DNA from: a virus
Length of the DNA: 54,831 nt
Reading direction: 5' to 3' (one strand)
Virus record (IMG/VR): IMGVR_UViG_3300006100_000015
Span: 1 to 54,831 of that record
Shown: positions 1 to 54,831 of the stretch, piece by piece
How positions within the stretch are numbered: the stretch's first letter is position 1
Layout of the letters: every line of letters starts with the position of its first letter
Program-made: the position numbers and the translations under genes
Notes under the pieces: generated by a model
Told to the model about the DNA's origin: nothing
The model's input: the letters and a program-made list of their open reading frames with translations, nothing else
The model's database searches: none

Positions 1-273
1 GAAAGCGGAGTCAAGTTAGGTGTTTCAAGTCGCGGATCCGGAAACGTCAAAGATGACGGATCCGGTGAAGTATCAGATTTTGAGATTATCACAGTAGATA
101 TGGTAGCTCAACCTAGTGCTCCTGGAGCATATCCCACACCAATTTATGAACACCTGATGAATAATCGCGGTGGTCTAAGTGCCTTGCGTATAGCGGAAGA
201 GGTGAAAGGGGATCCTAAGGCACAGAAATATCTCAAAGAGAGCTTATTAGCGATAATAAGCAGACTCCAATAA
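1..273 (+). CDS. 21: Prohead core protease, gp21-like (3' part only)
   Basis: The window opens inside this gene; 90 codons are visible before TAA. T4 gp21 is the serine protease that sits in the prohead core and cleaves scaffold and capsid proteins during maturation. The visible part contains GVKLGVSSRG near its start and SDFEIITVDMVAQPSAP further on, both typical of the gp21 family; the Ser of the GVSSRG stretch is the likely catalytic serine by family analogy. The C-terminal tail (about residues 50-90 of the visible part) is variable in this family. The gene ends 13 bases before the scaffold gene, whose product it would process, in the canonical 21-22-23 order. The start and N-terminal catalytic residues lie outside the window. 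Confidence 0.88.
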   Translation, partial: ESGVKLGVSSRGSGNVKDDGSGEVSDFEIITVDMVAQPSAPGAYPTPIYEHLMNNRGGLSALRIAEEVKGDPKAQKYLKESLLAIISRLQ

Positions 274-286
274 CAAGGAGAATCAT

Positions 287-1399
287 ATGTTGGATGCACT
301 AAAAAGTTTATTTGAAAACAATGTGATTTCTGTAGAGATTAAAGAGTCAATTGAGAAGGCGTTTGAAGCTAAGGTTAACGAAGCTAAGGAAACAGCCGCT
401 CAACAATTACGTGAAGAGTTTGCACAAAAATATGAACACGATAAAGCAACAATGGTTGAAGCAATTGATCGTATGATCACTGATCAACTAGCTGTTGAAA
501 TCGTAGAATTTGCCGATGATCGCAATCAATTAGCTGAGATGAAAGTCAAGTATGCTAAGAAGATGAAGAAAGATGCCGAGATGATGAAGGAATTTGTTAC
601 TCGTCAACTAGCTCAAGAAGTTCGTGAACTTCATGAAGATCAAGTAAGAATGGCAAATAAGTTTGGCGTGTTAGAACAATTTGTAGTTGAGGCTCTAGCT
701 CAAGAAATTACAGAGTTTGGTCAAGACAAGAAGGATTTAGCAGAAACTAAAGTTCGCTTAATCCGTGAAGGTCGACAAGAAATCAAGAAGGTAAAAGAGC
801 AATTTGTAACTCGTGCCGCTAAGATGGTTCAAGGTGTTGTAAGCGAAGGACTACGTTCTGAAATTACATCATTAAAAGAAGACATCGAAACAGCTCGTCG
901 TGCAGATTTTGGTCGCAAGTTATTTGAAGCTTTTGCTCACGAATATCAAGCGTCTTACCTAAATGAAAAATCGGAAACATCTAAATTACTCAAGGTTATA
1001 GACCTGAAAGATCAAGCTATGCAAGAGGCCGCTAAGGCAGTCGTACAAGCTGAGCAAATCCTAGAAAGTAAAGATGCAGAGATCCGTGCTTTGAAAGAAG
1101 CTAAAGAAAGAAAAGAAATCATGAGTGAATTGTTGGCGCCACTTAACAGTGAGCAAAAGCAAATCATGAGCGAGTTGATGGAGTCTGTGAAAACAGAACG
1201 TCTAAACGAAAGTTTTGAAAAGTACTTGCCAAGCGTTATCAATGGTAATGTTAGCAAGACTCCGCAGAAGAAACAGGCACTAGTAGAGGCTAAAGAAATA
1301 ACCGGAAATAAGATTTCCAACAACCAAAATAGCAGTGGGTTAGATGGTGACAGTAGCAATATTGTTGACATTCGTAGACTTGCTGGACTAAAATTTTAA
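287..1399 (+). CDS. 22: Prohead core scaffold protein, gp22-like
   Basis: A 370-residue, strongly charged, helical protein that would form the internal core on which the capsid assembles and then be degraded by the gp21 protease. Position between protease and major capsid protein, lack of Cys, and the C-terminal block (FGRKLFEAFA about residue 209, RKEIMSELLAPL about 278, then a KYLPSVI segment) fit gp22 of T4-like phages. It is longer than T4 gp22 (269 aa). The extra length appears to come from about four degenerate repeats of roughly 45 residues, each with an LAxEIxEF-type helix followed by a Lys-rich helix (residues about 65-200). The start is set by AAGGAG at 275-280. Coiled coil is expected through most of the chain. 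Confidence 0.85.
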   Translation: MLDALKSLFENNVISVEIKESIEKAFEAKVNEAKETAAQQLREEFAQKYEHDKATMVEAIDRMITDQLAVEIVEFADDRNQLAEMKVKYAKKMKKDAEMMKEFVTRQLAQEVRELHEDQVRMANKFGVLEQFVVEALAQEITEFGQDKKDLAETKVRLIREGRQEIKKVKEQFVTRAAKMVQGVVSEGLRSEITSLKEDIETARRADFGRKLFEAFAHEYQASYLNEKSETSKLLKVIDLKDQAMQEAAKAVVQAEQILESKDAEIRALKEAKERKEIMSELLAPLNSEQKQIMSELMESVKTERLNESFEKYLPSVINGNVSKTPQKKQALVEAKEITGNKISNNQNSSGLDGDSSNIVDIRRLAGLKF

Positions 1400-1411
1400 G
1401 GAGAAATTTAA

Positions 1412-2587
1412 ATGTCAGAACTATTAACAGGACGTTGGGCAGAAACTAAGGAAGCCCTATTAGAAGGCTTACAAGGCACAAAAAAATCAGTAATGGGTGT
1501 AACCCTAGAGAATACTCGCAAGTATTTGATGGAATCTCCAACTGCTGGTGCCACTTCTGCTGGTAACGTTGCAACTTTAAATCGCGTGATTCTTCCAGTA
1601 ATCCGCCGCGTTATGCCTACCGTTATTGCTAACGAATTAGTAGGTGTACAACCAATGACTGGTCCAGTAGGACAGATCCACACATTGCGTGTGCGTTATA
1701 GTGATACATCAACTGGTGCTAACGTACTAGCTGGTGAAGAGGCATTGAGCCCATTCAAGATTGCTAGTGCTTATTCTGGTAACGCTAACGACGCTTTTGC
1801 TAAGGCAGCTTCAACAGCTACTTTAGAAGGTGTTGCTGGTAACCGTTTAAGTATTCAAATCTTGAAGCAAACTGTTGAAGCAAAAACACGCAAGCTATCA
1901 GCTCGTTGGACATTTGAGTCAGCACAAGATGCTCAAGCACAACAAGGTATCGACGTTGAAGCAGAAGTAATGGCTGCTTTAGCACAAGAAATTACAGCTG
2001 AAATCGACCAAGAAATTATTTCTTCATTGATTTCTTTAGCTGGTACTGCAACACAAACTTTTGACCAGTCACAAGTTTCTGGTACTGCAACATTCGTAGG
2101 TGACGAGCATGCCGCTCTAGCTGTTCAGATCAATCGCGTAAGCAACTTGATCGCTCAAAGAACACGTCGTGGCGCTGGTAATTATGCTGTTGTAAGCCCA
2201 TTTGCATTAACAATTCTACAATCTGCTACTACTTCAGCTTTTGCTCGTACAACAGAAGGTACATTTGAAGCACCTACAAACACTAAGTTTGTTGGTACAT
2301 TAAACAATGCAATGAAAGTGTATGTTAACAGCTACGCACAAGATGCTACACCAATCCTTATCGGATACAAAGGTGCAAGTGAATCAGATGCTCCTGCATT
2401 CTATTGCCCATATATTCCTTTAATGAGTTCTGGTGTTGTTCTTGACCCATCAACATTCGAACCAGTCGTTTCATTCATGACACGTTATGGTTATGTTGAG
2501 TTGTCAAACACTGCATCATCTCTAGGTAACGCCGCTGACTATTTAGGTCTAGTTGCTATCACTGCCGCTAACGTTAAGTTCAGCTAA
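1412..2587 (+). CDS. 23: Major capsid protein, gp23-like
   Basis: A 391-residue homologue of T4 gp23, the hexameric shell protein. Family features include the N-terminal block LENTRKYLMES (about residue 31), the segment NRVILPVIRRVMPTVIANEL (about 54-73) with the following VGVQPMTGPVGQI, a Lys/Arg-rich KLSARWTFESAQDAQAQQG region (about 160-180), and the closing MTRYGYVELSNTASSLG block. It is shorter than T4 gp23 (521 aa), as in many aquatic T4-like phages, mainly for lack of a long N-terminal propeptide and the insertion domain. A possible gp21 cleavage site of the L-x-E/G type lies at residues 16-19 (LLEG); this is inferred from the T4 consensus. The start follows GGAGAAATTTA. A strong terminator lies 30 bases downstream. 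Confidence 0.95.
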   Translation: MSELLTGRWAETKEALLEGLQGTKKSVMGVTLENTRKYLMESPTAGATSAGNVATLNRVILPVIRRVMPTVIANELVGVQPMTGPVGQIHTLRVRYSDTSTGANVLAGEEALSPFKIASAYSGNANDAFAKAASTATLEGVAGNRLSIQILKQTVEAKTRKLSARWTFESAQDAQAQQGIDVEAEVMAALAQEITAEIDQEIISSLISLAGTATQTFDQSQVSGTATFVGDEHAALAVQINRVSNLIAQRTRRGAGNYAVVSPFALTILQSATTSAFARTTEGTFEAPTNTKFVGTLNNAMKVYVNSYAQDATPILIGYKGASESDAPAFYCPYIPLMSSGVVLDPSTFEPVVSFMTRYGYVELSNTASSLGNAADYLGLVAITAANVKFS

Positions 2588-2617
2588 TCTGATAACCAAG
2601 AGGTTAATTAGTAAATT

Positions 2618-2647
2618 AAAAAGTCCACTTCGGTGGACTTTTTTTTT
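2618..2647 (+). terminator. Intrinsic terminator after gp23
   Basis: A perfect stem AAGTCCAC / GTGGACTT closed by a TTCG tetraloop (2629-2632) is followed by nine T residues. The UUCG-capped stem and uninterrupted T tract form a textbook rho-independent terminator. It would end the capsid-cassette transcript just before the next gene, which has its own late-promoter-like box. Confidence 0.9.
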
Positions 2648-2650
2648 CGG

Positions 2651-2657
2651 TAAATAT
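2651..2657 (+). promoter_or_regulatory. Late-promoter-like box directly before the 2658 gene
   Basis: TAAATAT follows the gp23 terminator and touches the ATG at 2658 (or lies 3 bases from the ATG at 2661). It resembles the T4 late promoter TATAAATA. No Shine-Dalgarno sequence lies between, so a transcript from here would be leaderless or nearly so. The match is short and AT-rich, so confidence is modest. Confidence 0.4.
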
Positions 2658-3248
2658 ATGATGACTACCACACAATTTTATAATCCGCAAACAGTTACAA
2701 ATGTTAATGTATTAAATGAAATCATTAATACTCCTAGTATTGATTGGCAGTTTAATAAGATTATATCAGAAAATAATTATGCAACAAGCAAACAACCGTT
2801 GTATACCATTAGTGGTATGTGGATGGAAAAGTTTCTTAGTAATACAAGTCAACTGTGGCTGACTAATTTAAAAATTCCATTGAAGGCAACCGCAGTACAG
2901 GGTATAGAATTTAAATTAAATCTTTTACGTGCAGGACGAATTGAAGATTTAGTAATACAATTAACACTGGGAGGTAATCTTATTGGAAATAATTATGCCA
3001 GTTTAATTAATCCTGTACAAAGTAATATGTATACAGGTGGAGGTCCTAACGATATTCCGCTAGTACCTGTGGGTGATTTTAATATATATGGCGGTCCTGC
3101 AGATTTATGGGGTACAACTGGGCTTACAGCGGCCAACATTAGTGATCCTACATTTGGAGTTGTAATTAGTTTTAAAAGCAACAGTATATACCCTCACAGA
3201 GACACAGCTTATATAGATCAAATAGGTGTAAGAGTTACCTACGCATAA
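2658..3248 (+). CDS. Putative virion structural protein (unknown family)
   Basis: I do not recognise this 196-residue protein. It has a mixed beta-type composition with a central block (GMWMEKFLSNTSQLWLTNL at about residue 53, then RAGRIEDLVIQLTLGGNLIG) and a Gly/Pro-rich stretch about residues 128-160, ending in DQIGVRVTYA. No signal peptide or membrane segment is seen. The frame is open upstream to 2553, but that start lies inside gp23 and would read through the terminator hairpin, so I take the ATG at 2658 (2661 is equally possible). Its location at the head of the adhesin region and its composition suggest a virion or fibre-associated role; this is inference from context. Confidence 0.7.
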   Translation: MMTTTQFYNPQTVTNVNVLNEIINTPSIDWQFNKIISENNYATSKQPLYTISGMWMEKFLSNTSQLWLTNLKIPLKATAVQGIEFKLNLLRAGRIEDLVIQLTLGGNLIGNNYASLINPVQSNMYTGGGPNDIPLVPVGDFNIYGGPADLWGTTGLTAANISDPTFGVVISFKSNSIYPHRDTAYIDQIGVRVTYA

Positions 3249-3251
3249 ATA
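3245..3251 (+). promoter_or_regulatory. Late-promoter-like box ATAAATA
   Basis: CATAAATACAT overlaps the stop codon of the preceding gene and lies about 90 bases before the next start at 3342. It matches seven of eight bases of the T4 late promoter TATAAATA. The extended form TAAATACAT recurs at 8798 and 46741, which supports a real element. Confidence 0.5.
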
Positions 3252-3260
3252 CATAGTAAC

Positions 3261-3324
3261 AACTCACATGGGGTGAGTTTTATGCAGAAATCCAACTGCG
3301 TACGGCCTAGAACGCCGTGTTTTT
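3261..3324 (+). other. Cluster of small hairpins in the 5' leader of the 3342 gene
   Basis: Three inverted repeats follow one another: AACTCAC/GTGAGTT (3261-3279), GCAG/CTGC (about 3284-3299), and ACGGC/GCCGT (3302-3318) followed by GTTTTT. The first and third have short T runs and could act as weak terminators. As a group they lie between a late-promoter-like box and an AAGGAG ribosome site, so they would form a structured leader. Confidence 0.4.
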
Positions 3325-3341
3325 CATAAGGAGAAAACAAA

Positions 3342-4853
3342 ATGGGACGTCCTCTTAATAAAAAGTACTTTGGCTCACGTAATGCGTCAGCATCAGGTAC
3401 ATATAGCCGCTCTGCCGCAGTTGATGCCGGCATTGGTGGTTCAAATATTGCAAGTCTTGCAACAGGCGGTACACTAACAGGTTATACATCTGGTGCTCCA
3501 AGTTTATCAATCTTTGGTCCACAACTTGCTAACGGTGTACAAGCTACGGCAGTTGCAGTTTTAACAGCCGCAGCCGCAAGCATAACAAGTGGTGGTACAG
3601 GTTATCCAGCATCAAGTACATTTACAGTTTCAGTAACTGGTACAAGTGCTCAAGGCGGTGGTACAGCAGTATTGAACGTTACAACAAACGGTTCTGGCGT
3701 TATTACAACAGTTAACTCAGTAACTTCTGGCGGTACATGGACTGGCGCAACATCAGGTGCAACAGCTTTAACGGCAGTTGGTAGTACATTTACATCGGCC
3801 GCTACATTCACACTAACATCATTCACAATTACAAGTTATTCATTAACTAACAACGGTGGTGATGGTTATTTAGATTCTGCAGATACTAAGACTATGAGCA
3901 TCACAGCAACTGACGGTAGTGGTAACATTACAGTTAGTTCGATTGATGAAATGATTGTTGGTATGAAATTTACACCAAGCCAATCAATCGGTGGGTTAAC
4001 AGGTAGTACAGCTTACTATATCAAAACTGCTAACACAGCAACTAAAGTAGTTACAGTAAGTACTTCAGTTACTGGCGCAGGTGTTGGTACAGCCGCATCA
4101 ACAACATCACAACCTAACAGTGCCGCATTGGCCGCAGTTAGCCAAACAGCCGGTCAGTTAACATATACAGCAACTACAACAGCTCTTCCAGTAGGAACAG
4201 CGATTGCAGTAACAGGTACACTAAGTGGTAACTTAACAGGTGTAACAAGCGGTACAACATATTATGTTAGCTCAGCAGTTGCTCCAACAACTACAGCAGT
4301 TACATTAAGTACATCACTAGCAGGTGCTCTTGCCGGTACAGGTACTGTAACAGTTGGTGGTTCAACATCAACTGGTTTGACATTCACTTATACTGTAAGT
4401 GATTCTGTAACAATCGCTGGTTACACTCCAGTTGTAACATTAAGTTCTGGTTCAGCTACAGCTACAGCTACATTAGCCGCTCAAGTAACAAGTGGTTACA
4501 CAGGACGTTACGAGCAGATTATTGCTAACGCCAACATTGGCGGAACATTGTATACCGATTGTGACATCATCAAACAAGAAGGTTCACGTACATTCCGTGT
4601 TATCCAACAAGGTGGTACATTCCCAGGTACATTGTGCAGGCTAACAGCAGTTGCTGAAAGCAGTTTGACTTCAGGTCAAATGGCAATCATTGCTACTGAC
4701 AGTGCTGGTGGTATCTATGCTGTATCTAAGTTAACAAACCGTAAGGCATACTTAACTCCAATTTCAGGTACACAGTTTACTACTGGACAAGCGGCACAAT
4801 GGAATTTAACAACTCCGACCGCTAACGTTTCAGTAACACTAGATAACGCTTAA
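3342..4853 (+). CDS. Repetitive Thr/Ser/Gly-rich virion protein (MGRPLNKKYFG family)
   Basis: A 503-residue protein beginning MGRPLNKKYFG, a start I associate with conserved hypothetical structural proteins of aquatic T4-like phages. The middle (about residues 60-390) is low-complexity beta material with two copies of a module containing a STAYYIKT or GTTYYVSS strand, the same module that fills the giant proteins further downstream. The last ~110 residues form a distinct, less repetitive domain with the only Cys residues (YTDCDIIKQEGSRTFRV, then GTLCRLTAV). I infer a fixed C-terminal domain with an expandable repeat region. Decoration, whisker or fibre function cannot be separated from sequence. 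Start set by AAGGAGAAAACAAA. Confidence 0.75.
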   Translation: MGRPLNKKYFGSRNASASGTYSRSAAVDAGIGGSNIASLATGGTLTGYTSGAPSLSIFGPQLANGVQATAVAVLTAAAASITSGGTGYPASSTFTVSVTGTSAQGGGTAVLNVTTNGSGVITTVNSVTSGGTWTGATSGATALTAVGSTFTSAATFTLTSFTITSYSLTNNGGDGYLDSADTKTMSITATDGSGNITVSSIDEMIVGMKFTPSQSIGGLTGSTAYYIKTANTATKVVTVSTSVTGAGVGTAASTTSQPNSAALAAVSQTAGQLTYTATTTALPVGTAIAVTGTLSGNLTGVTSGTTYYVSSAVAPTTTAVTLSTSLAGALAGTGTVTVGGSTSTGLTFTYTVSDSVTIAGYTPVVTLSSGSATATATLAAQVTSGYTGRYEQIIANANIGGTLYTDCDIIKQEGSRTFRVIQQGGTFPGTLCRLTAVAESSLTSGQMAIIATDSAGGIYAVSKLTNRKAYLTPISGTQFTTGQAAQWNLTTPTANVSVTLDNA

Positions 4854-4862
4854 TAAACTCAA

Positions 4863-4880
4863 TGGGGACTTCGGTCCCCA
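4863..4880 (+). other. UUCG-capped hairpin between fibre genes
   Basis: TGGGGAC-TTCG-GTCCCCA forms a perfect 7-bp stem with a stable tetraloop in the 40-base gap between two genes. There is no T run after it, so it is more likely an mRNA-processing or stability element, or an attenuated terminator, than a full terminator. Confidence 0.6.
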
Positions 4881-4893
4881 ATTAGGATTCTAA

Positions 4894-6144
4894 ATGACAA
4901 GAGTTGTAAAAACAAACCAAGGCGATTACCACGTATTAGTTCAAAATGGTGGGACAATTATTCTTGACCCTACTAGTTCTGGTCAAGTAACAGTCACTGG
5001 CAATCTTGTTGTTAATGGTACAACTACTACAATTAATTCGAGTACTTTAAACGTTGAAGTAAACGTATTACAAATCAATGCAGGACTAACTACTAACGGA
5101 ATTCCTAGTGCATTAAGTTATCAATCTGGATTACAAATAGATAGGGGTGTTGCACAAGCGGCAGAATTATTATTTGATGAATCAGTAAGACATTATGATC
5201 CAACAACTGCTATAACTGCAACAAGTTATACTGCAACAGGATCAGCAGTAACATTTAATTTTTCAACACAGAGTTCTGTACCATTTCCAGTGGCTTCAAA
5301 CGGAAGTACTGGATCTACCATTGTAGTTGCAGGGTTTACACCTTCAACATATAACGGAACATATACAGTAACAGCATGTACTACTAGTTCTGTTACATTT
5401 GCCAGTGCTGTGACTGGAACTATTACAACATTAGGTACTATCACTTTAAACAAAGGTGGTACATTTAAATTACAAACTGCTGACGGATCTTTGAGCGGAT
5501 TAGAATTAAGAACAATCACAAGTGACGGAAATAATACTTTAATCATTGACATGCAAAGAGGAGCTCCTACTTTGCGTTTGGCTAATAGTACAACAGCCGC
5601 AGGAGTTCCATATTATCAACGTGTGTTAAGTGGTGACGATATTCCAAACGTGCAATGGGTACAAACTTATATCGCATCTAACTATACATTAGGTTCAAGT
5701 ACACCAGGTACTGCTACAGTTCAAACAATCCAACAGCCAGTCGGCGTTGCTATTGGTTCAGCCAATAGTGCTATTCAAGCGACCAGCTCAGGTCTTTTAT
5801 TCCAGATAGCTGGTAGCACAGTCGTTACTATTAACAGTACAGGTGCTGTTTTAGGAAATTTATCAGTTGGATCAACAGCTAATCCTAATACTATTTCAAA
5901 CTCTACCAATGCTAATTTAATTTTAACAACACAAAGTTCAACTTATCCTGTAGAAATTAATGCAGTTGCTCAGTTGGACAACCAAGCAAGCACTCCTACT
6001 TATACTAGTGGTGGTACAAAATTATATTCTAGTACTACAATTGGCCCAGGAAGAACTGGATTGTATTTGGTCAATTCTACCGTACAAACCGCAGACGAAT
6101 TAATTAGTAGAAACCGAGCAGTACTGCTAAGTATTTTACTATAA
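4894..6144 (+). CDS. Tail fibre/virion beta-repeat protein
   Basis: A 416-residue Thr/Ser/Asn-rich protein. The N-terminal part (VVKTNQGDYHVLVQNGGTI, then LVVNGTTTTINSSTLNVEVN) has the repetitive beta pattern of phage fibre shafts. Residues about 110-190 carry the shared module PFPVASNGSTGSTIVVAGFTP...YNGTYTVTACTTSSVTFA that recurs in several neighbouring proteins. The C-terminal part contains NNQASTPTYTSGGTKLYSST and ends DELISRNRAVLLSILL. Nothing enzymatic is visible. It is followed after 9 bases by a small beta protein, so the two are co-transcribed. Confidence 0.75.
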   Translation: MTRVVKTNQGDYHVLVQNGGTIILDPTSSGQVTVTGNLVVNGTTTTINSSTLNVEVNVLQINAGLTTNGIPSALSYQSGLQIDRGVAQAAELLFDESVRHYDPTTAITATSYTATGSAVTFNFSTQSSVPFPVASNGSTGSTIVVAGFTPSTYNGTYTVTACTTSSVTFASAVTGTITTLGTITLNKGGTFKLQTADGSLSGLELRTITSDGNNTLIIDMQRGAPTLRLANSTTAAGVPYYQRVLSGDDIPNVQWVQTYIASNYTLGSSTPGTATVQTIQQPVGVAIGSANSAIQATSSGLLFQIAGSTVVTINSTGAVLGNLSVGSTANPNTISNSTNANLILTTQSSTYPVEINAVAQLDNQASTPTYTSGGTKLYSSTTIGPGRTGLYLVNSTVQTADELISRNRAVLLSILL

Positions 6145-6153
6145 GGACATAAC

Positions 6154-6492
6154 ATGCCATTAACATCACAGATAATCGGAACAACAAACACAACAGTTTA
6201 TACTAGTACCGTAACTAGTCCTCAAATTGGTAATGCTATTACTTGTATGATTGTTTGCAACACAAGTGGATCAACTGCATCAAATTTAACATTGTATGCA
6301 GTTCCTAACAATGGCGGATCAGTAGGTACTGCTAGTACTTCTAATATGATCATTAATGCTCTTGCAGTGCCTGCGGGTGAAACTGTAAGTTTAGATCAAG
6401 AGAAATTAGTTTTGAGTTCAAACGACACAATCGTAGCAGTTAGCAGTCAGGCTAGCACTTTGAATATAACCATAAGCACATTGCCAGTATAA
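6154..6492 (+). CDS. Small beta-rich virion protein (~110 aa), copy 1
   Basis: A 112-residue protein without Lys/Arg-rich or membrane segments. It has a pattern seen in two other small genes of this island (11069 and 35074): an N-terminal Thr-rich strand, an ASNLTLY-type strand, a PAGETVSL-type turn, then LxLxSNDTIVAVSS and a short C-terminal strand. This looks like a single compact beta sandwich. Its gene overlaps the next by one base (TAATG), suggesting translational coupling. I cannot name a function; the repeated placement among fibre genes suggests a fibre-associated or adaptor subunit. Confidence 0.65.
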   Translation: MPLTSQIIGTTNTTVYTSTVTSPQIGNAITCMIVCNTSGSTASNLTLYAVPNNGGSVGTASTSNMIINALAVPAGETVSLDQEKLVLSSNDTIVAVSSQASTLNITISTLPV

Positions 6493-7697
6493 TGAGATTT
6501 CTTAAACAACAAACTCTTAGTCGTCGTGCAATTTTTGATACTACTGTATATTCAGATACAGCAAATGCCAACGTCTATATAAGTCCTACCGGTGCAGGAA
6601 GCCTAGTACTTCCTAACGGCACAACTACACAACGTCCAGGTAGTCCAACATCTGGTATGATGCGTTATAATACAACAACTAACGAAGCAGAAATTTATCA
6701 AGGTAGTACGTGGAGAGCTTTGCGTTTTAAAGAGGCTACACAAATTGTTCAACAAAATTTAGGTGCTGGAGATAGTTCTAGTACATACTTTGGACCTTTG
6801 AATCCAGTATATTACAATCCAACAAATAAATCAAGCGATGTTACAAACTTTGGTGCACAAAATGTTTTAGTCTATGTTGAAAACATTCCTCAGTTGTCAG
6901 GTATCAATTATACAGTTGTTCAAAATCCTACAATCATAGATGGAACTTATACACCAACATTGAGTGTGGCTGCACCAAGTGGTTCGACAACATTATATTT
7001 TAATACAAGTGCTAATGCATCTGGTGCAAGTTGGTCAGGTAGTGTGGCAACATTAACCTTTACTGGTTATTCATGGGTACCGTTTGCAGTTGGTGCAACT
7101 ATCACTGTGACAGGATTTACTCCAAGCGGATACAACGGAGTCTTTACAGTAACAGCTAGTACAAGTTCTAGTGTTAGCTATGCATTGGCAAGTAACCCTG
7201 GAGCAGGAACAGTACCGGGAACAATTACAACTAGCGGAACAACTAATGGTTATGCAACGTTTGTAGCAAGTCAAAGTACAACTGTAACTGCTGGTTCATT
7301 TATTCTAGGAACAACTTATACAATTACTTCAGCAGGTACTACAAACTTTACATTAATTGGCGCGGCTAACAGCAACGTTGGTACAAGTTTTGTGGCAACT
7401 GGCGTAGGTAGTGGTACAGGTACCGCAACAACTGTTACTGGAGATATATCTGGAGCAACAGTAACAGGTACAAATATTCAAGCAAGCACTATAATAACAG
7501 CATTCACAACAGATCCAAACACAGATGCATTGACCAGTATTACAATCAACAAAGCAACTACAACAAGCACATTGGCAGTTAATACACAAATTACAATTAC
7601 TAGTTCAAGTACACTTGAGTCTGGTTATTATTTGCAATTTACTGCACCAGTACCTTACGGAAAAACAGTTATTGCATTACTTGGCTTTGACCAGTAA
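6492..7697 (+). CDS. Tail fibre protein with GTTTQRPGSP motif
   Basis: A 401-residue fibre-type protein. Residues about 43-75 contain GTTTQRPGSPTSGMMRYNTT followed by EIYQGSTW, the widespread phage-fibre motif (GTTAERP..P..GMIRYN....EFY..G.W). Residues about 185-250 hold the shared SVATLTFTGY...VGATITVTGFTPSGYNGVFTVTA module, and about 260-305 a second module, GSFILGTTYTITSAGTTNFT, also familiar from aquatic phage fibres. It ends in a predicted beta strand (YGKTVIALLGFDQ). It starts inside the stop codon of the preceding gene. Confidence 0.75.
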   Translation: MRFLKQQTLSRRAIFDTTVYSDTANANVYISPTGAGSLVLPNGTTTQRPGSPTSGMMRYNTTTNEAEIYQGSTWRALRFKEATQIVQQNLGAGDSSSTYFGPLNPVYYNPTNKSSDVTNFGAQNVLVYVENIPQLSGINYTVVQNPTIIDGTYTPTLSVAAPSGSTTLYFNTSANASGASWSGSVATLTFTGYSWVPFAVGATITVTGFTPSGYNGVFTVTASTSSSVSYALASNPGAGTVPGTITTSGTTNGYATFVASQSTTVTAGSFILGTTYTITSAGTTNFTLIGAANSNVGTSFVATGVGSGTGTATTVTGDISGATVTGTNIQASTIITAFTTDPNTDALTSITINKATTTSTLAVNTQITITSSSTLESGYYLQFTAPVPYGKTVIALLGFDQ

Positions 7698-7710
7698 TTA
7701 GGAGCCTACC

Positions 7711-8775
7711 ATGGGGCGAGAACTAGGTAGAATTAGCGGTCCGTTATTATCGGACAATTTATTACGTAACGGTAATAACCTCGCCATTGACACTCAAGTT
7801 TTGTTTTTAGATGTTAATAACAAACGTGTCGGATTTAATACAACTACACCAGTTAACGATCTTTATACTCCTACTGCAATAGATTCGGTCGGATTAACAG
7901 TTGATTCTACTGCCGACCTTGGCAATTTTGTCATTAGTACAAATAATATTCAAAATGCTGTTGGCAATATTACTGTTAGTGGAACAACGGTTACTCCTGG
8001 TTTAACTACAAATAACCTATATTTACGTAGTAATATTATTGGTAATAATGTTGCAAATGACAACATTAATATTACTGCGAACGGTTCAGGGTCAATCAAT
8101 TTATCTAACGGAAATTCTAGTGTTCAAGTTACAGTGAGCGGAAATTTACATGCTACTGGAAATGTAACTTTTGATGGAAATTTAACTTTAGGTACTAGCA
8201 ATAGTAACACTATCAGTTTTACAGGCGAAATTAATAGTAATATTTTACCATCAACTACTAACACCTATACGCTAGGATCTAATACAAATCAATGGAACAA
8301 TGTTTATACAAATTCTTTTAGTGTAGGATCTACTACAGTTCCTACAACATCTGCTACTACATTTAATGGCGGACAATTAAGTTTTAATGGTAGTACAATT
8401 ACTAATACTACAGCCAGTACAAACACACAAATTTTGCCTACTGGTACTGGTATAATTAGCCTAAACGGCACTCAGTTTACAGCAGTAAATCAAAATAGTA
8501 TTACAAATCCATCGACGGGTGCGTTTCAATTTGTTCCAACGAGTAACGGATATTTCCAGTTTGGCGGTACGGATGGGGTAGCAATTCCGGCAGGAACAAC
8601 AGCCCAAAGACCATTCAACGCTACTATAGGAATGATAAGATTTAATACAACTTTGGGCTATGGGGAATTTTTTAATGGCGGATCCTGGCAAGCCATTGGC
8701 GGAGCCAGTGCTACCCTAAGCCTTTCTCAAGTACAAACTATTATGCTTACAGATGCCATAATATTCGGCAGATAA
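7711..8775 (+). CDS. Tail fibre protein, GRISGPLL family, short paralogue
   Basis: A 354-residue fibre protein that starts LGRISGPLLSDNLLRNGNN, then LFLDVNNKRVGFNTTTPVNDL. The same N-terminal block opens the next gene, so the two are paralogues that probably dock to the same virion site. The shaft has repeated INITANGSGSINL and NLHATGNVTFDGNLTL beta repeats and the conserved GEINSNILPSTTNTYTLGS stretch. Residues about 290-330 hold IPAGTTAQRPFNATIGMIRF, the common fibre motif. Start set by TAGGAG. Confidence 0.8.
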   Translation: MGRELGRISGPLLSDNLLRNGNNLAIDTQVLFLDVNNKRVGFNTTTPVNDLYTPTAIDSVGLTVDSTADLGNFVISTNNIQNAVGNITVSGTTVTPGLTTNNLYLRSNIIGNNVANDNINITANGSGSINLSNGNSSVQVTVSGNLHATGNVTFDGNLTLGTSNSNTISFTGEINSNILPSTTNTYTLGSNTNQWNNVYTNSFSVGSTTVPTTSATTFNGGQLSFNGSTITNTTASTNTQILPTGTGIISLNGTQFTAVNQNSITNPSTGAFQFVPTSNGYFQFGGTDGVAIPAGTTAQRPFNATIGMIRFNTTLGYGEFFNGGSWQAIGGASATLSLSQVQTIMLTDAIIFGR

Positions 8776-8917
8776 TAACCCAAAAATTAAAAACAGCTAA
8801 ATACATTGATTACGAAAAATGACCAATTTTTCGTATGGTTAAACAGTGGTAAACCCGCTAAGAGCGTCCAGCTGAAAAAGTGGTTAACCGTGAAACACGG
8901 GGTATACGGGAGCGTAA
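8776..8917 (+). other. Structured leader upstream of the LamG fibre gene
   Basis: This 142-base gap is the longest without a gene. It contains a CTAAATA late-promoter-like box (8797-8803) and a perfect 10-bp hairpin TACGAAAAAT/ATTTTTCGTA with loop GACCA (8811-8835). Shorter inverted repeats follow: CGCT-AAG-AGCG, the palindrome GGTTAACC, and CCGTG-AAA-CACGG. A GGGAG ribosome site comes last. A seven-codon reading frame begins inside the first hairpin. The density of stems suggests a functional RNA leader or small RNA; no known family was recognised. Confidence 0.5.
8797..8803 (+). promoter_or_regulatory. Late-promoter-like box CTAAATA
   Basis: CTAAATACAT matches the TAAATACAT core also present at 3246 and 46741 and lies just upstream of a perfect hairpin. 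A transcript starting here would carry a leader of more than 100 bases before the GRISGPLL-family fibre at 8918. Confidence 0.45.
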
Positions 8918-11065
8918 ATGGCTGTTGGTCGAATTTCAGGTCCGCTCTTAAAGGATAATTTGCTTCGTAACGGGGTCAATTTAGCCTTTGAGACGAGCCT
9001 TCTCTATTTGGATGTTAATAACAGCCGCGTGGGCATCAACACCGCCACGCCCACTAACGATTTGTCAGTTAATGGGACAACCCGTACTACCAATTTATAC
9101 ATTAGCGGATCAAGTACACTAGGTAATATTACTGTTTCTGGCAGTACAATTTCAAGTACTAACGGTACAATTACATTTACACCTAGTGGTGGCACTCCAT
9201 CAGTTAACATGACAACTGCCAACATTGGCGATTTGTCACTTAGTGGAAATACTATCAGTAGTATTAATACTAATGAAGCAATTAATATTACAGCCAACGG
9301 AACTGGTGTTATTAATCTTAACAATAATGTATTGGTAAATGGTAATTTGCATGCAACTGGCAATATTACAGCCGACGGAAACATTAATCTTGGTGCCGCA
9401 ACAAACGATACTATTACTTTTACAGGTGAAGTTAATAGTAATATTTTACCATCAACTACAAACACATATAATTTAGGCGCAAGTAATTTAACTTGGGCAA
9501 ACGTTTATACAGCAGGATTAACAACCAGCACATTTAATGCTACAACATTAAACACAACTACATTTAATACAAGTAATTTAATAATTTCTGGAAGTACTAT
9601 TCAAGCTACTGGAACCAACACTAGCATCTACTTTAACTCAACAGGTTCAGGCGGTATTGTATTTGGAAATTTACAATTTACTAATAATACTCTTACAAAT
9701 ATTAGTCCCAATGCTGTAACACAATTTACACAAACTGTTAGCAATGCCAGTTTTGTAGGAACTATCACACCTGGTACACCAATTGCTACAAGTTCTACTA
9801 TAACAGGTTCTGTATTGACATTGGCAGTTGCTCCTTTCTGGCCAGCAGGCGGAAGTATTGCAATGACAGGTAGTCCACAGTATCTAAGCATGAGTCCTGG
9901 ATTAATTCTTGGTACAGGTGCATATACTGCCGAAGCATGGTTTTATATGACCAGCGGCACTAGCGGAGTAATTCTAGGCGGGTCAAATAATTATGGATAT
10001 GGATTAATTATTAATTCATTAACTAGCATTACTACATCAACTTATAACACAACAACTAATACATACACAGTTCCTACAATTAGTTTAAACACATGGAATC
10101 ATGTGGCAGCCACACGTAACAGTAGTGGTATAGAGACTATATTTTTAAATGGAACACGCTCAAGTAGTGGTACAACATCTAACAATTTAAATTATCAAGG
10201 ATATATGTCTTTGGTAGGCGAACAAGGTAATACAAATTACTTTAAAGGCAATTTGACTAATATTAGAGTTGTAATTGGTAGCAATGTTTACGATCCAACA
10301 CAGACAACCATCACCGTACCAAATACAACATTAACAGCCGTAGCCAACACAAAATTGTTATTAACAGCTTTAACACCAGGCGCATTTACAACAGATACTT
10401 CTGGTCCAAGCGGATATCAAACATTGACCAATAACGGAACTGCATTTGCAATAGCAACTCCATATGCAAGCGGAACTCCTACACTAGTTCCTGGAATGTC
10501 TTTGTCAGGAACTGGCATTACAACCGGAACATACATAGTAAGTAATATATCAGGAACTGGTTCAAGCTCTAGTAGTACATGGTACATCAGTTCAAATTAT
10601 TCAAGTACTATTGCAATCGAAACCATTCTTGCAACACCAATCGTATTGAACGTAACTAGTGTAAATAGTGGAACAATTATTCCAGGCATGGGTATAAGCG
10701 GAGGTAGTGGTGCTAACACAATTCTTGCAAATTCAGGTATTGTTGCCAATTTGTCAGGAACAGGCGGCACAGGAACTTATTATGTTGCACCAAGTCAAAC
10801 TATAACTTCCGTAACTATTGCAGGAACAAGTCAAGGATATTTTCAATTTACCGGAACAAACGGTGTTGTAATTCCAGTAGGAACCAGTGGCAACTATCCT
10901 ATAACACTTTACGAAACAACAGGCATGCTTCGATTTAATACTCAACAACAATATGTTGAAGTATATAACGGATCAGGTTGGGGAAGTGTTGCAGGTAGTA
11001 GTTCAGGCGTAACAACAGCAACAGCAAATTCAATTGGCGCAGGTCTAGCGATCGCACTAGGATAA
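8918..11065 (+). CDS. Tail fibre protein, GRISGPLL family, with inserted LamG-like lectin domain
   Basis: A 715-residue paralogue of the preceding fibre: GRISGPLLKDNLLRNGVN, the ITANGTGVINL and NLHATGNITADGNINLG repeats, GEVNSNILPSTTNTYNLG and the IPVGTSGNYP...GMLRFNT end are all shared. Between shaft and tip it carries an extra region. Residues about 300-480 look like a LamG/concanavalin-A-like domain (GAYTAEAWFYMTSG, NTWNHVAATRNSSG, FLNGTRSSSG, FKGNLTNIRVVIG), a fold that often binds glycans. Residues about 510-630 add GTGITTGTYIVSNISGTG-type modules. I infer that the LamG domain gives this version a receptor-binding function. Start set by GGGAGCGTAA. Confidence 0.82.
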   Translation: MAVGRISGPLLKDNLLRNGVNLAFETSLLYLDVNNSRVGINTATPTNDLSVNGTTRTTNLYISGSSTLGNITVSGSTISSTNGTITFTPSGGTPSVNMTTANIGDLSLSGNTISSINTNEAINITANGTGVINLNNNVLVNGNLHATGNITADGNINLGAATNDTITFTGEVNSNILPSTTNTYNLGASNLTWANVYTAGLTTSTFNATTLNTTTFNTSNLIISGSTIQATGTNTSIYFNSTGSGGIVFGNLQFTNNTLTNISPNAVTQFTQTVSNASFVGTITPGTPIATSSTITGSVLTLAVAPFWPAGGSIAMTGSPQYLSMSPGLILGTGAYTAEAWFYMTSGTSGVILGGSNNYGYGLIINSLTSITTSTYNTTTNTYTVPTISLNTWNHVAATRNSSGIETIFLNGTRSSSGTTSNNLNYQGYMSLVGEQGNTNYFKGNLTNIRVVIGSNVYDPTQTTITVPNTTLTAVANTKLLLTALTPGAFTTDTSGPSGYQTLTNNGTAFAIATPYASGTPTLVPGMSLSGTGITTGTYIVSNISGTGSSSSSTWYISSNYSSTIAIETILATPIVLNVTSVNSGTIIPGMGISGGSGANTILANSGIVANLSGTGGTGTYYVAPSQTITSVTIAGTSQGYFQFTGTNGVVIPVGTSGNYPITLYETTGMLRFNTQQQYVEVYNGSGWGSVAGSSSGVTTATANSIGAGLAIALG

Positions 11066-11068
11066 TAT

Positions 11069-11401
11069 ATGGGAACAGTATTTAAAAACGTATTAAACAC
11101 AGGGCTAGGAACAACTCCTACAACAGTAGTAACAACTAACGGTAGTGCTACTACTACTGTAATTGGCATGAGTTTAACTAACACAACATCTAGTATTATA
11201 CAAGCTAGCGTACAGTTACAAGATACTGTGGCAGGTACTACAGCATATTTTATAAACAATCTCACCATACCTCCCAATAGTAGTGCTAGGGTAATTACTG
11301 GCGGTGAAAAATTAAATCTAGGACCATTAACTTATGTTATAGTTACTTCAAATCTTGCTAGTAGTATAGATTTAGTAATGAGTTGGGTTGAGATCAGTTA
11401 A
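11069..11401 (+). CDS. Small beta-rich virion protein (~110 aa), copy 2
   Basis: A 110-residue protein with the same architecture as those at 6154 and 35074: Thr-rich N-terminal strands, SSIIQASVQLQD, the turn IPPNSSARVITGGEKLNL, and a final strand ending SWVEIS. Pairwise identity is low, so homology is inferred from pattern and position. It starts 3 bases after the LamG fibre and is followed after 11 bases by another small gene. Its function is not known. Confidence 0.65.
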   Translation: MGTVFKNVLNTGLGTTPTTVVTTNGSATTTVIGMSLTNTTSSIIQASVQLQDTVAGTTAYFINNLTIPPNSSARVITGGEKLNLGPLTYVIVTSNLASSIDLVMSWVEIS

Positions 11402-11412
11402 GGATAACTATT

Positions 11413-11793
11413 ATGGCATATACTATTGGTACAGAACTTAATTTAAATGACAGTTTAGGCGAAGGAAATCCTAGATATTTCTACGGACTACAACGTTTAG
11501 ATGATGGTACTCTTTATTTTTATAAAATCGATCAGCTAACATCTGTCACAACTCTAACTGTAAATGTTCCAGGTCCTAATACTGGAAATTTTGAACAGTT
11601 TGAGTACGGTGTCGATTTCTTCGACGGACGTTTGGCAACAGATCACAGTCGTCCTTATCCTAATTTACAGTTTGATCAATATCGCTGGGATAATAAAAAT
11701 TGTTATTATTTTTTAGATAACCAAGGCGAATTATGTGTTCAGATCAATCAGGTATATAACTATACTGGCGCACAAACAATATCATTAGGTTAA
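11413..11793 (+). CDS. Conserved small protein of the fibre region (unknown)
   Basis: A 126-residue protein, MAYTIGTELNLNDSLGEGNP followed by RYFYGLQRLDDGTLYFYKIDQL, then FEYGVDFFDGR and QYRWDNKNCYYFLDNQGELCVQINQVYNY. Unlike its neighbours it is not Thr/Ser low-complexity; it is rich in Tyr, Phe, Asp and Asn and looks like a folded globular domain. I do not recognise a function. It lies 15 bases upstream of the first giant fibre gene. An adaptor, hinge or assembly helper is one possibility from context alone. Confidence 0.65.
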   Translation: MAYTIGTELNLNDSLGEGNPRYFYGLQRLDDGTLYFYKIDQLTSVTTLTVNVPGPNTGNFEQFEYGVDFFDGRLATDHSRPYPNLQFDQYRWDNKNCYYFLDNQGELCVQINQVYNYTGAQTISLG

Positions 11794-11808
11794 TAGGAAC
11801 ATTATATA

Positions 11809-14800
11809 ATGGCACAAGAATTTAAAATTGGTAGATTACGTTTTATATGGTCAGGAGCATGGACTACTGGCACACAATATGCAAAAGATAGTGTTGTCGG
11901 TTATCAAGGAAAAACATATTCATGCGTAACACCTAATACAGCAAGTTCAAATTTTTACACAGATCTTAATAATGGACTTTGGAGTCTAATTTTAGATGGT
12001 AAACAATTTGATGGTCCTTGGCAGACAAATACATTTTATAGTTTAGGTAATATTGTTATATTTGGTGGATTTGTTTACTATTGTACAACTCCTCATACTT
12101 CAACAGCATTTAAGAGTCAACAGTCTAACTGGACACAATATACTCAATACCCGCAATGGTTATCAACATGGCAACCTAATACTGTTTATGGTGTCGGTGC
12201 TGTGGTACAATATGGTGGTATTGTTTATTCTTGTATAACTGGTCATACATCCACAGGTGCTTTGCAAGCCGTAGGCGCAGTTAGTACTGGAAGCCAAGTA
12301 ACAATTACATTTACTCCTCAACCCGTTGTAATTTATGCAGTTGGTACAACTATAACTTTATCAGGATTTAATCCTACAATTATTAATGGTACTTATACAG
12401 TTGTTTCTAGTACACAAAGTAGTGTAACATTTGCATCACAAATTACAATCAATGGTACTATTGCAACTCCAGGTATCTCTACAGGTGTGTCGCAATTAGG
12501 ACTAGAAGCCAATCAATCATCTTGGACAGTTCTAGATAGTAATTATAATTATGTTGGAGCATGGGCTGCCAATACAAGATATAAATTAAATGACATAGTG
12601 CAAGTGGGCGGAAGTTTATATGCCTGTACACAATACAATGTGTCTGGTATTGCATTTGCAACATCTACATATTGGATTGCTTATATTCCTGATCAACGAT
12701 TTATTTCAGGATTTAACGTCGGTGTAACATACCAAATAGGAGACATTGTTACCTATGGTGGCAATACATATATTAATAATACTGCTAGTAATAATAGCGG
12801 GTCCGCACCGTCAACTGACACAATAGACTGGACATTGCTAACACCAAATGGTAGTAGTCCGGTTGATTGGATTACAGGACAACTTTATCAAATTGGAACA
12901 GTGGTACGCAGACACGGTCTAGTATTCCAAGCTGTACAAGACAATACAAGTCAAGATCCAGCATCCTATTCTACTTCGGGTATCACTTATAACAGCACAG
13001 GCAGTAGCGGAACAACTGTAAATCTTAGTTCAACATCTGGTGTTCAAGTAGGTATGATAGCTCTAGGAGCTGGATTAACTTTAGGACAATCTGTTAATAG
13101 TATTATTTCTTCCCCAGTGGGAGTAACTTTAAATTATGCTCCTGATGGCACATTAATTAATGGACAAAATATTAATTTTGTTGGAATCAATTATCTTTAT
13201 TGGAAATTAGTAATACCAGGCGGCATTTGGTACGGACGTTGGGCATCTGGAGCATCTTACATTGTAGGAGATCAGGTAATATGGGGCAACACAACATACC
13301 AATGTGATCAAAATCATACAGCATCTAATGCCAATCGTCCAGACTTGGATTCATTTAATACCTATTGGAAAATTTTAGCAGTTGGTGCAAGAAAAGAAGC
13401 ATTAACATCGCAAGGCGATATTGAAACATTTAGCAACGGTGCATATTCTAACATTGCCATCGGTACAAGTGGCTATACTTTACGTGCTACTAATAATAAT
13501 CCGACTTGGAGTCAAATTAACGTTGTTCCAAACGTGTTTTATGTGTCAGCATTAACTGGTATAGATGCGCCTGGCTATGGAAAAAACTGGGATCGCCCAT
13601 GGAAAACTATTGCCTATGCGGCTGCCACAGTTGGTGCCGGCACACAAAACACCAACACAGTTGCTTTGATTACACAAAATAAATCTTGGATTCAAGCAGA
13701 GATGGTACAATGGGCACAGTATCAGATTAATAATAATATTAGTCCTTATAGTACAGCATACGCATTTAATTCAACTAAAGCGGCAAGAGATATTGGATTA
13801 ATTATCGATGCCATCGCATACGATTTAGCTCGAGGTGGAAACAGTCAAAGTGTTGCAACGGCATTGGCTTATTTTGCATATGGATTGACAAGTACATTCT
13901 ATAATACAGCAGTTGCGGCTGATATGCCATATTATCTTCCAATGTTAAACTACGCATTGACATTATTAACCGATGCAATAACACAAACAACTCCAGCATA
14001 CAACTATCAAGTATTAAACAGCGTATCTCCAGTCATTTATCAAAATACTTCTGGATCAGCGGCAGAAGCTTCTGGCGCAAGTTCAGCAACAACATTGTTT
14101 AATTACATTTACAATGCGTTGGCTACACAAAGTACATCGTTGTTACCTGCACAAAATAGTGGAGTGTCTTGTGTTATTAATGTTAAAACTGGAACATATC
14201 TTGAATCGTTACCAATTGTTGTTCCGGCAAACGTTTCTATTATTGGAGATGAATTAAGAGGAGTAGTAGTTCTTCCAAAAACAAGTATCCAAACAACTTG
14301 CACAGCAACTACTACAGGAACAAATTTAATTACAGTTACTAGCACATCTGGATTAGTAGATCAAATGCCAATTCAATTTGCAGATACTACTATTCTTACC
14401 ACATCCATTTATACTGGGTTTGGTGGAATTACTCCAGGCCAGACATATTATGTAATTGGGTCGACAATTACATCAAACCAATTTAGTGTAGCATTGAGTC
14501 CCACCACACAATTTATTGCAACAACAACTGCTAGTAGTCAGGTATTAACAGATGTTTCAAATATTATCGGCCTTGTGGTTGGTGCTACAATTACAGGTCC
14601 TGGTATACAAACAGGTACAACAATTACAGGTATAACTATTGCTCCTAGCAATTCTAGTTTGAATTCTATTTCAATTAGTTTACCAACGACTGTAACTGCA
14701 AGCAATGTATATTTGACATCTACTGGTGCAACATTATCTTTAACATCTGCAACAGGTACTATGACAGTATATGCAGGAGATTGTTTAAAAGACATGTTCC

Positions 14801-17800
14801 GTTGCCGCAATGGTACTAGCGTTCGTAATATGACATTGTCAGGTCTACAAGGAACATTGTTGGCACCAGATGCAAATAATATTCAGCATCCAAGTGGTGG
14901 TGCTTATACAGCATTAGATCCAGGACAAGGTCCTAACGATTCGACAGCTTGGATTATTCGTCGTAGTCCATTTATGGAAAATATTACAACATTTGGTAAC
15001 GGATGTACAGGTAATAAAATCGATGGAACTTTGCATAACGGCGGTTACAAATCATTTACAAGTAACGACTTTACACAAGTTATTCAAGATGGCGTAGGCA
15101 TTTGGTGTACAGGCCCCGGAGCATTGACCGAGTGTATTAGTGTGTTCTGTTATTTTGGATATACTGGTTATTTTGCTGAAGCAGGCGGTCGTATCCGTGC
15201 GGCCAACGGTAATAGTTCATACGGTAACTATGGTGTTATTAGTAGCGGATTTGATACCACTGAAGTTCCTATCACCGGCACAGTTTATAATCAATCGAGC
15301 CAAGTACAGGCAAGTGTGCAAAGTAGTTTAGGTGCGGCAGCCCAATTGATTAAATTAAATTATGCAAATGCAGGTAGTGCATATAATACAACATCGACAA
15401 ATATGTTGTACTATAGTAATAACTATCTTGGACCAAATTGGGTATCTGACGGAAATATTATTTTTGACAAAACTTTTGCCGCTCCGACCGGCAACATTGA
15501 AGCATACACAATGATTGGTACTGGTGGTACTGGTACTGGCTACATCTATCAAAATATAACATTAAATCCAGCTGGAGCAAGTTATACTAATCTTCCATCT
15601 ACAACAAATACGGGTACTGGTGGCGGAGCAACATTTAACGTAGTAGTTACTAGCACAGGATATACTGTTTCTGTAAACTACGGAGGAACCGGATACGCCG
15701 CAGGCAATACACTTACAATTTCAGGTGCATTGTTAGGAGGACTATCTGGTCTTAATAATTGTAATATCACAGTTAATACTGTAACAGGTAATGTTATTTC
15801 TTCGGTAGTTGCAACTGGAATTGTTCCAACAGGCAGTACACAAAGTTATACTGCTAGTGTTTATGTATATCAAGGAACTGCAACACAGCTTGATATCCAA
15901 GCAATCTATTCTGGATCTAGTACACGTACTAGTGCAATTAATTATAATTTTACTACTAACACAATTACTCCAACTAATTCTAACGGTGGATATTTACCAA
16001 CACAATTTGGTTCACAAGTTACGCTAGTTGCTGGTTGGTATAGAATATGGTTTGCGTTCAACGACACAGCCGGCCTAAACAACACATTACAACTAAGAAT
16101 ATATCCAAAAGGTATCAATGGCGCTGTAGGACTTTATAATTATTTGTATGGTGCTCAAGTTGAAATTTCTAAACCTACACTTGCTCCAAGTTTTTATATT
16201 GAAAATACTGGTGTAAGCCGATATAGTGCGTATGCTTATTATAATGTAACTGGATCAGGAACAGGTGCATTATTAATTGGAGATGAACTAAGATCTAATA
16301 GTGTATTCCAAACATTAGTTACATCAGGTGGCTCGGGATATTTGACAGCAGGTAATAATGCACAAGGCGGAACAAATCAATACATTGTATTGGCTCAGTC
16401 TGATGTTAATCAACCAAGTAATTATATCGGTATGCGTGTGTTTATTCAAAGTGGTACAGGTGCAGGCCAATACGGATATATGGCTACTTACAATACTACA
16501 AGCAAATTGGCATACGTATTAAAAGAATCATTTACTCCGTTACAGATTGCAAGTAGTAGTGCAGTAACCAGTGCTTTTACTTTATCAGCAAATTCAACAA
16601 CTAGTTTGTTATATCTAAACATGCCAGTTCAATTTGTTCCAACATACTATACAACTACTGTAACATCTACTTCTTTATCACAGACTACAGTAACTCAAGC
16701 TATTGGCGGAACAACTAATACACTTACATTAGCAAGTACAAATGGCTTGACTGTTAACATGCCTATCATATTTTCAGCAGGATCTGGCGCAATTTTCAGT
16801 ACCATTACAGCAGGATATCAATATTATGTCTATGCTATTTTAAGTTCTACAACGATTCAAATTTCAACACAGGCATTTGGAACTGTTTGGCCGTTGACAA
16901 GCGGATCAGGAACTATGGTTATGAGTTTTACTTCGGGTAATAGTTATATCCAAGCCAGTACTACAAATATGGTTGTTAATTATCCTATAGCGTTTACAGG
17001 AACAGCTATCGGTGGACTAAGTATTGCTACTACATACTATATTAATGATATTATTGACAGCAATGATTTTACAATTTCTGCGGCAACATTTAATATTACA
17101 GTCACAGGTACAGTAAACAATACACTACAATGTGCATCAACAACTGGATTGCAAGTTTTAAATCCAATTATATTCACTGCGCCTGCTATTGCTGGAAGTG
17201 GTATTGCTGATACAACAAAATATTATATTAGTTCTATAGTAGACCAAACAGATTTTACTATATCTACATCAATTATAAACCAAACAGTATCTTCGACCAA
17301 CGGAACAACTAATACTGTTGTGACATCTAGTACATCAGGATTTATAGTAGGACAACCTATTATATTCACAGGTACTACATTTGGAAATATTTTAGCAGAA
17401 ACAGTTTATTATATTTTATCATTGGCAGGCGATGGTATTTCATTTACTATAAGTCAAACACTTGGAGGCGGTGTATTTGGTGTAACCACCGGAACAGGCA
17501 GTATGAGTTTACGTACTTGCCCAACACCTTTAACATTTACAGCCGTTACTGGTAGTAGCATGGTAGGTGTAACAACTAGCAAGAAATTATCAGTTAATTT
17601 GGGAATTGGCTCAATGACTGGTACATTCTCTACTACATTGTTTGGCGGAATTAGTTCAGGAACAACTTACTATATTGCAAGTATACCAACACCTGGTAAT
17701 GGCGGGACATTTACAGTCAGTACTGCAATAAACAGTGTCGGTGTAGTAGTTCCAACTACAAAGAGTGGTACTATGAACTTAGCCGCAGTAGGCTGGGATC

Positions 17801-20346
17801 ATGTAACATCTGGTTTTCCAATTGTTCCAAGTCTTGACTCTACATCAGTTTATTTTATCGAATCGAGACCTGCATTTAGTAGTCCAGGGTTTACACAAGC
17901 AGTTGCAGGTTCAACTATCACATTAGCATCTGGTATATACTGGAATGCAATAGCTTATGGAAATAATACGTTTGTAGCAATACCAAGTGCTAACGCTGTT
18001 GGAGCAACTTCGACAGACGGTAGCAACTGGTCGAATATGGTACTACCAAGTAGTGCCAGCTGGTCAAGTATTGCGTTTGGTAACAACTACTTTGTAGCAG
18101 TAAATTCTTCAAATGCCAACGTAATTTATTCAAACAATAATGGTTCTGGTTGGAGAACCAGCACTATGCCAAGCAATTCTCAGTGGACACAGATTGCATA
18201 TGGAAACGGAAACTTTGTAGCTATTGGCGCTAGCGGCACCACTAGTGCGTATTCAACAAACTTTGGATTAAATTGGACTAACGGCCAGACTATTTCAACA
18301 GTAGCCGCAACTGGATTTACTGTTAGTGCAGGTACAGCTACCGTAGCTTTTGCTACACAACCTATTACACCTTTTGCAATTGGTTCAACTATTACACTAT
18401 CTGGATTTACTCCTACTACAACAAGCGGTACAGTAAATGCTGTTAACACAACATTTGTAGTAACTGGTTGTACAACTAGCCAAGTACAATTTGCATTAAC
18501 TGGAACATATAGTTCTGGAATTTTTGGAACTATATCCGGAGGAAATTCTGCTTACGGATTACCAATCAGCCAAACTTGGAACAGTTTAGCATACGGTAGT
18601 AATATTTTTGTTGCAATAGGTCCTGGATCTCTTACAGGCGCAAGAAGTGTTAACGGCGGCCAAACTTGGATATCAACTACATTGCCAACCGCCAGTGCAT
18701 GGACTAGTATAGCATTTGGAAACGGCCGTTTCGTAGCAGTTGCCAATGACGGTTCACTAGCTATATACAGTTTTGATGGTATAACATGGTATCAGTCTAA
18801 TCAAACAGTAGTTGCAAGTAGTGTAAAATACGGACAAGGTGTTTTTGTAGCAGTATACAACGGATCCACAACTGCATACACCAGTGAAAATGGTTTAGAT
18901 TGGACTCCAAGAACTGTCACAAATGATCTGTACACTTCCTTGGCATTTGGTTTTACATCGACCAACGTTGGAGTGTTTACAACATTAAGTCAACAAAGCA
19001 CAGGTAGTTTAATATCAGCTGGTTGCAGAGCTAAAGGTAGACCAAGTATAAGTTCTAATACTTTAAATGGTGTAAGCGAATTTGAACCTGGTTCAGGTTA
19101 TGTCACACAAACTATTTCATCTTTTGCTACTGCCGTAGTAGGAGCAGGCACTGCTGTATTAACTTTCTCAGCAACACAAACAACAAATCCATTCCCTGCA
19201 GGTTCAACTATTGTAGTTACTGGATTTACTCCTACGGCTATTAACGGAACTTATATTGTAACTAATTCTTCTACATCATACGTGGCTTATTCGTTGTCAG
19301 GATCTTTTAGTTCTAGCATAAACGGATCAGTTTCTTCAAGCGTAACAATTACATTTACAGATCCAAACGTAACTAGTTTGGCTACAGTAACTCCTCGTGT
19401 AAGTAACGGTACATTAGGAGGTCCAACATTTGTTAATAAGGGGGCTGGATATAGTAATACAACAACACAGGTGGCAATTACAGGTAACGGATATGCAGAT
19501 ACATTCCAAACTGGATTAACTATTGTTATTAATAATTTAAGTTTGTTACCAAGTCAGGGATCAAACATTCAGTTTGCCGGTAATAATTCACAGGCTTATA
19601 AGATTACCAGTGCAGTCGCAGTATATGGAACAGTTGCTCCAAATATTCAAGCAAACATTTCAATAAGTCCAGCAATGACATTAGCATTAAGTCCTGTCAA
19701 CGGAGCTGTAGCGACTATTCGTCAAAAATACAGTCAATGTCGTATTACAAATCACGACTTCCTATATATTGGTTCTGGGGATATAGTAAACTCATTATAT
19801 CCATTAACAAATGACAGTGAATTAATTGTTAACAATCAAACAGTTGAAGTTAATTTTGGGCGTGTATTCTTTTCATCAACAGATCAGGACGGTAACTTCA
19901 AAGTTGGTAACTTGTTTGGTGTTCAACAAGCAACGGGTATCGTTACATTAAGTGCTAGCCAGTTTGGATTAACAGGATTGAGTACATTGAGCTTGGGTGG
20001 TATTAGCGTAGGCGGATCAGCCACTATTGTACAACAGTTTAGCACAGATGGCGCATTTACCGCTAATAGCGACAGTATTATCCCAACACAAAGAGCTATT
20101 AGAACTTACTTGGCTAGTCGTTTAAGTCAAGGTGGATCAAATACCTATACCGGACAAATGACAGCCGGTACAGTTGTAGTTGGTGGCGCACAGTATATTC
20201 GTTCAAGTATTCCTAACGGACAAGTAGGATCATCCGTTAAAATGTTGAATAAAGTGTATGTAGATGCCTACGGAGTAGACGGAAATATGATAGCTTTAGA
20301 CTTCTTTATGAACAATAGTATACATAGAAGCTCAAGTCAGCAATAA
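11809..20346 (+). CDS. Giant multidomain tail fibre/adhesin, 2845 aa
   Basis: Order of domains (approximate residues): 1-540, about seven repeats of the chitin-binding CBM5/12 type (WxxxTxYxxGDxVxYGGxxYxCxxxHTS); 574-1150, a parallel beta-helix or pectate-lyase-like region opening with FYVSALTGIDAPG, with VKTGTYLESLPIVVPANVSI (about 787) and GGYKSFTSNDFTQVIQDGVG; 1190-1455, a possible carbohydrate-binding domain (ASVYVYQGTATQLDIQ, WYRIWFAFND, YLYGAQVE); 1580-1990, tandem GTTYYI modules; 2040-2375, six BNR/Asp-box-like SxxGxxW repeats suggesting a propeller; 2640-2845, a conserved end (DFLYIGSGD, FFSSTDQDGNFKVGNLFGVQ). I infer a trimeric, glycan-binding adhesin. No active site is identifiable. 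It is paralogous to the next gene over nearly its whole plan. Confidence 0.85.
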   Translation: MAQEFKIGRLRFIWSGAWTTGTQYAKDSVVGYQGKTYSCVTPNTASSNFYTDLNNGLWSLILDGKQFDGPWQTNTFYSLGNIVIFGGFVYYCTTPHTSTAFKSQQSNWTQYTQYPQWLSTWQPNTVYGVGAVVQYGGIVYSCITGHTSTGALQAVGAVSTGSQVTITFTPQPVVIYAVGTTITLSGFNPTIINGTYTVVSSTQSSVTFASQITINGTIATPGISTGVSQLGLEANQSSWTVLDSNYNYVGAWAANTRYKLNDIVQVGGSLYACTQYNVSGIAFATSTYWIAYIPDQRFISGFNVGVTYQIGDIVTYGGNTYINNTASNNSGSAPSTDTIDWTLLTPNGSSPVDWITGQLYQIGTVVRRHGLVFQAVQDNTSQDPASYSTSGITYNSTGSSGTTVNLSSTSGVQVGMIALGAGLTLGQSVNSIISSPVGVTLNYAPDGTLINGQNINFVGINYLYWKLVIPGGIWYGRWASGASYIVGDQVIWGNTTYQCDQNHTASNANRPDLDSFNTYWKILAVGARKEALTSQGDIETFSNGAYSNIAIGTSGYTLRATNNNPTWSQINVVPNVFYVSALTGIDAPGYGKNWDRPWKTIAYAAATVGAGTQNTNTVALITQNKSWIQAEMVQWAQYQINNNISPYSTAYAFNSTKAARDIGLIIDAIAYDLARGGNSQSVATALAYFAYGLTSTFYNTAVAADMPYYLPMLNYALTLLTDAITQTTPAYNYQVLNSVSPVIYQNTSGSAAEASGASSATTLFNYIYNALATQSTSLLPAQNSGVSCVINVKTGTYLESLPIVVPANVSIIGDELRGVVVLPKTSIQTTCTATTTGTNLITVTSTSGLVDQMPIQFADTTILTTSIYTGFGGITPGQTYYVIGSTITSNQFSVALSPTTQFIATTTASSQVLTDVSNIIGLVVGATITGPGIQTGTTITGITIAPSNSSLNSISISLPTTVTASNVYLTSTGATLSLTSATGTMTVYAGDCLKDMFRCRNGTSVRNMTLSGLQGTLLAPDANNIQHPSGGAYTALDPGQGPNDSTAWIIRRSPFMENITTFGNGCTGNKIDGTLHNGGYKSFTSNDFTQVIQDGVGIWCTGPGALTECISVFCYFGYTGYFAEAGGRIRAANGNSSYGNYGVISSGFDTTEVPITGTVYNQSSQVQASVQSSLGAAAQLIKLNYANAGSAYNTTSTNMLYYSNNYLGPNWVSDGNIIFDKTFAAPTGNIEAYTMIGTGGTGTGYIYQNITLNPAGASYTNLPSTTNTGTGGGATFNVVVTSTGYTVSVNYGGTGYAAGNTLTISGALLGGLSGLNNCNITVNTVTGNVISSVVATGIVPTGSTQSYTASVYVYQGTATQLDIQAIYSGSSTRTSAINYNFTTNTITPTNSNGGYLPTQFGSQVTLVAGWYRIWFAFNDTAGLNNTLQLRIYPKGINGAVGLYNYLYGAQVEISKPTLAPSFYIENTGVSRYSAYAYYNVTGSGTGALLIGDELRSNSVFQTLVTSGGSGYLTAGNNAQGGTNQYIVLAQSDVNQPSNYIGMRVFIQSGTGAGQYGYMATYNTTSKLAYVLKESFTPLQIASSSAVTSAFTLSANSTTSLLYLNMPVQFVPTYYTTTVTSTSLSQTTVTQAIGGTTNTLTLASTNGLTVNMPIIFSAGSGAIFSTITAGYQYYVYAILSSTTIQISTQAFGTVWPLTSGSGTMVMSFTSGNSYIQASTTNMVVNYPIAFTGTAIGGLSIATTYYINDIIDSNDFTISAATFNITVTGTVNNTLQCASTTGLQVLNPIIFTAPAIAGSGIADTTKYYISSIVDQTDFTISTSIINQTVSSTNGTTNTVVTSSTSGFIVGQPIIFTGTTFGNILAETVYYILSLAGDGISFTISQTLGGGVFGVTTGTGSMSLRTCPTPLTFTAVTGSSMVGVTTSKKLSVNLGIGSMTGTFSTTLFGGISSGTTYYIASIPTPGNGGTFTVSTAINSVGVVVPTTKSGTMNLAAVGWDHVTSGFPIVPSLDSTSVYFIESRPAFSSPGFTQAVAGSTITLASGIYWNAIAYGNNTFVAIPSANAVGATSTDGSNWSNMVLPSSASWSSIAFGNNYFVAVNSSNANVIYSNNNGSGWRTSTMPSNSQWTQIAYGNGNFVAIGASGTTSAYSTNFGLNWTNGQTISTVAATGFTVSAGTATVAFATQPITPFAIGSTITLSGFTPTTTSGTVNAVNTTFVVTGCTTSQVQFALTGTYSSGIFGTISGGNSAYGLPISQTWNSLAYGSNIFVAIGPGSLTGARSVNGGQTWISTTLPTASAWTSIAFGNGRFVAVANDGSLAIYSFDGITWYQSNQTVVASSVKYGQGVFVAVYNGSTTAYTSENGLDWTPRTVTNDLYTSLAFGFTSTNVGVFTTLSQQSTGSLISAGCRAKGRPSISSNTLNGVSEFEPGSGYVTQTISSFATAVVGAGTAVLTFSATQTTNPFPAGSTIVVTGFTPTAINGTYIVTNSSTSYVAYSLSGSFSSSINGSVSSSVTITFTDPNVTSLATVTPRVSNGTLGGPTFVNKGAGYSNTTTQVAITGNGYADTFQTGLTIVINNLSLLPSQGSNIQFAGNNSQAYKITSAVAVYGTVAPNIQANISISPAMTLALSPVNGAVATIRQKYSQCRITNHDFLYIGSGDIVNSLYPLTNDSELIVNNQTVEVNFGRVFFSSTDQDGNFKVGNLFGVQQATGIVTLSASQFGLTGLSTLSLGGISVGGSATIVQQFSTDGAFTANSDSIIPTQRAIRTYLASRLSQGGSNTYTGQMTAGTVVVGGAQYIRSSIPNGQVGSSVKMLNKVYVDAYGVDGNMIALDFFMNNSIHRSSSQQ
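11830..13390 (+). repeat. Array of CBM5/12-like repeats in the first giant fibre
   Basis: About seven imperfect ~55-80-residue units share W-x(4-6)-T-x-Y-x(2)-G-x(2)-V-x(2)-GG-x(2)-Y-x-C, usually ending HTS. Copies open with WSGAWTTGTQYAKD, FDGPWQTNTFYSLGN, LSTWQPNTVYGVGA, VGAWAANTRYKLND, ISGFNVGVTYQIGD, PVDWITGQLYQIGT and YGRWASGASYIVGD. The third copy is interrupted by an unrelated ~70-residue module between its HTS and LGLEANQSSW segments. Confidence 0.65.
17930..18930 (+). repeat. BNR/Asp-box-like repeats in the first giant fibre
   Basis: Six units pair a WxxIAYGNxxFVAV strand with an Asp-box-like turn: STDGSNW, SNNNGSGW, STNFGLNW, SVNGGQTW, SFDGITW and SENGLDW. Such repeats form beta propellers in sialidases and many non-catalytic sugar-binding proteins. 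A ~75-residue PFAIGSTITLSGFTP module is inserted between the third and fourth units. No sialidase active-site Arg triad is evident. Confidence 0.55.
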
Positions 20347-20347
20347 G

Positions 20348-20354
20348 ATAAATA
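20348..20354 (+). promoter_or_regulatory. Late-promoter-like box ATAAATA before the largest gene
   Basis: GATAAATATT lies two bases after the stop of the 2845-aa gene and 26 bases before the start at 20381, in a 34-base gap. A GAGGA ribosome site (20366-20370) follows. I noticed no comparable box in the later plus-strand junctions up to 41514, so this may drive the 4890-aa fibre, the S74 fibre and the modification genes as one unit. Confidence 0.5.
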
Positions 20355-20380
20355 TTAATAGACCAGAGGAATGAAATAAG

Positions 20381-23300
20381 ATGGCACAGTTTAAATTAGG
20401 TAGAATTAAGTTTGTTTACCAAGGTACATGGACTACAGGAACCGGATATGTTGTAGATGACGTCGTTACAGTCGGCGGCAGAACTTATATTTGTACAACA
20501 AGTAACACAGCAAGTGCTACTTTTGCAACAGATTTTAGTTCAGGGTACTGGAGTGTAGTTGCAGACGGAAGTCGATGGACTGGTAACTGGACAAATAATC
20601 AATACTATCTTGTAAACGATCAAGTATTATATGGCGGAGTTGTTTATCTATGTACGACTGCTCATACTAGTGCTTCTTCTACAGCTACCATAACACCAAC
20701 AGCCGCAACTGCTAATGGTACTACAGCAACACTTACATTTACAGCATTAAGTTCAAATATTCAACCATTTTTAGTTGGTGCAAGTATAACTGTTTCAGGA
20801 TTTTCAGCACAAACTGGATTTAACGGAACATTTACAGTAACAGCATGTACAGCTACTACAGTTAGTTATGCTCTTGCTCAGTCATTGACTGGTACCGTAA
20901 TGGGTACTGTTAGCGGTACAGGCACCCTAGGACTTGAAGTTAATCAAAGTAACTGGACATCATTTGCCAGCAGTTTTAACTGGACAGGTGCATGGACAAT
21001 TAATACACGTTACAAATATAATGACTTAGTAAGCTACGGTGGTTTAAATTATATTTGTAATACAGCTCATGTTAGTGCAAATACAACTACACTTGGATTA
21101 GAAGCTAATCAAAGTTCATGGACTGTATTCAATACAGGAGTAGCATATCAAGGACTTTGGAACGGTAACAGTACACATTATCGTATTAATGATATTGTAA
21201 AATACGGTGCAAGTCTTTGGATTTGTACAACAGCACACACTAGTTCTGGCACATTTGCCTCAGCAAACTTTAGTGTTTTTGTTAATGGTTTAGAATATGT
21301 GTCAGGCGGAAATAATGCTTGGGTCGGTTCTATCACATTAACTGCGGCTAGTGCATCAGGCGGTACTGCAACATTATCTTTTGCTACACAATCTGCTATA
21401 CCATTTGCAGTTGGTCAAAGTATAACAGTCAGTGGAGTTACACCAAGTTCATTTAATGGTACATTTATCGTAACTGGAACTCCAACAACAACTCAAGTAT
21501 CGTATGCATTGGCTGGATCATTGACAGGATCGGTCTTTGGTACTGTTGCCGCTAACTATGTTACAGGCGACATCGTTTCTTACGGCGGAAATTTATATAC
21601 TGCAATAGCAAGTAACACAGCTACCACACCTAGTACAGGCACAGCCAGCTGGCAAGTTTTCAGTACAGGTTTTAGTTTCCAAGGTGATTGGTCAGGTCTT
21701 ACAAGTTATAAAATTGGACAAGTAGTTCGTTTAGGTGGCTATACATATATGGCCATGGCAGATAATGCACAGCAAACTATTATTGCTAATCAAACATCTA
21801 GCGGTAGTAATTCTGTAAGTGTTTCAGCAACAGGTAGCTTGGTTGCAAACTTGCCAATTGTATTTTCTGGTACAAGTTTTGGTAACATTGTATCTGGTAC
21901 AACATACTATGTCGGTACTATCATTGATAGTACACATATCACATTGCTTACAAGTTCAGGCGGTTCAACACTTGCAGTAACTAATGCCACAGGATCATTA
22001 ACTGGTACAACACAAAGTCAACCTCCGTTCAGTACATATTGGACTCGACTAAATGCAGGTATACGCTGGAACGCTGGAACAACTCAGTCTTATAATGGAT
22101 TAAGCGGAACAAATATAACAGCCGCAGGTTCAGGCGCACAATTTAACGTAACAACAAGTGGAACAACATATTCGGTAACTGTTAAATCTGGATCACAAGG
22201 TACTGGTTATAGTGCAAGTACAACATTAAAGATTTTAGGAACACAAGTTGGCGGTATCAGTCCAGCTAATGATATTACTATTACTATAACAGGTGTAACT
22301 GCTGGTGCAATTAACTTATCAAGCGGTATTACATGGACTGGTTATAGTGTTACTTGGATTACTGCATCAAACTATGTTTTAGGTGATGTAGTTTATTTTG
22401 GTGCAAACAGTTATATTTGTGTGTCTGCACATACTTCTGCATCTGGTAATCGTCCAGATGCAGACACAACTGGCACATACTGGAATTTATTAGCTAGCGG
22501 TGCTGAAAGTGCTGTGTTAACAACACAAGGTGATTTAGCCTATTACGGAACAAACGGTCCTACTCGTTTACCAGTTGGTACCGACGGACAAATTTTACGT
22601 GTTGGCGGAACAATTCCATCTTGGGCATATTACGGACAAATTAATAATATTGTTTATGTTAGTTCAACTACTGGTGTGGATTCCTTAGGAGCCAGTCAAG
22701 GTACAACTATTGATAAACCATGGGCAACTATTAGATATGCGTGTTATCAAATTGAAAATGGTTATTTAAATACTAATACCACAGGATTATTATCTATTAA
22801 TAAACAATTCATGTTGAAAGAAATCAACAACTATGTTTATTATTCATACAGTTTTAACGTAACAGGTACGTCAGTTCAAACAATTACAGTAGGCGGTACT
22901 AGTTCAATAGCACAGACTGTGACCACCAATATGTATTCTGGAATGCCTATTGTGTTTACACAAACATCAGGTAATATTGTTGCAGGTACAACATATTTTG
23001 TTGCTCAAGTGATAAATTCAACTTCATTTAATATTGCAACAACCTATGCTAACGCAACTGCGGCAAGTCCTACATTGTTTACAGTAGGCACAGGTTCTGC
23101 AAACATCGGTACTTACAGTTACAATCAAGCTAAAACAGAACGCGATACCGGAACAGTTATTGATGGTTTGTTATTTGATATCGGCCGTGGCGGCAACTAC
23201 AAAACAACAACTAATGCATTGGCATATTTTGCAAATTCCACAACCTTTGCAACTAATGTGAATGCATATGATATTCCTCCATTTGTATCAGCATTGAATT

Positions 23301-26300
23301 ATTTGAATACATTAGCAACAAACTATGTATTAACAAACACATCGGCCGCAGTAAGCTATCAAAGTACAGTATGGCCAGGTGTAACTATTACTGGTGCTAG
23401 CGGTACTGGCGCAGTTGCAACAATTACATTTGCAACACAACCTTATGTTTATCCTGTTGGACAATTTATTACAGTTGCAGGGGTCAACCCAAGCGGATAT
23501 AACGGCACATACATTGTTGTTGCAAGTACATTAACAAGTGTAAGTTATGCAAGCACAACAACTACTTCTTATGTAAGTGGCGGTACAGTTAACGTTGCAC
23601 GAGCAACACAACAAATCAATACAGGATATACAGCAGAACTTACTGGTGTTGCAAGAGTAGCTAATTTAATTTCAATTATCACTAGCCCACTGACTCTTGG
23701 TTATACAACAAACGTACAGCCAGCGGCTACACCAAACACAACTATTTTTGTTAAGACAGGAACATATAATGAAGTACTACCAATTGTAGTTCCATCATAC
23801 ACTTCTATTATCGGTGACGAATTACGTGGTACCGTAGTTCAACCAGCAGGTCCAAATTTGAATATGATTAATGATAAAACAAGATCAATCAATTCGTTAA
23901 CACGTATTCAAAGTTTAATTCCAAATTTATTACAAAATACTGCAATTACACCAACATCGGGTAATACTCAGTATTTGACTGTAACAGGTGCAAGCGGTAC
24001 TGGTTCTGTTGCAACATTAACTTTTGCATCACAGACATCTGCACCATTTAACGTAAATCAATATATTACTGTAACTAGTGTAAACCCTTCTGGTTATAAC
24101 GGAAGTTACATTGTAACTGCTGTAACAACTAATAGTGTGAGTTATACTTCCACTACTTCTGCATCTTATGTAAGTGGCGGAGTTGTAAGTGGCCAAGCTA
24201 CTGGATTACCAGCAGGCGATGTAGGAAGCACAACCGTAGTTAATCAAATTAACACAAGTGTTAGTTTAATTAATGATATGATTTATAACGGTCTTCCAAA
24301 GACTCCTGCAATCACTATCCCACAATTAACTGGATACAATACAAGTTATCTAGTAGGATTTGGATACGGTATAACACAGATTCAAAATAACTATTTGTTT
24401 ATCAAAGCAGAAATTGCCGCATATCTAAATACATATTATAGTAGCGTGTGGACAACATTTGGCGGTACAAACCAAACAGAAACATTACGTGATATCGGTT
24501 TCGTATTAGATGGCCTACAGTACGATATGACTTATGGTTGTAATAATCAAAGTATTATTAATGGTAGCTCTTATTACAGTTTACAAATTCCACAAATCTT
24601 AGCATCATACAATGCCGCAACTGTTGGAGCACTACAACGTTTACAAGCAATTATCAGTCAGATAGTTACAGGTACAAGTGTAACAGCAACAAGCGGTAAC
24701 TCTGTAACGCAGTCAACTGGCGGTTCAGCAGGTTCAGCCGCAGCCGCAAGTTTTGCCGCAGGCCGCGTTGGTGATGTAATTTACTGGTTACAAAATGCTA
24801 CAAGTAATGCAACTACATTAACACTAGTCGGTAGTGTGAGTGGTACAACTTTAACTGTTACTTCAGGAACAGGTAATGGAATTTATATTGGTTCTATGTT
24901 AACTGGTACAGGTGTTGTGGCAGGTACATATATTGTTAATCAATTAACAAGTTCTGCAAGTGCAACAGCGGCTACAACATTAGCCAGCGGAGGATCAGCT
25001 GGTACTAATACATTTGTGGTTTCAAGTGCAACAGGTATTGCGGCAGGACAATTAATTACAGGTACTAACCTTCCAGCTGGATCTTATGTTAGCTCATCAT
25101 ATATTAGCGGAACAAGTATTACCGTAGTTAATGCGTTTGGTGCTCCACAAAACTTTACGTCAACTGGCGGTACAGGTGCATACTTATTCTATCCAGCTAA
25201 CGGTGCAGGTACTTATACGTTGAGTACTAGTGGCAATACTGGTACAACATTTACAGCATTGTCAACATTCACACCAGTAACAAGCGGTGCGTATGCCTTA
25301 GTAACCAATCAATACTTACAAACAGCATATAATAATTTAATTGCAAGACAAACCGAAATTGCAAGCGATGCTCAAGTTTGGGTTCAAAAATATTATCAAG
25401 CATATCCAATCAGTCAATCATTAACTCAACGCGATGCTGGTTATATTGCATTGGCATTAGCTTGGGATGTTTTATTTGGTACTAACTTTAATAGTATTGC
25501 ATGCGGTCGTGCATTTAATCGTTTAAACGCAAGTGCGTTGGCATTAGTGGCAAATACAAACCAAGAATTGAATGCAACAACCGGTGCAATAACATTTATT
25601 GGATTTAAAGCAAAACAAATTGCAAGTGCAGGTTCGACAGTTCAAGCACAAACATTGATTGATGATATCGTAACTAAGATCAATGGACAAGTAGCGTTTA
25701 ATACTGTTGGTTCAGCAATTCTTGCAGGTACACAGACTATTGCCTATGGTACAGCAGACGTAATTACTGTAACAACATCGGGCGGTACAGCTACATTCTC
25801 AGTATCGTTGACTCCAGCAACTACTGGACAAACTATCACATACATTACTGCTGGTGGTTTAGCAACATTTAGTAGTGCTCAAACATTAGTTAAAGGTACA
25901 TCTGTTACTCTTGCGGCAGCCGCAGGCGGTATGTCAGCAGGCACATATTATGTAACAACTGGTGTAAACAACAGTTTTACTGTAAGTTTATCTAGCAGTT
26001 ATGCAAATGCAGTGGCGGGAACACCTGGTTCATTTACAGGTGGTACAGTTACTGGAGCAGTTGGCGTAGTAACTATTGGTACATACTATAATACTATCGC
26101 ATCTGTAACAGTAACATCTGGTGGTAACTGGAACAACACAAGTTTATACAGTGCCGCACAAGCAACAACAACTACAAGTTCAGGACAAGGTTTAACATTG
26201 TCATTAGGATTTGTATCAAGTAGTTATTCAACTACAGTAGCTGGTGTACAAACATCTAGCAATATTGTAACACTTGGAAGTACAGCAGGTATGCCAACTA

Positions 26301-29300
26301 ACATGCCAATTACATTCTCAGGTTTACCAGCTTTAGGTTCTGTAACAGCAACAGCTACTACAACAACCAGCAATTTAATTACAGTTGCAACTACAACAGG
26401 CTTATCAGTTGGACAGCAAGTGTACTTCACAGGTACAGTATTTGGTAATATTGTTCCAAGCCAGTTATACTATATTGCAAGTATCCCAACACCTGGAACT
26501 AACGGTACAATTACTGTTAGTTTAACATTTGGTGGCGGTAATGTGGCATTGATATCAGCAACTGGTACAATGACAATGGCATTCAATAACGCAGGCGGAC
26601 TATGGAATAATACTACATACTGGATTAATTCATTGCAATCTGCCGCAACATTAAGCACATTGGCAATTACTAGTACAACAGGTGTATTCAGTTGTGCAAC
26701 AAGTTCAGTAACATTAACAGTAGGACAGCCAGTTGTTATTACTGGTACGTTCTCAGCTGGTAGTATCACTGGTTATACTAGTGGTGCAACATATTATATT
26801 ATTGGTAATCCAACATCAACAGCTTTCCAATTGTCAGCAACATTAGGCGGAAGTGCTGTAACATCAACAACATCAGGTGGAACAATTACTGGTATTACTG
26901 TAACAGTTCCTGCCGCAACATTAACATTGACCAACAGCTTTAAGAGTGGTACAGCATACACAATTACTAATACAGTAACTGGTATGTCAGCTACAACCAC
27001 TGCTGGAGCAACAGTGACATGGCCATATTTAAATAATCCAATGATTAATGGTTCATTAACTTACAATGATAACGTTCTAACAATTCAAGGCACAGAAATT
27101 CTTCGTGCTAACATTCCATTCCTGGCCGCAGAAGCATCTGCTTATACAGTAGCAAGTTACGGCGGTACAGTATCCAGTATAACATCTGGTAGTGTTGTTA
27201 ATACAAGTGGCGCACATAATTTATTAGTAAATGACCCAGTAGTGTTTACTGGTACTGTTGGTTCAAGCAATATTGTTGCTGGTACTACTTATTATGTTTT
27301 AACTGTGCCAAGCTCAACAACATTTACTATCAGTGCAACTCAATATGGCACAGGTACACAAACAACATTTACATTAGCAACAGGTTCGTTAGGAAGTTTA
27401 ACTGTAGGCTACTACTATAACTATGCTAAGTGTGTACGCGATACAACAAACTTTATCAATGCGTTGATTTATGATATTAATTATACAGGTAACTGGAAAT
27501 CAATGCGTGCCGCAGAACTTTATGTTAACGCGGTGGCAGGATCTACAACACAAAACTTCTATCTAGTAAGAAATGCATGTGGTATTCGTAATCAAACTAT
27601 GAACGGATTGACTGGTGTTTTAAGTACAGCAAATGCTTATGGAACACGTCGACCAACAGCAGGTGCGTATGCAAGTTTAGATCCAGGCTTTGGACCAAAC
27701 GATCAAAATGCATGGGTCTATGCACGTTCAACATTCGTACAAAATTGTACAATGTTCGGTTACGCTTGCGTTGGCGCCAAAGTTGACGGTGCATTGCATG
27801 CCGGTGGATACAAATCAATGGTTGCAAACGACTATACTTGTGTTATCGGCGATGGTATCGGTTGGTGGACAACTGGAACAGGTTCATTATCAGAACTTGT
27901 TTCAGTGTTTAACTACTACAGCTACGCTGGATACATGAGTGAATTAGGAGGACGCATTCGTGCTACTAACGGTAACAGTTCATATGGTACATACGGTGTA
28001 GTTGCCGAAGGTGTTGACACATTTGAAACTCCAATTTACGGTACTGTAAATAACAGAAGTTACGGACCTCAAGTTACTAACGTGGTTACAGATAGTACAA
28101 CACAAATTTTACGTTTAGAATACGAAAATGCAGGTACAAACTACACCAATGCTATACCAACAATTAGTGGATCAGGTTATAACATTCTTTCTTTTGCAGA
28201 TGAGTTCCGTGATGCTGGTGTATTTGAATCACGTTTAATTGACTTAAACAATGGTTTAGGTGTTGGCGGTTCAAGTTATGTAAGTTCTGTTAACGTAGGC
28301 CAAGGCGGTGCAGTAGGTTATATTACTATTGCGGCAGCCGACGTAGCATTGACTGGTTCATATAACGGAATGAAAGTACAAATTACTGCTGGTACAGGTG
28401 TTGGACAATATGCGTCAATACTAACTTATACTAACGGTAGTAAAATTGCACAAATTATTCGTACAACATTTGCAACCTTAACTGTTACCAGTTCAAGTAC
28501 TACTGCATTAACTGTGGCAAGTACTGCAACATTATATGTTGGTATGCCAATTTACTTGAGTACAACCGCTACTAATATGAATTTGACTGCATATCAAGTT
28601 TATTATGTACAGGCTATTTCAAGTACAACTCAGTTTACACTAGCATTAACATCAGGCGGTTCTGCAATTACTGGTTTAACAGCAACTAGTGGACAAACAG
28701 TCAGCTTATATGCCGCTGGTTGGGATCATGTTGTACCAGGTACTCCTATAGTTAACACATTAGATTTAACTACAGCATATATTATTGAACCTTATGTTTC
28801 ATTCACAGGTCCAGGTTATGCCGCAACAGCAAGAACATTACCAGCTACAGCAATCTGGTCAAGTATTACATACGGTGCTGGAAATTATGTAGCAATTGCC
28901 AATGGTAGTACATCGACTGCAATTAGCACTAACGGTAAAACATGGACTCCAGGTGGTGCATTAACAGCTTCTGCATTTACAAACGTTGTTTACGGTGGAG
29001 GTCAAAGTGCTGCCGCAACAGTAACACTAGGTGGATTTGGCGGATCTGGTGCTCAGTTGACAGCAGTGATTGGTACTGGAACAAGTTTAGGACAAGTAGT
29101 TGGAGTCAACGTAATTAACGGCGGTTACAACTATAATACTGCTCCATCATTATTGTTTACAGGTGGTGGCGGTACCGGTGCCCAAGGAACAGCAGTTGTT
29201 CTTAACGGAGTAATTCAATCAGTTATTATTACAGTTAATGGTTCTGGATATACTTCAGCACCGACTGTAACAGTTGTAACTAGTGCTATTACTGCGATTA

Positions 29301-32300
29301 CTCCTATCACTTGGGGTAAAAATTATTTCAATAGCGGAAACGTTAGCGTAACAATCAGTGCTCCATTTAGTGGAACTGTTTGGAGTGGAAGTTCGAGTGC
29401 AACAAGTGGCTCATACTATTACTATTATAGTGGTGCAACTCAAGCTACAAACTATTACCTAGCAACATCGAGCGGAACATTTTCATCAACTGCTCCAACG
29501 TTTACAACAGGTACAGGATCTGCAGGAACATATGGTGTGTCATTGACATTCGTAGGTACTGCCGCAACTGCAACTCCAACATTGACAGATTACGGTGTCA
29601 GCAGTTACACAATTACTAACATTGGTTACGGTTATACTGCAACTCCTACTATTACAATATTAGATACTAGTGCTAAATTTGTTGCAATTTCTACAACAAC
29701 TACAGCAACAGCTTATAGTACAGTAGCTAATTTAGGATCATCTTGGACTTCTGGTAACGCACTTCCATCCGCTGGATTTAACAGTTTAACTTATGGTAAC
29801 GGAATTTATGTTGCAGTTGGTTACACTGGAACAACATCTAATGCCAGTGCTATTATTACATCTAGTCCAGACGGTGTTACATGGACTGGCAGAACAGCTC
29901 CAAGCGGTGCAACACAAGCGTTTACATCTGTGGCATTTGGCTGGACTGGACCAGGATCTAGTGCAACAACTACAGGTATGTTTGTAGCTATCGCAACTAA
30001 CAGTACATCAACAGCTTACAGTACTAACGGTTTAACATGGACTACTGGTGGTGCATTACCGTCAGTTGCTAACTGGTCTAGCGTAACTTATGGTAACGGA
30101 CGTTTTGTTGCAGTAGCCGCAGGTAGCAATATTGTTGCATACAGCAACAACGGTGGTGTAACTTGGTACTCAAGTGTAGCAAATAACGGTACATACTTAC
30201 CATTAGCACAAAACTGGGGAATCTCATACGGAGAAGGACAGTTCTTTGCAACAGCAACAGGACCAACTCCTACAATGACAGCTACTACTTCAAGTGGTAA
30301 CTTGATTACATTAAGCAGTACAGCCGGTTTGAACGTAGGAAATACTATTGTTCCAACAGCAGTGACTGAAACTACAGTGGCTAGTCAGACAATTAATGCA
30401 ACAGCAATTGGATTGTCAACATCGTTTATTTCTAACGGTATTGCAGGCAACGCAGGTACAACATTAACTGCACCAGTTGGTTTAGGTCCGTTTGCACTAG
30501 GTATGTATTTGACTGGTTCAAATGTGACATCAGGAACTTACATTACTGGTAGCAATACATTTAATTCAACATCGTCAACGATTGCAGGATCTATATTGAC
30601 CATTGGCGGTACAGTTACTGGTACTGGTACAACCAGTGCTTATAGTGTACAACCTGGAATGGCATTAACTGGCGCACAATTTAACACTACAAGTTCATAC
30701 ATTTGGAACACGTACTATCCAAGTGGTGTACAAACTGGTGTATTTGTACCAGCAGGTACAACTACTGGTGTAATTACAACAGGTAGTCAGTTGAGCGGTA
30801 CAAATATAACTACTGGTGCTACTTATATTGTTTCAAATCCAACTACTTCAGGTAGCACAATTACTGGAACAGCATCTCCAAGCACAGTAGTTACATTCAA
30901 CGGTAGTGTTTCTATAGTTAACGGACAAGGTATTTTAACTGTGTCTTCAACACCAAGCGGTGTTGGTATTCAACCAGGTTATATTCTAAGTGGTACAGGT
31001 GTTACAGCTGGCACAACTATTGTTGCACCATACGGTTCATCAACAACTCCAACTAGCTCAACCGGTCAGTGGATTGTCAGCGTAGCAACAGTAGTTAGTT
31101 CAACTGCATTGACAGGCACACCATATGTACTTACAACAACTGGTACTATCAACAATAATACATTAATACCAGGTATGGTATTGGCTAGTACAGGCGGTAC
31201 TGGTACAATTACCGCTGGTACATATATTACTGGACAAATCAGTACTACAAGTAGTGCGGTAGGTACAGGTACAGGAGTAAGCGGAACAATTGGTACTACT
31301 ACACTAGTAATATCTGGTTCATCGACTGGATTCGCTGTAGGACAATTAATTACTGGCGGTAGTTTGTTCTATAACACTTATGTAGTTGCTGTTTCAGTTG
31401 CAACCAACACAACAATTACATTAAGTCAGCCATTATATGCAACAATCGGTGGCGGAACATACAACGGTTATATTCCTGGTACTGCTGGACAATACTTTAT
31501 TAGCACTACTAGTTTAGTAACCAGTGTTACTGTAACCGGTAATGCATGGGTAGCTAACACTGGCTCATTAGTTCCATCTACAACAATAACAGGCGGATTG
31601 ACTGCTTATATTGCATATCAAAATACAAGCTCTGCAAGTGCAGTAGCAAGTCCAAGTTGGGCATCTGGTGGTACTATTGGTGCAAGTTCTTTTGTTGTTA
31701 ATACTGGAACAGGTATCGTAGCAGGCCAATTAATTATTGGTACAGGCATCCCATCAGGAACAGTAGTAGCAAGTTCATATGTTCCTGGTAGTACAACAGT
31801 TCCATTAGCCGTGGGAGTCGCAGGAGGCGCGGCGGCAACTATTGCTGGGTCAAATGCTACTGGTACTTATAACTTCTATACAGCAGGCGGAACTGGTACA
31901 TACACATTGAATACTAGTGCATTAACTATTTCAAGTGCTCAGACAATTGGCGGACAAAGCTGGACAATTACTCCAAGTCAAACAGCGGCAGCTGGTGCAA
32001 TCACTGGTACACAAAATACAATTACAGTTGGAAACACAGCCGGTATGTCAGTGGGCGAACCAATAGTGTTTACGAGTAATATTGTTAGCACAACATTGAC
32101 TACAACAGCCGCTACTGGTAACTTGTTAACAGTTGGTACAACTGTTGGTATGGCGGTAGGTGCTCCAGTCGTGTTTACAGCAGTGACCCAAACTGGTAAT
32201 ATTACTTCTACATCTAGTACTGGTAACACAATTACATTGAACTCAACTACTGGTTTAGTACAAGGTGAAACTATTGTGTTCACAGCAGTTAGTCAAACAA

Positions 32301-35053
32301 CTACATTAACTGCTACAACTAACGGATCATTTACATTATCAAGTTCTAGTATTACTAACAGTATATTAACTGTTGGTACTTTGAGTGCAGGTACAATCAC
32401 TCCAGGAGCTGTTATTTCAGGTGGTAGTATTCCTGCTGGAACATATATTATATCAAATATATCTGGTAGTGGTAACGGTAGTACTTGGAACGTAAGTACA
32501 AGTTCAGGATTTACACAAACTAGTACAAGTATTACAGGTACATTAAACATTATCACTGTTAACTCTAACAGCGGTATGTTAATTGGTGAAACATTTACAG
32601 TTGCTACTAACGTAGGTAACTTGATTTCAGGTAACACATATTATATTACTAAAACTATTAGTACTAACCAGCTTGCTGTAGGTACTGTGTATGGTGCCAC
32701 AAGTGATTTGACTTTAGTAACAACTACTGGTCAAAGTGTTAGCGTAACAGCTGGTGCGACATTAGGCGGCGGTAATTTAACAGCTAGTACTACATTCTAT
32801 ATCACTAGTGTAGCAGGCAGTAATATTACAATTAGTACAGTATACAATGGTTCATCGGTAACTATTGCTAACGGTACAGGTGTATGGACATTTGTAGCAG
32901 GTGCCGCTTTTGGTAGTATTACAAGCGGTACAACATACTACGTTACAAGCATTCCAACTCCGGGTGTAAACGGTACAATCACTGTAAGTACAACTTATGG
33001 CGGTTCTAACTTAACTGTAACAAACGGAAATGGATCATGGTCAGTAACTGAAGGTGCAACATTTGGTGGATTAACATCCGGCTCGACATATTTCATTACT
33101 GAAATTGTTGGAAGTACACTAATATCAGTAAGTACAATTTATGGTGGAACCAATGCGGTAGTTACTAACGCTGGCGGATCTTGGACTGCACAAGCAGGTT
33201 CATTATTTGGTAACTTGATTTCAGGTAATACATACTATATTGCTAGTATTGCAGGCAATCAGATTACTGTAAGTGCAAGTAGTACTTTATCTCCAGTAAT
33301 TACATTAGTTAATGACACAGGTGCATGGACAAGTACAATTGGTACAAACATCGCGGCAACAAGTTGGGACGGTATCAACTGGACACAGCAAACATTGCCA
33401 ACATACGCAAGTTGGATCACTCCATCATTTGGTAATCCATTAGTTACAACAACTGGTTACACACCACTATGGGTAACCGCAAGTAACCAATCTGGTACAG
33501 TAGCGGCAAGTATTCATACCGGTGCAACACCGTTGGCACGTACAAAAGTAGCTAGTGGTGCTTTAACTGAAATACGTATGATTGAACCAGGCAGTGGATT
33601 TGCTAAAGGTGTTGTTACTGGAACTACGTATGTTGCTGGTACAACAGTTACCGTAACAGCCGTATCTGGAAATTCAATTACAATCGGTGCAACCAATTTA
33701 ACAATTGGCCAACCAATTACATTTGCTACTGGGTTTGGTAACGTAGTTGCAAACACAACTTATTATGTACAAGTAACAAGTTCAGGTACAACACTAACTA
33801 TCAGTTCAACTTATTATGGTAGTCCATTTAATGCAGGTACTGCAAGTAGCATATCAGTAGCTGGTACAGTTGGACCATTGAATTTAATTACTGTAGATCA
33901 AACAGAAAACATGTATAATCTACAACCAATTGAATTCAATACTGTAAGCTCTGGCGGATTAAGCACACAAACAACTTACTATGTAATTGGATCAACAATT
34001 CAATCTACTACATTCCAAGTTGCAACTTCATCTGCATTGGCAACAATTGGTACTAGTGTTACATTAACAACAAGTACTCCAACTGGTATGCAATATACAA
34101 CAGGACCAACATTAACTATTACCGATCCTAACCAAGTTAACAAAGCACCAACTCGTGTACGTACAGGTGATGGTGTGTTAGGTAACCCAAGTTTCCCATG
34201 TCGTGGTGCTGGAAATGCAACAGCAACAGCAAGTATTACTGGCGATGGATATGCTGATATCTACCAGAATACAGCATTTATTAACGTTGCTAATTTATAT
34301 GCATTACCTGCCGCAGGTGCTAACGTACAGTTCAGCAGTATTTCTAACGCATGGTACAAACTAGTTGCTACAAGTAATCAATTAGGACAAGCAGGTAACT
34401 ATACTGCTACATTCCAAGTAAGTCCAAGTCTAACAACTTATCTTGCTCCACCGAACGGTGCATTGATTACTACAAGATTGAAATACAGTCAAACACGTTT
34501 AACTGGACATGACTTCTTGTATGTTGGCTCAGGTAACCAAACACAAACTAACTATCCAAACGTTACTGATGCAAATGCAATTCAGGCTAACCAAACATAT
34601 CCAAATATTGGTGGTCGCGTATTCTTTACATCAACTGACCAAGACGGTAACTTTAACGTTGGTAACTTGTTTGGAGTTCAACAAGCGACTGGTACAGCTA
34701 CATTGAATGCCAACGCATTTAACTTAGCTGGATTACAGAGTTTGACACTAGGTTCAGTAAGTTTAGGTGTAAATAGTGCAACGATTACGCAATTTAGTAC
34801 AGATCCGTACTTTACTGCTAATAGTGACAATATTTTACCAACACAAAAAGCTATTAAATCTTACATCACAGCCCAAATTGGTGGCGGATCAAGTAGTTTG
34901 AACGTAAATACACTAACGGCAGGACAGATATACATAGCTGGTAATACTATTAGTAACCTAAATGGTAATCAAATTTATGTTAGCAGTAAGATGCTGTTCA
35001 CAGGCGGAATTGACGGTGCTCCTGTAGCTACCGTATTCTTCTTATCAAGATAA
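20381..35053 (+). CDS. Giant multidomain tail fibre/adhesin, 4890 aa
   Basis: A paralogue of the 2845-aa protein with the same order (approximate residues): 1-705, CBM5/12-like repeats; 757-2560, an enlarged beta-helix region opening VYVSSTTGVD, with VKTGTYNEVLPIVVPSYTSI (1120) and GGYKSMVANDYTCVIGDGIG near its end; 2823-3280, BNR/Asp-box-like repeats; 3300-4320, long arrays of GTTYYV-type modules, the last few tandem; 4583-4890, the conserved end (DFLYVGSGN, FFTSTDQDGNFNVGNLFGVQ, STDPYFTANSDNILPTQKAI). It carries four copies of a helical RDxGxxIDxLxYDxxxGGN module against one in the shorter paralogue. At roughly 500 kDa it would be an exceptionally long virion protein. Glycan recognition is inferred from the fold types; no catalytic residues were identified. 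Confidence 0.85.
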   Translation: MAQFKLGRIKFVYQGTWTTGTGYVVDDVVTVGGRTYICTTSNTASATFATDFSSGYWSVVADGSRWTGNWTNNQYYLVNDQVLYGGVVYLCTTAHTSASSTATITPTAATANGTTATLTFTALSSNIQPFLVGASITVSGFSAQTGFNGTFTVTACTATTVSYALAQSLTGTVMGTVSGTGTLGLEVNQSNWTSFASSFNWTGAWTINTRYKYNDLVSYGGLNYICNTAHVSANTTTLGLEANQSSWTVFNTGVAYQGLWNGNSTHYRINDIVKYGASLWICTTAHTSSGTFASANFSVFVNGLEYVSGGNNAWVGSITLTAASASGGTATLSFATQSAIPFAVGQSITVSGVTPSSFNGTFIVTGTPTTTQVSYALAGSLTGSVFGTVAANYVTGDIVSYGGNLYTAIASNTATTPSTGTASWQVFSTGFSFQGDWSGLTSYKIGQVVRLGGYTYMAMADNAQQTIIANQTSSGSNSVSVSATGSLVANLPIVFSGTSFGNIVSGTTYYVGTIIDSTHITLLTSSGGSTLAVTNATGSLTGTTQSQPPFSTYWTRLNAGIRWNAGTTQSYNGLSGTNITAAGSGAQFNVTTSGTTYSVTVKSGSQGTGYSASTTLKILGTQVGGISPANDITITITGVTAGAINLSSGITWTGYSVTWITASNYVLGDVVYFGANSYICVSAHTSASGNRPDADTTGTYWNLLASGAESAVLTTQGDLAYYGTNGPTRLPVGTDGQILRVGGTIPSWAYYGQINNIVYVSSTTGVDSLGASQGTTIDKPWATIRYACYQIENGYLNTNTTGLLSINKQFMLKEINNYVYYSYSFNVTGTSVQTITVGGTSSIAQTVTTNMYSGMPIVFTQTSGNIVAGTTYFVAQVINSTSFNIATTYANATAASPTLFTVGTGSANIGTYSYNQAKTERDTGTVIDGLLFDIGRGGNYKTTTNALAYFANSTTFATNVNAYDIPPFVSALNYLNTLATNYVLTNTSAAVSYQSTVWPGVTITGASGTGAVATITFATQPYVYPVGQFITVAGVNPSGYNGTYIVVASTLTSVSYASTTTTSYVSGGTVNVARATQQINTGYTAELTGVARVANLISIITSPLTLGYTTNVQPAATPNTTIFVKTGTYNEVLPIVVPSYTSIIGDELRGTVVQPAGPNLNMINDKTRSINSLTRIQSLIPNLLQNTAITPTSGNTQYLTVTGASGTGSVATLTFASQTSAPFNVNQYITVTSVNPSGYNGSYIVTAVTTNSVSYTSTTSASYVSGGVVSGQATGLPAGDVGSTTVVNQINTSVSLINDMIYNGLPKTPAITIPQLTGYNTSYLVGFGYGITQIQNNYLFIKAEIAAYLNTYYSSVWTTFGGTNQTETLRDIGFVLDGLQYDMTYGCNNQSIINGSSYYSLQIPQILASYNAATVGALQRLQAIISQIVTGTSVTATSGNSVTQSTGGSAGSAAAASFAAGRVGDVIYWLQNATSNATTLTLVGSVSGTTLTVTSGTGNGIYIGSMLTGTGVVAGTYIVNQLTSSASATAATTLASGGSAGTNTFVVSSATGIAAGQLITGTNLPAGSYVSSSYISGTSITVVNAFGAPQNFTSTGGTGAYLFYPANGAGTYTLSTSGNTGTTFTALSTFTPVTSGAYALVTNQYLQTAYNNLIARQTEIASDAQVWVQKYYQAYPISQSLTQRDAGYIALALAWDVLFGTNFNSIACGRAFNRLNASALALVANTNQELNATTGAITFIGFKAKQIASAGSTVQAQTLIDDIVTKINGQVAFNTVGSAILAGTQTIAYGTADVITVTTSGGTATFSVSLTPATTGQTITYITAGGLATFSSAQTLVKGTSVTLAAAAGGMSAGTYYVTTGVNNSFTVSLSSSYANAVAGTPGSFTGGTVTGAVGVVTIGTYYNTIASVTVTSGGNWNNTSLYSAAQATTTTSSGQGLTLSLGFVSSSYSTTVAGVQTSSNIVTLGSTAGMPTNMPITFSGLPALGSVTATATTTTSNLITVATTTGLSVGQQVYFTGTVFGNIVPSQLYYIASIPTPGTNGTITVSLTFGGGNVALISATGTMTMAFNNAGGLWNNTTYWINSLQSAATLSTLAITSTTGVFSCATSSVTLTVGQPVVITGTFSAGSITGYTSGATYYIIGNPTSTAFQLSATLGGSAVTSTTSGGTITGITVTVPAATLTLTNSFKSGTAYTITNTVTGMSATTTAGATVTWPYLNNPMINGSLTYNDNVLTIQGTEILRANIPFLAAEASAYTVASYGGTVSSITSGSVVNTSGAHNLLVNDPVVFTGTVGSSNIVAGTTYYVLTVPSSTTFTISATQYGTGTQTTFTLATGSLGSLTVGYYYNYAKCVRDTTNFINALIYDINYTGNWKSMRAAELYVNAVAGSTTQNFYLVRNACGIRNQTMNGLTGVLSTANAYGTRRPTAGAYASLDPGFGPNDQNAWVYARSTFVQNCTMFGYACVGAKVDGALHAGGYKSMVANDYTCVIGDGIGWWTTGTGSLSELVSVFNYYSYAGYMSELGGRIRATNGNSSYGTYGVVAEGVDTFETPIYGTVNNRSYGPQVTNVVTDSTTQILRLEYENAGTNYTNAIPTISGSGYNILSFADEFRDAGVFESRLIDLNNGLGVGGSSYVSSVNVGQGGAVGYITIAAADVALTGSYNGMKVQITAGTGVGQYASILTYTNGSKIAQIIRTTFATLTVTSSSTTALTVASTATLYVGMPIYLSTTATNMNLTAYQVYYVQAISSTTQFTLALTSGGSAITGLTATSGQTVSLYAAGWDHVVPGTPIVNTLDLTTAYIIEPYVSFTGPGYAATARTLPATAIWSSITYGAGNYVAIANGSTSTAISTNGKTWTPGGALTASAFTNVVYGGGQSAAATVTLGGFGGSGAQLTAVIGTGTSLGQVVGVNVINGGYNYNTAPSLLFTGGGGTGAQGTAVVLNGVIQSVIITVNGSGYTSAPTVTVVTSAITAITPITWGKNYFNSGNVSVTISAPFSGTVWSGSSSATSGSYYYYYSGATQATNYYLATSSGTFSSTAPTFTTGTGSAGTYGVSLTFVGTAATATPTLTDYGVSSYTITNIGYGYTATPTITILDTSAKFVAISTTTTATAYSTVANLGSSWTSGNALPSAGFNSLTYGNGIYVAVGYTGTTSNASAIITSSPDGVTWTGRTAPSGATQAFTSVAFGWTGPGSSATTTGMFVAIATNSTSTAYSTNGLTWTTGGALPSVANWSSVTYGNGRFVAVAAGSNIVAYSNNGGVTWYSSVANNGTYLPLAQNWGISYGEGQFFATATGPTPTMTATTSSGNLITLSSTAGLNVGNTIVPTAVTETTVASQTINATAIGLSTSFISNGIAGNAGTTLTAPVGLGPFALGMYLTGSNVTSGTYITGSNTFNSTSSTIAGSILTIGGTVTGTGTTSAYSVQPGMALTGAQFNTTSSYIWNTYYPSGVQTGVFVPAGTTTGVITTGSQLSGTNITTGATYIVSNPTTSGSTITGTASPSTVVTFNGSVSIVNGQGILTVSSTPSGVGIQPGYILSGTGVTAGTTIVAPYGSSTTPTSSTGQWIVSVATVVSSTALTGTPYVLTTTGTINNNTLIPGMVLASTGGTGTITAGTYITGQISTTSSAVGTGTGVSGTIGTTTLVISGSSTGFAVGQLITGGSLFYNTYVVAVSVATNTTITLSQPLYATIGGGTYNGYIPGTAGQYFISTTSLVTSVTVTGNAWVANTGSLVPSTTITGGLTAYIAYQNTSSASAVASPSWASGGTIGASSFVVNTGTGIVAGQLIIGTGIPSGTVVASSYVPGSTTVPLAVGVAGGAAATIAGSNATGTYNFYTAGGTGTYTLNTSALTISSAQTIGGQSWTITPSQTAAAGAITGTQNTITVGNTAGMSVGEPIVFTSNIVSTTLTTTAATGNLLTVGTTVGMAVGAPVVFTAVTQTGNITSTSSTGNTITLNSTTGLVQGETIVFTAVSQTTTLTATTNGSFTLSSSSITNSILTVGTLSAGTITPGAVISGGSIPAGTYIISNISGSGNGSTWNVSTSSGFTQTSTSITGTLNIITVNSNSGMLIGETFTVATNVGNLISGNTYYITKTISTNQLAVGTVYGATSDLTLVTTTGQSVSVTAGATLGGGNLTASTTFYITSVAGSNITISTVYNGSSVTIANGTGVWTFVAGAAFGSITSGTTYYVTSIPTPGVNGTITVSTTYGGSNLTVTNGNGSWSVTEGATFGGLTSGSTYFITEIVGSTLISVSTIYGGTNAVVTNAGGSWTAQAGSLFGNLISGNTYYIASIAGNQITVSASSTLSPVITLVNDTGAWTSTIGTNIAATSWDGINWTQQTLPTYASWITPSFGNPLVTTTGYTPLWVTASNQSGTVAASIHTGATPLARTKVASGALTEIRMIEPGSGFAKGVVTGTTYVAGTTVTVTAVSGNSITIGATNLTIGQPITFATGFGNVVANTTYYVQVTSSGTTLTISSTYYGSPFNAGTASSISVAGTVGPLNLITVDQTENMYNLQPIEFNTVSSGGLSTQTTYYVIGSTIQSTTFQVATSSALATIGTSVTLTTSTPTGMQYTTGPTLTITDPNQVNKAPTRVRTGDGVLGNPSFPCRGAGNATATASITGDGYADIYQNTAFINVANLYALPAAGANVQFSSISNAWYKLVATSNQLGQAGNYTATFQVSPSLTTYLAPPNGALITTRLKYSQTRLTGHDFLYVGSGNQTQTNYPNVTDANAIQANQTYPNIGGRVFFTSTDQDGNFNVGNLFGVQQATGTATLNANAFNLAGLQSLTLGSVSLGVNSATITQFSTDPYFTANSDNILPTQKAIKSYITAQIGGGSSSLNVNTLTAGQIYIAGNTISNLNGNQIYVSSKMLFTGGIDGAPVATVFFLSR
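20410..22500 (+). repeat. Array of CBM5/12-like repeats in the second giant fibre
   Basis: Units open with YQGTWTTGTGYVVDD, WTGNWTNNQYYLVND, WTGAWTINTRYKYND, YQGLWNGNSTHYRIND, YVTGDIVSYGGNLY, FQGDWSGLTSYKIGQ and WITASNYVLGDVVYFG. An intact copy reads HVSANTTTLGLEANQSSW; another has a ~75-residue module wedged between HTS and LGLEVNQSNW. This gives a before-and-after view of a loop insertion. Confidence 0.65.
28850..30240 (+). repeat. BNR/Asp-box-like repeats in the second giant fibre
   Basis: Units with WSSITYGAGNYVAIA-type strands and Asp-box-like turns STNGKTW, SPDGVTW, STNGLTW and SNNGGVTW are recognisable; one more (SWDGINW) lies about 3 kb further on near 33365, separated by the GTTYYV-module array. 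The array thus seems to have been split by a late expansion of the inserted modules. Confidence 0.5.
32740..33350 (+). repeat. Tandem ~48-residue modules in the 4890-aa fibre
   Basis: Four consecutive units of about 145 bases run GATLGGGNLTASTTFYI, GAAFGSITSGTTYYV, GATFGGLTSGSTYFI and GSLFGNLISGNTYYI. Each is followed by an ITVSTxYGGS strand and an NGxGSW or NDTGAW ending. DNA segments such as GGTAACTTGATTTCAGGTAA recur nearly unchanged at 32622 and 33210. Head-to-tail order and residual DNA identity indicate fairly recent duplication. Confidence 0.6.
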
Positions 35054-35073
35054 AATAAAAACGGAGAAATAAC

Positions 35074-35412
35074 ATGGCAGGATCAGGAAATAAAGCAACG
35101 ACACAATTGAACGCAGGTACACAGTCTACTTATTCGTTAATCTATACAGTACCAACCGGTTACTACGGTGTTTATAACATTTCATTTACAAACACTACAG
35201 CTTCTGCGGCAACTATTAGATTATATATAGGTGCAAGTACTGCGGCATCTCAGGTTGCCAGTGAAGCATATGAATACTTAACAACAGTAGTTGGTTATGG
35301 TGTGTTTGAACGTACAGGAATTGTAATGGCAGCTGGTGCAAACATTGTTGCTAGCTCAAGCGTTGCTGGTGTAAACGTTAACGTTTACGGAATTGAAACA
35401 TCGACATCATAA
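35074..35412 (+). CDS. Small beta-rich virion protein (~110 aa), copy 3
   Basis: A 112-residue protein: NKATTQLNAGTQSTYSLIYT, GYYGVYNISFTNTTASAATI, RLYIGASTAASQVASEAYEY, then MAAGANIVASSSVAGVNVNVYGI. The strand order matches the small proteins at 6154 and 11069 (T-rich start, N.T..A..I.LY strand, AGANIVASS turn). It sits between the largest fibre and the S74 fibre. ACGGAG precedes the start. Function unknown; small size and placement suggest a fibre-associated subunit. Confidence 0.65.
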   Translation: MAGSGNKATTQLNAGTQSTYSLIYTVPTGYYGVYNISFTNTTASAATIRLYIGASTAASQVASEAYEYLTTVVGYGVFERTGIVMAAGANIVASSSVAGVNVNVYGIETSTS

Positions 35413-35434
35413 TTAGTATAAGAGAGAATAAAAC

Positions 35435-37405
35435 ATGGCACGTTATAATACATCGCTGGCAACAGAAATTGTTTCCGGAGCACAAACTCTGTTAACACCT
35501 GCACAAGGTGGTTACACAGAATTTCAAGGATCTGCACCGTACACGGTGGTTATCCCAGGACCAACATTATTTTTAGGACAGTCGCAAAGTTATTTTAACA
35601 ACACTAGTGGTGTTGTTACACTTTCTGCTCCTAGCGGATATATTGCTGGTAGTCCTAGTTCTCCGGTGTTTAACGGACCAGGTGGTTCTAGTACAAACTT
35701 ATTGGCCATGCCAGCAGGATCTAGTTGTATTATTGGATCTGATGGTACTAACTATAGTATAATTACATTCCCAGGCGGTAATCAATTTGGTATTAACGGA
35801 ACTTTTTCAGCTGATTTGATTAGTACCAATACTGGTACCACCAATATCTACAATACAAATACTCAGACAGTTAACTTTGCAGGCGCGGCAACTAGTATCA
35901 ATATTGGTTCTAGCACTGGTACAACTACTATTAACAATCAATTGTTAGTAAAAGGCGGAACAGTTGTTCTTAACTCTAGTTCAGTACGTACAGAAGATAA
36001 AAATATTGAAATTGGATATGTTAATCCAGTTACTTATGGTGGCGGTACTGTTACAACTATCGGTGGTGCGTTAGGCGGTAGTACAACATTTACAAGTATT
36101 ACTGGTACAAAAGTAACTGGTGCAGGTACATACAGTGGTGTTGGACAATTTGCTACAAGTGGTAGCGGATCGGGTGCAACTTTTAACATCACTACAACTG
36201 GGTCAGGTACAACTTATACTGGTGTAACTACAATTACATTGGTTAATCCAGGAAGTAACTATGCAATCAATGATACAATTACTATTGGTGGTAACTTACT
36301 TGGTGGTACTAATAGTCCTAACAACTTAACATTCACTGTAAGCAACGTTAACTACAGTCCTTGGATTGCAACTATTACCGGTATGCCCAACACTACCAAC
36401 TTGGTAAACGGTCAAGCTGTTAGTGCAACTAACGGTACAGGTAGTTTAGGCGGCGGCGGTACAAGTTATGTAATAAGCAACATTGTAAGTGGAACTAGTA
36501 TTCAGGTAACAGTAACAGGCGGCACAACTCCTGTAGCTGGTACAATTACAGCTATTACTCCAGGTAGTGCTGATACATTTGCCAACGGCGGCGGCATATT
36601 ATTATATGGAACTAGTAATCACACATTACAATGGGCAAGCAGTACATTAGGTCCAACAAGCGGTGGCGGTAACCCAGCTTGGGTTAGTTCAGAAGGGTTG
36701 TATATCAATACTTCTAATACATTTGGTATTCAAAGTGGTAGCAACGTTAACTTTAACTTATTGACCAACGGTCAAGCTACTGGTACTGTTAACATTGCAA
36801 CCAACGCTGGTACAGGTAACTTGTTTACTGGAGCAAGTTCAGCAGTTAACATTGGTGCTAGCGGTGGTACTGCTACAATCAGCAACACTAACTTTACAGT
36901 TGGACAGTCTGGTGGTACAGTTACTTTTAACGGTATTACAACTTTCACAATGAATAGCGTAACAGCGTTTAACTTAACTGGCGGCGGTACAATGAATGCT
37001 GGTAGTACATATGGTTATTTTAGTTCGCTAGGCGTTGGTACTAACACTAACGGTGGTGGTGGTACAATTTATGCGGCAAACAACATTGTTGCTTACTACT
37101 CAGATGACAGATTAAAGACACGTTTGGGCAAAATTGAAGATGCTCTTGCTAAGTTAGAAACATTAAATGGTTTTTACTTTGAAGCTAACCAAACTGCTCA
37201 GGATTTGGGATATACTGTTCAACGTGAAGTTGGAGTTTCTGCTCAAGAAGTTAATGCAATCCTGCCAGAAATTATCAAACCAGCTCCAATCGACGCTAAG
37301 TACATGACAGTTCAGTACGAAAAGTTATTACCATTAGTGATTGAAGCAGTTAAGGAATTGTCAAGCCAAGTTAAAGAATTAAAAGCACAGATTAACAAGG
37401 AATAA
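35435..37405 (+). CDS. Tail fibre with C-terminal S74 intramolecular chaperone
   Basis: A 656-residue fibre. Residues 1-130 form a distinct N-terminal domain (VSGAQTLLTPAQGGYTEFQG), probably the attachment end. Residues 130-540 are repetitive beta shaft, including a GSGSGATFNITTTGSGTTYTG module shared with the giants. Residues about 550-656 match the S74 chaperone domain of endosialidases and other fibres. The Ser-Lys dyad is in YYSDDRLKTRLGKIEDALAKL, followed by GVSAQEVNAILPEIIKP and VQYEKLLPLVIEAVKEL. In this family the domain guides trimer folding and then releases itself at the Ser of SDxRLK. The mature fibre would therefore end about residue 555. Only this fibre in the window has the domain. 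Confidence 0.9.
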   Translation: MARYNTSLATEIVSGAQTLLTPAQGGYTEFQGSAPYTVVIPGPTLFLGQSQSYFNNTSGVVTLSAPSGYIAGSPSSPVFNGPGGSSTNLLAMPAGSSCIIGSDGTNYSIITFPGGNQFGINGTFSADLISTNTGTTNIYNTNTQTVNFAGAATSINIGSSTGTTTINNQLLVKGGTVVLNSSSVRTEDKNIEIGYVNPVTYGGGTVTTIGGALGGSTTFTSITGTKVTGAGTYSGVGQFATSGSGSGATFNITTTGSGTTYTGVTTITLVNPGSNYAINDTITIGGNLLGGTNSPNNLTFTVSNVNYSPWIATITGMPNTTNLVNGQAVSATNGTGSLGGGGTSYVISNIVSGTSIQVTVTGGTTPVAGTITAITPGSADTFANGGGILLYGTSNHTLQWASSTLGPTSGGGNPAWVSSEGLYINTSNTFGIQSGSNVNFNLLTNGQATGTVNIATNAGTGNLFTGASSAVNIGASGGTATISNTNFTVGQSGGTVTFNGITTFTMNSVTAFNLTGGGTMNAGSTYGYFSSLGVGTNTNGGGGTIYAANNIVAYYSDDRLKTRLGKIEDALAKLETLNGFYFEANQTAQDLGYTVQREVGVSAQEVNAILPEIIKPAPIDAKYMTVQYEKLLPLVIEAVKELSSQVKELKAQINKE

Positions 37406-37408
37406 ACG

Positions 37409-37810
37409 ATGACAACTCCTTCAAGTCCTATTTATATTAGTCAAATTGACGGCGAAATTGGACTGCCTAACAGCAGTCCATACAGCAATTTGAGTAATCT
37501 TAATGGATATGTAATTCCAGGACAACGTGATAGTTACCCAACTATGAACGAAATGCGTAACAGAGCATACTATCGTTCAAATAACAAGGGTAATTGCAAC
37601 AACGGAAATTGTCCAAATAATTGTAATTGTGGTAACATTTGCTGTACAAACTGTTATAATTGTAATAACATCAATTGCACAAATTGCGATGGTCAAAACT
37701 GGTTACAAAACAACTGTAATTGCAACTGCACTTACAACTGTAACATTAATACCAACGTATATTATAACTGTAATTGTAACTGTAATTGTAACTGTAACTG
37801 TAACTGCTAA
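37409..37810 (+). CDS. Asn-Cys repeat protein with virion-type N-terminus (putative radical-SAM substrate)
   Basis: A 133-residue protein in two parts. Residues 1-58 (YISQIDGEIGLPNSSPYSNL, then PTMNEMRNRAYY) resemble the small SQIxxExG...MxExxxxxY domain common in phage structural proteins. Residues 61-133 hold 21 Cys, 19 of them directly preceded by Asn, ending in seven perfect Asn-Cys pairs. There is no signal peptide. It starts 3 bases after the S74 fibre gene and ends 18 bases before a radical SAM/SPASM gene; a Cys-rich peptide beside a SPASM enzyme is the usual layout of precursor and maturase in ribosomally made modified peptides. I infer that it is the substrate, either a displayed virion peptide or a released product. 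A plain metal-binding or disulfide-rich protein is the alternative. Confidence 0.75.
   Translation: MTTPSSPIYISQIDGEIGLPNSSPYSNLSNLNGYVIPGQRDSYPTMNEMRNRAYYRSNNKGNCNNGNCPNNCNCGNICCTNCYNCNNINCTNCDGQNWLQNNCNCNCTYNCNINTNVYYNCNCNCNCNCNCNC
37766..37807 (+). repeat. Seven-copy hexanucleotide repeat encoding (Asn-Cys)7
   Basis: Seven in-frame copies of AA(C/T)TG(T/C) end at the stop codon. Copies differ only in wobble positions. A 6-base unit can grow or shrink without shifting the frame, so length polymorphism between related phages is expected. Confidence 0.9.
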
Positions 37811-37828
37811 TATACCACAAGGAATCTT

Positions 37829-39295
37829 ATGATTTTTGAAATACTGACAGAAAAGTTTGGATCAAACCCACCTGATCTAAGAACGTTCTTCTATGACAAC
37901 GAAAAAAATGTCTTAAGCGATGAAACAGGATTCGTCTATGAGTATCCCGATGCTTATGCAAATAATTTTGAAAATCGAGTACCATACAAACCATTTGATA
38001 AAGATCGTCCTTTAATTAAATCTCGCAGTACTAATCACGTAAAAATTCAACTAGGATTAAGTTGTAATTATAGTTGTGATTATTGCAGTCAAAAATTTGT
38101 GGAACGCCCACGTGAAACTAATGCTAAAGACATTGAAAATTTTATGGAAATGTTTAAGACTTTAGAGTTTAACGAAGAAGACGGTTTACGAGTTGAATTT
38201 TGGGGAGGTGAACCTTTAGTTTACTGGAAGACATTAAAACCCCTGGCCGAAGCAGTAGCAGAATTTTTTAAAGATTGGAGAAAGAAACCAGTTTTTAGTA
38301 TTATTACTAATGGTAGTATTTTAACAGAAGAAATCTGTGCTTGGCTATACAGTATGGAATTCCATGTAGCTATCAGTCATGACGGGCCAGGACAACATGT
38401 ACGCGGACCAGATCCATTTGCAGATCCTAAGAAACGTGAAATTATTTTAGATTTATACCAGATTTTGCGTCCTTTAAATCGCATCAGTTTTAACTCAATG
38501 TTAAACAGACAAAATCTTAGTCGTAAAGCTATATTTGATTATTTTATTAATTTTACAAATGATCCCAATGTTAGTTTAGGTGAAGGTACCTTTGTAGATG
38601 CATATGATGCCGATGGCCTACAACACAGTTTACAAACTAAACAAGATCATTTCGAATTTAGAAAAATCGCGTTCGGAGAAATTTACGGATCTAACGGTGA
38701 AATCGGCTTTGGCAACATATTACAAAAAGTTGATAATTTCACAGAATCAGTATTGACCCATCAGCAAGCAGACTATTTAGGTCAAAAATGCGGCATGGAT
38801 GACGAAAGAACCGTTGCATTTGATTTAAACGGCAATGTAATTACTTGCCAAAATGTCAGTGCTATCGAAATTAACAAAAACGGAGAACCTCACTTAGGTG
38901 GTAAGATTACTGAGATCGAGGACGTAAAAATTACTACTAGTACACACTGGAGTAATCGTGCAGAATGTCCAAGTTGTCCAGTGTTGCATATTTGTAAAGG
39001 TGCATGTATGTTCCTTTCAGATGAATTCTGGACTACAAGTTGCAATAACGCCTATAGCGATAACGTACCATTGTTTGCCGCAAGTATTGAAAAAATAACA
39101 GGTGGTTATGTTCCTTACCATATTAAGGGCAAAGGATTACCATTAGAGCGCCAAGATATCTGGGGCGGTGTATTCAAACACGAAGAAGAAAAGAAAAAAA
39201 TAATACCTATTAAGATTGTCAGTGAAAAAGTTGCTGTAATCGACAATGTCGAAGTTTACGGTAAGAGTTCCTTGATAAATACTGAACAGGAATAA
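37829..39295 (+). CDS. Radical SAM / SPASM-domain enzyme (putative peptide maturase)
   Basis: A 488-residue enzyme. Cys79, Cys83 and Cys86 form the CxxxCxxC cluster motif (CNYSCDYC) that binds the SAM-cleaving 4Fe-4S cluster, followed by EFWGGEPL, the GGEP SAM-binding motif. The C-terminal part has a complete SPASM pattern: C-x13-G-x4-C (CGMDD...NGNVITC), then CPSCPVLHICKGAC, matching Cx2Cx5Cx3C, then a further Cys after a gap. SPASM proteins carry two extra clusters and typically modify peptides (anSME, PqqE and sactipeptide/ranthipeptide maturases). Residues 1-70 are an extra N-terminal segment I do not recognise and may bind the substrate. Context makes the Asn-Cys protein upstream the likely substrate. 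The chemistry (thioether, epimerisation or other) cannot be told from sequence. Confidence 0.9.
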   Translation: MIFEILTEKFGSNPPDLRTFFYDNEKNVLSDETGFVYEYPDAYANNFENRVPYKPFDKDRPLIKSRSTNHVKIQLGLSCNYSCDYCSQKFVERPRETNAKDIENFMEMFKTLEFNEEDGLRVEFWGGEPLVYWKTLKPLAEAVAEFFKDWRKKPVFSIITNGSILTEEICAWLYSMEFHVAISHDGPGQHVRGPDPFADPKKREIILDLYQILRPLNRISFNSMLNRQNLSRKAIFDYFINFTNDPNVSLGEGTFVDAYDADGLQHSLQTKQDHFEFRKIAFGEIYGSNGEIGFGNILQKVDNFTESVLTHQQADYLGQKCGMDDERTVAFDLNGNVITCQNVSAIEINKNGEPHLGGKITEIEDVKITTSTHWSNRAECPSCPVLHICKGACMFLSDEFWTTSCNNAYSDNVPLFAASIEKITGGYVPYHIKGKGLPLERQDIWGGVFKHEEEKKKIIPIKIVSEKVAVIDNVEVYGKSSLINTEQE

Positions 39296-39308
39296 GGAAT
39301 AGCAGATC

Positions 39309-40304
39309 ATGAATTTAACTCAAAATTTAATACAGTTTCAACATTCGCAGTTGATAGCACTAGATATAAAATTTACTGACACTGGATTTCAGTGGACAGT
39401 ATTTGATGCCTATAAAAAATCAGAATTGCAGTTGGAATGGGCTAGTTTAGCAGATAATACCGTTACTGCTAGAAAAGTAGCCGGAGTTAGATATCCAAGC
39501 CCTGCTGACGAATTTGCATGGGAAACAGAAACACATAGAGTTTATAGTCAAACTTCAGGAGTCTATCCTGGTGTAACAGCAGGAATTTCTGGAGAAATAA
39601 ATTGGACAGATATTACCAACAATGAGGGATTTTCAGATCATGCTATTTTTGCAATCACTCACCCAGCTGACCAAGTTACTGTAAGAAATTTAAATGTAAG
39701 ATACGTTCAACAAACTGCTTTGAATACAAGAACAGGTATCCCATTATACAATTTAGTAGCCAATTCACAACTACATAAGAAAAATCCAGTTAGGGCAATG
39801 TCTTTGCAAAAGAATAGTCCTATGATTTTAATTTCTATTCCGTTTGCAGAAATGAATCCATCAGATTGGAACATGATGGTTGCGTTGGGCGATAGCGATC
39901 CTGGCCTAGTAAGAATATCGTCAGGCGAACAATTCACAAATGTAATCACCGACGAGCTTGGCAGAATCGTATATACTATGCCAAAAGTTTATTTTACAAA
40001 TAAGACTGCTACTGTCAGCCCAGACGGCTATGTCGATTTACCGTTTTACTTAGGAACTCCTACCGATTTAAATCCCCCAGCAAAAACAAGCTCTGAGCAT
40101 GGATTGCCTATAACGGATCACAATGCAACTATATATTTAAAAACTACGGCAGGTCACTTGAATAAACAACAAGTACAAACAGTCAACGGTGTAGGAACTG
40201 TTCGTTTAATTGCAACACATCTTGTTCCAGGTGACACTATCACAGTAAGTTGTGGTTTTCAATATTGGTCAGGATCAGACGACTGCGTTATAACCGTACA
40301 ATAA
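39309..40304 (+). CDS. Putative virion protein with C-terminal Ig-like domain
   Basis: A 331-residue protein of unknown family. The N-terminal part (MNLTQNLIQFQHSQLIALDI, TDTGFQWTVFDAYKKSELQL) and the centre (NSPMILISIPFAEMNPSDWN) look globular. Residues about 255-331 (ATIYLKTTAGHLNKQQVQTV, GTVRLIATHLVPGDTITVSC) have the strand pattern of an Ig-like domain of the invasin or phage-surface type. It lies between the radical SAM gene (13-base gap) and the halogenase-like gene (7-base gap), so the three are surely co-transcribed. It could be a virion protein modified by these enzymes or a scaffold presenting the substrate; both are inference. No catalytic motif seen. Confidence 0.65.
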   Translation: MNLTQNLIQFQHSQLIALDIKFTDTGFQWTVFDAYKKSELQLEWASLADNTVTARKVAGVRYPSPADEFAWETETHRVYSQTSGVYPGVTAGISGEINWTDITNNEGFSDHAIFAITHPADQVTVRNLNVRYVQQTALNTRTGIPLYNLVANSQLHKKNPVRAMSLQKNSPMILISIPFAEMNPSDWNMMVALGDSDPGLVRISSGEQFTNVITDELGRIVYTMPKVYFTNKTATVSPDGYVDLPFYLGTPTDLNPPAKTSSEHGLPITDHNATIYLKTTAGHLNKQQVQTVNGVGTVRLIATHLVPGDTITVSCGFQYWSGSDDCVITVQ

Positions 40305-40311
40305 GGTTTTT

Positions 40312-41514
40312 ATGAAAATAGGCATTATAGGTAGTGGTACCGCCAGCGCCGTTTCATTACTTGCAATTTTTGATAAATTTAAATTCCATAGATGCAAACA
40401 CATAGATGTGTATTGCATATACAATCCTGACATTCCTGTAACTACTGTGGGCGAAAGTACTAGCCCTATAATGCCTAGTTTACTTTATCATGCTATTGAT
40501 TTTTCTGTTACTGAAGAATTAAAAGAGTTCGATGGTACCCTTCGCTGGGGTACTCGTTACTACTGGGAAGATATTAATGATAAAAATTTCCTAGTAAGGC
40601 ATGGACATACAGGATTGCATGTCAACAGTGAAAAATTTAGCGGATTTGTTATCAACAAACTTGATAAATTATACGATAATTTTTTTCAAATACACGGTAA
40701 TGTCTCAGACATAACACAAGATCATACTCACGTATCGATATTAGTCGACGGAGTGCAACATAAATTTGACTATATCATCGATTGTAGAGGATCACCGTCG
40801 GCCGAAGAAATGGATAGTGGACTATACGAATTTCCAAAATTTGAAACAGTTAACTCAGTAATACTATTTCCTGACTTTAAAGAGTATAACGAAGATTTAA
40901 CAAGTGCATATCCACATGACGACGGCTGGATGTTTGGAGTACCATTAACTCATCGTAAAGCCTTTGGTTATCTATATAATAAAAATATAACAACTCAGGA
41001 AGAAGCGATTGAAAAATTTTCTAAATTAAAAAATATTGATGCTAGTAAATTAAGAAAATTTAGCTGGAGACAGTATTATAAAAAAGAAGCAATGAATGGA
41101 CGCATATTATCCATGGGTAACAGACTATATTTTCTTGAACCTGCACAAGCATTGCCGTTACATTTTTATATAAATTTGTCTGTAGAGTTTATTGAAACAT
41201 TAATTAAAGGTACTAATTTACAAACACCGCATTTTAATAGAGGAATTAATACTTCTTATCTTAAAAGTATGGAAGATATGTTGAATTTAGTTGCACTAAA
41301 CTATGTAGGTCCTTGCAAAAAAGATACGCCTTTCTGGAATACAGTCACAGCACTGGCTAAAGAACGTTTACAAACATCGGAAAGATTTCAAAAATATGTA
41401 AGATTGTGTCAGCAGACTGGAGAATACGAGCAGTATTGGGCACACAATTCAGCCTTGATGAAAGAATATATCGAAGGCTTTGATATTAAACTAGATCAAC
41501 TAAGTCAAATATAG
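40312..41514 (+). CDS. Flavin-dependent tryptophan-halogenase-like enzyme
   Basis: A 400-residue FAD enzyme of the PrnA/RebH superfamily. It has an N-terminal dinucleotide-binding loop (MKIGIIGSGTAS), the family motif VGESTSP near residue 45 (VGEATIP in PrnA), DYIIDCRGSPS as the second FAD motif, and GWMFGVPLTHRKAFGYLY, which corresponds to the halogenase GWxWxIPL...GYVY signature with a Phe for the second Trp. The lysine that is catalytic in PrnA (Lys79, in GAFK) aligns by eye with Arg in DGTLRWG. It is shorter than typical halogenases (about 500-540 aa). Halogenases of this family are known in marine phages (VirX1). Halogenation, hydroxylation or another flavin oxidation of the neighbouring peptide or fibre is possible. 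The gene ends 29 bases inside the convergent Nudix gene. Confidence 0.78.
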   Translation: MKIGIIGSGTASAVSLLAIFDKFKFHRCKHIDVYCIYNPDIPVTTVGESTSPIMPSLLYHAIDFSVTEELKEFDGTLRWGTRYYWEDINDKNFLVRHGHTGLHVNSEKFSGFVINKLDKLYDNFFQIHGNVSDITQDHTHVSILVDGVQHKFDYIIDCRGSPSAEEMDSGLYEFPKFETVNSVILFPDFKEYNEDLTSAYPHDDGWMFGVPLTHRKAFGYLYNKNITTQEEAIEKFSKLKNIDASKLRKFSWRQYYKKEAMNGRILSMGNRLYFLEPAQALPLHFYINLSVEFIETLIKGTNLQTPHFNRGINTSYLKSMEDMLNLVALNYVGPCKKDTPFWNTVTALAKERLQTSERFQKYVRLCQQTGEYEQYWAHNSALMKEYIEGFDIKLDQLSQI

Positions 41515-41935
41515 TTTGTAATTTGGTACGAATAGTTTTACTGTTAAAACTATTACGTAGTCCTTGATGTAAGGGTTTAGGTGTGCGATCTACAGTAGTC
41601 CAAGCCCAACCAATGTGTTCGTCACTCAAGACAGGAACAAACTCGTTATCTATTACACACAAATAAGTATGAAAATTAAATACTTTATCGTTACTGACAA
41701 ATGTTTCTAATGGGATTGTTTTAATTATTTTAGGCACTGCACCTATTTCTTCTTTAATTTCGCGTTGAAGACCTTGCCAAGGTGTTTCACCTATGATGTT
41801 TGTCCCGCCGACTAATCCCCACGTGCCTTCGTGTTTACCGTGACTTTTTTGAAGTAATAAAAATCGTTGTGTAGATTTAGCATAAAATAATGCACCACTA
41901 CAAACTATTCTATCTTTTACAATATTATTTTCCAT
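41486..41935 (-). CDS. Nudix hydrolase
   Basis: A 149-residue protein with a perfect Nudix box Gx5Ex7REUxEExGU (G-TNIIG-E-TPWQGLQ-REIKEEIGA). The Glu residues of REIKEE would bind the Mg2+ needed to hydrolyse a nucleoside diphosphate linked to another group. GTWGLVGG just before the box is typical of MutT-like and GDP-mannose-type Nudix enzymes; substrate cannot be assigned. Its start overlaps the end of the gp15-like gene by 19 bases, making it the third gene of a minus-strand operon with neck and tail-completion genes. Its stop lies inside the end of the convergent halogenase-like gene. A role in nucleotide clean-up or in sugar-nucleotide or mRNA-cap metabolism is possible. Confidence 0.88.
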   Translation of the reverse strand: MENNIVKDRIVCSGALFYAKSTQRFLLLQKSHGKHEGTWGLVGGTNIIGETPWQGLQREIKEEIGAVPKIIKTIPLETFVSNDKVFNFHTYLCVIDNEFVPVLSDEHIGWAWTTVDRTPKPLHQGLRNSFNSKTIRTKLQTIFDLVDLV

Positions 41936-43380
41936 TGGCCCACACCATATTCACCTTCAAAGCTCTTGACCCATGCAACCCCGTTCCACAAGTACTGAAC
42001 TCCAGTGTATATATTCGTTTGCCATACCATAGTGTCTGATTCTAGAGCGGCATGAAAAATAACTTGCCATACTGAACCAGTATATTCTATAATGTCATTA
42101 GCATTAGCTACTAAACTGCCCCATACGACAGCAGGATTTGTATTAGTCGTGTTGCCTATATCTTCAATAATTAGATAACGTGTACCTGCTATTGGGTTGT
42201 TAGGTGTATAAGTTTGAGGATTAATAATGGCATCAAAAGTACCAGGGCTGTTTGGTCGATAACTAGTAGCGGCATTGTAATCTTTTACATCTGTACTTAA
42301 AAATCCGTTACTATCAATTCCAGTATTGCTAGTCAATGTATCTGTATTATAATTAATTTGTAAAATTGCAGGATTTGTAGGATTAATAGCAATAGTACCT
42401 ATAACGTAAGTCCCATTTGGTTGCAACAAATACAACATACTAGAACCTGCAACATATTTTCCGGGGAATAAATTGAATACACTTTCCCAACTTTGAGGAT
42501 TACTGATCGGAGTAGGAATAGTCAACGTCGGTTCTGGAGGATTAACACCTCCTCCTGATTCTAACAAAGTTGCCTGGCCGTCGTATACTGCTATAGGAAA
42601 TCCTGTAACTGTAACATTTTCAGTAGCAAGCAAATTGCTAAATGACGGACTAGTGCCATCAGATTGTAGTGCAGGATCTATTCCTAATCCTTCAACATAC
42701 CCAGACGGATAAGTTCCTTCGGACCCATAGACACTTGTAATAATTTTTGTAATAACACCAAGATGTTTGACCTTAACTGGAGGACTAATCCAGATAGGAG
42801 AATCTAAACTTAATGTTGCTATATCAATAGGAGTATCATTGCCGACAGGAACTTGTCTACTATCCCAAACGATATCTCCTAAATTAAGAACTGATAAACT
42901 AGTCCAGTCAATATAGTTGTCTGTGGTTTGCAATTCTAAACTAGGGTTGAATAACACTAGTATTTGTTCTAATATTTGTAATTTTTGATCAGTACTGCTA
43001 GTCCAAATATCGCATTTCATCTTTAATTGAAAAGGAGTAGGCATCAAGCGTTCAACTGTATAATTACGTCCTTGATTTCCGGTATAATTATTTCCGTTAA
43101 TATCTCTTTCGCGAAAATGCAACTTGCCTACATAAGTTTGATCAGCTAACCTATTTCTATCTAGTTCTAAACCAGTTACATACACACTTATACGTGGAAT
43201 ACTATTAACAGCATTTTCACTGTTTTGACGTATGATGCTGGCCACTTGACGATCTGCATCGCCGTACATTACGGGTACTTGATGTAGTGTTCCATCTCCA
43301 TATTTGACCACAAAATTACTGAGCACTCGTATAGTTTGTGTCAAATATCTTCTTACTTGTCCGTCATAAAACCACTGCAT
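41917..43380 (-). CDS. 15: Tail completion and sheath stabiliser, gp15-like, with C-terminal extension
   Basis: A 487-residue protein. Residues 1-220 align by pattern with T4 gp15, the hexameric ring that caps the finished tail and joins it to the neck: FYDGQVRRYLTQTIRVLSNF (T4 FYNSSFRRYATLMGDLFSNI), QVPVMYGD, IPRISVYVTGLELDRNR, PTPFQLKMKCDIWT, QILEQILVLFNPSL and the closing SPIWISPPVKVK. T4 gp15 is 272 aa. The extra ~260 residues include a domain of the type YLIIEDIG...NANDIIEYTGSVWQVIF...GVQYLWNGVAW that I associate with other aquatic T4-like structural proteins. The ATG at 43380 overlaps the stop of the gp14-like gene. Confidence 0.82.
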   Translation of the reverse strand: MQWFYDGQVRRYLTQTIRVLSNFVVKYGDGTLHQVPVMYGDADRQVASIIRQNSENAVNSIPRISVYVTGLELDRNRLADQTYVGKLHFRERDINGNNYTGNQGRNYTVERLMPTPFQLKMKCDIWTSSTDQKLQILEQILVLFNPSLELQTTDNYIDWTSLSVLNLGDIVWDSRQVPVGNDTPIDIATLSLDSPIWISPPVKVKHLGVITKIITSVYGSEGTYPSGYVEGLGIDPALQSDGTSPSFSNLLATENVTVTGFPIAVYDGQATLLESGGGVNPPEPTLTIPTPISNPQSWESVFNLFPGKYVAGSSMLYLLQPNGTYVIGTIAINPTNPAILQINYNTDTLTSNTGIDSNGFLSTDVKDYNAATSYRPNSPGTFDAIINPQTYTPNNPIAGTRYLIIEDIGNTTNTNPAVVWGSLVANANDIIEYTGSVWQVIFHAALESDTMVWQTNIYTGVQYLWNGVAWVKSFEGEYGVGQWKIIL

Positions 43381-44840
43381 TATAGATCCGCCCTAGGTTT
43401 GAGAGCAGTTGATAAACTTGATCGTTGTGCATCTCGTGTATTATATAGTGTAACTGTCCATTGACCAGCAGTAGGTATGGTTTGTTGCGTGTTGTTTATA
43501 GTTGGCAATGTGATTCTTAAACAAGTTGTTTGTATTCCTGCTGGACTTGTATACAAATATGAACTATACATTGTCGGATAATCACTTAATGCATATTCTA
43601 ATTGCGTTACACCAAATTTAAATACTACATAAGGAATAGCATTGTTTGTTGCATACAATATTCTAGTATTGATTTGTGTGTCGCCCAGTGCTAATGAAAT
43701 CACATCACTTGATACTTGATCATTATAGGTATAATTTGTATTGTTGATAAAGCCAGTTTTTAATGTTGATCTTGTATCATTATTAGTCATATTCATTCTA
43801 ACCGCATCTTCTACTTTAATCCATGCACTGCTTGGTCCGTCAAAACGAAATAATCTGTTAGGTAAGAAATCTGTTCTCAAGAAAAAATCATCTGTGCCTG
43901 GGTTTTCGGGAAATTGTATACCAAACCCAAATGCATTACCATTGGCAGGATACCCATTACCAATTAAATATCCTGTGTATCCAGGACGAACTGGTTTAGC
44001 ATTGTTTTCATTAGCAAGATAATTGATTTGGCTTGCATCTAATGTAGTTTCGTCAGCAGTCTCTAGTAAGGGTTTTCCAGTGGTTGGATCTACAGCCAAG
44101 GTGTAGAATTGTCTAGTTTCATATCCGCTCATAGGAGAATCTGCTTCTGCCTGTGCAACTATTTGTTGATTAATTTCCATCTCTTTGTTGAATGTACTCA
44201 ACAAGTCTTTAAGAGTAACGTTAGCTCCAACAATTGGATCGCCATTGGCATCTGTAGCGGCTTGATTAAAAATTGATTGAAATTGTTGTTGATCGTTGAT
44301 ACGTTTAAGTTTTAATCTATATAGATGCGGAAACCACGTAACACTAAATCCTTCACTTGCACGGCCTACATCGGTAACTTGATAATATCTAGGTAAACTT
44401 ACATCAAAATCGTTTAGAGCAAAATCGTCACGTAGATGCGGCAATTCTAAAACATCTCCGCTAATAGGTTTACGTCCAATAGTTTTAATAATGTCATTAA
44501 TATGAACAGTCATATACAACGTATCGTTATCAATAAACAATCCAAATTGACTTAAATTAAAATCAATATTCTGTACGTTATACATGCCTCTAATTCTATA
44601 CACTTCAGTTTCATACTTACTATCGCGATTTTCTAAAAAAAGCAAATCTTGAATGTTAGTAACATTATCATTTGGATAAAATGGCTGTTCGGCAGTGGCA
44701 TTGGCTTCCTGGGTATTTGCACCCAACAATTTGTGCCAATAAACATCGGTTCCACCTACTGTGAACATTTCGCTAGCTTGACGATCTATAAATTGATAGT
44801 CGTTGCCTTTTTCTGGTTTGTATAAGGATAATCGTGGCAT
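43380..44840 (-). CDS. 14: Neck protein, gp14-like
   Basis: A 486-residue protein starting MPRLSLYKPEKGNDY. Residues about 20-170 match T4 gp14 in order: GGTDVYWHKLLG (T4 GVECYYVPRE), NIQDLLFLENRDSKYE, FNLSQFGLFIDNDTLYMTVH (T4 FFSNFGMQVQDEVTLSI), SGDVLELPHLRDDFAL (T4 EGDLIYFPMDNSLFEI) and PRYYQVTDV. gp14 helps form the neck between the portal and the tail completion ring. At 256 aa T4 gp14 is about half as long; the added C-terminal ~300 residues are not recognised. Linkage to the gp15-like gene (overlapping) and divergence from gp13 support the call. A late-promoter-like box lies five bases before the ATG with no Shine-Dalgarno sequence. Confidence 0.65.
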   Translation of the reverse strand: MPRLSLYKPEKGNDYQFIDRQASEMFTVGGTDVYWHKLLGANTQEANATAEQPFYPNDNVTNIQDLLFLENRDSKYETEVYRIRGMYNVQNIDFNLSQFGLFIDNDTLYMTVHINDIIKTIGRKPISGDVLELPHLRDDFALNDFDVSLPRYYQVTDVGRASEGFSVTWFPHLYRLKLKRINDQQQFQSIFNQAATDANGDPIVGANVTLKDLLSTFNKEMEINQQIVAQAEADSPMSGYETRQFYTLAVDPTTGKPLLETADETTLDASQINYLANENNAKPVRPGYTGYLIGNGYPANGNAFGFGIQFPENPGTDDFFLRTDFLPNRLFRFDGPSSAWIKVEDAVRMNMTNNDTRSTLKTGFINNTNYTYNDQVSSDVISLALGDTQINTRILYATNNAIPYVVFKFGVTQLEYALSDYPTMYSSYLYTSPAGIQTTCLRITLPTINNTQQTIPTAGQWTVTLYNTRDAQRSSLSTALKPRADL

Positions 44841-44845
44841 ATTGA

Positions 44846-44852
44846 TATTTAT
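44846..44852 (-). promoter_or_regulatory. Late-promoter-like box ATAAATA for the gp14-gp15-Nudix operon
   Basis: On the minus strand, CGATAAATATCAATATG places ATAAATA five bases before the gp14 start codon. With the usual short distance from a late box to the transcription start, the first transcribed base would fall at or next to the ATG. No Shine-Dalgarno sequence is present. Confidence 0.55.
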
Positions 44853-44858
44853 CGTTAG

Positions 44859-44865
44859 CTAAATA
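44859..44865 (+). promoter_or_regulatory. Late-promoter-like box CTAAATA before gp13
   Basis: GCTAAATATAG lies 18 bases upstream of the gp13 ATG and leaves room for the AGAGGA ribosome site (44872-44876 region). It is back to back with the minus-strand box at 44846-44852, so the 43-base gap is a compact divergent promoter region. Confidence 0.5.
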
Positions 44866-44883
44866 TAGTAAGAGGACAAAAAT

Positions 44884-45669
44884 ATGGACGATTTGCCATC
44901 AAGTACGCAAAGCAATTCTACTCAAGAGCGAAATAAAGTGTTTGATTATATCAAAACTATGCTGGGTGACGGCATGATTGATGTAGAGCTAGATAATAAA
45001 CATCTAGAAATTGCGTTAGATCGTGCATTAAACCGCTATCGTCAACGTAGTCCAAATGCTGTAGAAGAAAGCTATTTGTTTTTAGAACTAATACAGGATC
45101 AAAATGAATACAGATTACCTGACGAAGTTATTACGGTACGTCAGGTATTTCGTCGTGCTATCGGTTCCCGTACCGGTATTGGTGCTGGCGGCACATTATT
45201 TGAACCATTTAATTTGGCCTATACAAATACCTATTTAATGTCAGGTAGTATGATGGGCGGTCTAGCAACTTATGATGCGTTTGCTGGATATCAAAAGTTA
45301 GTAGGTCGTATGTTCGGTAGCTATATTGAATTTTTATGGAAACCAACTACGCATATTTTAAATATTTTACAACGTCCTTTTGCCCAGGGTGAACAGATTC
45401 TTGTTCAAAGTTATAACTATCGTCCTGATTGGGTTTTACTACAGGATGTCTATGCTAAACAATGGTTAAAAGATTATGCACTTGCCACCGCCAAAGGTAT
45501 GCTAGGGGAAGCTCGTAGCAAATTTGGTAGCATTGCAGGTCCTGGAAGTCCTATTACTTTAAATGGAACCGCTTTGCTAACTGATTCAAAAGCTGAATTA
45601 GAAAAATTAGACAAAGAGATTGAGAATCTAATTTCTGGCGGAACGGGCTATTACTTTATAACTGGTTAA
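44884..45669 (+). CDS. 13: Neck protein, gp13-like
   Basis: A 261-residue protein of the family annotated as gp13/neck protein in T4-like phages. Recognisable blocks are VELDNKHLEIALDRALNRYR with RSPNAVEESYLFLEL (about residues 36-70), EYRLPDEVITVRQVFRR (about 77-93), FEPFNLAYTNTYLMSG, LVGRMFGSYIEFLWKP, YNYRPDWVLLQDVYAKQWLK and DYALATAKGMLGEARSKFGS. gp13 works with gp14 in closing the filled head and creating the tail-binding surface. It is separated from the gp14-like gene only by strand, which conserves the 13-14-15 neighbourhood. Start set by AGAGGACAAAAAT. Confidence 0.75.
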   Translation: MDDLPSSTQSNSTQERNKVFDYIKTMLGDGMIDVELDNKHLEIALDRALNRYRQRSPNAVEESYLFLELIQDQNEYRLPDEVITVRQVFRRAIGSRTGIGAGGTLFEPFNLAYTNTYLMSGSMMGGLATYDAFAGYQKLVGRMFGSYIEFLWKPTTHILNILQRPFAQGEQILVQSYNYRPDWVLLQDVYAKQWLKDYALATAKGMLGEARSKFGSIAGPGSPITLNGTALLTDSKAELEKLDKEIENLISGGTGYYFITG

Positions 45670-45677
45670 GAAATTTC

Positions 45678-45706
45678 TTGACCTTGTAATAAAACTGTTA
45701 TATACT
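45678..45706 (+). promoter_or_regulatory. Sigma70-type promoter of the dNMP kinase gene
   Basis: TTGACC (45678-45683) and TATACT (45701-45706) are separated by exactly 17 bases and differ from the TTGACA/TATAAT consensus by one base each. Transcription would begin about 45713. A TTAGGGGG ribosome site follows before the ATG at 45729. This is the clearest host-type promoter in the window and suggests early expression. Confidence 0.85.
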
Positions 45707-45728
45707 AGAGCTAATATTAGGGGGCTCT

Positions 45729-46439
45729 ATGATTATAGGTGTGTGTGGTTTTATTGGATCAGGCAAGGATACTATTGCTGATTATCTTACTAACTTTCAC
45801 GGATTTAGACGAGAATCGTTTGCAAATTCATTAAAAGATGCAGTGGCACAAGTGTTTGGTTGGGACCGTACTATGCTGGAAGGCCGCACTAAACAAGCTC
45901 GTGAATGGCGCGAACAAGTAGATCCGTGGTGGGCAGAACGTTTAAGTATGCCAGAATTAACTCCACGCTGGGTATTACAATACTGGGGTACCGAAGTTTG
46001 TCGCAAGGCTTTCCATGATGATATTTGGATTGCTTCATTAGAGAATAAACTACGCAACTCAAAAGATGACATAGTTATTAGTGACTGCCGTTTTCCTAAT
46101 GAAATTAAATCAATTAAAGATGCCGGCGGAATTGTTATTCGTGTAAAGCGTGGTCCAGAACCCGACTGGTATCGAGATGCCGCTGATATGAACGCTGGCG
46201 ACAAATGTATAAATTGGATGCTAGCTAAAACTAGAATGGAAAAACTAGGAATTCATGCTAGTGAAACTGCTTGGGTTGGAACTAAGTTTGATTATGTGTT
46301 TTCTAATGATAGTAGCATTGATGATTTATACGCTCAAGTAAAAACTCTCATAAATCCGGAACAAGATCCCCTTGCCGCCATTGAACACCTTCTCGATGAA
46401 GAACCCGTTGACAATTGGCGCACACAGTCTTTAAGTTAG
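45729..46439 (+). CDS. 1: Deoxynucleoside monophosphate kinase, T4 gp1-like
   Basis: A 236-residue kinase that would phosphorylate dNMPs to dNDPs for phage DNA synthesis. The P-loop GFIGSGKDT (residues 7-15) carries the KDT variant typical of T4 gp1. RWVLQYWGTEVCRKAF (about residues 81-96) and VISDCRFPNEIKSIKDAGG (about 117-135) are family blocks. Length is close to T4 gp1 (241 aa). Its sigma70-type promoter contrasts with the late-type boxes of the structural genes around it and fits an early metabolic gene. The 3' end overlaps by 92 bases with an antisense small gene. Confidence 0.92.
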   Translation: MIIGVCGFIGSGKDTIADYLTNFHGFRRESFANSLKDAVAQVFGWDRTMLEGRTKQAREWREQVDPWWAERLSMPELTPRWVLQYWGTEVCRKAFHDDIWIASLENKLRNSKDDIVISDCRFPNEIKSIKDAGGIVIRVKRGPEPDWYRDAADMNAGDKCINWMLAKTRMEKLGIHASETAWVGTKFDYVFSNDSSIDDLYAQVKTLINPEQDPLAAIEHLLDEEPVDNWRTQSLS

Positions 46440-46674
46440 TTTGTTTACAATTATCTAAATTTCCATCAATGTGGAACACATTAAATACTTCTTTGTGCGG
46501 GCTTTTAAACCCGCATTTGTCGCAAGTATGTTTTAGTTTGTATCCAGCCTGCTGCCATCTAGGCAGTTTGACACCTCGTAGGCAGTTACCGCACAGGCTT
46601 CTGTAATAAGTCTGTCCGTTTTTATAATAATTGATGGCTACCGGTGCCCTTCCGCATGAACATAATGGTCTCAT
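46348..46674 (-). CDS. Small zinc-finger/HNH-like protein
   Basis: A 108-residue protein with several Cys pairs: CSC near the start, CGNC at about 28-31, CDKC at about 50-53, CANC at about 85-88. The stretch FHIDGNLDNCKQTNLKTVC has the order H-x-DGN-x-x-N...C-x-x-C of HNH nucleases. I infer a zinc-stabilised HNH-type nuclease or nucleic-acid-binding protein; catalytic activity is not certain. It is antisense to its neighbours and its last 30 codons overlap the end of the dNMP kinase tail to tail. A TTAAATA box ends four bases before the ATG and no Shine-Dalgarno sequence is visible. Confidence 0.7.
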   Translation of the reverse strand: MRPLCSCGRAPVAINYYKNGQTYYRSLCGNCLRGVKLPRWQQAGYKLKHTCDKCGFKSPHKEVFNVFHIDGNLDNCKQTNLKTVCANCQRVLHREGVQWRQGDLVPDL

Positions 46675-46678
46675 ATTT

Positions 46679-46685
46679 TATTTAA
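46679..46685 (-). promoter_or_regulatory. Late-promoter-like box TTAAATA before the HNH-like gene
   Basis: On the minus strand, GGCTTAAATAAAATATG puts TTAAATA four bases before the start codon, with no Shine-Dalgarno sequence. Similar to the arrangements before gp14 and the 50886 gene, but with a less good match, so it may be chance in AT-rich DNA. Confidence 0.35.
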
Positions 46686-46739
46686 GCCTTTTTAGAGCCT
46701 TTTTGTAGGCTTATATAAGCATTGATTTACCAAAATGCC

Positions 46740-46746
46740 ATAAATA
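46740..46746 (+). promoter_or_regulatory. Late-promoter-like box ATAAATA before the tail sheath gene
   Basis: CCATAAATACATTAAG lies 32 bases upstream of the gp18 ATG at 46779 and matches seven of eight bases of TATAAATA. GGAGATAACACA provides the ribosome site. Confidence 0.6.
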
Positions 46747-46778
46747 CATTAAGAACATGTACTCATGGAGATAACACA

Positions 46779-49700
46779 ATGGCTCAATTAAGTTCACCTG
46801 GAATTAGCGTAACCGTAGTTAACGAATCGTTCTACACGCCTTCTGCACCAGGTACCGTACCCCTTATCGTAGTTGCTACTCAAGCAAACAAAATGAATTC
46901 AGCTGGAACAGGTATTGCTCCAGGCACACTAGCGGCAAATGCTGGAAACGTATACCTGTTGACAAGTCAAGCAGACTTAGGCGCAACATTTGGTGTACCA
47001 TACTTTCAAACAGATGCTAGCAACAATCCTATCAATGCAAGCGAAATTAATGAATACGGTCTACAAGCCGCTTACAGTTTCTTAGGTGTTAGCAGTCAAG
47101 CATACGTTGTTCGTGCCAATGTTGATACAAGTCAATTAATTGGTTCAGCATCAGTTCCAGTAGGACTTCCATCAAATGGTACATACTGGTGGGATACTGC
47201 AACAACAAGTTTTGGTGTTTTCCAATGGAACGCAAGTGCAGTTACAGCAACTAACGGTCAAAGTTTTGTAGTACAAAATCCAGCAGTAATTAACGCAGGA
47301 TCTGGTCTATACAATACTGGAACTTTTGCTCCAAATCCAAGTTTTGGTGCTGTCGGTAGTTATGCAGTTGTAACAGCTACAACACTAGCTCAGTTATGGT
47401 ACAAACAATATAATACTGCCAACGACGGCACAGGTGGAGCATCCGCCGCCGCAAGCACAGCTGGCACATGGGTACAAGTTGGTTCAACAGCTTGGGCCGC
47501 AAGTATGCCAACTGCTACAAGTACAGTAGCATCCACAGCCGCAACAGTTAGTAGTAGCGATACATTAATTGTTAATGGATACACAGTAACTGGTGCAACA
47601 ACATACGCTGGATTAGTAACAGCATTAGGTTCACATGTATCTGGTGTAACAGCAAGTGTAATCAACGGTTATTTGAATTTATATTCAACAGGTGCTAACA
47701 TTGTATTAAGTGGTACACTAACCAGTACAAACAAAATTATTGCCGCTGGGACATACTATGCTCCTACAGTGACTATTGCTCCACACTATCAAGTTCCTAA
47801 CTATGGTTCTTATACAAATTCAGGTAGTGTTAACGGTTACCCAACTGGTTCTATCTGGATTAAAACAACTCCAGTAAACCAAGGTGCTAATTTTGACATC
47901 GAACTATATAATTCAACAACAGCAAGTTGGATTCGTCAAGCTGTAGGTCAGTTATTTGCAAGCAATCAAGCGGCAATGGCAACATTAGATCCAACAGGCG
48001 GCGGTATTAATATTCCAGTTGGACAAGTATATGTAAAATATAACGATGATGAAATCACAAATCCAACTTATGTAAATTACAAAATTTATCAACGTTTATC
48101 AACAGGTATAACAAGTTCAACTAGTGCTATTATAACAAATAGTACATTTGGTTCAAGCTCATTTACATTTGCTCTTTCATCTAGCCAAGTTGGTTCAGCA
48201 ACATTACCAAGTTATGTAACAGTTAGTTTTACAACAACTGGCAGTGCTAGCTCTGATGCAAACGCATTGGCAGCCGCAATTAACACAGCAGTAGTTCCAT
48301 TGGCAAACGTTGTGGCAACTGTAACAAGTACAAATCAAGTTACAATTACCCATACGCAAGGCGGTGACATTAGAATCCAAGACGGTACTAATTTACCTAT
48401 TGGTAAAATATTTACTGTAGGAACTAATAATGAATTTTATGCTGATCCATCCGGAACAGCAAACTACTATATCATTACTGCATGGGCGGCAGCCAATAGT
48501 AGCGGTACTGCATTGGTTACACCTAGTGCAACAGCACCTTCAACATTACCAGTTAACGGACAATTATGGTATAATAGTTCAATCACTGATGTAGATATTT
48601 TAATCAATGATGGTACACATTGGAGAGGTTATACTTCAACTGCTGGTAAAGTTGTTGTTAACCAGGGTGTTGGATATACAAATAATTATACACAAACTGA
48701 TGCTAACGGTCCAATCATTAGTTCAACACAACCAACTACTAACAGTACAGGCGGTGTACTACAACATGGTGATTTGTGGATTAATTCAAGTAATTTAGAA
48801 GCATGGCCAACAATTTATCGTTGGAATTTCTTAACAAAAGCATGGGTATTGATTAACAACACAGATCACACAACTAGTAATGGTATCATATTTGCCGATG
48901 CACGTTGGAGCGATGAAACATTAAATGCAAATACTGTAAAAACTGGTGCTGATACACTGGATTCGATTGCATTATTATTATCAAGCGACTTTGTTGACTT
49001 TGACGCTCCAAACGCACAATTATATCCAAAGGGAACTTTGTTGTATAATCTACGCCGTAGCAGTTTTAACGTTAAAAAGTACGTTTCAGGTTATGTAAAC
49101 ACACAAGCCTATAATACAAGCGTTACCGGTAACCCAGTAATGACTTACTATTATCCAGATCGTTGGGTAACAGATGCCGCTAATGATTATTTAGGTGTGG
49201 GCGTGTTTGGTCGTAAAGCTCAACGTGCTGTTGTTGTAGCGGCTTTAAATGCTACAATTAACGCTAATCAACAAATTCGTAACGAAGATAGTGTTACATT
49301 TAACTTATTAAGTTGCCCAGGATATTTAGAAACAACATCCGCATTGGTTAATTTAAATACTGGTCGTGGATTACTATCATTTATTGTAGCAGATGCTCCT
49401 GCACGTTTACCAAACGATGCAACAAGTTTAAGTAACTGGGGTAATAATACAAATAATGCAACAGGCGATGGCGAAGTTGGTCTAGTTACAACAGATGCAA
49501 ATACTGGTGTATATTATCCATGGGGCTATACAACAGACTTATACGGTAATGACATCGTTGTTCCTCCAAGTCATATCATGTTGCGTACAATCGCATTAAG
49601 CGATAATGTTGCTTATCCTTGGTTTGCACCAGCAGGTGTACGTCGTGGTGGTGTAACAAATGCAAGTAGTGTAGGTTATGTAACTGCACAAACTGGTGTG

Positions 49701-50162
49701 TTTAATCCTATCGCATTGAATACTGGGCAACGTAACACATTAGCCACAATACAAGTTAACCCAATAACATACATTGGCGGTGTTGGACTTGTAGCATACG
49801 GACAATATACTCGTAGTTTAGTCGCAAGCAGTTTAAATCGTATCAATGTAGCACGTTTAGTAATTTACTTACGTTACCAGTTGAACGCCATTTCTAAACC
49901 ATATGTATTTGAACCAAATGATACAATTACACGTAACGAAATTAAACAAGAAATTGAAAAATTGTTGCTTAACCTAACAGCTGAACGTGCCCTGTACGAT
50001 TATATTGTTGTATGCGACACTTCAAACAATACTCCAAGCAGAATTGATGCTAATGAGTTGTATGTTGACATTGCAATCGAACCAGTTAAGTCTGTGGAAT
50101 TCATCTACATTCCATTACGTCTTGAAAATACTGGCGCAATTGCCGGTTTAAGTGGCAAATAA
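46779..50162 (+). CDS. 18: Tail sheath protein, gp18-like (enlarged)
   Basis: An 1127-residue homologue of the contractile sheath subunit; T4 gp18 is 659 aa. The N-terminus (SSPGISVTVVNES, LPIVVATQANK-like strand, then NEYGLQAAYSFLGVSSQAYVVRAN) and the C-terminal half (AVVVAALNATINANQQIRNE, FNLLSCPGY, PWFAPAGVRRGGV, RLVIYLRYQL, FEPNDTITRNEIKQEI, ERALYDYIVVCDTSNNTPSRID) are clearly gp18-like. The middle (about residues 130-720) is filled with extra beta modules including GSIWIKTTPVNQGANFDIEL and GDLWINSSNLEAWPTIYRWN, probably displayed on the outside of the tail. The frame is open to 46722, but the ATG at 46779 has the ribosome site GGAGATAACACA and begins the family N-terminus. Confidence 0.93.
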   Translation: MAQLSSPGISVTVVNESFYTPSAPGTVPLIVVATQANKMNSAGTGIAPGTLAANAGNVYLLTSQADLGATFGVPYFQTDASNNPINASEINEYGLQAAYSFLGVSSQAYVVRANVDTSQLIGSASVPVGLPSNGTYWWDTATTSFGVFQWNASAVTATNGQSFVVQNPAVINAGSGLYNTGTFAPNPSFGAVGSYAVVTATTLAQLWYKQYNTANDGTGGASAAASTAGTWVQVGSTAWAASMPTATSTVASTAATVSSSDTLIVNGYTVTGATTYAGLVTALGSHVSGVTASVINGYLNLYSTGANIVLSGTLTSTNKIIAAGTYYAPTVTIAPHYQVPNYGSYTNSGSVNGYPTGSIWIKTTPVNQGANFDIELYNSTTASWIRQAVGQLFASNQAAMATLDPTGGGINIPVGQVYVKYNDDEITNPTYVNYKIYQRLSTGITSSTSAIITNSTFGSSSFTFALSSSQVGSATLPSYVTVSFTTTGSASSDANALAAAINTAVVPLANVVATVTSTNQVTITHTQGGDIRIQDGTNLPIGKIFTVGTNNEFYADPSGTANYYIITAWAAANSSGTALVTPSATAPSTLPVNGQLWYNSSITDVDILINDGTHWRGYTSTAGKVVVNQGVGYTNNYTQTDANGPIISSTQPTTNSTGGVLQHGDLWINSSNLEAWPTIYRWNFLTKAWVLINNTDHTTSNGIIFADARWSDETLNANTVKTGADTLDSIALLLSSDFVDFDAPNAQLYPKGTLLYNLRRSSFNVKKYVSGYVNTQAYNTSVTGNPVMTYYYPDRWVTDAANDYLGVGVFGRKAQRAVVVAALNATINANQQIRNEDSVTFNLLSCPGYLETTSALVNLNTGRGLLSFIVADAPARLPNDATSLSNWGNNTNNATGDGEVGLVTTDANTGVYYPWGYTTDLYGNDIVVPPSHIMLRTIALSDNVAYPWFAPAGVRRGGVTNASSVGYVTAQTGVFNPIALNTGQRNTLATIQVNPITYIGGVGLVAYGQYTRSLVASSLNRINVARLVIYLRYQLNAISKPYVFEPNDTITRNEIKQEIEKLLLNLTAERALYDYIVVCDTSNNTPSRIDANELYVDIAIEPVKSVEFIYIPLRLENTGAIAGLSGK

Positions 50163-50173
50163 GGAGAAATTAA

Positions 50174-50809
50174 ATGGCAATCGCGGCACTATCAAATTTT
50201 ACAGTACCACTAGCAAGTGATCAAAGTGCGGCTTCACAGGGCATGCTAATGCCTAAGTTGAAGTATCGTTTTAGAATTAACTTTGAAAACTTTGGTGTAA
50301 GTACTCCAACAACAGAACTAACAAAACAAGTTGCTGAAGCGGCTCGTCCACAAGTTGAATTTGAAGATCAAAAGATCGATATCTACAACAGTATTATTCA
50401 TTATGCTGGCAAACCTAAGTGGAAAGCACTTACAGTTAAATTGCGTGATGATGTTACTGGTGCAGTTAGCAAATTGGTCGGTGAGCAGAACCAGAAACAG
50501 TTTGACTTTTTTGAACAAAGTTCAGCGGCAGCGGCTGGTGATTACAAGTTTACAATGCGTATTGAAATGTTAGACGGCGGTAACGGTTCTAATGTTCCTA
50601 ACGTTTTAGAAACTTGGGAATTGTATGGATGTTATGTACAACAAACTAACTGGCAAGATTTAAAATACAGCGAGCAAGGTCCTGTAATGATTGATCTAAC
50701 AATCCAGTTTGATAATGCAGTACAAACTGATCCAGTTCCTGCAATTGGTGCTCCTAAATCTGTACAAAAATCAGGTGCAAGTAGCGGTCATAACGCATTA
50801 GGTTCATAA
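50174..50809 (+). CDS. 19: Tail tube protein, gp19-like
   Basis: A 211-residue inner tube subunit. Typical features are MPKLKYRFRINFENFG (about residues 27-42), TKQVAEAARPQVEFEDQKID (about 50-70), KPKWKALTVKLRDDVTG, RIEMLDGGNG, LETWELYGCYVQQTNW and MIDLTIQFDNA near the end, the arrangement seen in gp19. Length is slightly above T4 gp19 (163 aa); the C-terminal ~25 residues are an extra Gly/Ser-rich tail. It follows the sheath gene by 11 bases with AAGGAG, the standard 18-19 order, and is closed by a strong terminator. Confidence 0.92.
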   Translation: MAIAALSNFTVPLASDQSAASQGMLMPKLKYRFRINFENFGVSTPTTELTKQVAEAARPQVEFEDQKIDIYNSIIHYAGKPKWKALTVKLRDDVTGAVSKLVGEQNQKQFDFFEQSSAAAAGDYKFTMRIEMLDGGNGSNVPNVLETWELYGCYVQQTNWQDLKYSEQGPVMIDLTIQFDNAVQTDPVPAIGAPKSVQKSGASSGHNALGS

Positions 50810-50810
50810 T

Positions 50811-50838
50811 AAAAATGCCTACACACGTAGGCTTTTTA
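50811..50838 (+). terminator. Intrinsic terminator after gp19
   Basis: GCCTAC-ACAC-GTAGGC (50817-50832) forms a perfect 6-bp stem with a 4-base loop followed by TTTTT and flanked upstream by AAAAA. It starts immediately after the gp19 stop codon and ends the sheath-tube transcript. Confidence 0.85.
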
Positions 50839-50873
50839 TTGACTATTCATTATGTACGTAGTTAATTATTTAA

Positions 50874-50880
50874 ATAAATA
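50874..50880 (+). promoter_or_regulatory. Late-promoter-like box ATAAATA before the tube-fold gene
   Basis: TTAAATAAATAATACTATG puts ATAAATA exactly five bases before the ATG at 50886, downstream of the gp19 terminator. No Shine-Dalgarno sequence is present. This is the same geometry as the minus-strand box before gp14. Confidence 0.55.
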
Positions 50881-50885
50881 ATACT

Positions 50886-51881
50886 ATGAGCTTTACATCT
50901 AACCGTAATTTACAAGCAAGTAACCATCTTTTTTTTAAAGATTGGCGCCACGCCTATAACACCTTTGTAACTGATCAATTCAGATTAGCGCCTAAAAGTA
51001 AATTTTTATTCCATGTTGCATTTGGCATCGATAATTCTACAGTTTATAATTTAAATTTAGTACAGCGTTACGGAAAAGAAATTAACTTGATGGTTAAAAG
51101 TGTTGATTTACCCCATTTCACAGTCAAGACTGACATGGCAAATCAATACAACAGAAAGAAAAATATTCAGTTCATACATGAACCCATGGAACTTGGAATA
51201 AAATTTCATGATGATAATATGGGACTGATTAATGCCCTGTGGCAAAATTATTACAACTATTATTATGCTGATCCAACTAGTGCAACTATACCCGGAGCAT
51301 ACAATAGAACTGCCACTAAAAACGCAAATTATATTCCGACAGCATACGGATTAGACAACGGTAGTACAGTTCCTTTTTTTAAGTACATTAAGATTTATCA
51401 AATGGCTAGACACGAATATGTACAATATACCCTAGCTAATCCTATTATCACTAGTTGGAATCATAATAAATTAGATTACAGTCAGCCAGGTACGCATGAT
51501 TTTGATATGAAAATCAAATATGAAGCTGTAAGTTATAGTGTAGGAGCAGTATCCGAAGATAGCCCCGAAGGATTCGGAGAAGGGCATTATGATCACAGTC
51601 CGAGTTCTTTAAAAGGTATCAATCCAGATCCTAGTGTGCCAAATCCCAGTTTTGTAGAATCTTTAAATGTTAAGGGCAATGCGGCAAGTTTCCTTGACAG
51701 TGTGATTACACAGATTAATTCCTATCAAAACACACAACAACCAATTAATTCGAATGGTACTATGGGAATTATTGATTCAACTTCCAATAATAATGCAGGT
51801 GGGTTGAGTGGTTACAACTTTCCACAAAGTAACGATAACGATAACACAACCCAAGCTACCCAACAAAAACCAGGAGGATAA
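50886..51881 (+). CDS. Tail-tube-fold protein (gp54/gp19-like, possible tube initiator)
   Basis: A 331-residue protein. It contains the strand order of the tube fold: SKFLFHVAFGID (about 38), KSVDLPHFTVKTDMANQYNRK (about 72-92), MELGIKFHDDNMGLINALWQ (about 101-120), and KLDYSQPGTHDFDMKIKYEA followed by VSYSVGAV. The last resembles the end of T4 gp54 (ELSYDG...TTFDVTFAYRV). gp54 initiates the tube on the baseplate. Length fits gp54 (320 aa), but similarity is too weak by eye to exclude another tube-like protein. Residues 235-331 are a low-complexity Asn/Gln/Ser/Pro tail. A late-type box lies just before the ATG. Confidence 0.6.
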   Translation: MSFTSNRNLQASNHLFFKDWRHAYNTFVTDQFRLAPKSKFLFHVAFGIDNSTVYNLNLVQRYGKEINLMVKSVDLPHFTVKTDMANQYNRKKNIQFIHEPMELGIKFHDDNMGLINALWQNYYNYYYADPTSATIPGAYNRTATKNANYIPTAYGLDNGSTVPFFKYIKIYQMARHEYVQYTLANPIITSWNHNKLDYSQPGTHDFDMKIKYEAVSYSVGAVSEDSPEGFGEGHYDHSPSSLKGINPDPSVPNPSFVESLNVKGNAASFLDSVITQINSYQNTQQPINSNGTMGIIDSTSNNNAGGLSGYNFPQSNDNDNTTQATQQKPGG

Positions 51882-51884
51882 TAT

Positions 51885-52250
51885 ATGATAGGAAATTTAC
51901 CTTCGGCAACACAAAGCGGACCAACAAATGTTAAAACATTTTTTGATACGTATTATAATACTCCTGTAAGTTTTCCAGCGGCAGAGATCGACGCAACAAT
52001 CGCATTTTTTGTCAAGCGTGGTTTTGATTATGCAGGTGCAAGTAGTACGGCAATTATATTATTAAATCAATCTAGAGTAGAAAACGTCAGTGTGTTTAGT
52101 TTGTTAGATAAACTAAAAAGTTTAACTGATGTGCAACTTAGCCAAGTGGTTGCACAGGTATTAAATGCTTACAGAGAAAAAACCAGTCTATTAGGTTTTA
52201 GAACTGCTCAAGTTACTGACACGTTTGAATCACGTAACATATTAGTATAA
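51885..52250 (+). CDS. Conserved T4-like structural-region protein (unknown function)
   Basis: A 121-residue helical protein. TFFDTYYNTPVSFPAAEIDA is followed by TIAFFVKRGFDYAGASSTAI and later VAQVLNAYREKTSLLGF with FESRNILV at the end. I recall this pattern as a small conserved protein of aquatic T4-like phages, usually unnamed. It begins three bases after the tube-fold gene and ends one base before the gp4-like gene, so it is co-expressed with tail and head-completion genes. It could be an assembly or virion component; function is not known. Confidence 0.65.
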   Translation: MIGNLPSATQSGPTNVKTFFDTYYNTPVSFPAAEIDATIAFFVKRGFDYAGASSTAIILLNQSRVENVSVFSLLDKLKSLTDVQLSQVVAQVLNAYREKTSLLGFRTAQVTDTFESRNILV

Positions 52251-52251
52251 T

Positions 52252-52680
52252 ATGGCTAAATTTGCACGTGGAAAATTCACCATGAAACATCCAGAAAAGT
52301 ATGTAGGTACTAAAACGCCTACTTACAGATCGAGTTGGGAATGGAGTTTTATGAATTTCTGCGACAACAACGAAAATGTGCAAAAATGGGCAAGTGAAGC
52401 TGTGCAGATTCCTTATAGAGATCCGCTAACTGATAGACAAACAGTTTATGTTCCTGATTTTTTTATACAGTATGTAGACCGACATAATCATGTCCTTACA
52501 GAACTAATTGAAATTAAACCAGCTAGCCAAACTATACTAGAACGTGTGGGCAAGAACAAGTACAACCAAGCACAGTTTGTTAAAAATCAAGCCAAATGGG
52601 CTGCCGCTGGACTATGGTGTAAACAACAAGGTATTAAATTTCGTATCCTTAATGAAAATGATATCTTCAGTCAAGTTTAA
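52252..52680 (+). CDS. 4: Head completion protein with nuclease fold, gp4 (gp50)-like
   Basis: A 142-residue protein close in length to T4 gp4 (150 aa). Typical blocks are TPTYRSSWEWSFMNFCDNNE (about residues 23-42), IPYRDPLTDRQTVYVPDFFI (about 59-78) and LTELIEIKPASQT. The latter two supply a PD...ExK nuclease motif (Pro-Asp in VPDFF, Glu-Ile-Lys in EIKP), as in TnsA-like folds. T4 gp4 is needed to finish the filled head so that it can bind tails. The start has only a weak ribosome site because it abuts the previous gene (one-base gap), which suggests coupled translation. Confidence 0.85.
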   Translation: MAKFARGKFTMKHPEKYVGTKTPTYRSSWEWSFMNFCDNNENVQKWASEAVQIPYRDPLTDRQTVYVPDFFIQYVDRHNHVLTELIEIKPASQTILERVGKNKYNQAQFVKNQAKWAAAGLWCKQQGIKFRILNENDIFSQV

Positions 52681-52694
52681 GCATAAGTAATAGT

Positions 52695-53177
52695 ATGACT
52701 AAAAAACTTGAAGAAATCCTAAATCTTCCCGATAGTAAAAAAATCGTTAAACAGGAAGAAAAAGCACAAGCCAAAGCTGAACTTGCTCAGCCATTCCTTC
52801 GCGACATGAGTGAGTTTGATAAAATCTCAGCCGCGTTACCAGCGGTAAAAGGTCTAGGCGATATTGCCGATAATGAACTGGACGAACTAGCACAAAAAGC
52901 AAAAGATGCCTACGAAGATATCATGGATTTAGGCATGAACGTTGAAGCTAGATACAGTGCCAGATTGTTTGAAGTAGCCGCAGGTATGTTAGGACACGCT
53001 ATCAGTGCTAAAAGTGCCAAATTAGATAAAAAGCTAAAGATGATTGATCTACAGCTCAAGAAACAAAAGTTAGACCAAGATACTAACGGTCATGATGAAG
53101 GTGTTACGATTCCAGGCGATGGAGTCATTATTTCGGATCGTAATAGCTTGTTAGAGAAATTAAAGAATTTAAAATAA
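52695..53177 (+). CDS. 16: Terminase small subunit, gp16-like
   Basis: A 160-residue protein, like T4 gp16 (164 aa). The central region DELAQKAKDAYEDIMDLGMN, then ARYSARLFEVAAGMLGHAIS and AKSAKLDKKLKMIDLQLKKQ, forms the long coiled-coil pair seen in gp16 of cyanophages. The N-terminal LEEILNLPDSK resembles the gp16 start. The small subunit forms the ring that recognises DNA and stimulates the large terminase gp17. gp17 is not in the window and may lie further on. The stop codon overlaps the next late-promoter-like box. Confidence 0.82.
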   Translation: MTKKLEEILNLPDSKKIVKQEEKAQAKAELAQPFLRDMSEFDKISAALPAVKGLGDIADNELDELAQKAKDAYEDIMDLGMNVEARYSARLFEVAAGMLGHAISAKSAKLDKKLKMIDLQLKKQKLDQDTNGHDEGVTIPGDGVIISDRNSLLEKLKNLK

Positions 53178-53180
53178 ATA
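53174..53180 (+). promoter_or_regulatory. Late-promoter-like box ATAAATA overlapping the gp16 stop
   Basis: AAATAAATATAG overlaps the TAA of the small terminase gene and lies 18 bases before the ATG at 53199, with AGGATC as a weak ribosome site between. Confidence 0.45.
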
Positions 53181-53198
53181 TAGTACTAGGATCAGACT

Positions 53199-53834
53199 AT
53201 GAAATCATACAAAGAATATTTGACCGAAAGCAAAAAAGTTTACGAATTTAAAGTAAAAATTGCTGGAGATCACCCAGATAATGCTGTTGAGCAAATCAAA
53301 GGCTCTTTGAGCCAATTCCACGTTACTAAAGTTAATAAAGGAATTACAACACCAATTCAAGAACGTCACAGCGAATTTCCAGAGCACAAAAATGTTGGTA
53401 TGACTATCTACGATGTTACTACAGATTATCCTGCAACTAGTTTACAAATTCGCGATATGGTTGCAACTGGCCTAGGCGTTACCCACAGCCACGTAATTGT
53501 ACGCAACATGTGGGAAGAACGTGAACACGAAATTAATCACGAACACGATGAAAAAACTGGTAAAGCAGTTGGCGGAACTACTCAAGATCCTAGTGATCAC
53601 AGCGACCTAGTTAACGACAAATACAAGTATGACTTGTTAAAAGAACTAGGTAAAGAAAAACACAACATGACACAAGTTAAAGGATTTAATGATCAAATTC
53701 TTGCTGAAAAAATGCCAGGTGTCGCAGAAGAATATAGAAAAGTTAAAGAATTTAACACAAACAAACCAGGGACAACTAGTACCATTGGTACTAAACAAAA
53801 TAAACTCCCTAAATTGCCTAAGGGGACAAAATAA
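53199..53834 (+). CDS. Putative head-associated protein with MKSYKEYL start
   Basis: A 211-residue hydrophilic protein. The start MKSYKEYLTESKK resembles the short MKTFKxFLxE leader found on several T4-like head-region or internal proteins, which I associate with packaging into the prohead. Residues 15-110 (YEFKVKIAGDHPDN, MTIYDVTTDYPATSLQIRDM, LGVTHSHVIVRNMWEER) look like a compact alpha/beta domain. The rest is charged and His-rich (HEINHEHDEKTGK) with a Lys-rich end. No enzyme motif recognised. Its stop shares a base with the next start (TAATG), suggesting translational coupling. Confidence 0.65.
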   Translation: MKSYKEYLTESKKVYEFKVKIAGDHPDNAVEQIKGSLSQFHVTKVNKGITTPIQERHSEFPEHKNVGMTIYDVTTDYPATSLQIRDMVATGLGVTHSHVIVRNMWEEREHEINHEHDEKTGKAVGGTTQDPSDHSDLVNDKYKYDLLKELGKEKHNMTQVKGFNDQILAEKMPGVAEEYRKVKEFNTNKPGTTSTIGTKQNKLPKLPKGTK

Positions 53835-54831
53835 TGCAACTATACGATTTAATGGCAAAATTAAAAAAGATTGAAGAAGGTGTTGAGCCACCAAATCATT
53901 ACGGTGGTCAAGGACCAGAAGGTGCTAAATTTGACCTTTATATGCAACAACGTAAAAATCAGTTAGCGGCTCAGAAACCAAAAGAGGAAAGTGTTGAAGA
54001 ATGTGGTGAAGGCCCACTTCCAATGATTGCACATGCCCAACAAAGTCAACAGGACAATGTTTCGATGAATGTTACTATGTCTGGTCAAGGATCTGGCGGT
54101 ATTAAAGATCTGATGAGTATTCTACGTAATATTGAAAATGGTTCAAGCGAAAAAGAACCAGCTATGATCATTGGTAAAGATTCCAGCGAACACGATCATG
54201 AAGAGCCTATGATGGGTGATATGGTTGCAAGTATGTCTGCCGAAGAAGGACAAAGCGATATGAGTCCTCTTACAACAGATGAACGTGGTATGGAAGAAGA
54301 ATTTGACGACGATGAAGAAACTTACGGTAATAGTGCTCAAGGATCAGCAGGTCATCATGTTCACGGTGTAGATGCTGTAACATTCAGCGGAGATGATATG
54401 AATAGTAAGGGTAAGATTAGTCCTATTCAACGTGCAGTTGGAACTAACCCATTACGTGAACCAAGTAATTTTGATGAAAGTCTAGTTAATAAACTTTCAG
54501 CAATGTACGAAGAAGTTAAACAAAAATCAATGAGCCGCAAAAGTGAAAAAATGTCTAAAAAAGATGTAAAAGAAAACGCTCATCACGATGATGATGAAGA
54601 GAAAAAGATTCGTCACCTAATGCGAAAATACGGTTGGAGTCATCAAGAAGCACTAGAGCATTATCACTATGAAGAACATGATCCTAAAGATTATGAAGAC
54701 ATGGAAGAATCTGCTAAATGGCGTGATCCTAAATACAAAGGCCAATTGTTTACTCAAAAGAAAGGCGACAGTGATGATTACGATAGCATAGATTACGGAT
54801 ACGGTATAAAAGAAAGACCTAAAAAAGATCC
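53834..54831 (+). CDS. Acidic hypothetical protein, 3' end beyond window
   Basis: At least 332 codons are open to the end of the window. It starts MQLYDLMAKLKKIEEGVEPP with a short amphipathic helix, followed by long acidic and His/Met-rich stretches (EHDHEEPMMGDM, EEEFDDDEETY, HHDDDEEKKIRH). One more ordered part reads LMRKYGWSHQEALEHYHYEE. It is low in hydrophobic residues, so it is probably largely disordered and soluble. Overlap with the 53199 gene and position after the terminase gene suggest a head-related protein, perhaps processed by the prohead protease. I do not recognise a family. No upstream Shine-Dalgarno sequence is needed if translation is coupled. Confidence 0.7.
   Translation, partial: MQLYDLMAKLKKIEEGVEPPNHYGGQGPEGAKFDLYMQQRKNQLAAQKPKEESVEECGEGPLPMIAHAQQSQQDNVSMNVTMSGQGSGGIKDLMSILRNIENGSSEKEPAMIIGKDSSEHDHEEPMMGDMVASMSAEEGQSDMSPLTTDERGMEEEFDDDEETYGNSAQGSAGHHVHGVDAVTFSGDDMNSKGKISPIQRAVGTNPLREPSNFDESLVNKLSAMYEEVKQKSMSRKSEKMSKKDVKENAHHDDDEEKKIRHLMRKYGWSHQEALEHYHYEEHDPKDYEDMEESAKWRDPKYKGQLFTQKKGDSDDYDSIDYGYGIKERPKKD

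Follow-up and report, generated by a model that had tools for sequence, protein, structure and literature searches.

A conserved pair of a Cys-rich protein and a radical SAM/SPASM enzyme suggests that phages modify their own tail-fibre tips

Background

The described systems closest to the locus analysed here are the PapB ranthipeptide and CteB (SCIFF) maturases, which likewise combine a SPASM enzyme possessing seven auxiliary-cluster Cys residues with a Cys-rich peptide encoded next to it. CteB is a thioether-forming maturase and the nearest VIA fold to the enzyme of our locus. Anaerobic sulfatase-maturating enzymes (anSMEs), whose site motif is CxPxR and in which the Asp next to a SPASM Cys is catalytic (a search of open-access PMC returned no paper on this role of the Asp), provide its top Foldseek match, and their name is carried by the homologue from Achromobacter phage JWF. 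PMC9413430 describes PapB as linking Cys and Asp residues that are separated by 0-6 positions. Two further systems come from phages themselves. VirX1 (PDB 6qgm) is a flavin-dependent tryptophan halogenase, matched at 1.2e-45 by the enzyme of a relative of our locus with a Trp-tailed peptide (L065), and T4 gp37 has similarly alternating metal-type residues near the fibre tip, where HxH motifs bind seven irons, as stated in PMC11705849.

The locus studied here lies in a viral DNA of 54,831 nucleotides (IMG/VR record IMGVR_UViG_3300006100_000015; this whole stretch is called the window below) and differs from each of these systems. Its radical SAM enzyme scores far under the family cut-offs of PapB and CteB, the repeat next to it is Cys-X-Cys and not Cys-X3-Asp or the SCIFF motif, and the substrate would be the terminal part of a tail-type protein made by a phage. 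The anSME cut-off is likewise far from being reached, and Gln replaces the Asp that follows the SPASM Cys. Unlike VirX1, the window flavoenzyme is devoid of the catalytic Lys and of WxWxIP, whereas in comparison with gp37 the phage pair has Cys in the role of His, placed at the very end of the protein, plus a dedicated radical SAM gene. Classical RiPP clusters feature a short leader-bearing precursor, a leader protease and an exporter; the proposed substrates in the relatives are proteins of about 90 aa to 600 aa. All the enzymes are of known classes; the new element would be the virion tip as a substrate, for which no precedent was found in open-access PMC. Nor did open-access PMC yield an article in which tail proteins are the target of a radical SAM enzyme from a phage, and in two articles that mention JWF (PMC9959647 and PMC7996906) the terms 'radical SAM' and 'sulfatase' are absent from the main text.

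Results and discussion

Organization of the locus

Five adjacent plus-strand ORFs encode, in this order, an S74 fibre, a Cys-rich protein, a radical SAM/SPASM enzyme, an Ig-like protein and a flavoenzyme. The preliminary description of this DNA had reported four genes directly behind an S74 tail fibre, and the coordinates agree, with gaps of 3, 18, 13 and 7 bases. The features are as follows:

35435..37405, plus strand: S74 tail-fibre protein, 656 aa (PF13884, 2.7e-08; long-tail-fibre PHROGs)
37409..37810, plus strand: proposed substrate, a Cys-rich tip protein of 133 aa (ORF, Cys count, alignment with relatives)
37409..37573, plus strand: N-terminal module of the 133-aa protein, residues 1-55 (alignment)
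37589..37765, plus strand: conserved Asn-Cys core (GNCNNGNC..NC.NCD.Q.WLQ.NCNC..YNC) (family alignment)
37766..37807, plus strand: C-terminal (Asn-Cys)7 tail of the 133-aa protein (sequence; C-terminal signature common to relatives)
37829..39295, plus strand: radical SAM/SPASM enzyme, 488 aa, proposed modifier of the Cys tail (PF04055, phrog_1802, TIGR04085, predicted model)
38063..38086, plus strand: CX3CX2C cluster motif, radical SAM site (invariant C79, C83, C86)
38789..39043, plus strand: SPASM region, in which seven Cys are invariant (C321, C340, C380, C383, C389, C393, C405)
39309..40304, plus strand: protein with a C-terminal Ig-type domain, 331 aa, fast-changing (predicted fold; comparison of loci)
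40312..41514, plus strand: tryptophan-halogenase-like flavoenzyme, 400 aa, probably not an active halogenase (PF04820; motif alignments)
40543..40545, plus strand: codon for Arg78, which aligns with the catalytic Lys of halogenases (alignment of 25 phage sequences; RebH alignment, 7.5 bits in this stretch)
40927..40944, plus strand: WMFGVP replacing halogenase WxWxIP (alignments of phage sequences and RebH)

The S74 fibre encoded upstream of the 133-aa protein has no Cys tail of its own. The gene behind the enzyme had been called Ig-like; this holds for the predicted model, in which residues 223-331 adopt an Ig-type fold (best Z 8.5 over 94 residues, rmsd 2.6; medium confidence, mean pLDDT 65.5), and finds no counterpart at the family level, as searches of Pfam, PHROG and NCBIfam gave no match. 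The Foldseek matches of the model were weak (1 of 1653 at E < 0.001). Among the loci compared, this gene is confined to the clade of the window, and the flavoenzyme gene is absent in two relatives, L022 and L023, on which grounds we rejected the idea of a conserved four-gene unit: just the first two of the four, for the Cys protein and the radical SAM enzyme, are conserved.

The Cys-rich protein

All 21 Cys residues of the 133-aa protein, a number given already in the preliminary description, fall within residues 63-133. The N-terminal module (residues 1-55) is likely to mediate attachment to the virion or fibre. Across the family, Asn precedes 72% of Cys in the core region, and the residue between the two Cys of C-X-C belongs to the set Asn, Ala and Asp at 97% of positions in the core family and 92% in fibres, with Ala accounting for 39% in the core family. 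No structural family was found for this protein in Pfam, PHROG and NCBIfam, and no match in named phages by tblastn; comparison with PHROG and PDB profiles gave nothing useful, the most-shared PHROG hits tracing to two of the 27 members, which we take to be those with S74. Of 128 codons aligned with the counterpart in locus L006, 53 differ only synonymously and 17 alter the amino acid, and the gene is evolving under purifying selection. We rejected an origin from chance or low-complexity DNA on the basis of this codon comparison and of the rarity of Cys runs in other ORFs of the bacterial loci described below.

The radical SAM/SPASM enzyme

The 488-aa enzyme matches PF04055 above the cut-off (2.3e-08), exceeds the cut-off of the SPASM model TIGR04085 (30.6 bits vs 27) and is by score a member of PHROG 1802 (7e-62), which is described just as 'radical SAM domain-containing protein' in the category 'other'. 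In alignments of 55 and 53 enzymes (the latter being a subset of the former), the three Cys of CX3CX2C, G126-G127-E128 and all seven SPASM Cys are invariant, which makes ten invariant cluster Cys in total, and the earlier report of complete radical SAM and SPASM motifs is thereby confirmed. The predicted structure (mean pLDDT 90) has as its closest VIA folds two chains of CteB (Z 24.0 and 23.7). As regards a peptide-binding RRE domain, the alignments of the full-length model to CteB start at residue 1 for 5why_B and at residue 23 for 5wgg_A. Based on its motifs, complete SPASM region and Cys-rich neighbour, the product of the gene at 37829 is a putative SPASM radical SAM peptide maturase in the broad sense. 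At a finer level, the best NCBIfam match is PapB (NF047865, 74.1 bits against a cut-off of 340), and QhpD is also among the nearest models. The SCIFF maturase model of the CteB type (TIGR03974) gives 42.8 bits against 425, and that of the anaerobic sulfatase maturases (TIGR03942) 44.8 against 349.

The annotation of the JWF homologue as an anaerobic sulfatase maturase, and the fact that Foldseek ranks an anSME and no thioether enzyme first, bring up the reading that the enzyme converts Cys residues of the tail to formylglycine aldehydes reactive with the host surface. We regard this as very improbable, given the low TIGR03942 score, the Gln341 that stands in place of the anSME Asp and is at least 90% conserved in the family, and the lack of a CxPxR-type site in the Cys tail.

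Distribution of the pair

The core pair is much more general than the window alone suggests. Starting from the enzyme, we found the same Cys-rich protein next to it in 77 of the 80 viral loci kept, the remaining three being interrupted by the contig end; starting from the Cys protein, the enzyme was adjacent in all 80 loci kept (of 110), and both gene orders occur. On bacterial contigs, the 4.5 kb upstream of the enzyme encode a protein with an (Asn/Asp/Ala-Cys)n run, as a rule at its C-terminus, in 54 of the 67 testable loci. The proteins bearing these runs come from several bacterial lineages and are mostly unrelated to the Cys protein of the window, whose profile is matched in L170, L172 and L232 only. 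Limnohabitans and Thalassobacter are among the environmental hosts in which the pair occurs. Such runs are present in 55 of 833 upstream same-strand ORFs as compared to 2 of 4588 other ORFs. The preliminary description regarded enzyme genes without a Cys-rich neighbour as the evidence that would speak against a pair; they are limited to truncated contigs among the viruses, but bacteria provide 13 of 67, namely five at 33% enzyme identity or less, five partial enzyme ORFs and three others, and two loci with a long enzyme ORF and no Cys run (L174, 47% identity; L219, 37%) remain exceptions. At 33% identity or less the tail was seen in only 3 of 8 bacterial loci.

Tail-fibre PHROGs were matched by six of the ten Cys-tailed proteins tested from bacterial contigs, the other four (L182, L176, L191 and L216) having no PHROG match. 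The run occupies the C-terminus or precedes S74 (L035, L075) or a Hint-like sequence (L150, L168), and in phage JWF the fibre encoded two genes upstream of the enzyme (gp28 and gp30, respectively) has NCNCDCNCNC just before a Hint domain. Hint-like domains are self-cleaving. The Cys proteins of L084 and L150 carry further domains, i.e. they are not free-ended. Among isolate phages, relatives were found only in JWF (two records) and 2-1. The preliminary proposal of an enzyme-peptide modification pair in a tail-fibre context thus gains from the wide conservation of the pairing, as far as sequence comparison can tell.

The same data bear on two other readings. It had been suggested that the modified peptide might be released or toxic, which would make it a phage-made bacteriocin or toxin, and the class of the enzyme does resemble what is found in RiPP clusters. 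However, the Cys tail belongs to fibre or fibre-like proteins, as the C-terminus of longer tail-type proteins or fused to S74/Hint-like domains, so this claim is unsupported; moreover, the gene adjoins tail genes, and a Pfam scan of the eight genes in 35435-44840 detected neither a leader protease of the RiPP kind nor an exporter. We give a released product very little credence. Equally little is due to a plain tip held by disulfides, beside which the enzyme would be a hitch-hiker acting on something else. Stabilisation of fibre ends is common, yet the enzyme keeps a Cys-tailed partner across several bacterial lineages, even where that partner is an unrelated protein, and whichever of the two genes comes first.

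A scan of the DNA of all 119 loci for frames ending in NCNCNC and a stop revealed the enzyme adjacent to 41 of the 49 in-frame ends that have at least 1.5 kb downstream (27 of 33 in the 80-locus subset), mostly 12-3281 bases downstream of them; the clade of the window supplies nine of these 41. The remaining eight phage proteins have no such enzyme nearby, so the tail is able to exist without it. Cys-X-Cys is a common metal site, and its alternation at protein ends, the enzyme-free tails and the irons of T4 gp37 would fit a trimeric fibre tip with Cys residues directed inward to bind iron, zinc or Fe-S clusters, the radical SAM enzyme loading the cluster or metal or doing an unrelated modification. 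Nevertheless, binding alone requires no SPASM radical SAM enzyme, and one stands beside most such tails, with close folds and models that are peptide or small-molecule modifiers. A metal core therefore appears unlikely, though less so than the other alternatives considered here.

A proposed tip maturation system

We consider it likely that the Cys protein and the enzyme form a virion-tip maturation system, in which the Cys-rich part of a tip protein would be modified. The 133-aa protein would be a small tail-tip subunit ending in the Asn-Cys core and the (Asn-Cys)7 tail, and the adjacent SPASM radical SAM enzyme would act on this Cys-rich portion no later than the assembly of the virion. Chemically, we favour the formation of repeated thioethers from Cys sulfur to a carbon of nearby Asn, Asp or Ala, at a loss of two H per link, and the product may be a rigid, reduction-proof cap where the tip meets the host. 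It is highly probable that the 133-aa protein is the substrate of the enzyme, and the same applies to the location of the modified product on the virion tip, a position that we infer, as the protein has no structural family and four of the ten Cys-tailed proteins tested have no PHROG. For thioethers the arguments are evenly balanced, and we would not tip the scales either way on whether the modified tip serves host binding or tip stability. Against thioethers count the frequency of Ala as X, as Cys-to-Ala or i/i+1 links would be unusual, the distance of the enzyme from every maturase cut-off and the first rank of anSME in Foldseek.

Phages would thus appear, from these comparisons, to modify their own tail-fibre tips. 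If this is true, enzyme-made cross-links and decorations extend the chemistry of host contact in a way invisible to sequence-based prediction of host range, PHROG 1802 acquires a function, and there is a new family of peptide-modifying enzymes whose substrates are short and genetically encoded, in this case an Asn-Cys repeat of 14 residues. The idea is directly testable by co-expression and by virion mass spectrometry of existing isolates.

The flavoenzyme and its relatives

The last of the four genes had been assigned FAD and tryptophan-halogenase signatures and the role of a second tailoring enzyme. The family assignment stands (PF04820, 1.3e-31), but the halogenase signatures are incomplete: Arg78 takes the place of the catalytic Lys (Lys79 in RebH numbering) in the alignment of 25 phage sequences (the RebH alignment being weak here, 7.5 bits), the halogenase motif WxWxIP reads WMFGVP, and GGGTAGW reads GSGTASA. 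In Thal, every replacement of the catalytic Lys abolished activity on tryptophan, as reported in PMC7948982. The targets of an active enzyme would be Trp or Tyr residues in either the Cys protein or the Ig-like protein, and retention of the gene by four of the clade's lineages (L001/L003, L006, L008, L024) as well as the conserved Trp inside the peptide core (WLQ) agree with this. Yet the window peptide has no C-terminal Trp, and L022 and L023, which lack the gene, have a WLQ region resembling that of gene-bearing L024. These motif losses, taken with the Thal data, led us to reject an active halogenase as the likely case; we rate it as decidedly improbable. Judging by its sequence, the window flavoenzyme is probably not a halogenase and more likely represents a halogenase relative that has decayed or been re-purposed; in sister phages, the halogenases would modify a C-terminal Trp of the same peptide.

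A canonical halogenase is encoded in 15 of the 15 relatives whose peptide ends in Trp, and any halogenase gene in 5 of the 86 other loci (some of the 86 having little downstream DNA), all five of them in the window's clade. The catalytic Lys and WxWxIP are intact in the halogenases of the Trp-tailed loci aligned. Scanning 45 stretches of DNA for CACACW followed by a stop gave 19 in-frame ends, i.e. 17 core proteins (13 of the contigs being already among those from the pairing searches) and two 43-aa frames, taken as chance. The radical SAM gene starts 16-28 bases after 16 of the 17 core proteins, and a halogenase accompanies 15; the two without it have only 992 and 209 bases downstream. The association rests on few independent origins: in a quick enzyme tree Trp changes only twice and the halogenase five times, and a sign test is unable to reach significance.

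Genes for Asp/Asn hydroxylases and for 2OG oxygenases are clustered near the pair. It is conceivable, with the chances somewhat below even, that loci with the pair constitute a RiPP-like workshop for the tip, in which the SPASM enzyme makes a polycyclic thioether cap out of the (Asn/Asp/Ala-Cys)n tails that end fibre proteins, self-cleavage by S74/Hint exposes a new end, and interchangeable tailoring enzymes (an Asp/Asn beta-hydroxylase, 2OG-Fe(II) oxygenases, a B12-type radical SAM-like enzyme and a desaturase-like enzyme) decorate the cap, canonical halogenases acting on the exposed C-terminal Trp. Contact with the host would then draw on chemistry outside the 20 amino acids, and there would be a natural substrate for at least some of the halogenases of phages; the passages on these enzymes in the papers cited name none, and the C-terminal Trp would be a candidate. 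In four cyanophages checked, no Cys or Trp tails were found within 5 kb of halogenases. In one cyanophage, syn9, genes for tail-fibre assembly lie next to those of two halogenases and three 2OG oxygenases.

Gene organization of the locus

The preliminary description proposed a peptide- or virion-modification operon behind an S74 tail fibre, and its core has turned out to be real: a radical SAM/SPASM enzyme together with a Cys tail, i.e. a C-X-C run such as (Asn-Cys)n, on phage tail-type proteins is common to many phages and phage-like loci. A literature search (open-access papers, no preprints) returned no report of such a system. Modification of the Cys tail by the enzyme, its chemistry and its role are proposals. 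The open reading frame (ORF) map of the window gives the same intergenic gaps as that description:

35435-37405, plus strand, S74 fibre
37409-37810, plus strand, Cys-rich protein, 133 aa
37829-39295, plus strand, radical SAM/SPASM enzyme, 488 aa
39309-40304, plus strand, Ig-like protein, 331 aa
40312-41514, plus strand, flavoenzyme, 400 aa
minus strand, T4-type tail sheath stabiliser gene (PF16724)

In the Cys-rich protein, some 55 residues precede an Asn-Cys core, and the chain ends in (Asn-Cys)7. Selection acts on the gene for it at the protein level: comparison with the related phage L006 reveals 58 identical codons, 53 silent differences and 17 residue changes. In the same comparison the Ig-like gene has 178 changes of residue and 55 silent codons. 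It is also a hot spot of variation between near-identical phages: 64 of its 993 bases, mostly in codons 201-283, differ from L001 (L001:9481-10476), versus 3 of 1464 in the enzyme gene. The Ig-like protein changes faster than its neighbours, which is compatible with a host-contact protein; its C-terminal domain (residues 223-331) exhibits an Ig-type fold in a medium-confidence model.

Among the genes near the window's pair that were scanned with Pfam, a NUDIX gene is the only possible tailoring neighbour besides the flavoenzyme. Two giant ORFs lie immediately upstream of the fibre, 11809-20346 (2845 aa) and 20381-35053 (4890 aa, with many short repeated motifs). A Cys-rich 108-aa ORF with CxxC pairs (46348-46674, minus strand), also present in L002, is by its motif a possible HNH nuclease.

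Association of the enzyme with Cys-tailed proteins

An alignment of the enzyme, used by itself to scan IMG/VR, identified at least 499 relatives, and in 77 of the best 80 a relative of the 133-aa protein (Cys-core protein) adjoins the enzyme. A radical SAM gene without any Cys-rich neighbour, which the preliminary description had named as evidence against its proposal, was found among these 80 only in L026, L029 and L047, all of them cut by contig ends. The Cys-core protein directly precedes the enzyme in 30 loci (median gap 19 bases) and follows it in 47, there mostly with an additional domain. The reverse scan with the Cys protein yielded 110 relatives, and the enzyme is present in all of the best 80.

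Among bacterial genome contigs the enzyme alone identified 84 relatives (best 80 kept). The loci belong to Burkholderiales, Rhodobacteraceae, Rhodospirillaceae and a few further groups, and many come from metagenome bins; we take them for putative prophages or stray phage contigs. Only three loci (L170, L172, L232) matched the window's Cys-protein profile. A Cys run, defined as ([NDAQS]C)3+ on the same strand within 4.5 kb upstream of the enzyme, was found in 54 of the 67 testable loci (those with a match or at least 4.6 kb of upstream DNA), nearly always at or near the C-terminus or before a Hint-like domain. Such runs occur in 55 of 833 ORFs of at least 60 aa in the upstream zone versus 2 of 4588 in the remainder of these loci; the ORFs are six-frame ones from related loci and hence not independent. 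Tail-fibre PHROGs were matched by six of ten Cys-tailed proteins tested (L177, L181, L184, L198, L202, L212), and the other four had no PHROG match. The 13 loci without a run include five with identity of at most 33%, five partial enzyme ORFs (L238, L241, L242, L244, L248), and L229, L219 and L174 (34%, 37% and 47%). The pairing holds for most of the testable bacterial loci; L219 and L174, with long enzyme ORFs and no run, are exceptions to it.

Achromobacter phages JWF and 2-1, both cultured (enzyme identity to the window's 46% and 45%), have a C-X-C run at equivalent positions; in JWF it reads NCNCDCNCNC and abuts a Hint domain (PF05203, above cut-off) of a fibre encoded two genes upstream of the enzyme.

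Starting from the tail side, a DNA scan for NCNCNC followed by a stop gave at least 119 loci, with 66 ends in frame, of which 49 have at least 1.5 kb downstream. Among the matches listed, 41 of these 49 exhibit the enzyme and eight do not (L309, L312, L345, L356, L367, L375, L388, L399). The eight look like other protein families, and in four that were inspected no such enzyme was found in the available flanking DNA. The enzyme-less phage proteins have 202 aa in L312, L375 and L399, and 184-190 aa in L309, L356, L367 and L388.

Position of the Cys tail

The Cys tail is located either at a free C-terminus or directly before one of three domains: Peptidase_S74 (above cut-off in L035, by motif in L075), a Hint-like domain (JWF scores above cut-off, L150 and L168 below), or a domain of about 170 aa starting with SKI[IV]C. 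S74 and Hint domains self-cleave, and therefore at least two of the three fusion types would free the Cys tail as a new protein end, which we read as evidence that the exposed end is what matters. The SKI[IV]C domain, which abuts the tail in L037:7483-8385 and most relatives of about 300 aa, had no match in a Pfam search of the L037 copy, and may be a further module for cleavage or assembly.

Relationships of the enzyme

C79, C83, C86 and the seven SPASM cysteines are invariant in 55 aligned sequences, with identity down to 30%. The AlphaFold model (mean pLDDT 90) was best matched in VIA by CteB (Z 24.0, 357 residues, rmsd 4.5; second match Z 23.7, 332 residues, rmsd 3.6), followed by ChlB (Z 20.7), anSME (20.4) and TigE (18.4), while Foldseek ranked anSME at the top, closely followed by CteB. 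The top NCBIfam models were the PapB, QhpD, geopeptide and CcpM maturases. Because all of them score far below cut-off, we place the enzyme among the SPASM peptide maturases as a separate family. PapB, the named family that scores nearest, is described as linking Cys to Asp by thioethers at spacings of 0-6 (PMC9413430). In the C-X-C tail, Asn, Ala or Asp occupies X at 97% of 266 positions in the core family and at 92% of 215 in fibres. Taken together, the CteB and PapB matches and this composition favour thioether links, short of proof.

The flavoenzyme and Trp-ended peptides

In some loci the tail ends with Trp (...CACACW, ...CACLW, or, in L035, ...CACFW immediately before the S74 motif), and there a halogenase is encoded no more than 2 kb from the enzyme in 15 of 15 rows, a link representing few independent events. 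According to the alignment, these halogenases retain the FAD motif GGGTAGW, the catalytic Lys, WxWxIP and EPLEAT. In the window's clade the C-terminal Trp is gone. The FAD and tryptophan-halogenase signatures originally noted in the window's flavoenzyme are incomplete: Arg replaces the catalytic Lys, WMFGVP stands for WxWxIP and GSGTASA for GGGTAGW. For Thal, saturation mutagenesis of the catalytic Lys is reported to have given zero variants active on tryptophan (PMC7948982). The gene is absent from the sister phages L022 and L023. The simplest story is that the flavoenzyme is a Trp-tip halogenase, decayed or changed in function once its target was lost.

Synechococcus phage syn9 (L417, 29493-40749) encodes two halogenases and three 2OG-Fe(II) oxygenases by its tail-fibre assembly genes, a similar setting but without a Cys tail.

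Other tailoring genes around the pair

Neighbourhoods were counted in 18 long viral records with the pair (2.33 Mb), selected for length and some mutually related, omitting matches below cut-off (five for PF13759, one for PF05118). Of 14 Asp/Asn beta-hydroxylases (PF05118), 13 lie no more than 8 kb from the enzyme (1.9 expected), as do 23 of 33 2OG-Fe(II) oxygenases (PF13759; 4.4 expected) and 5 of 10 halogenases (1.3 expected). Fatty-acid desaturase-like, B12 radical SAM-like and cupin-like genes also recur near the pair, the B12-binding and cupin matches being below cut-off. Because tailoring genes cluster and recur near the enzyme, the setting of the pair in these records is a variable tailoring neighbourhood.

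Desaturase-like, B12 radical SAM-like and small EF-hand-like genes (the last below cut-off) form recurrent clusters with the pair (L033:4623-5345, L041:3996-5522, L037:8382-8759). In the phage record of L168 the enzyme family is represented twice, 61 kb apart (G017:C1:34439-35776 and 96694-97896), with 58% and 33% identity to the window's enzyme. In several loci whose free tails end in GG and the like, a pair of partner genes recurs 3' of the enzyme (L010:4967-6822, L027:2901-4768 and others); one product has about 245 aa, and the other, of 374 aa, contains SGGVDS, a PP-loop-like motif.
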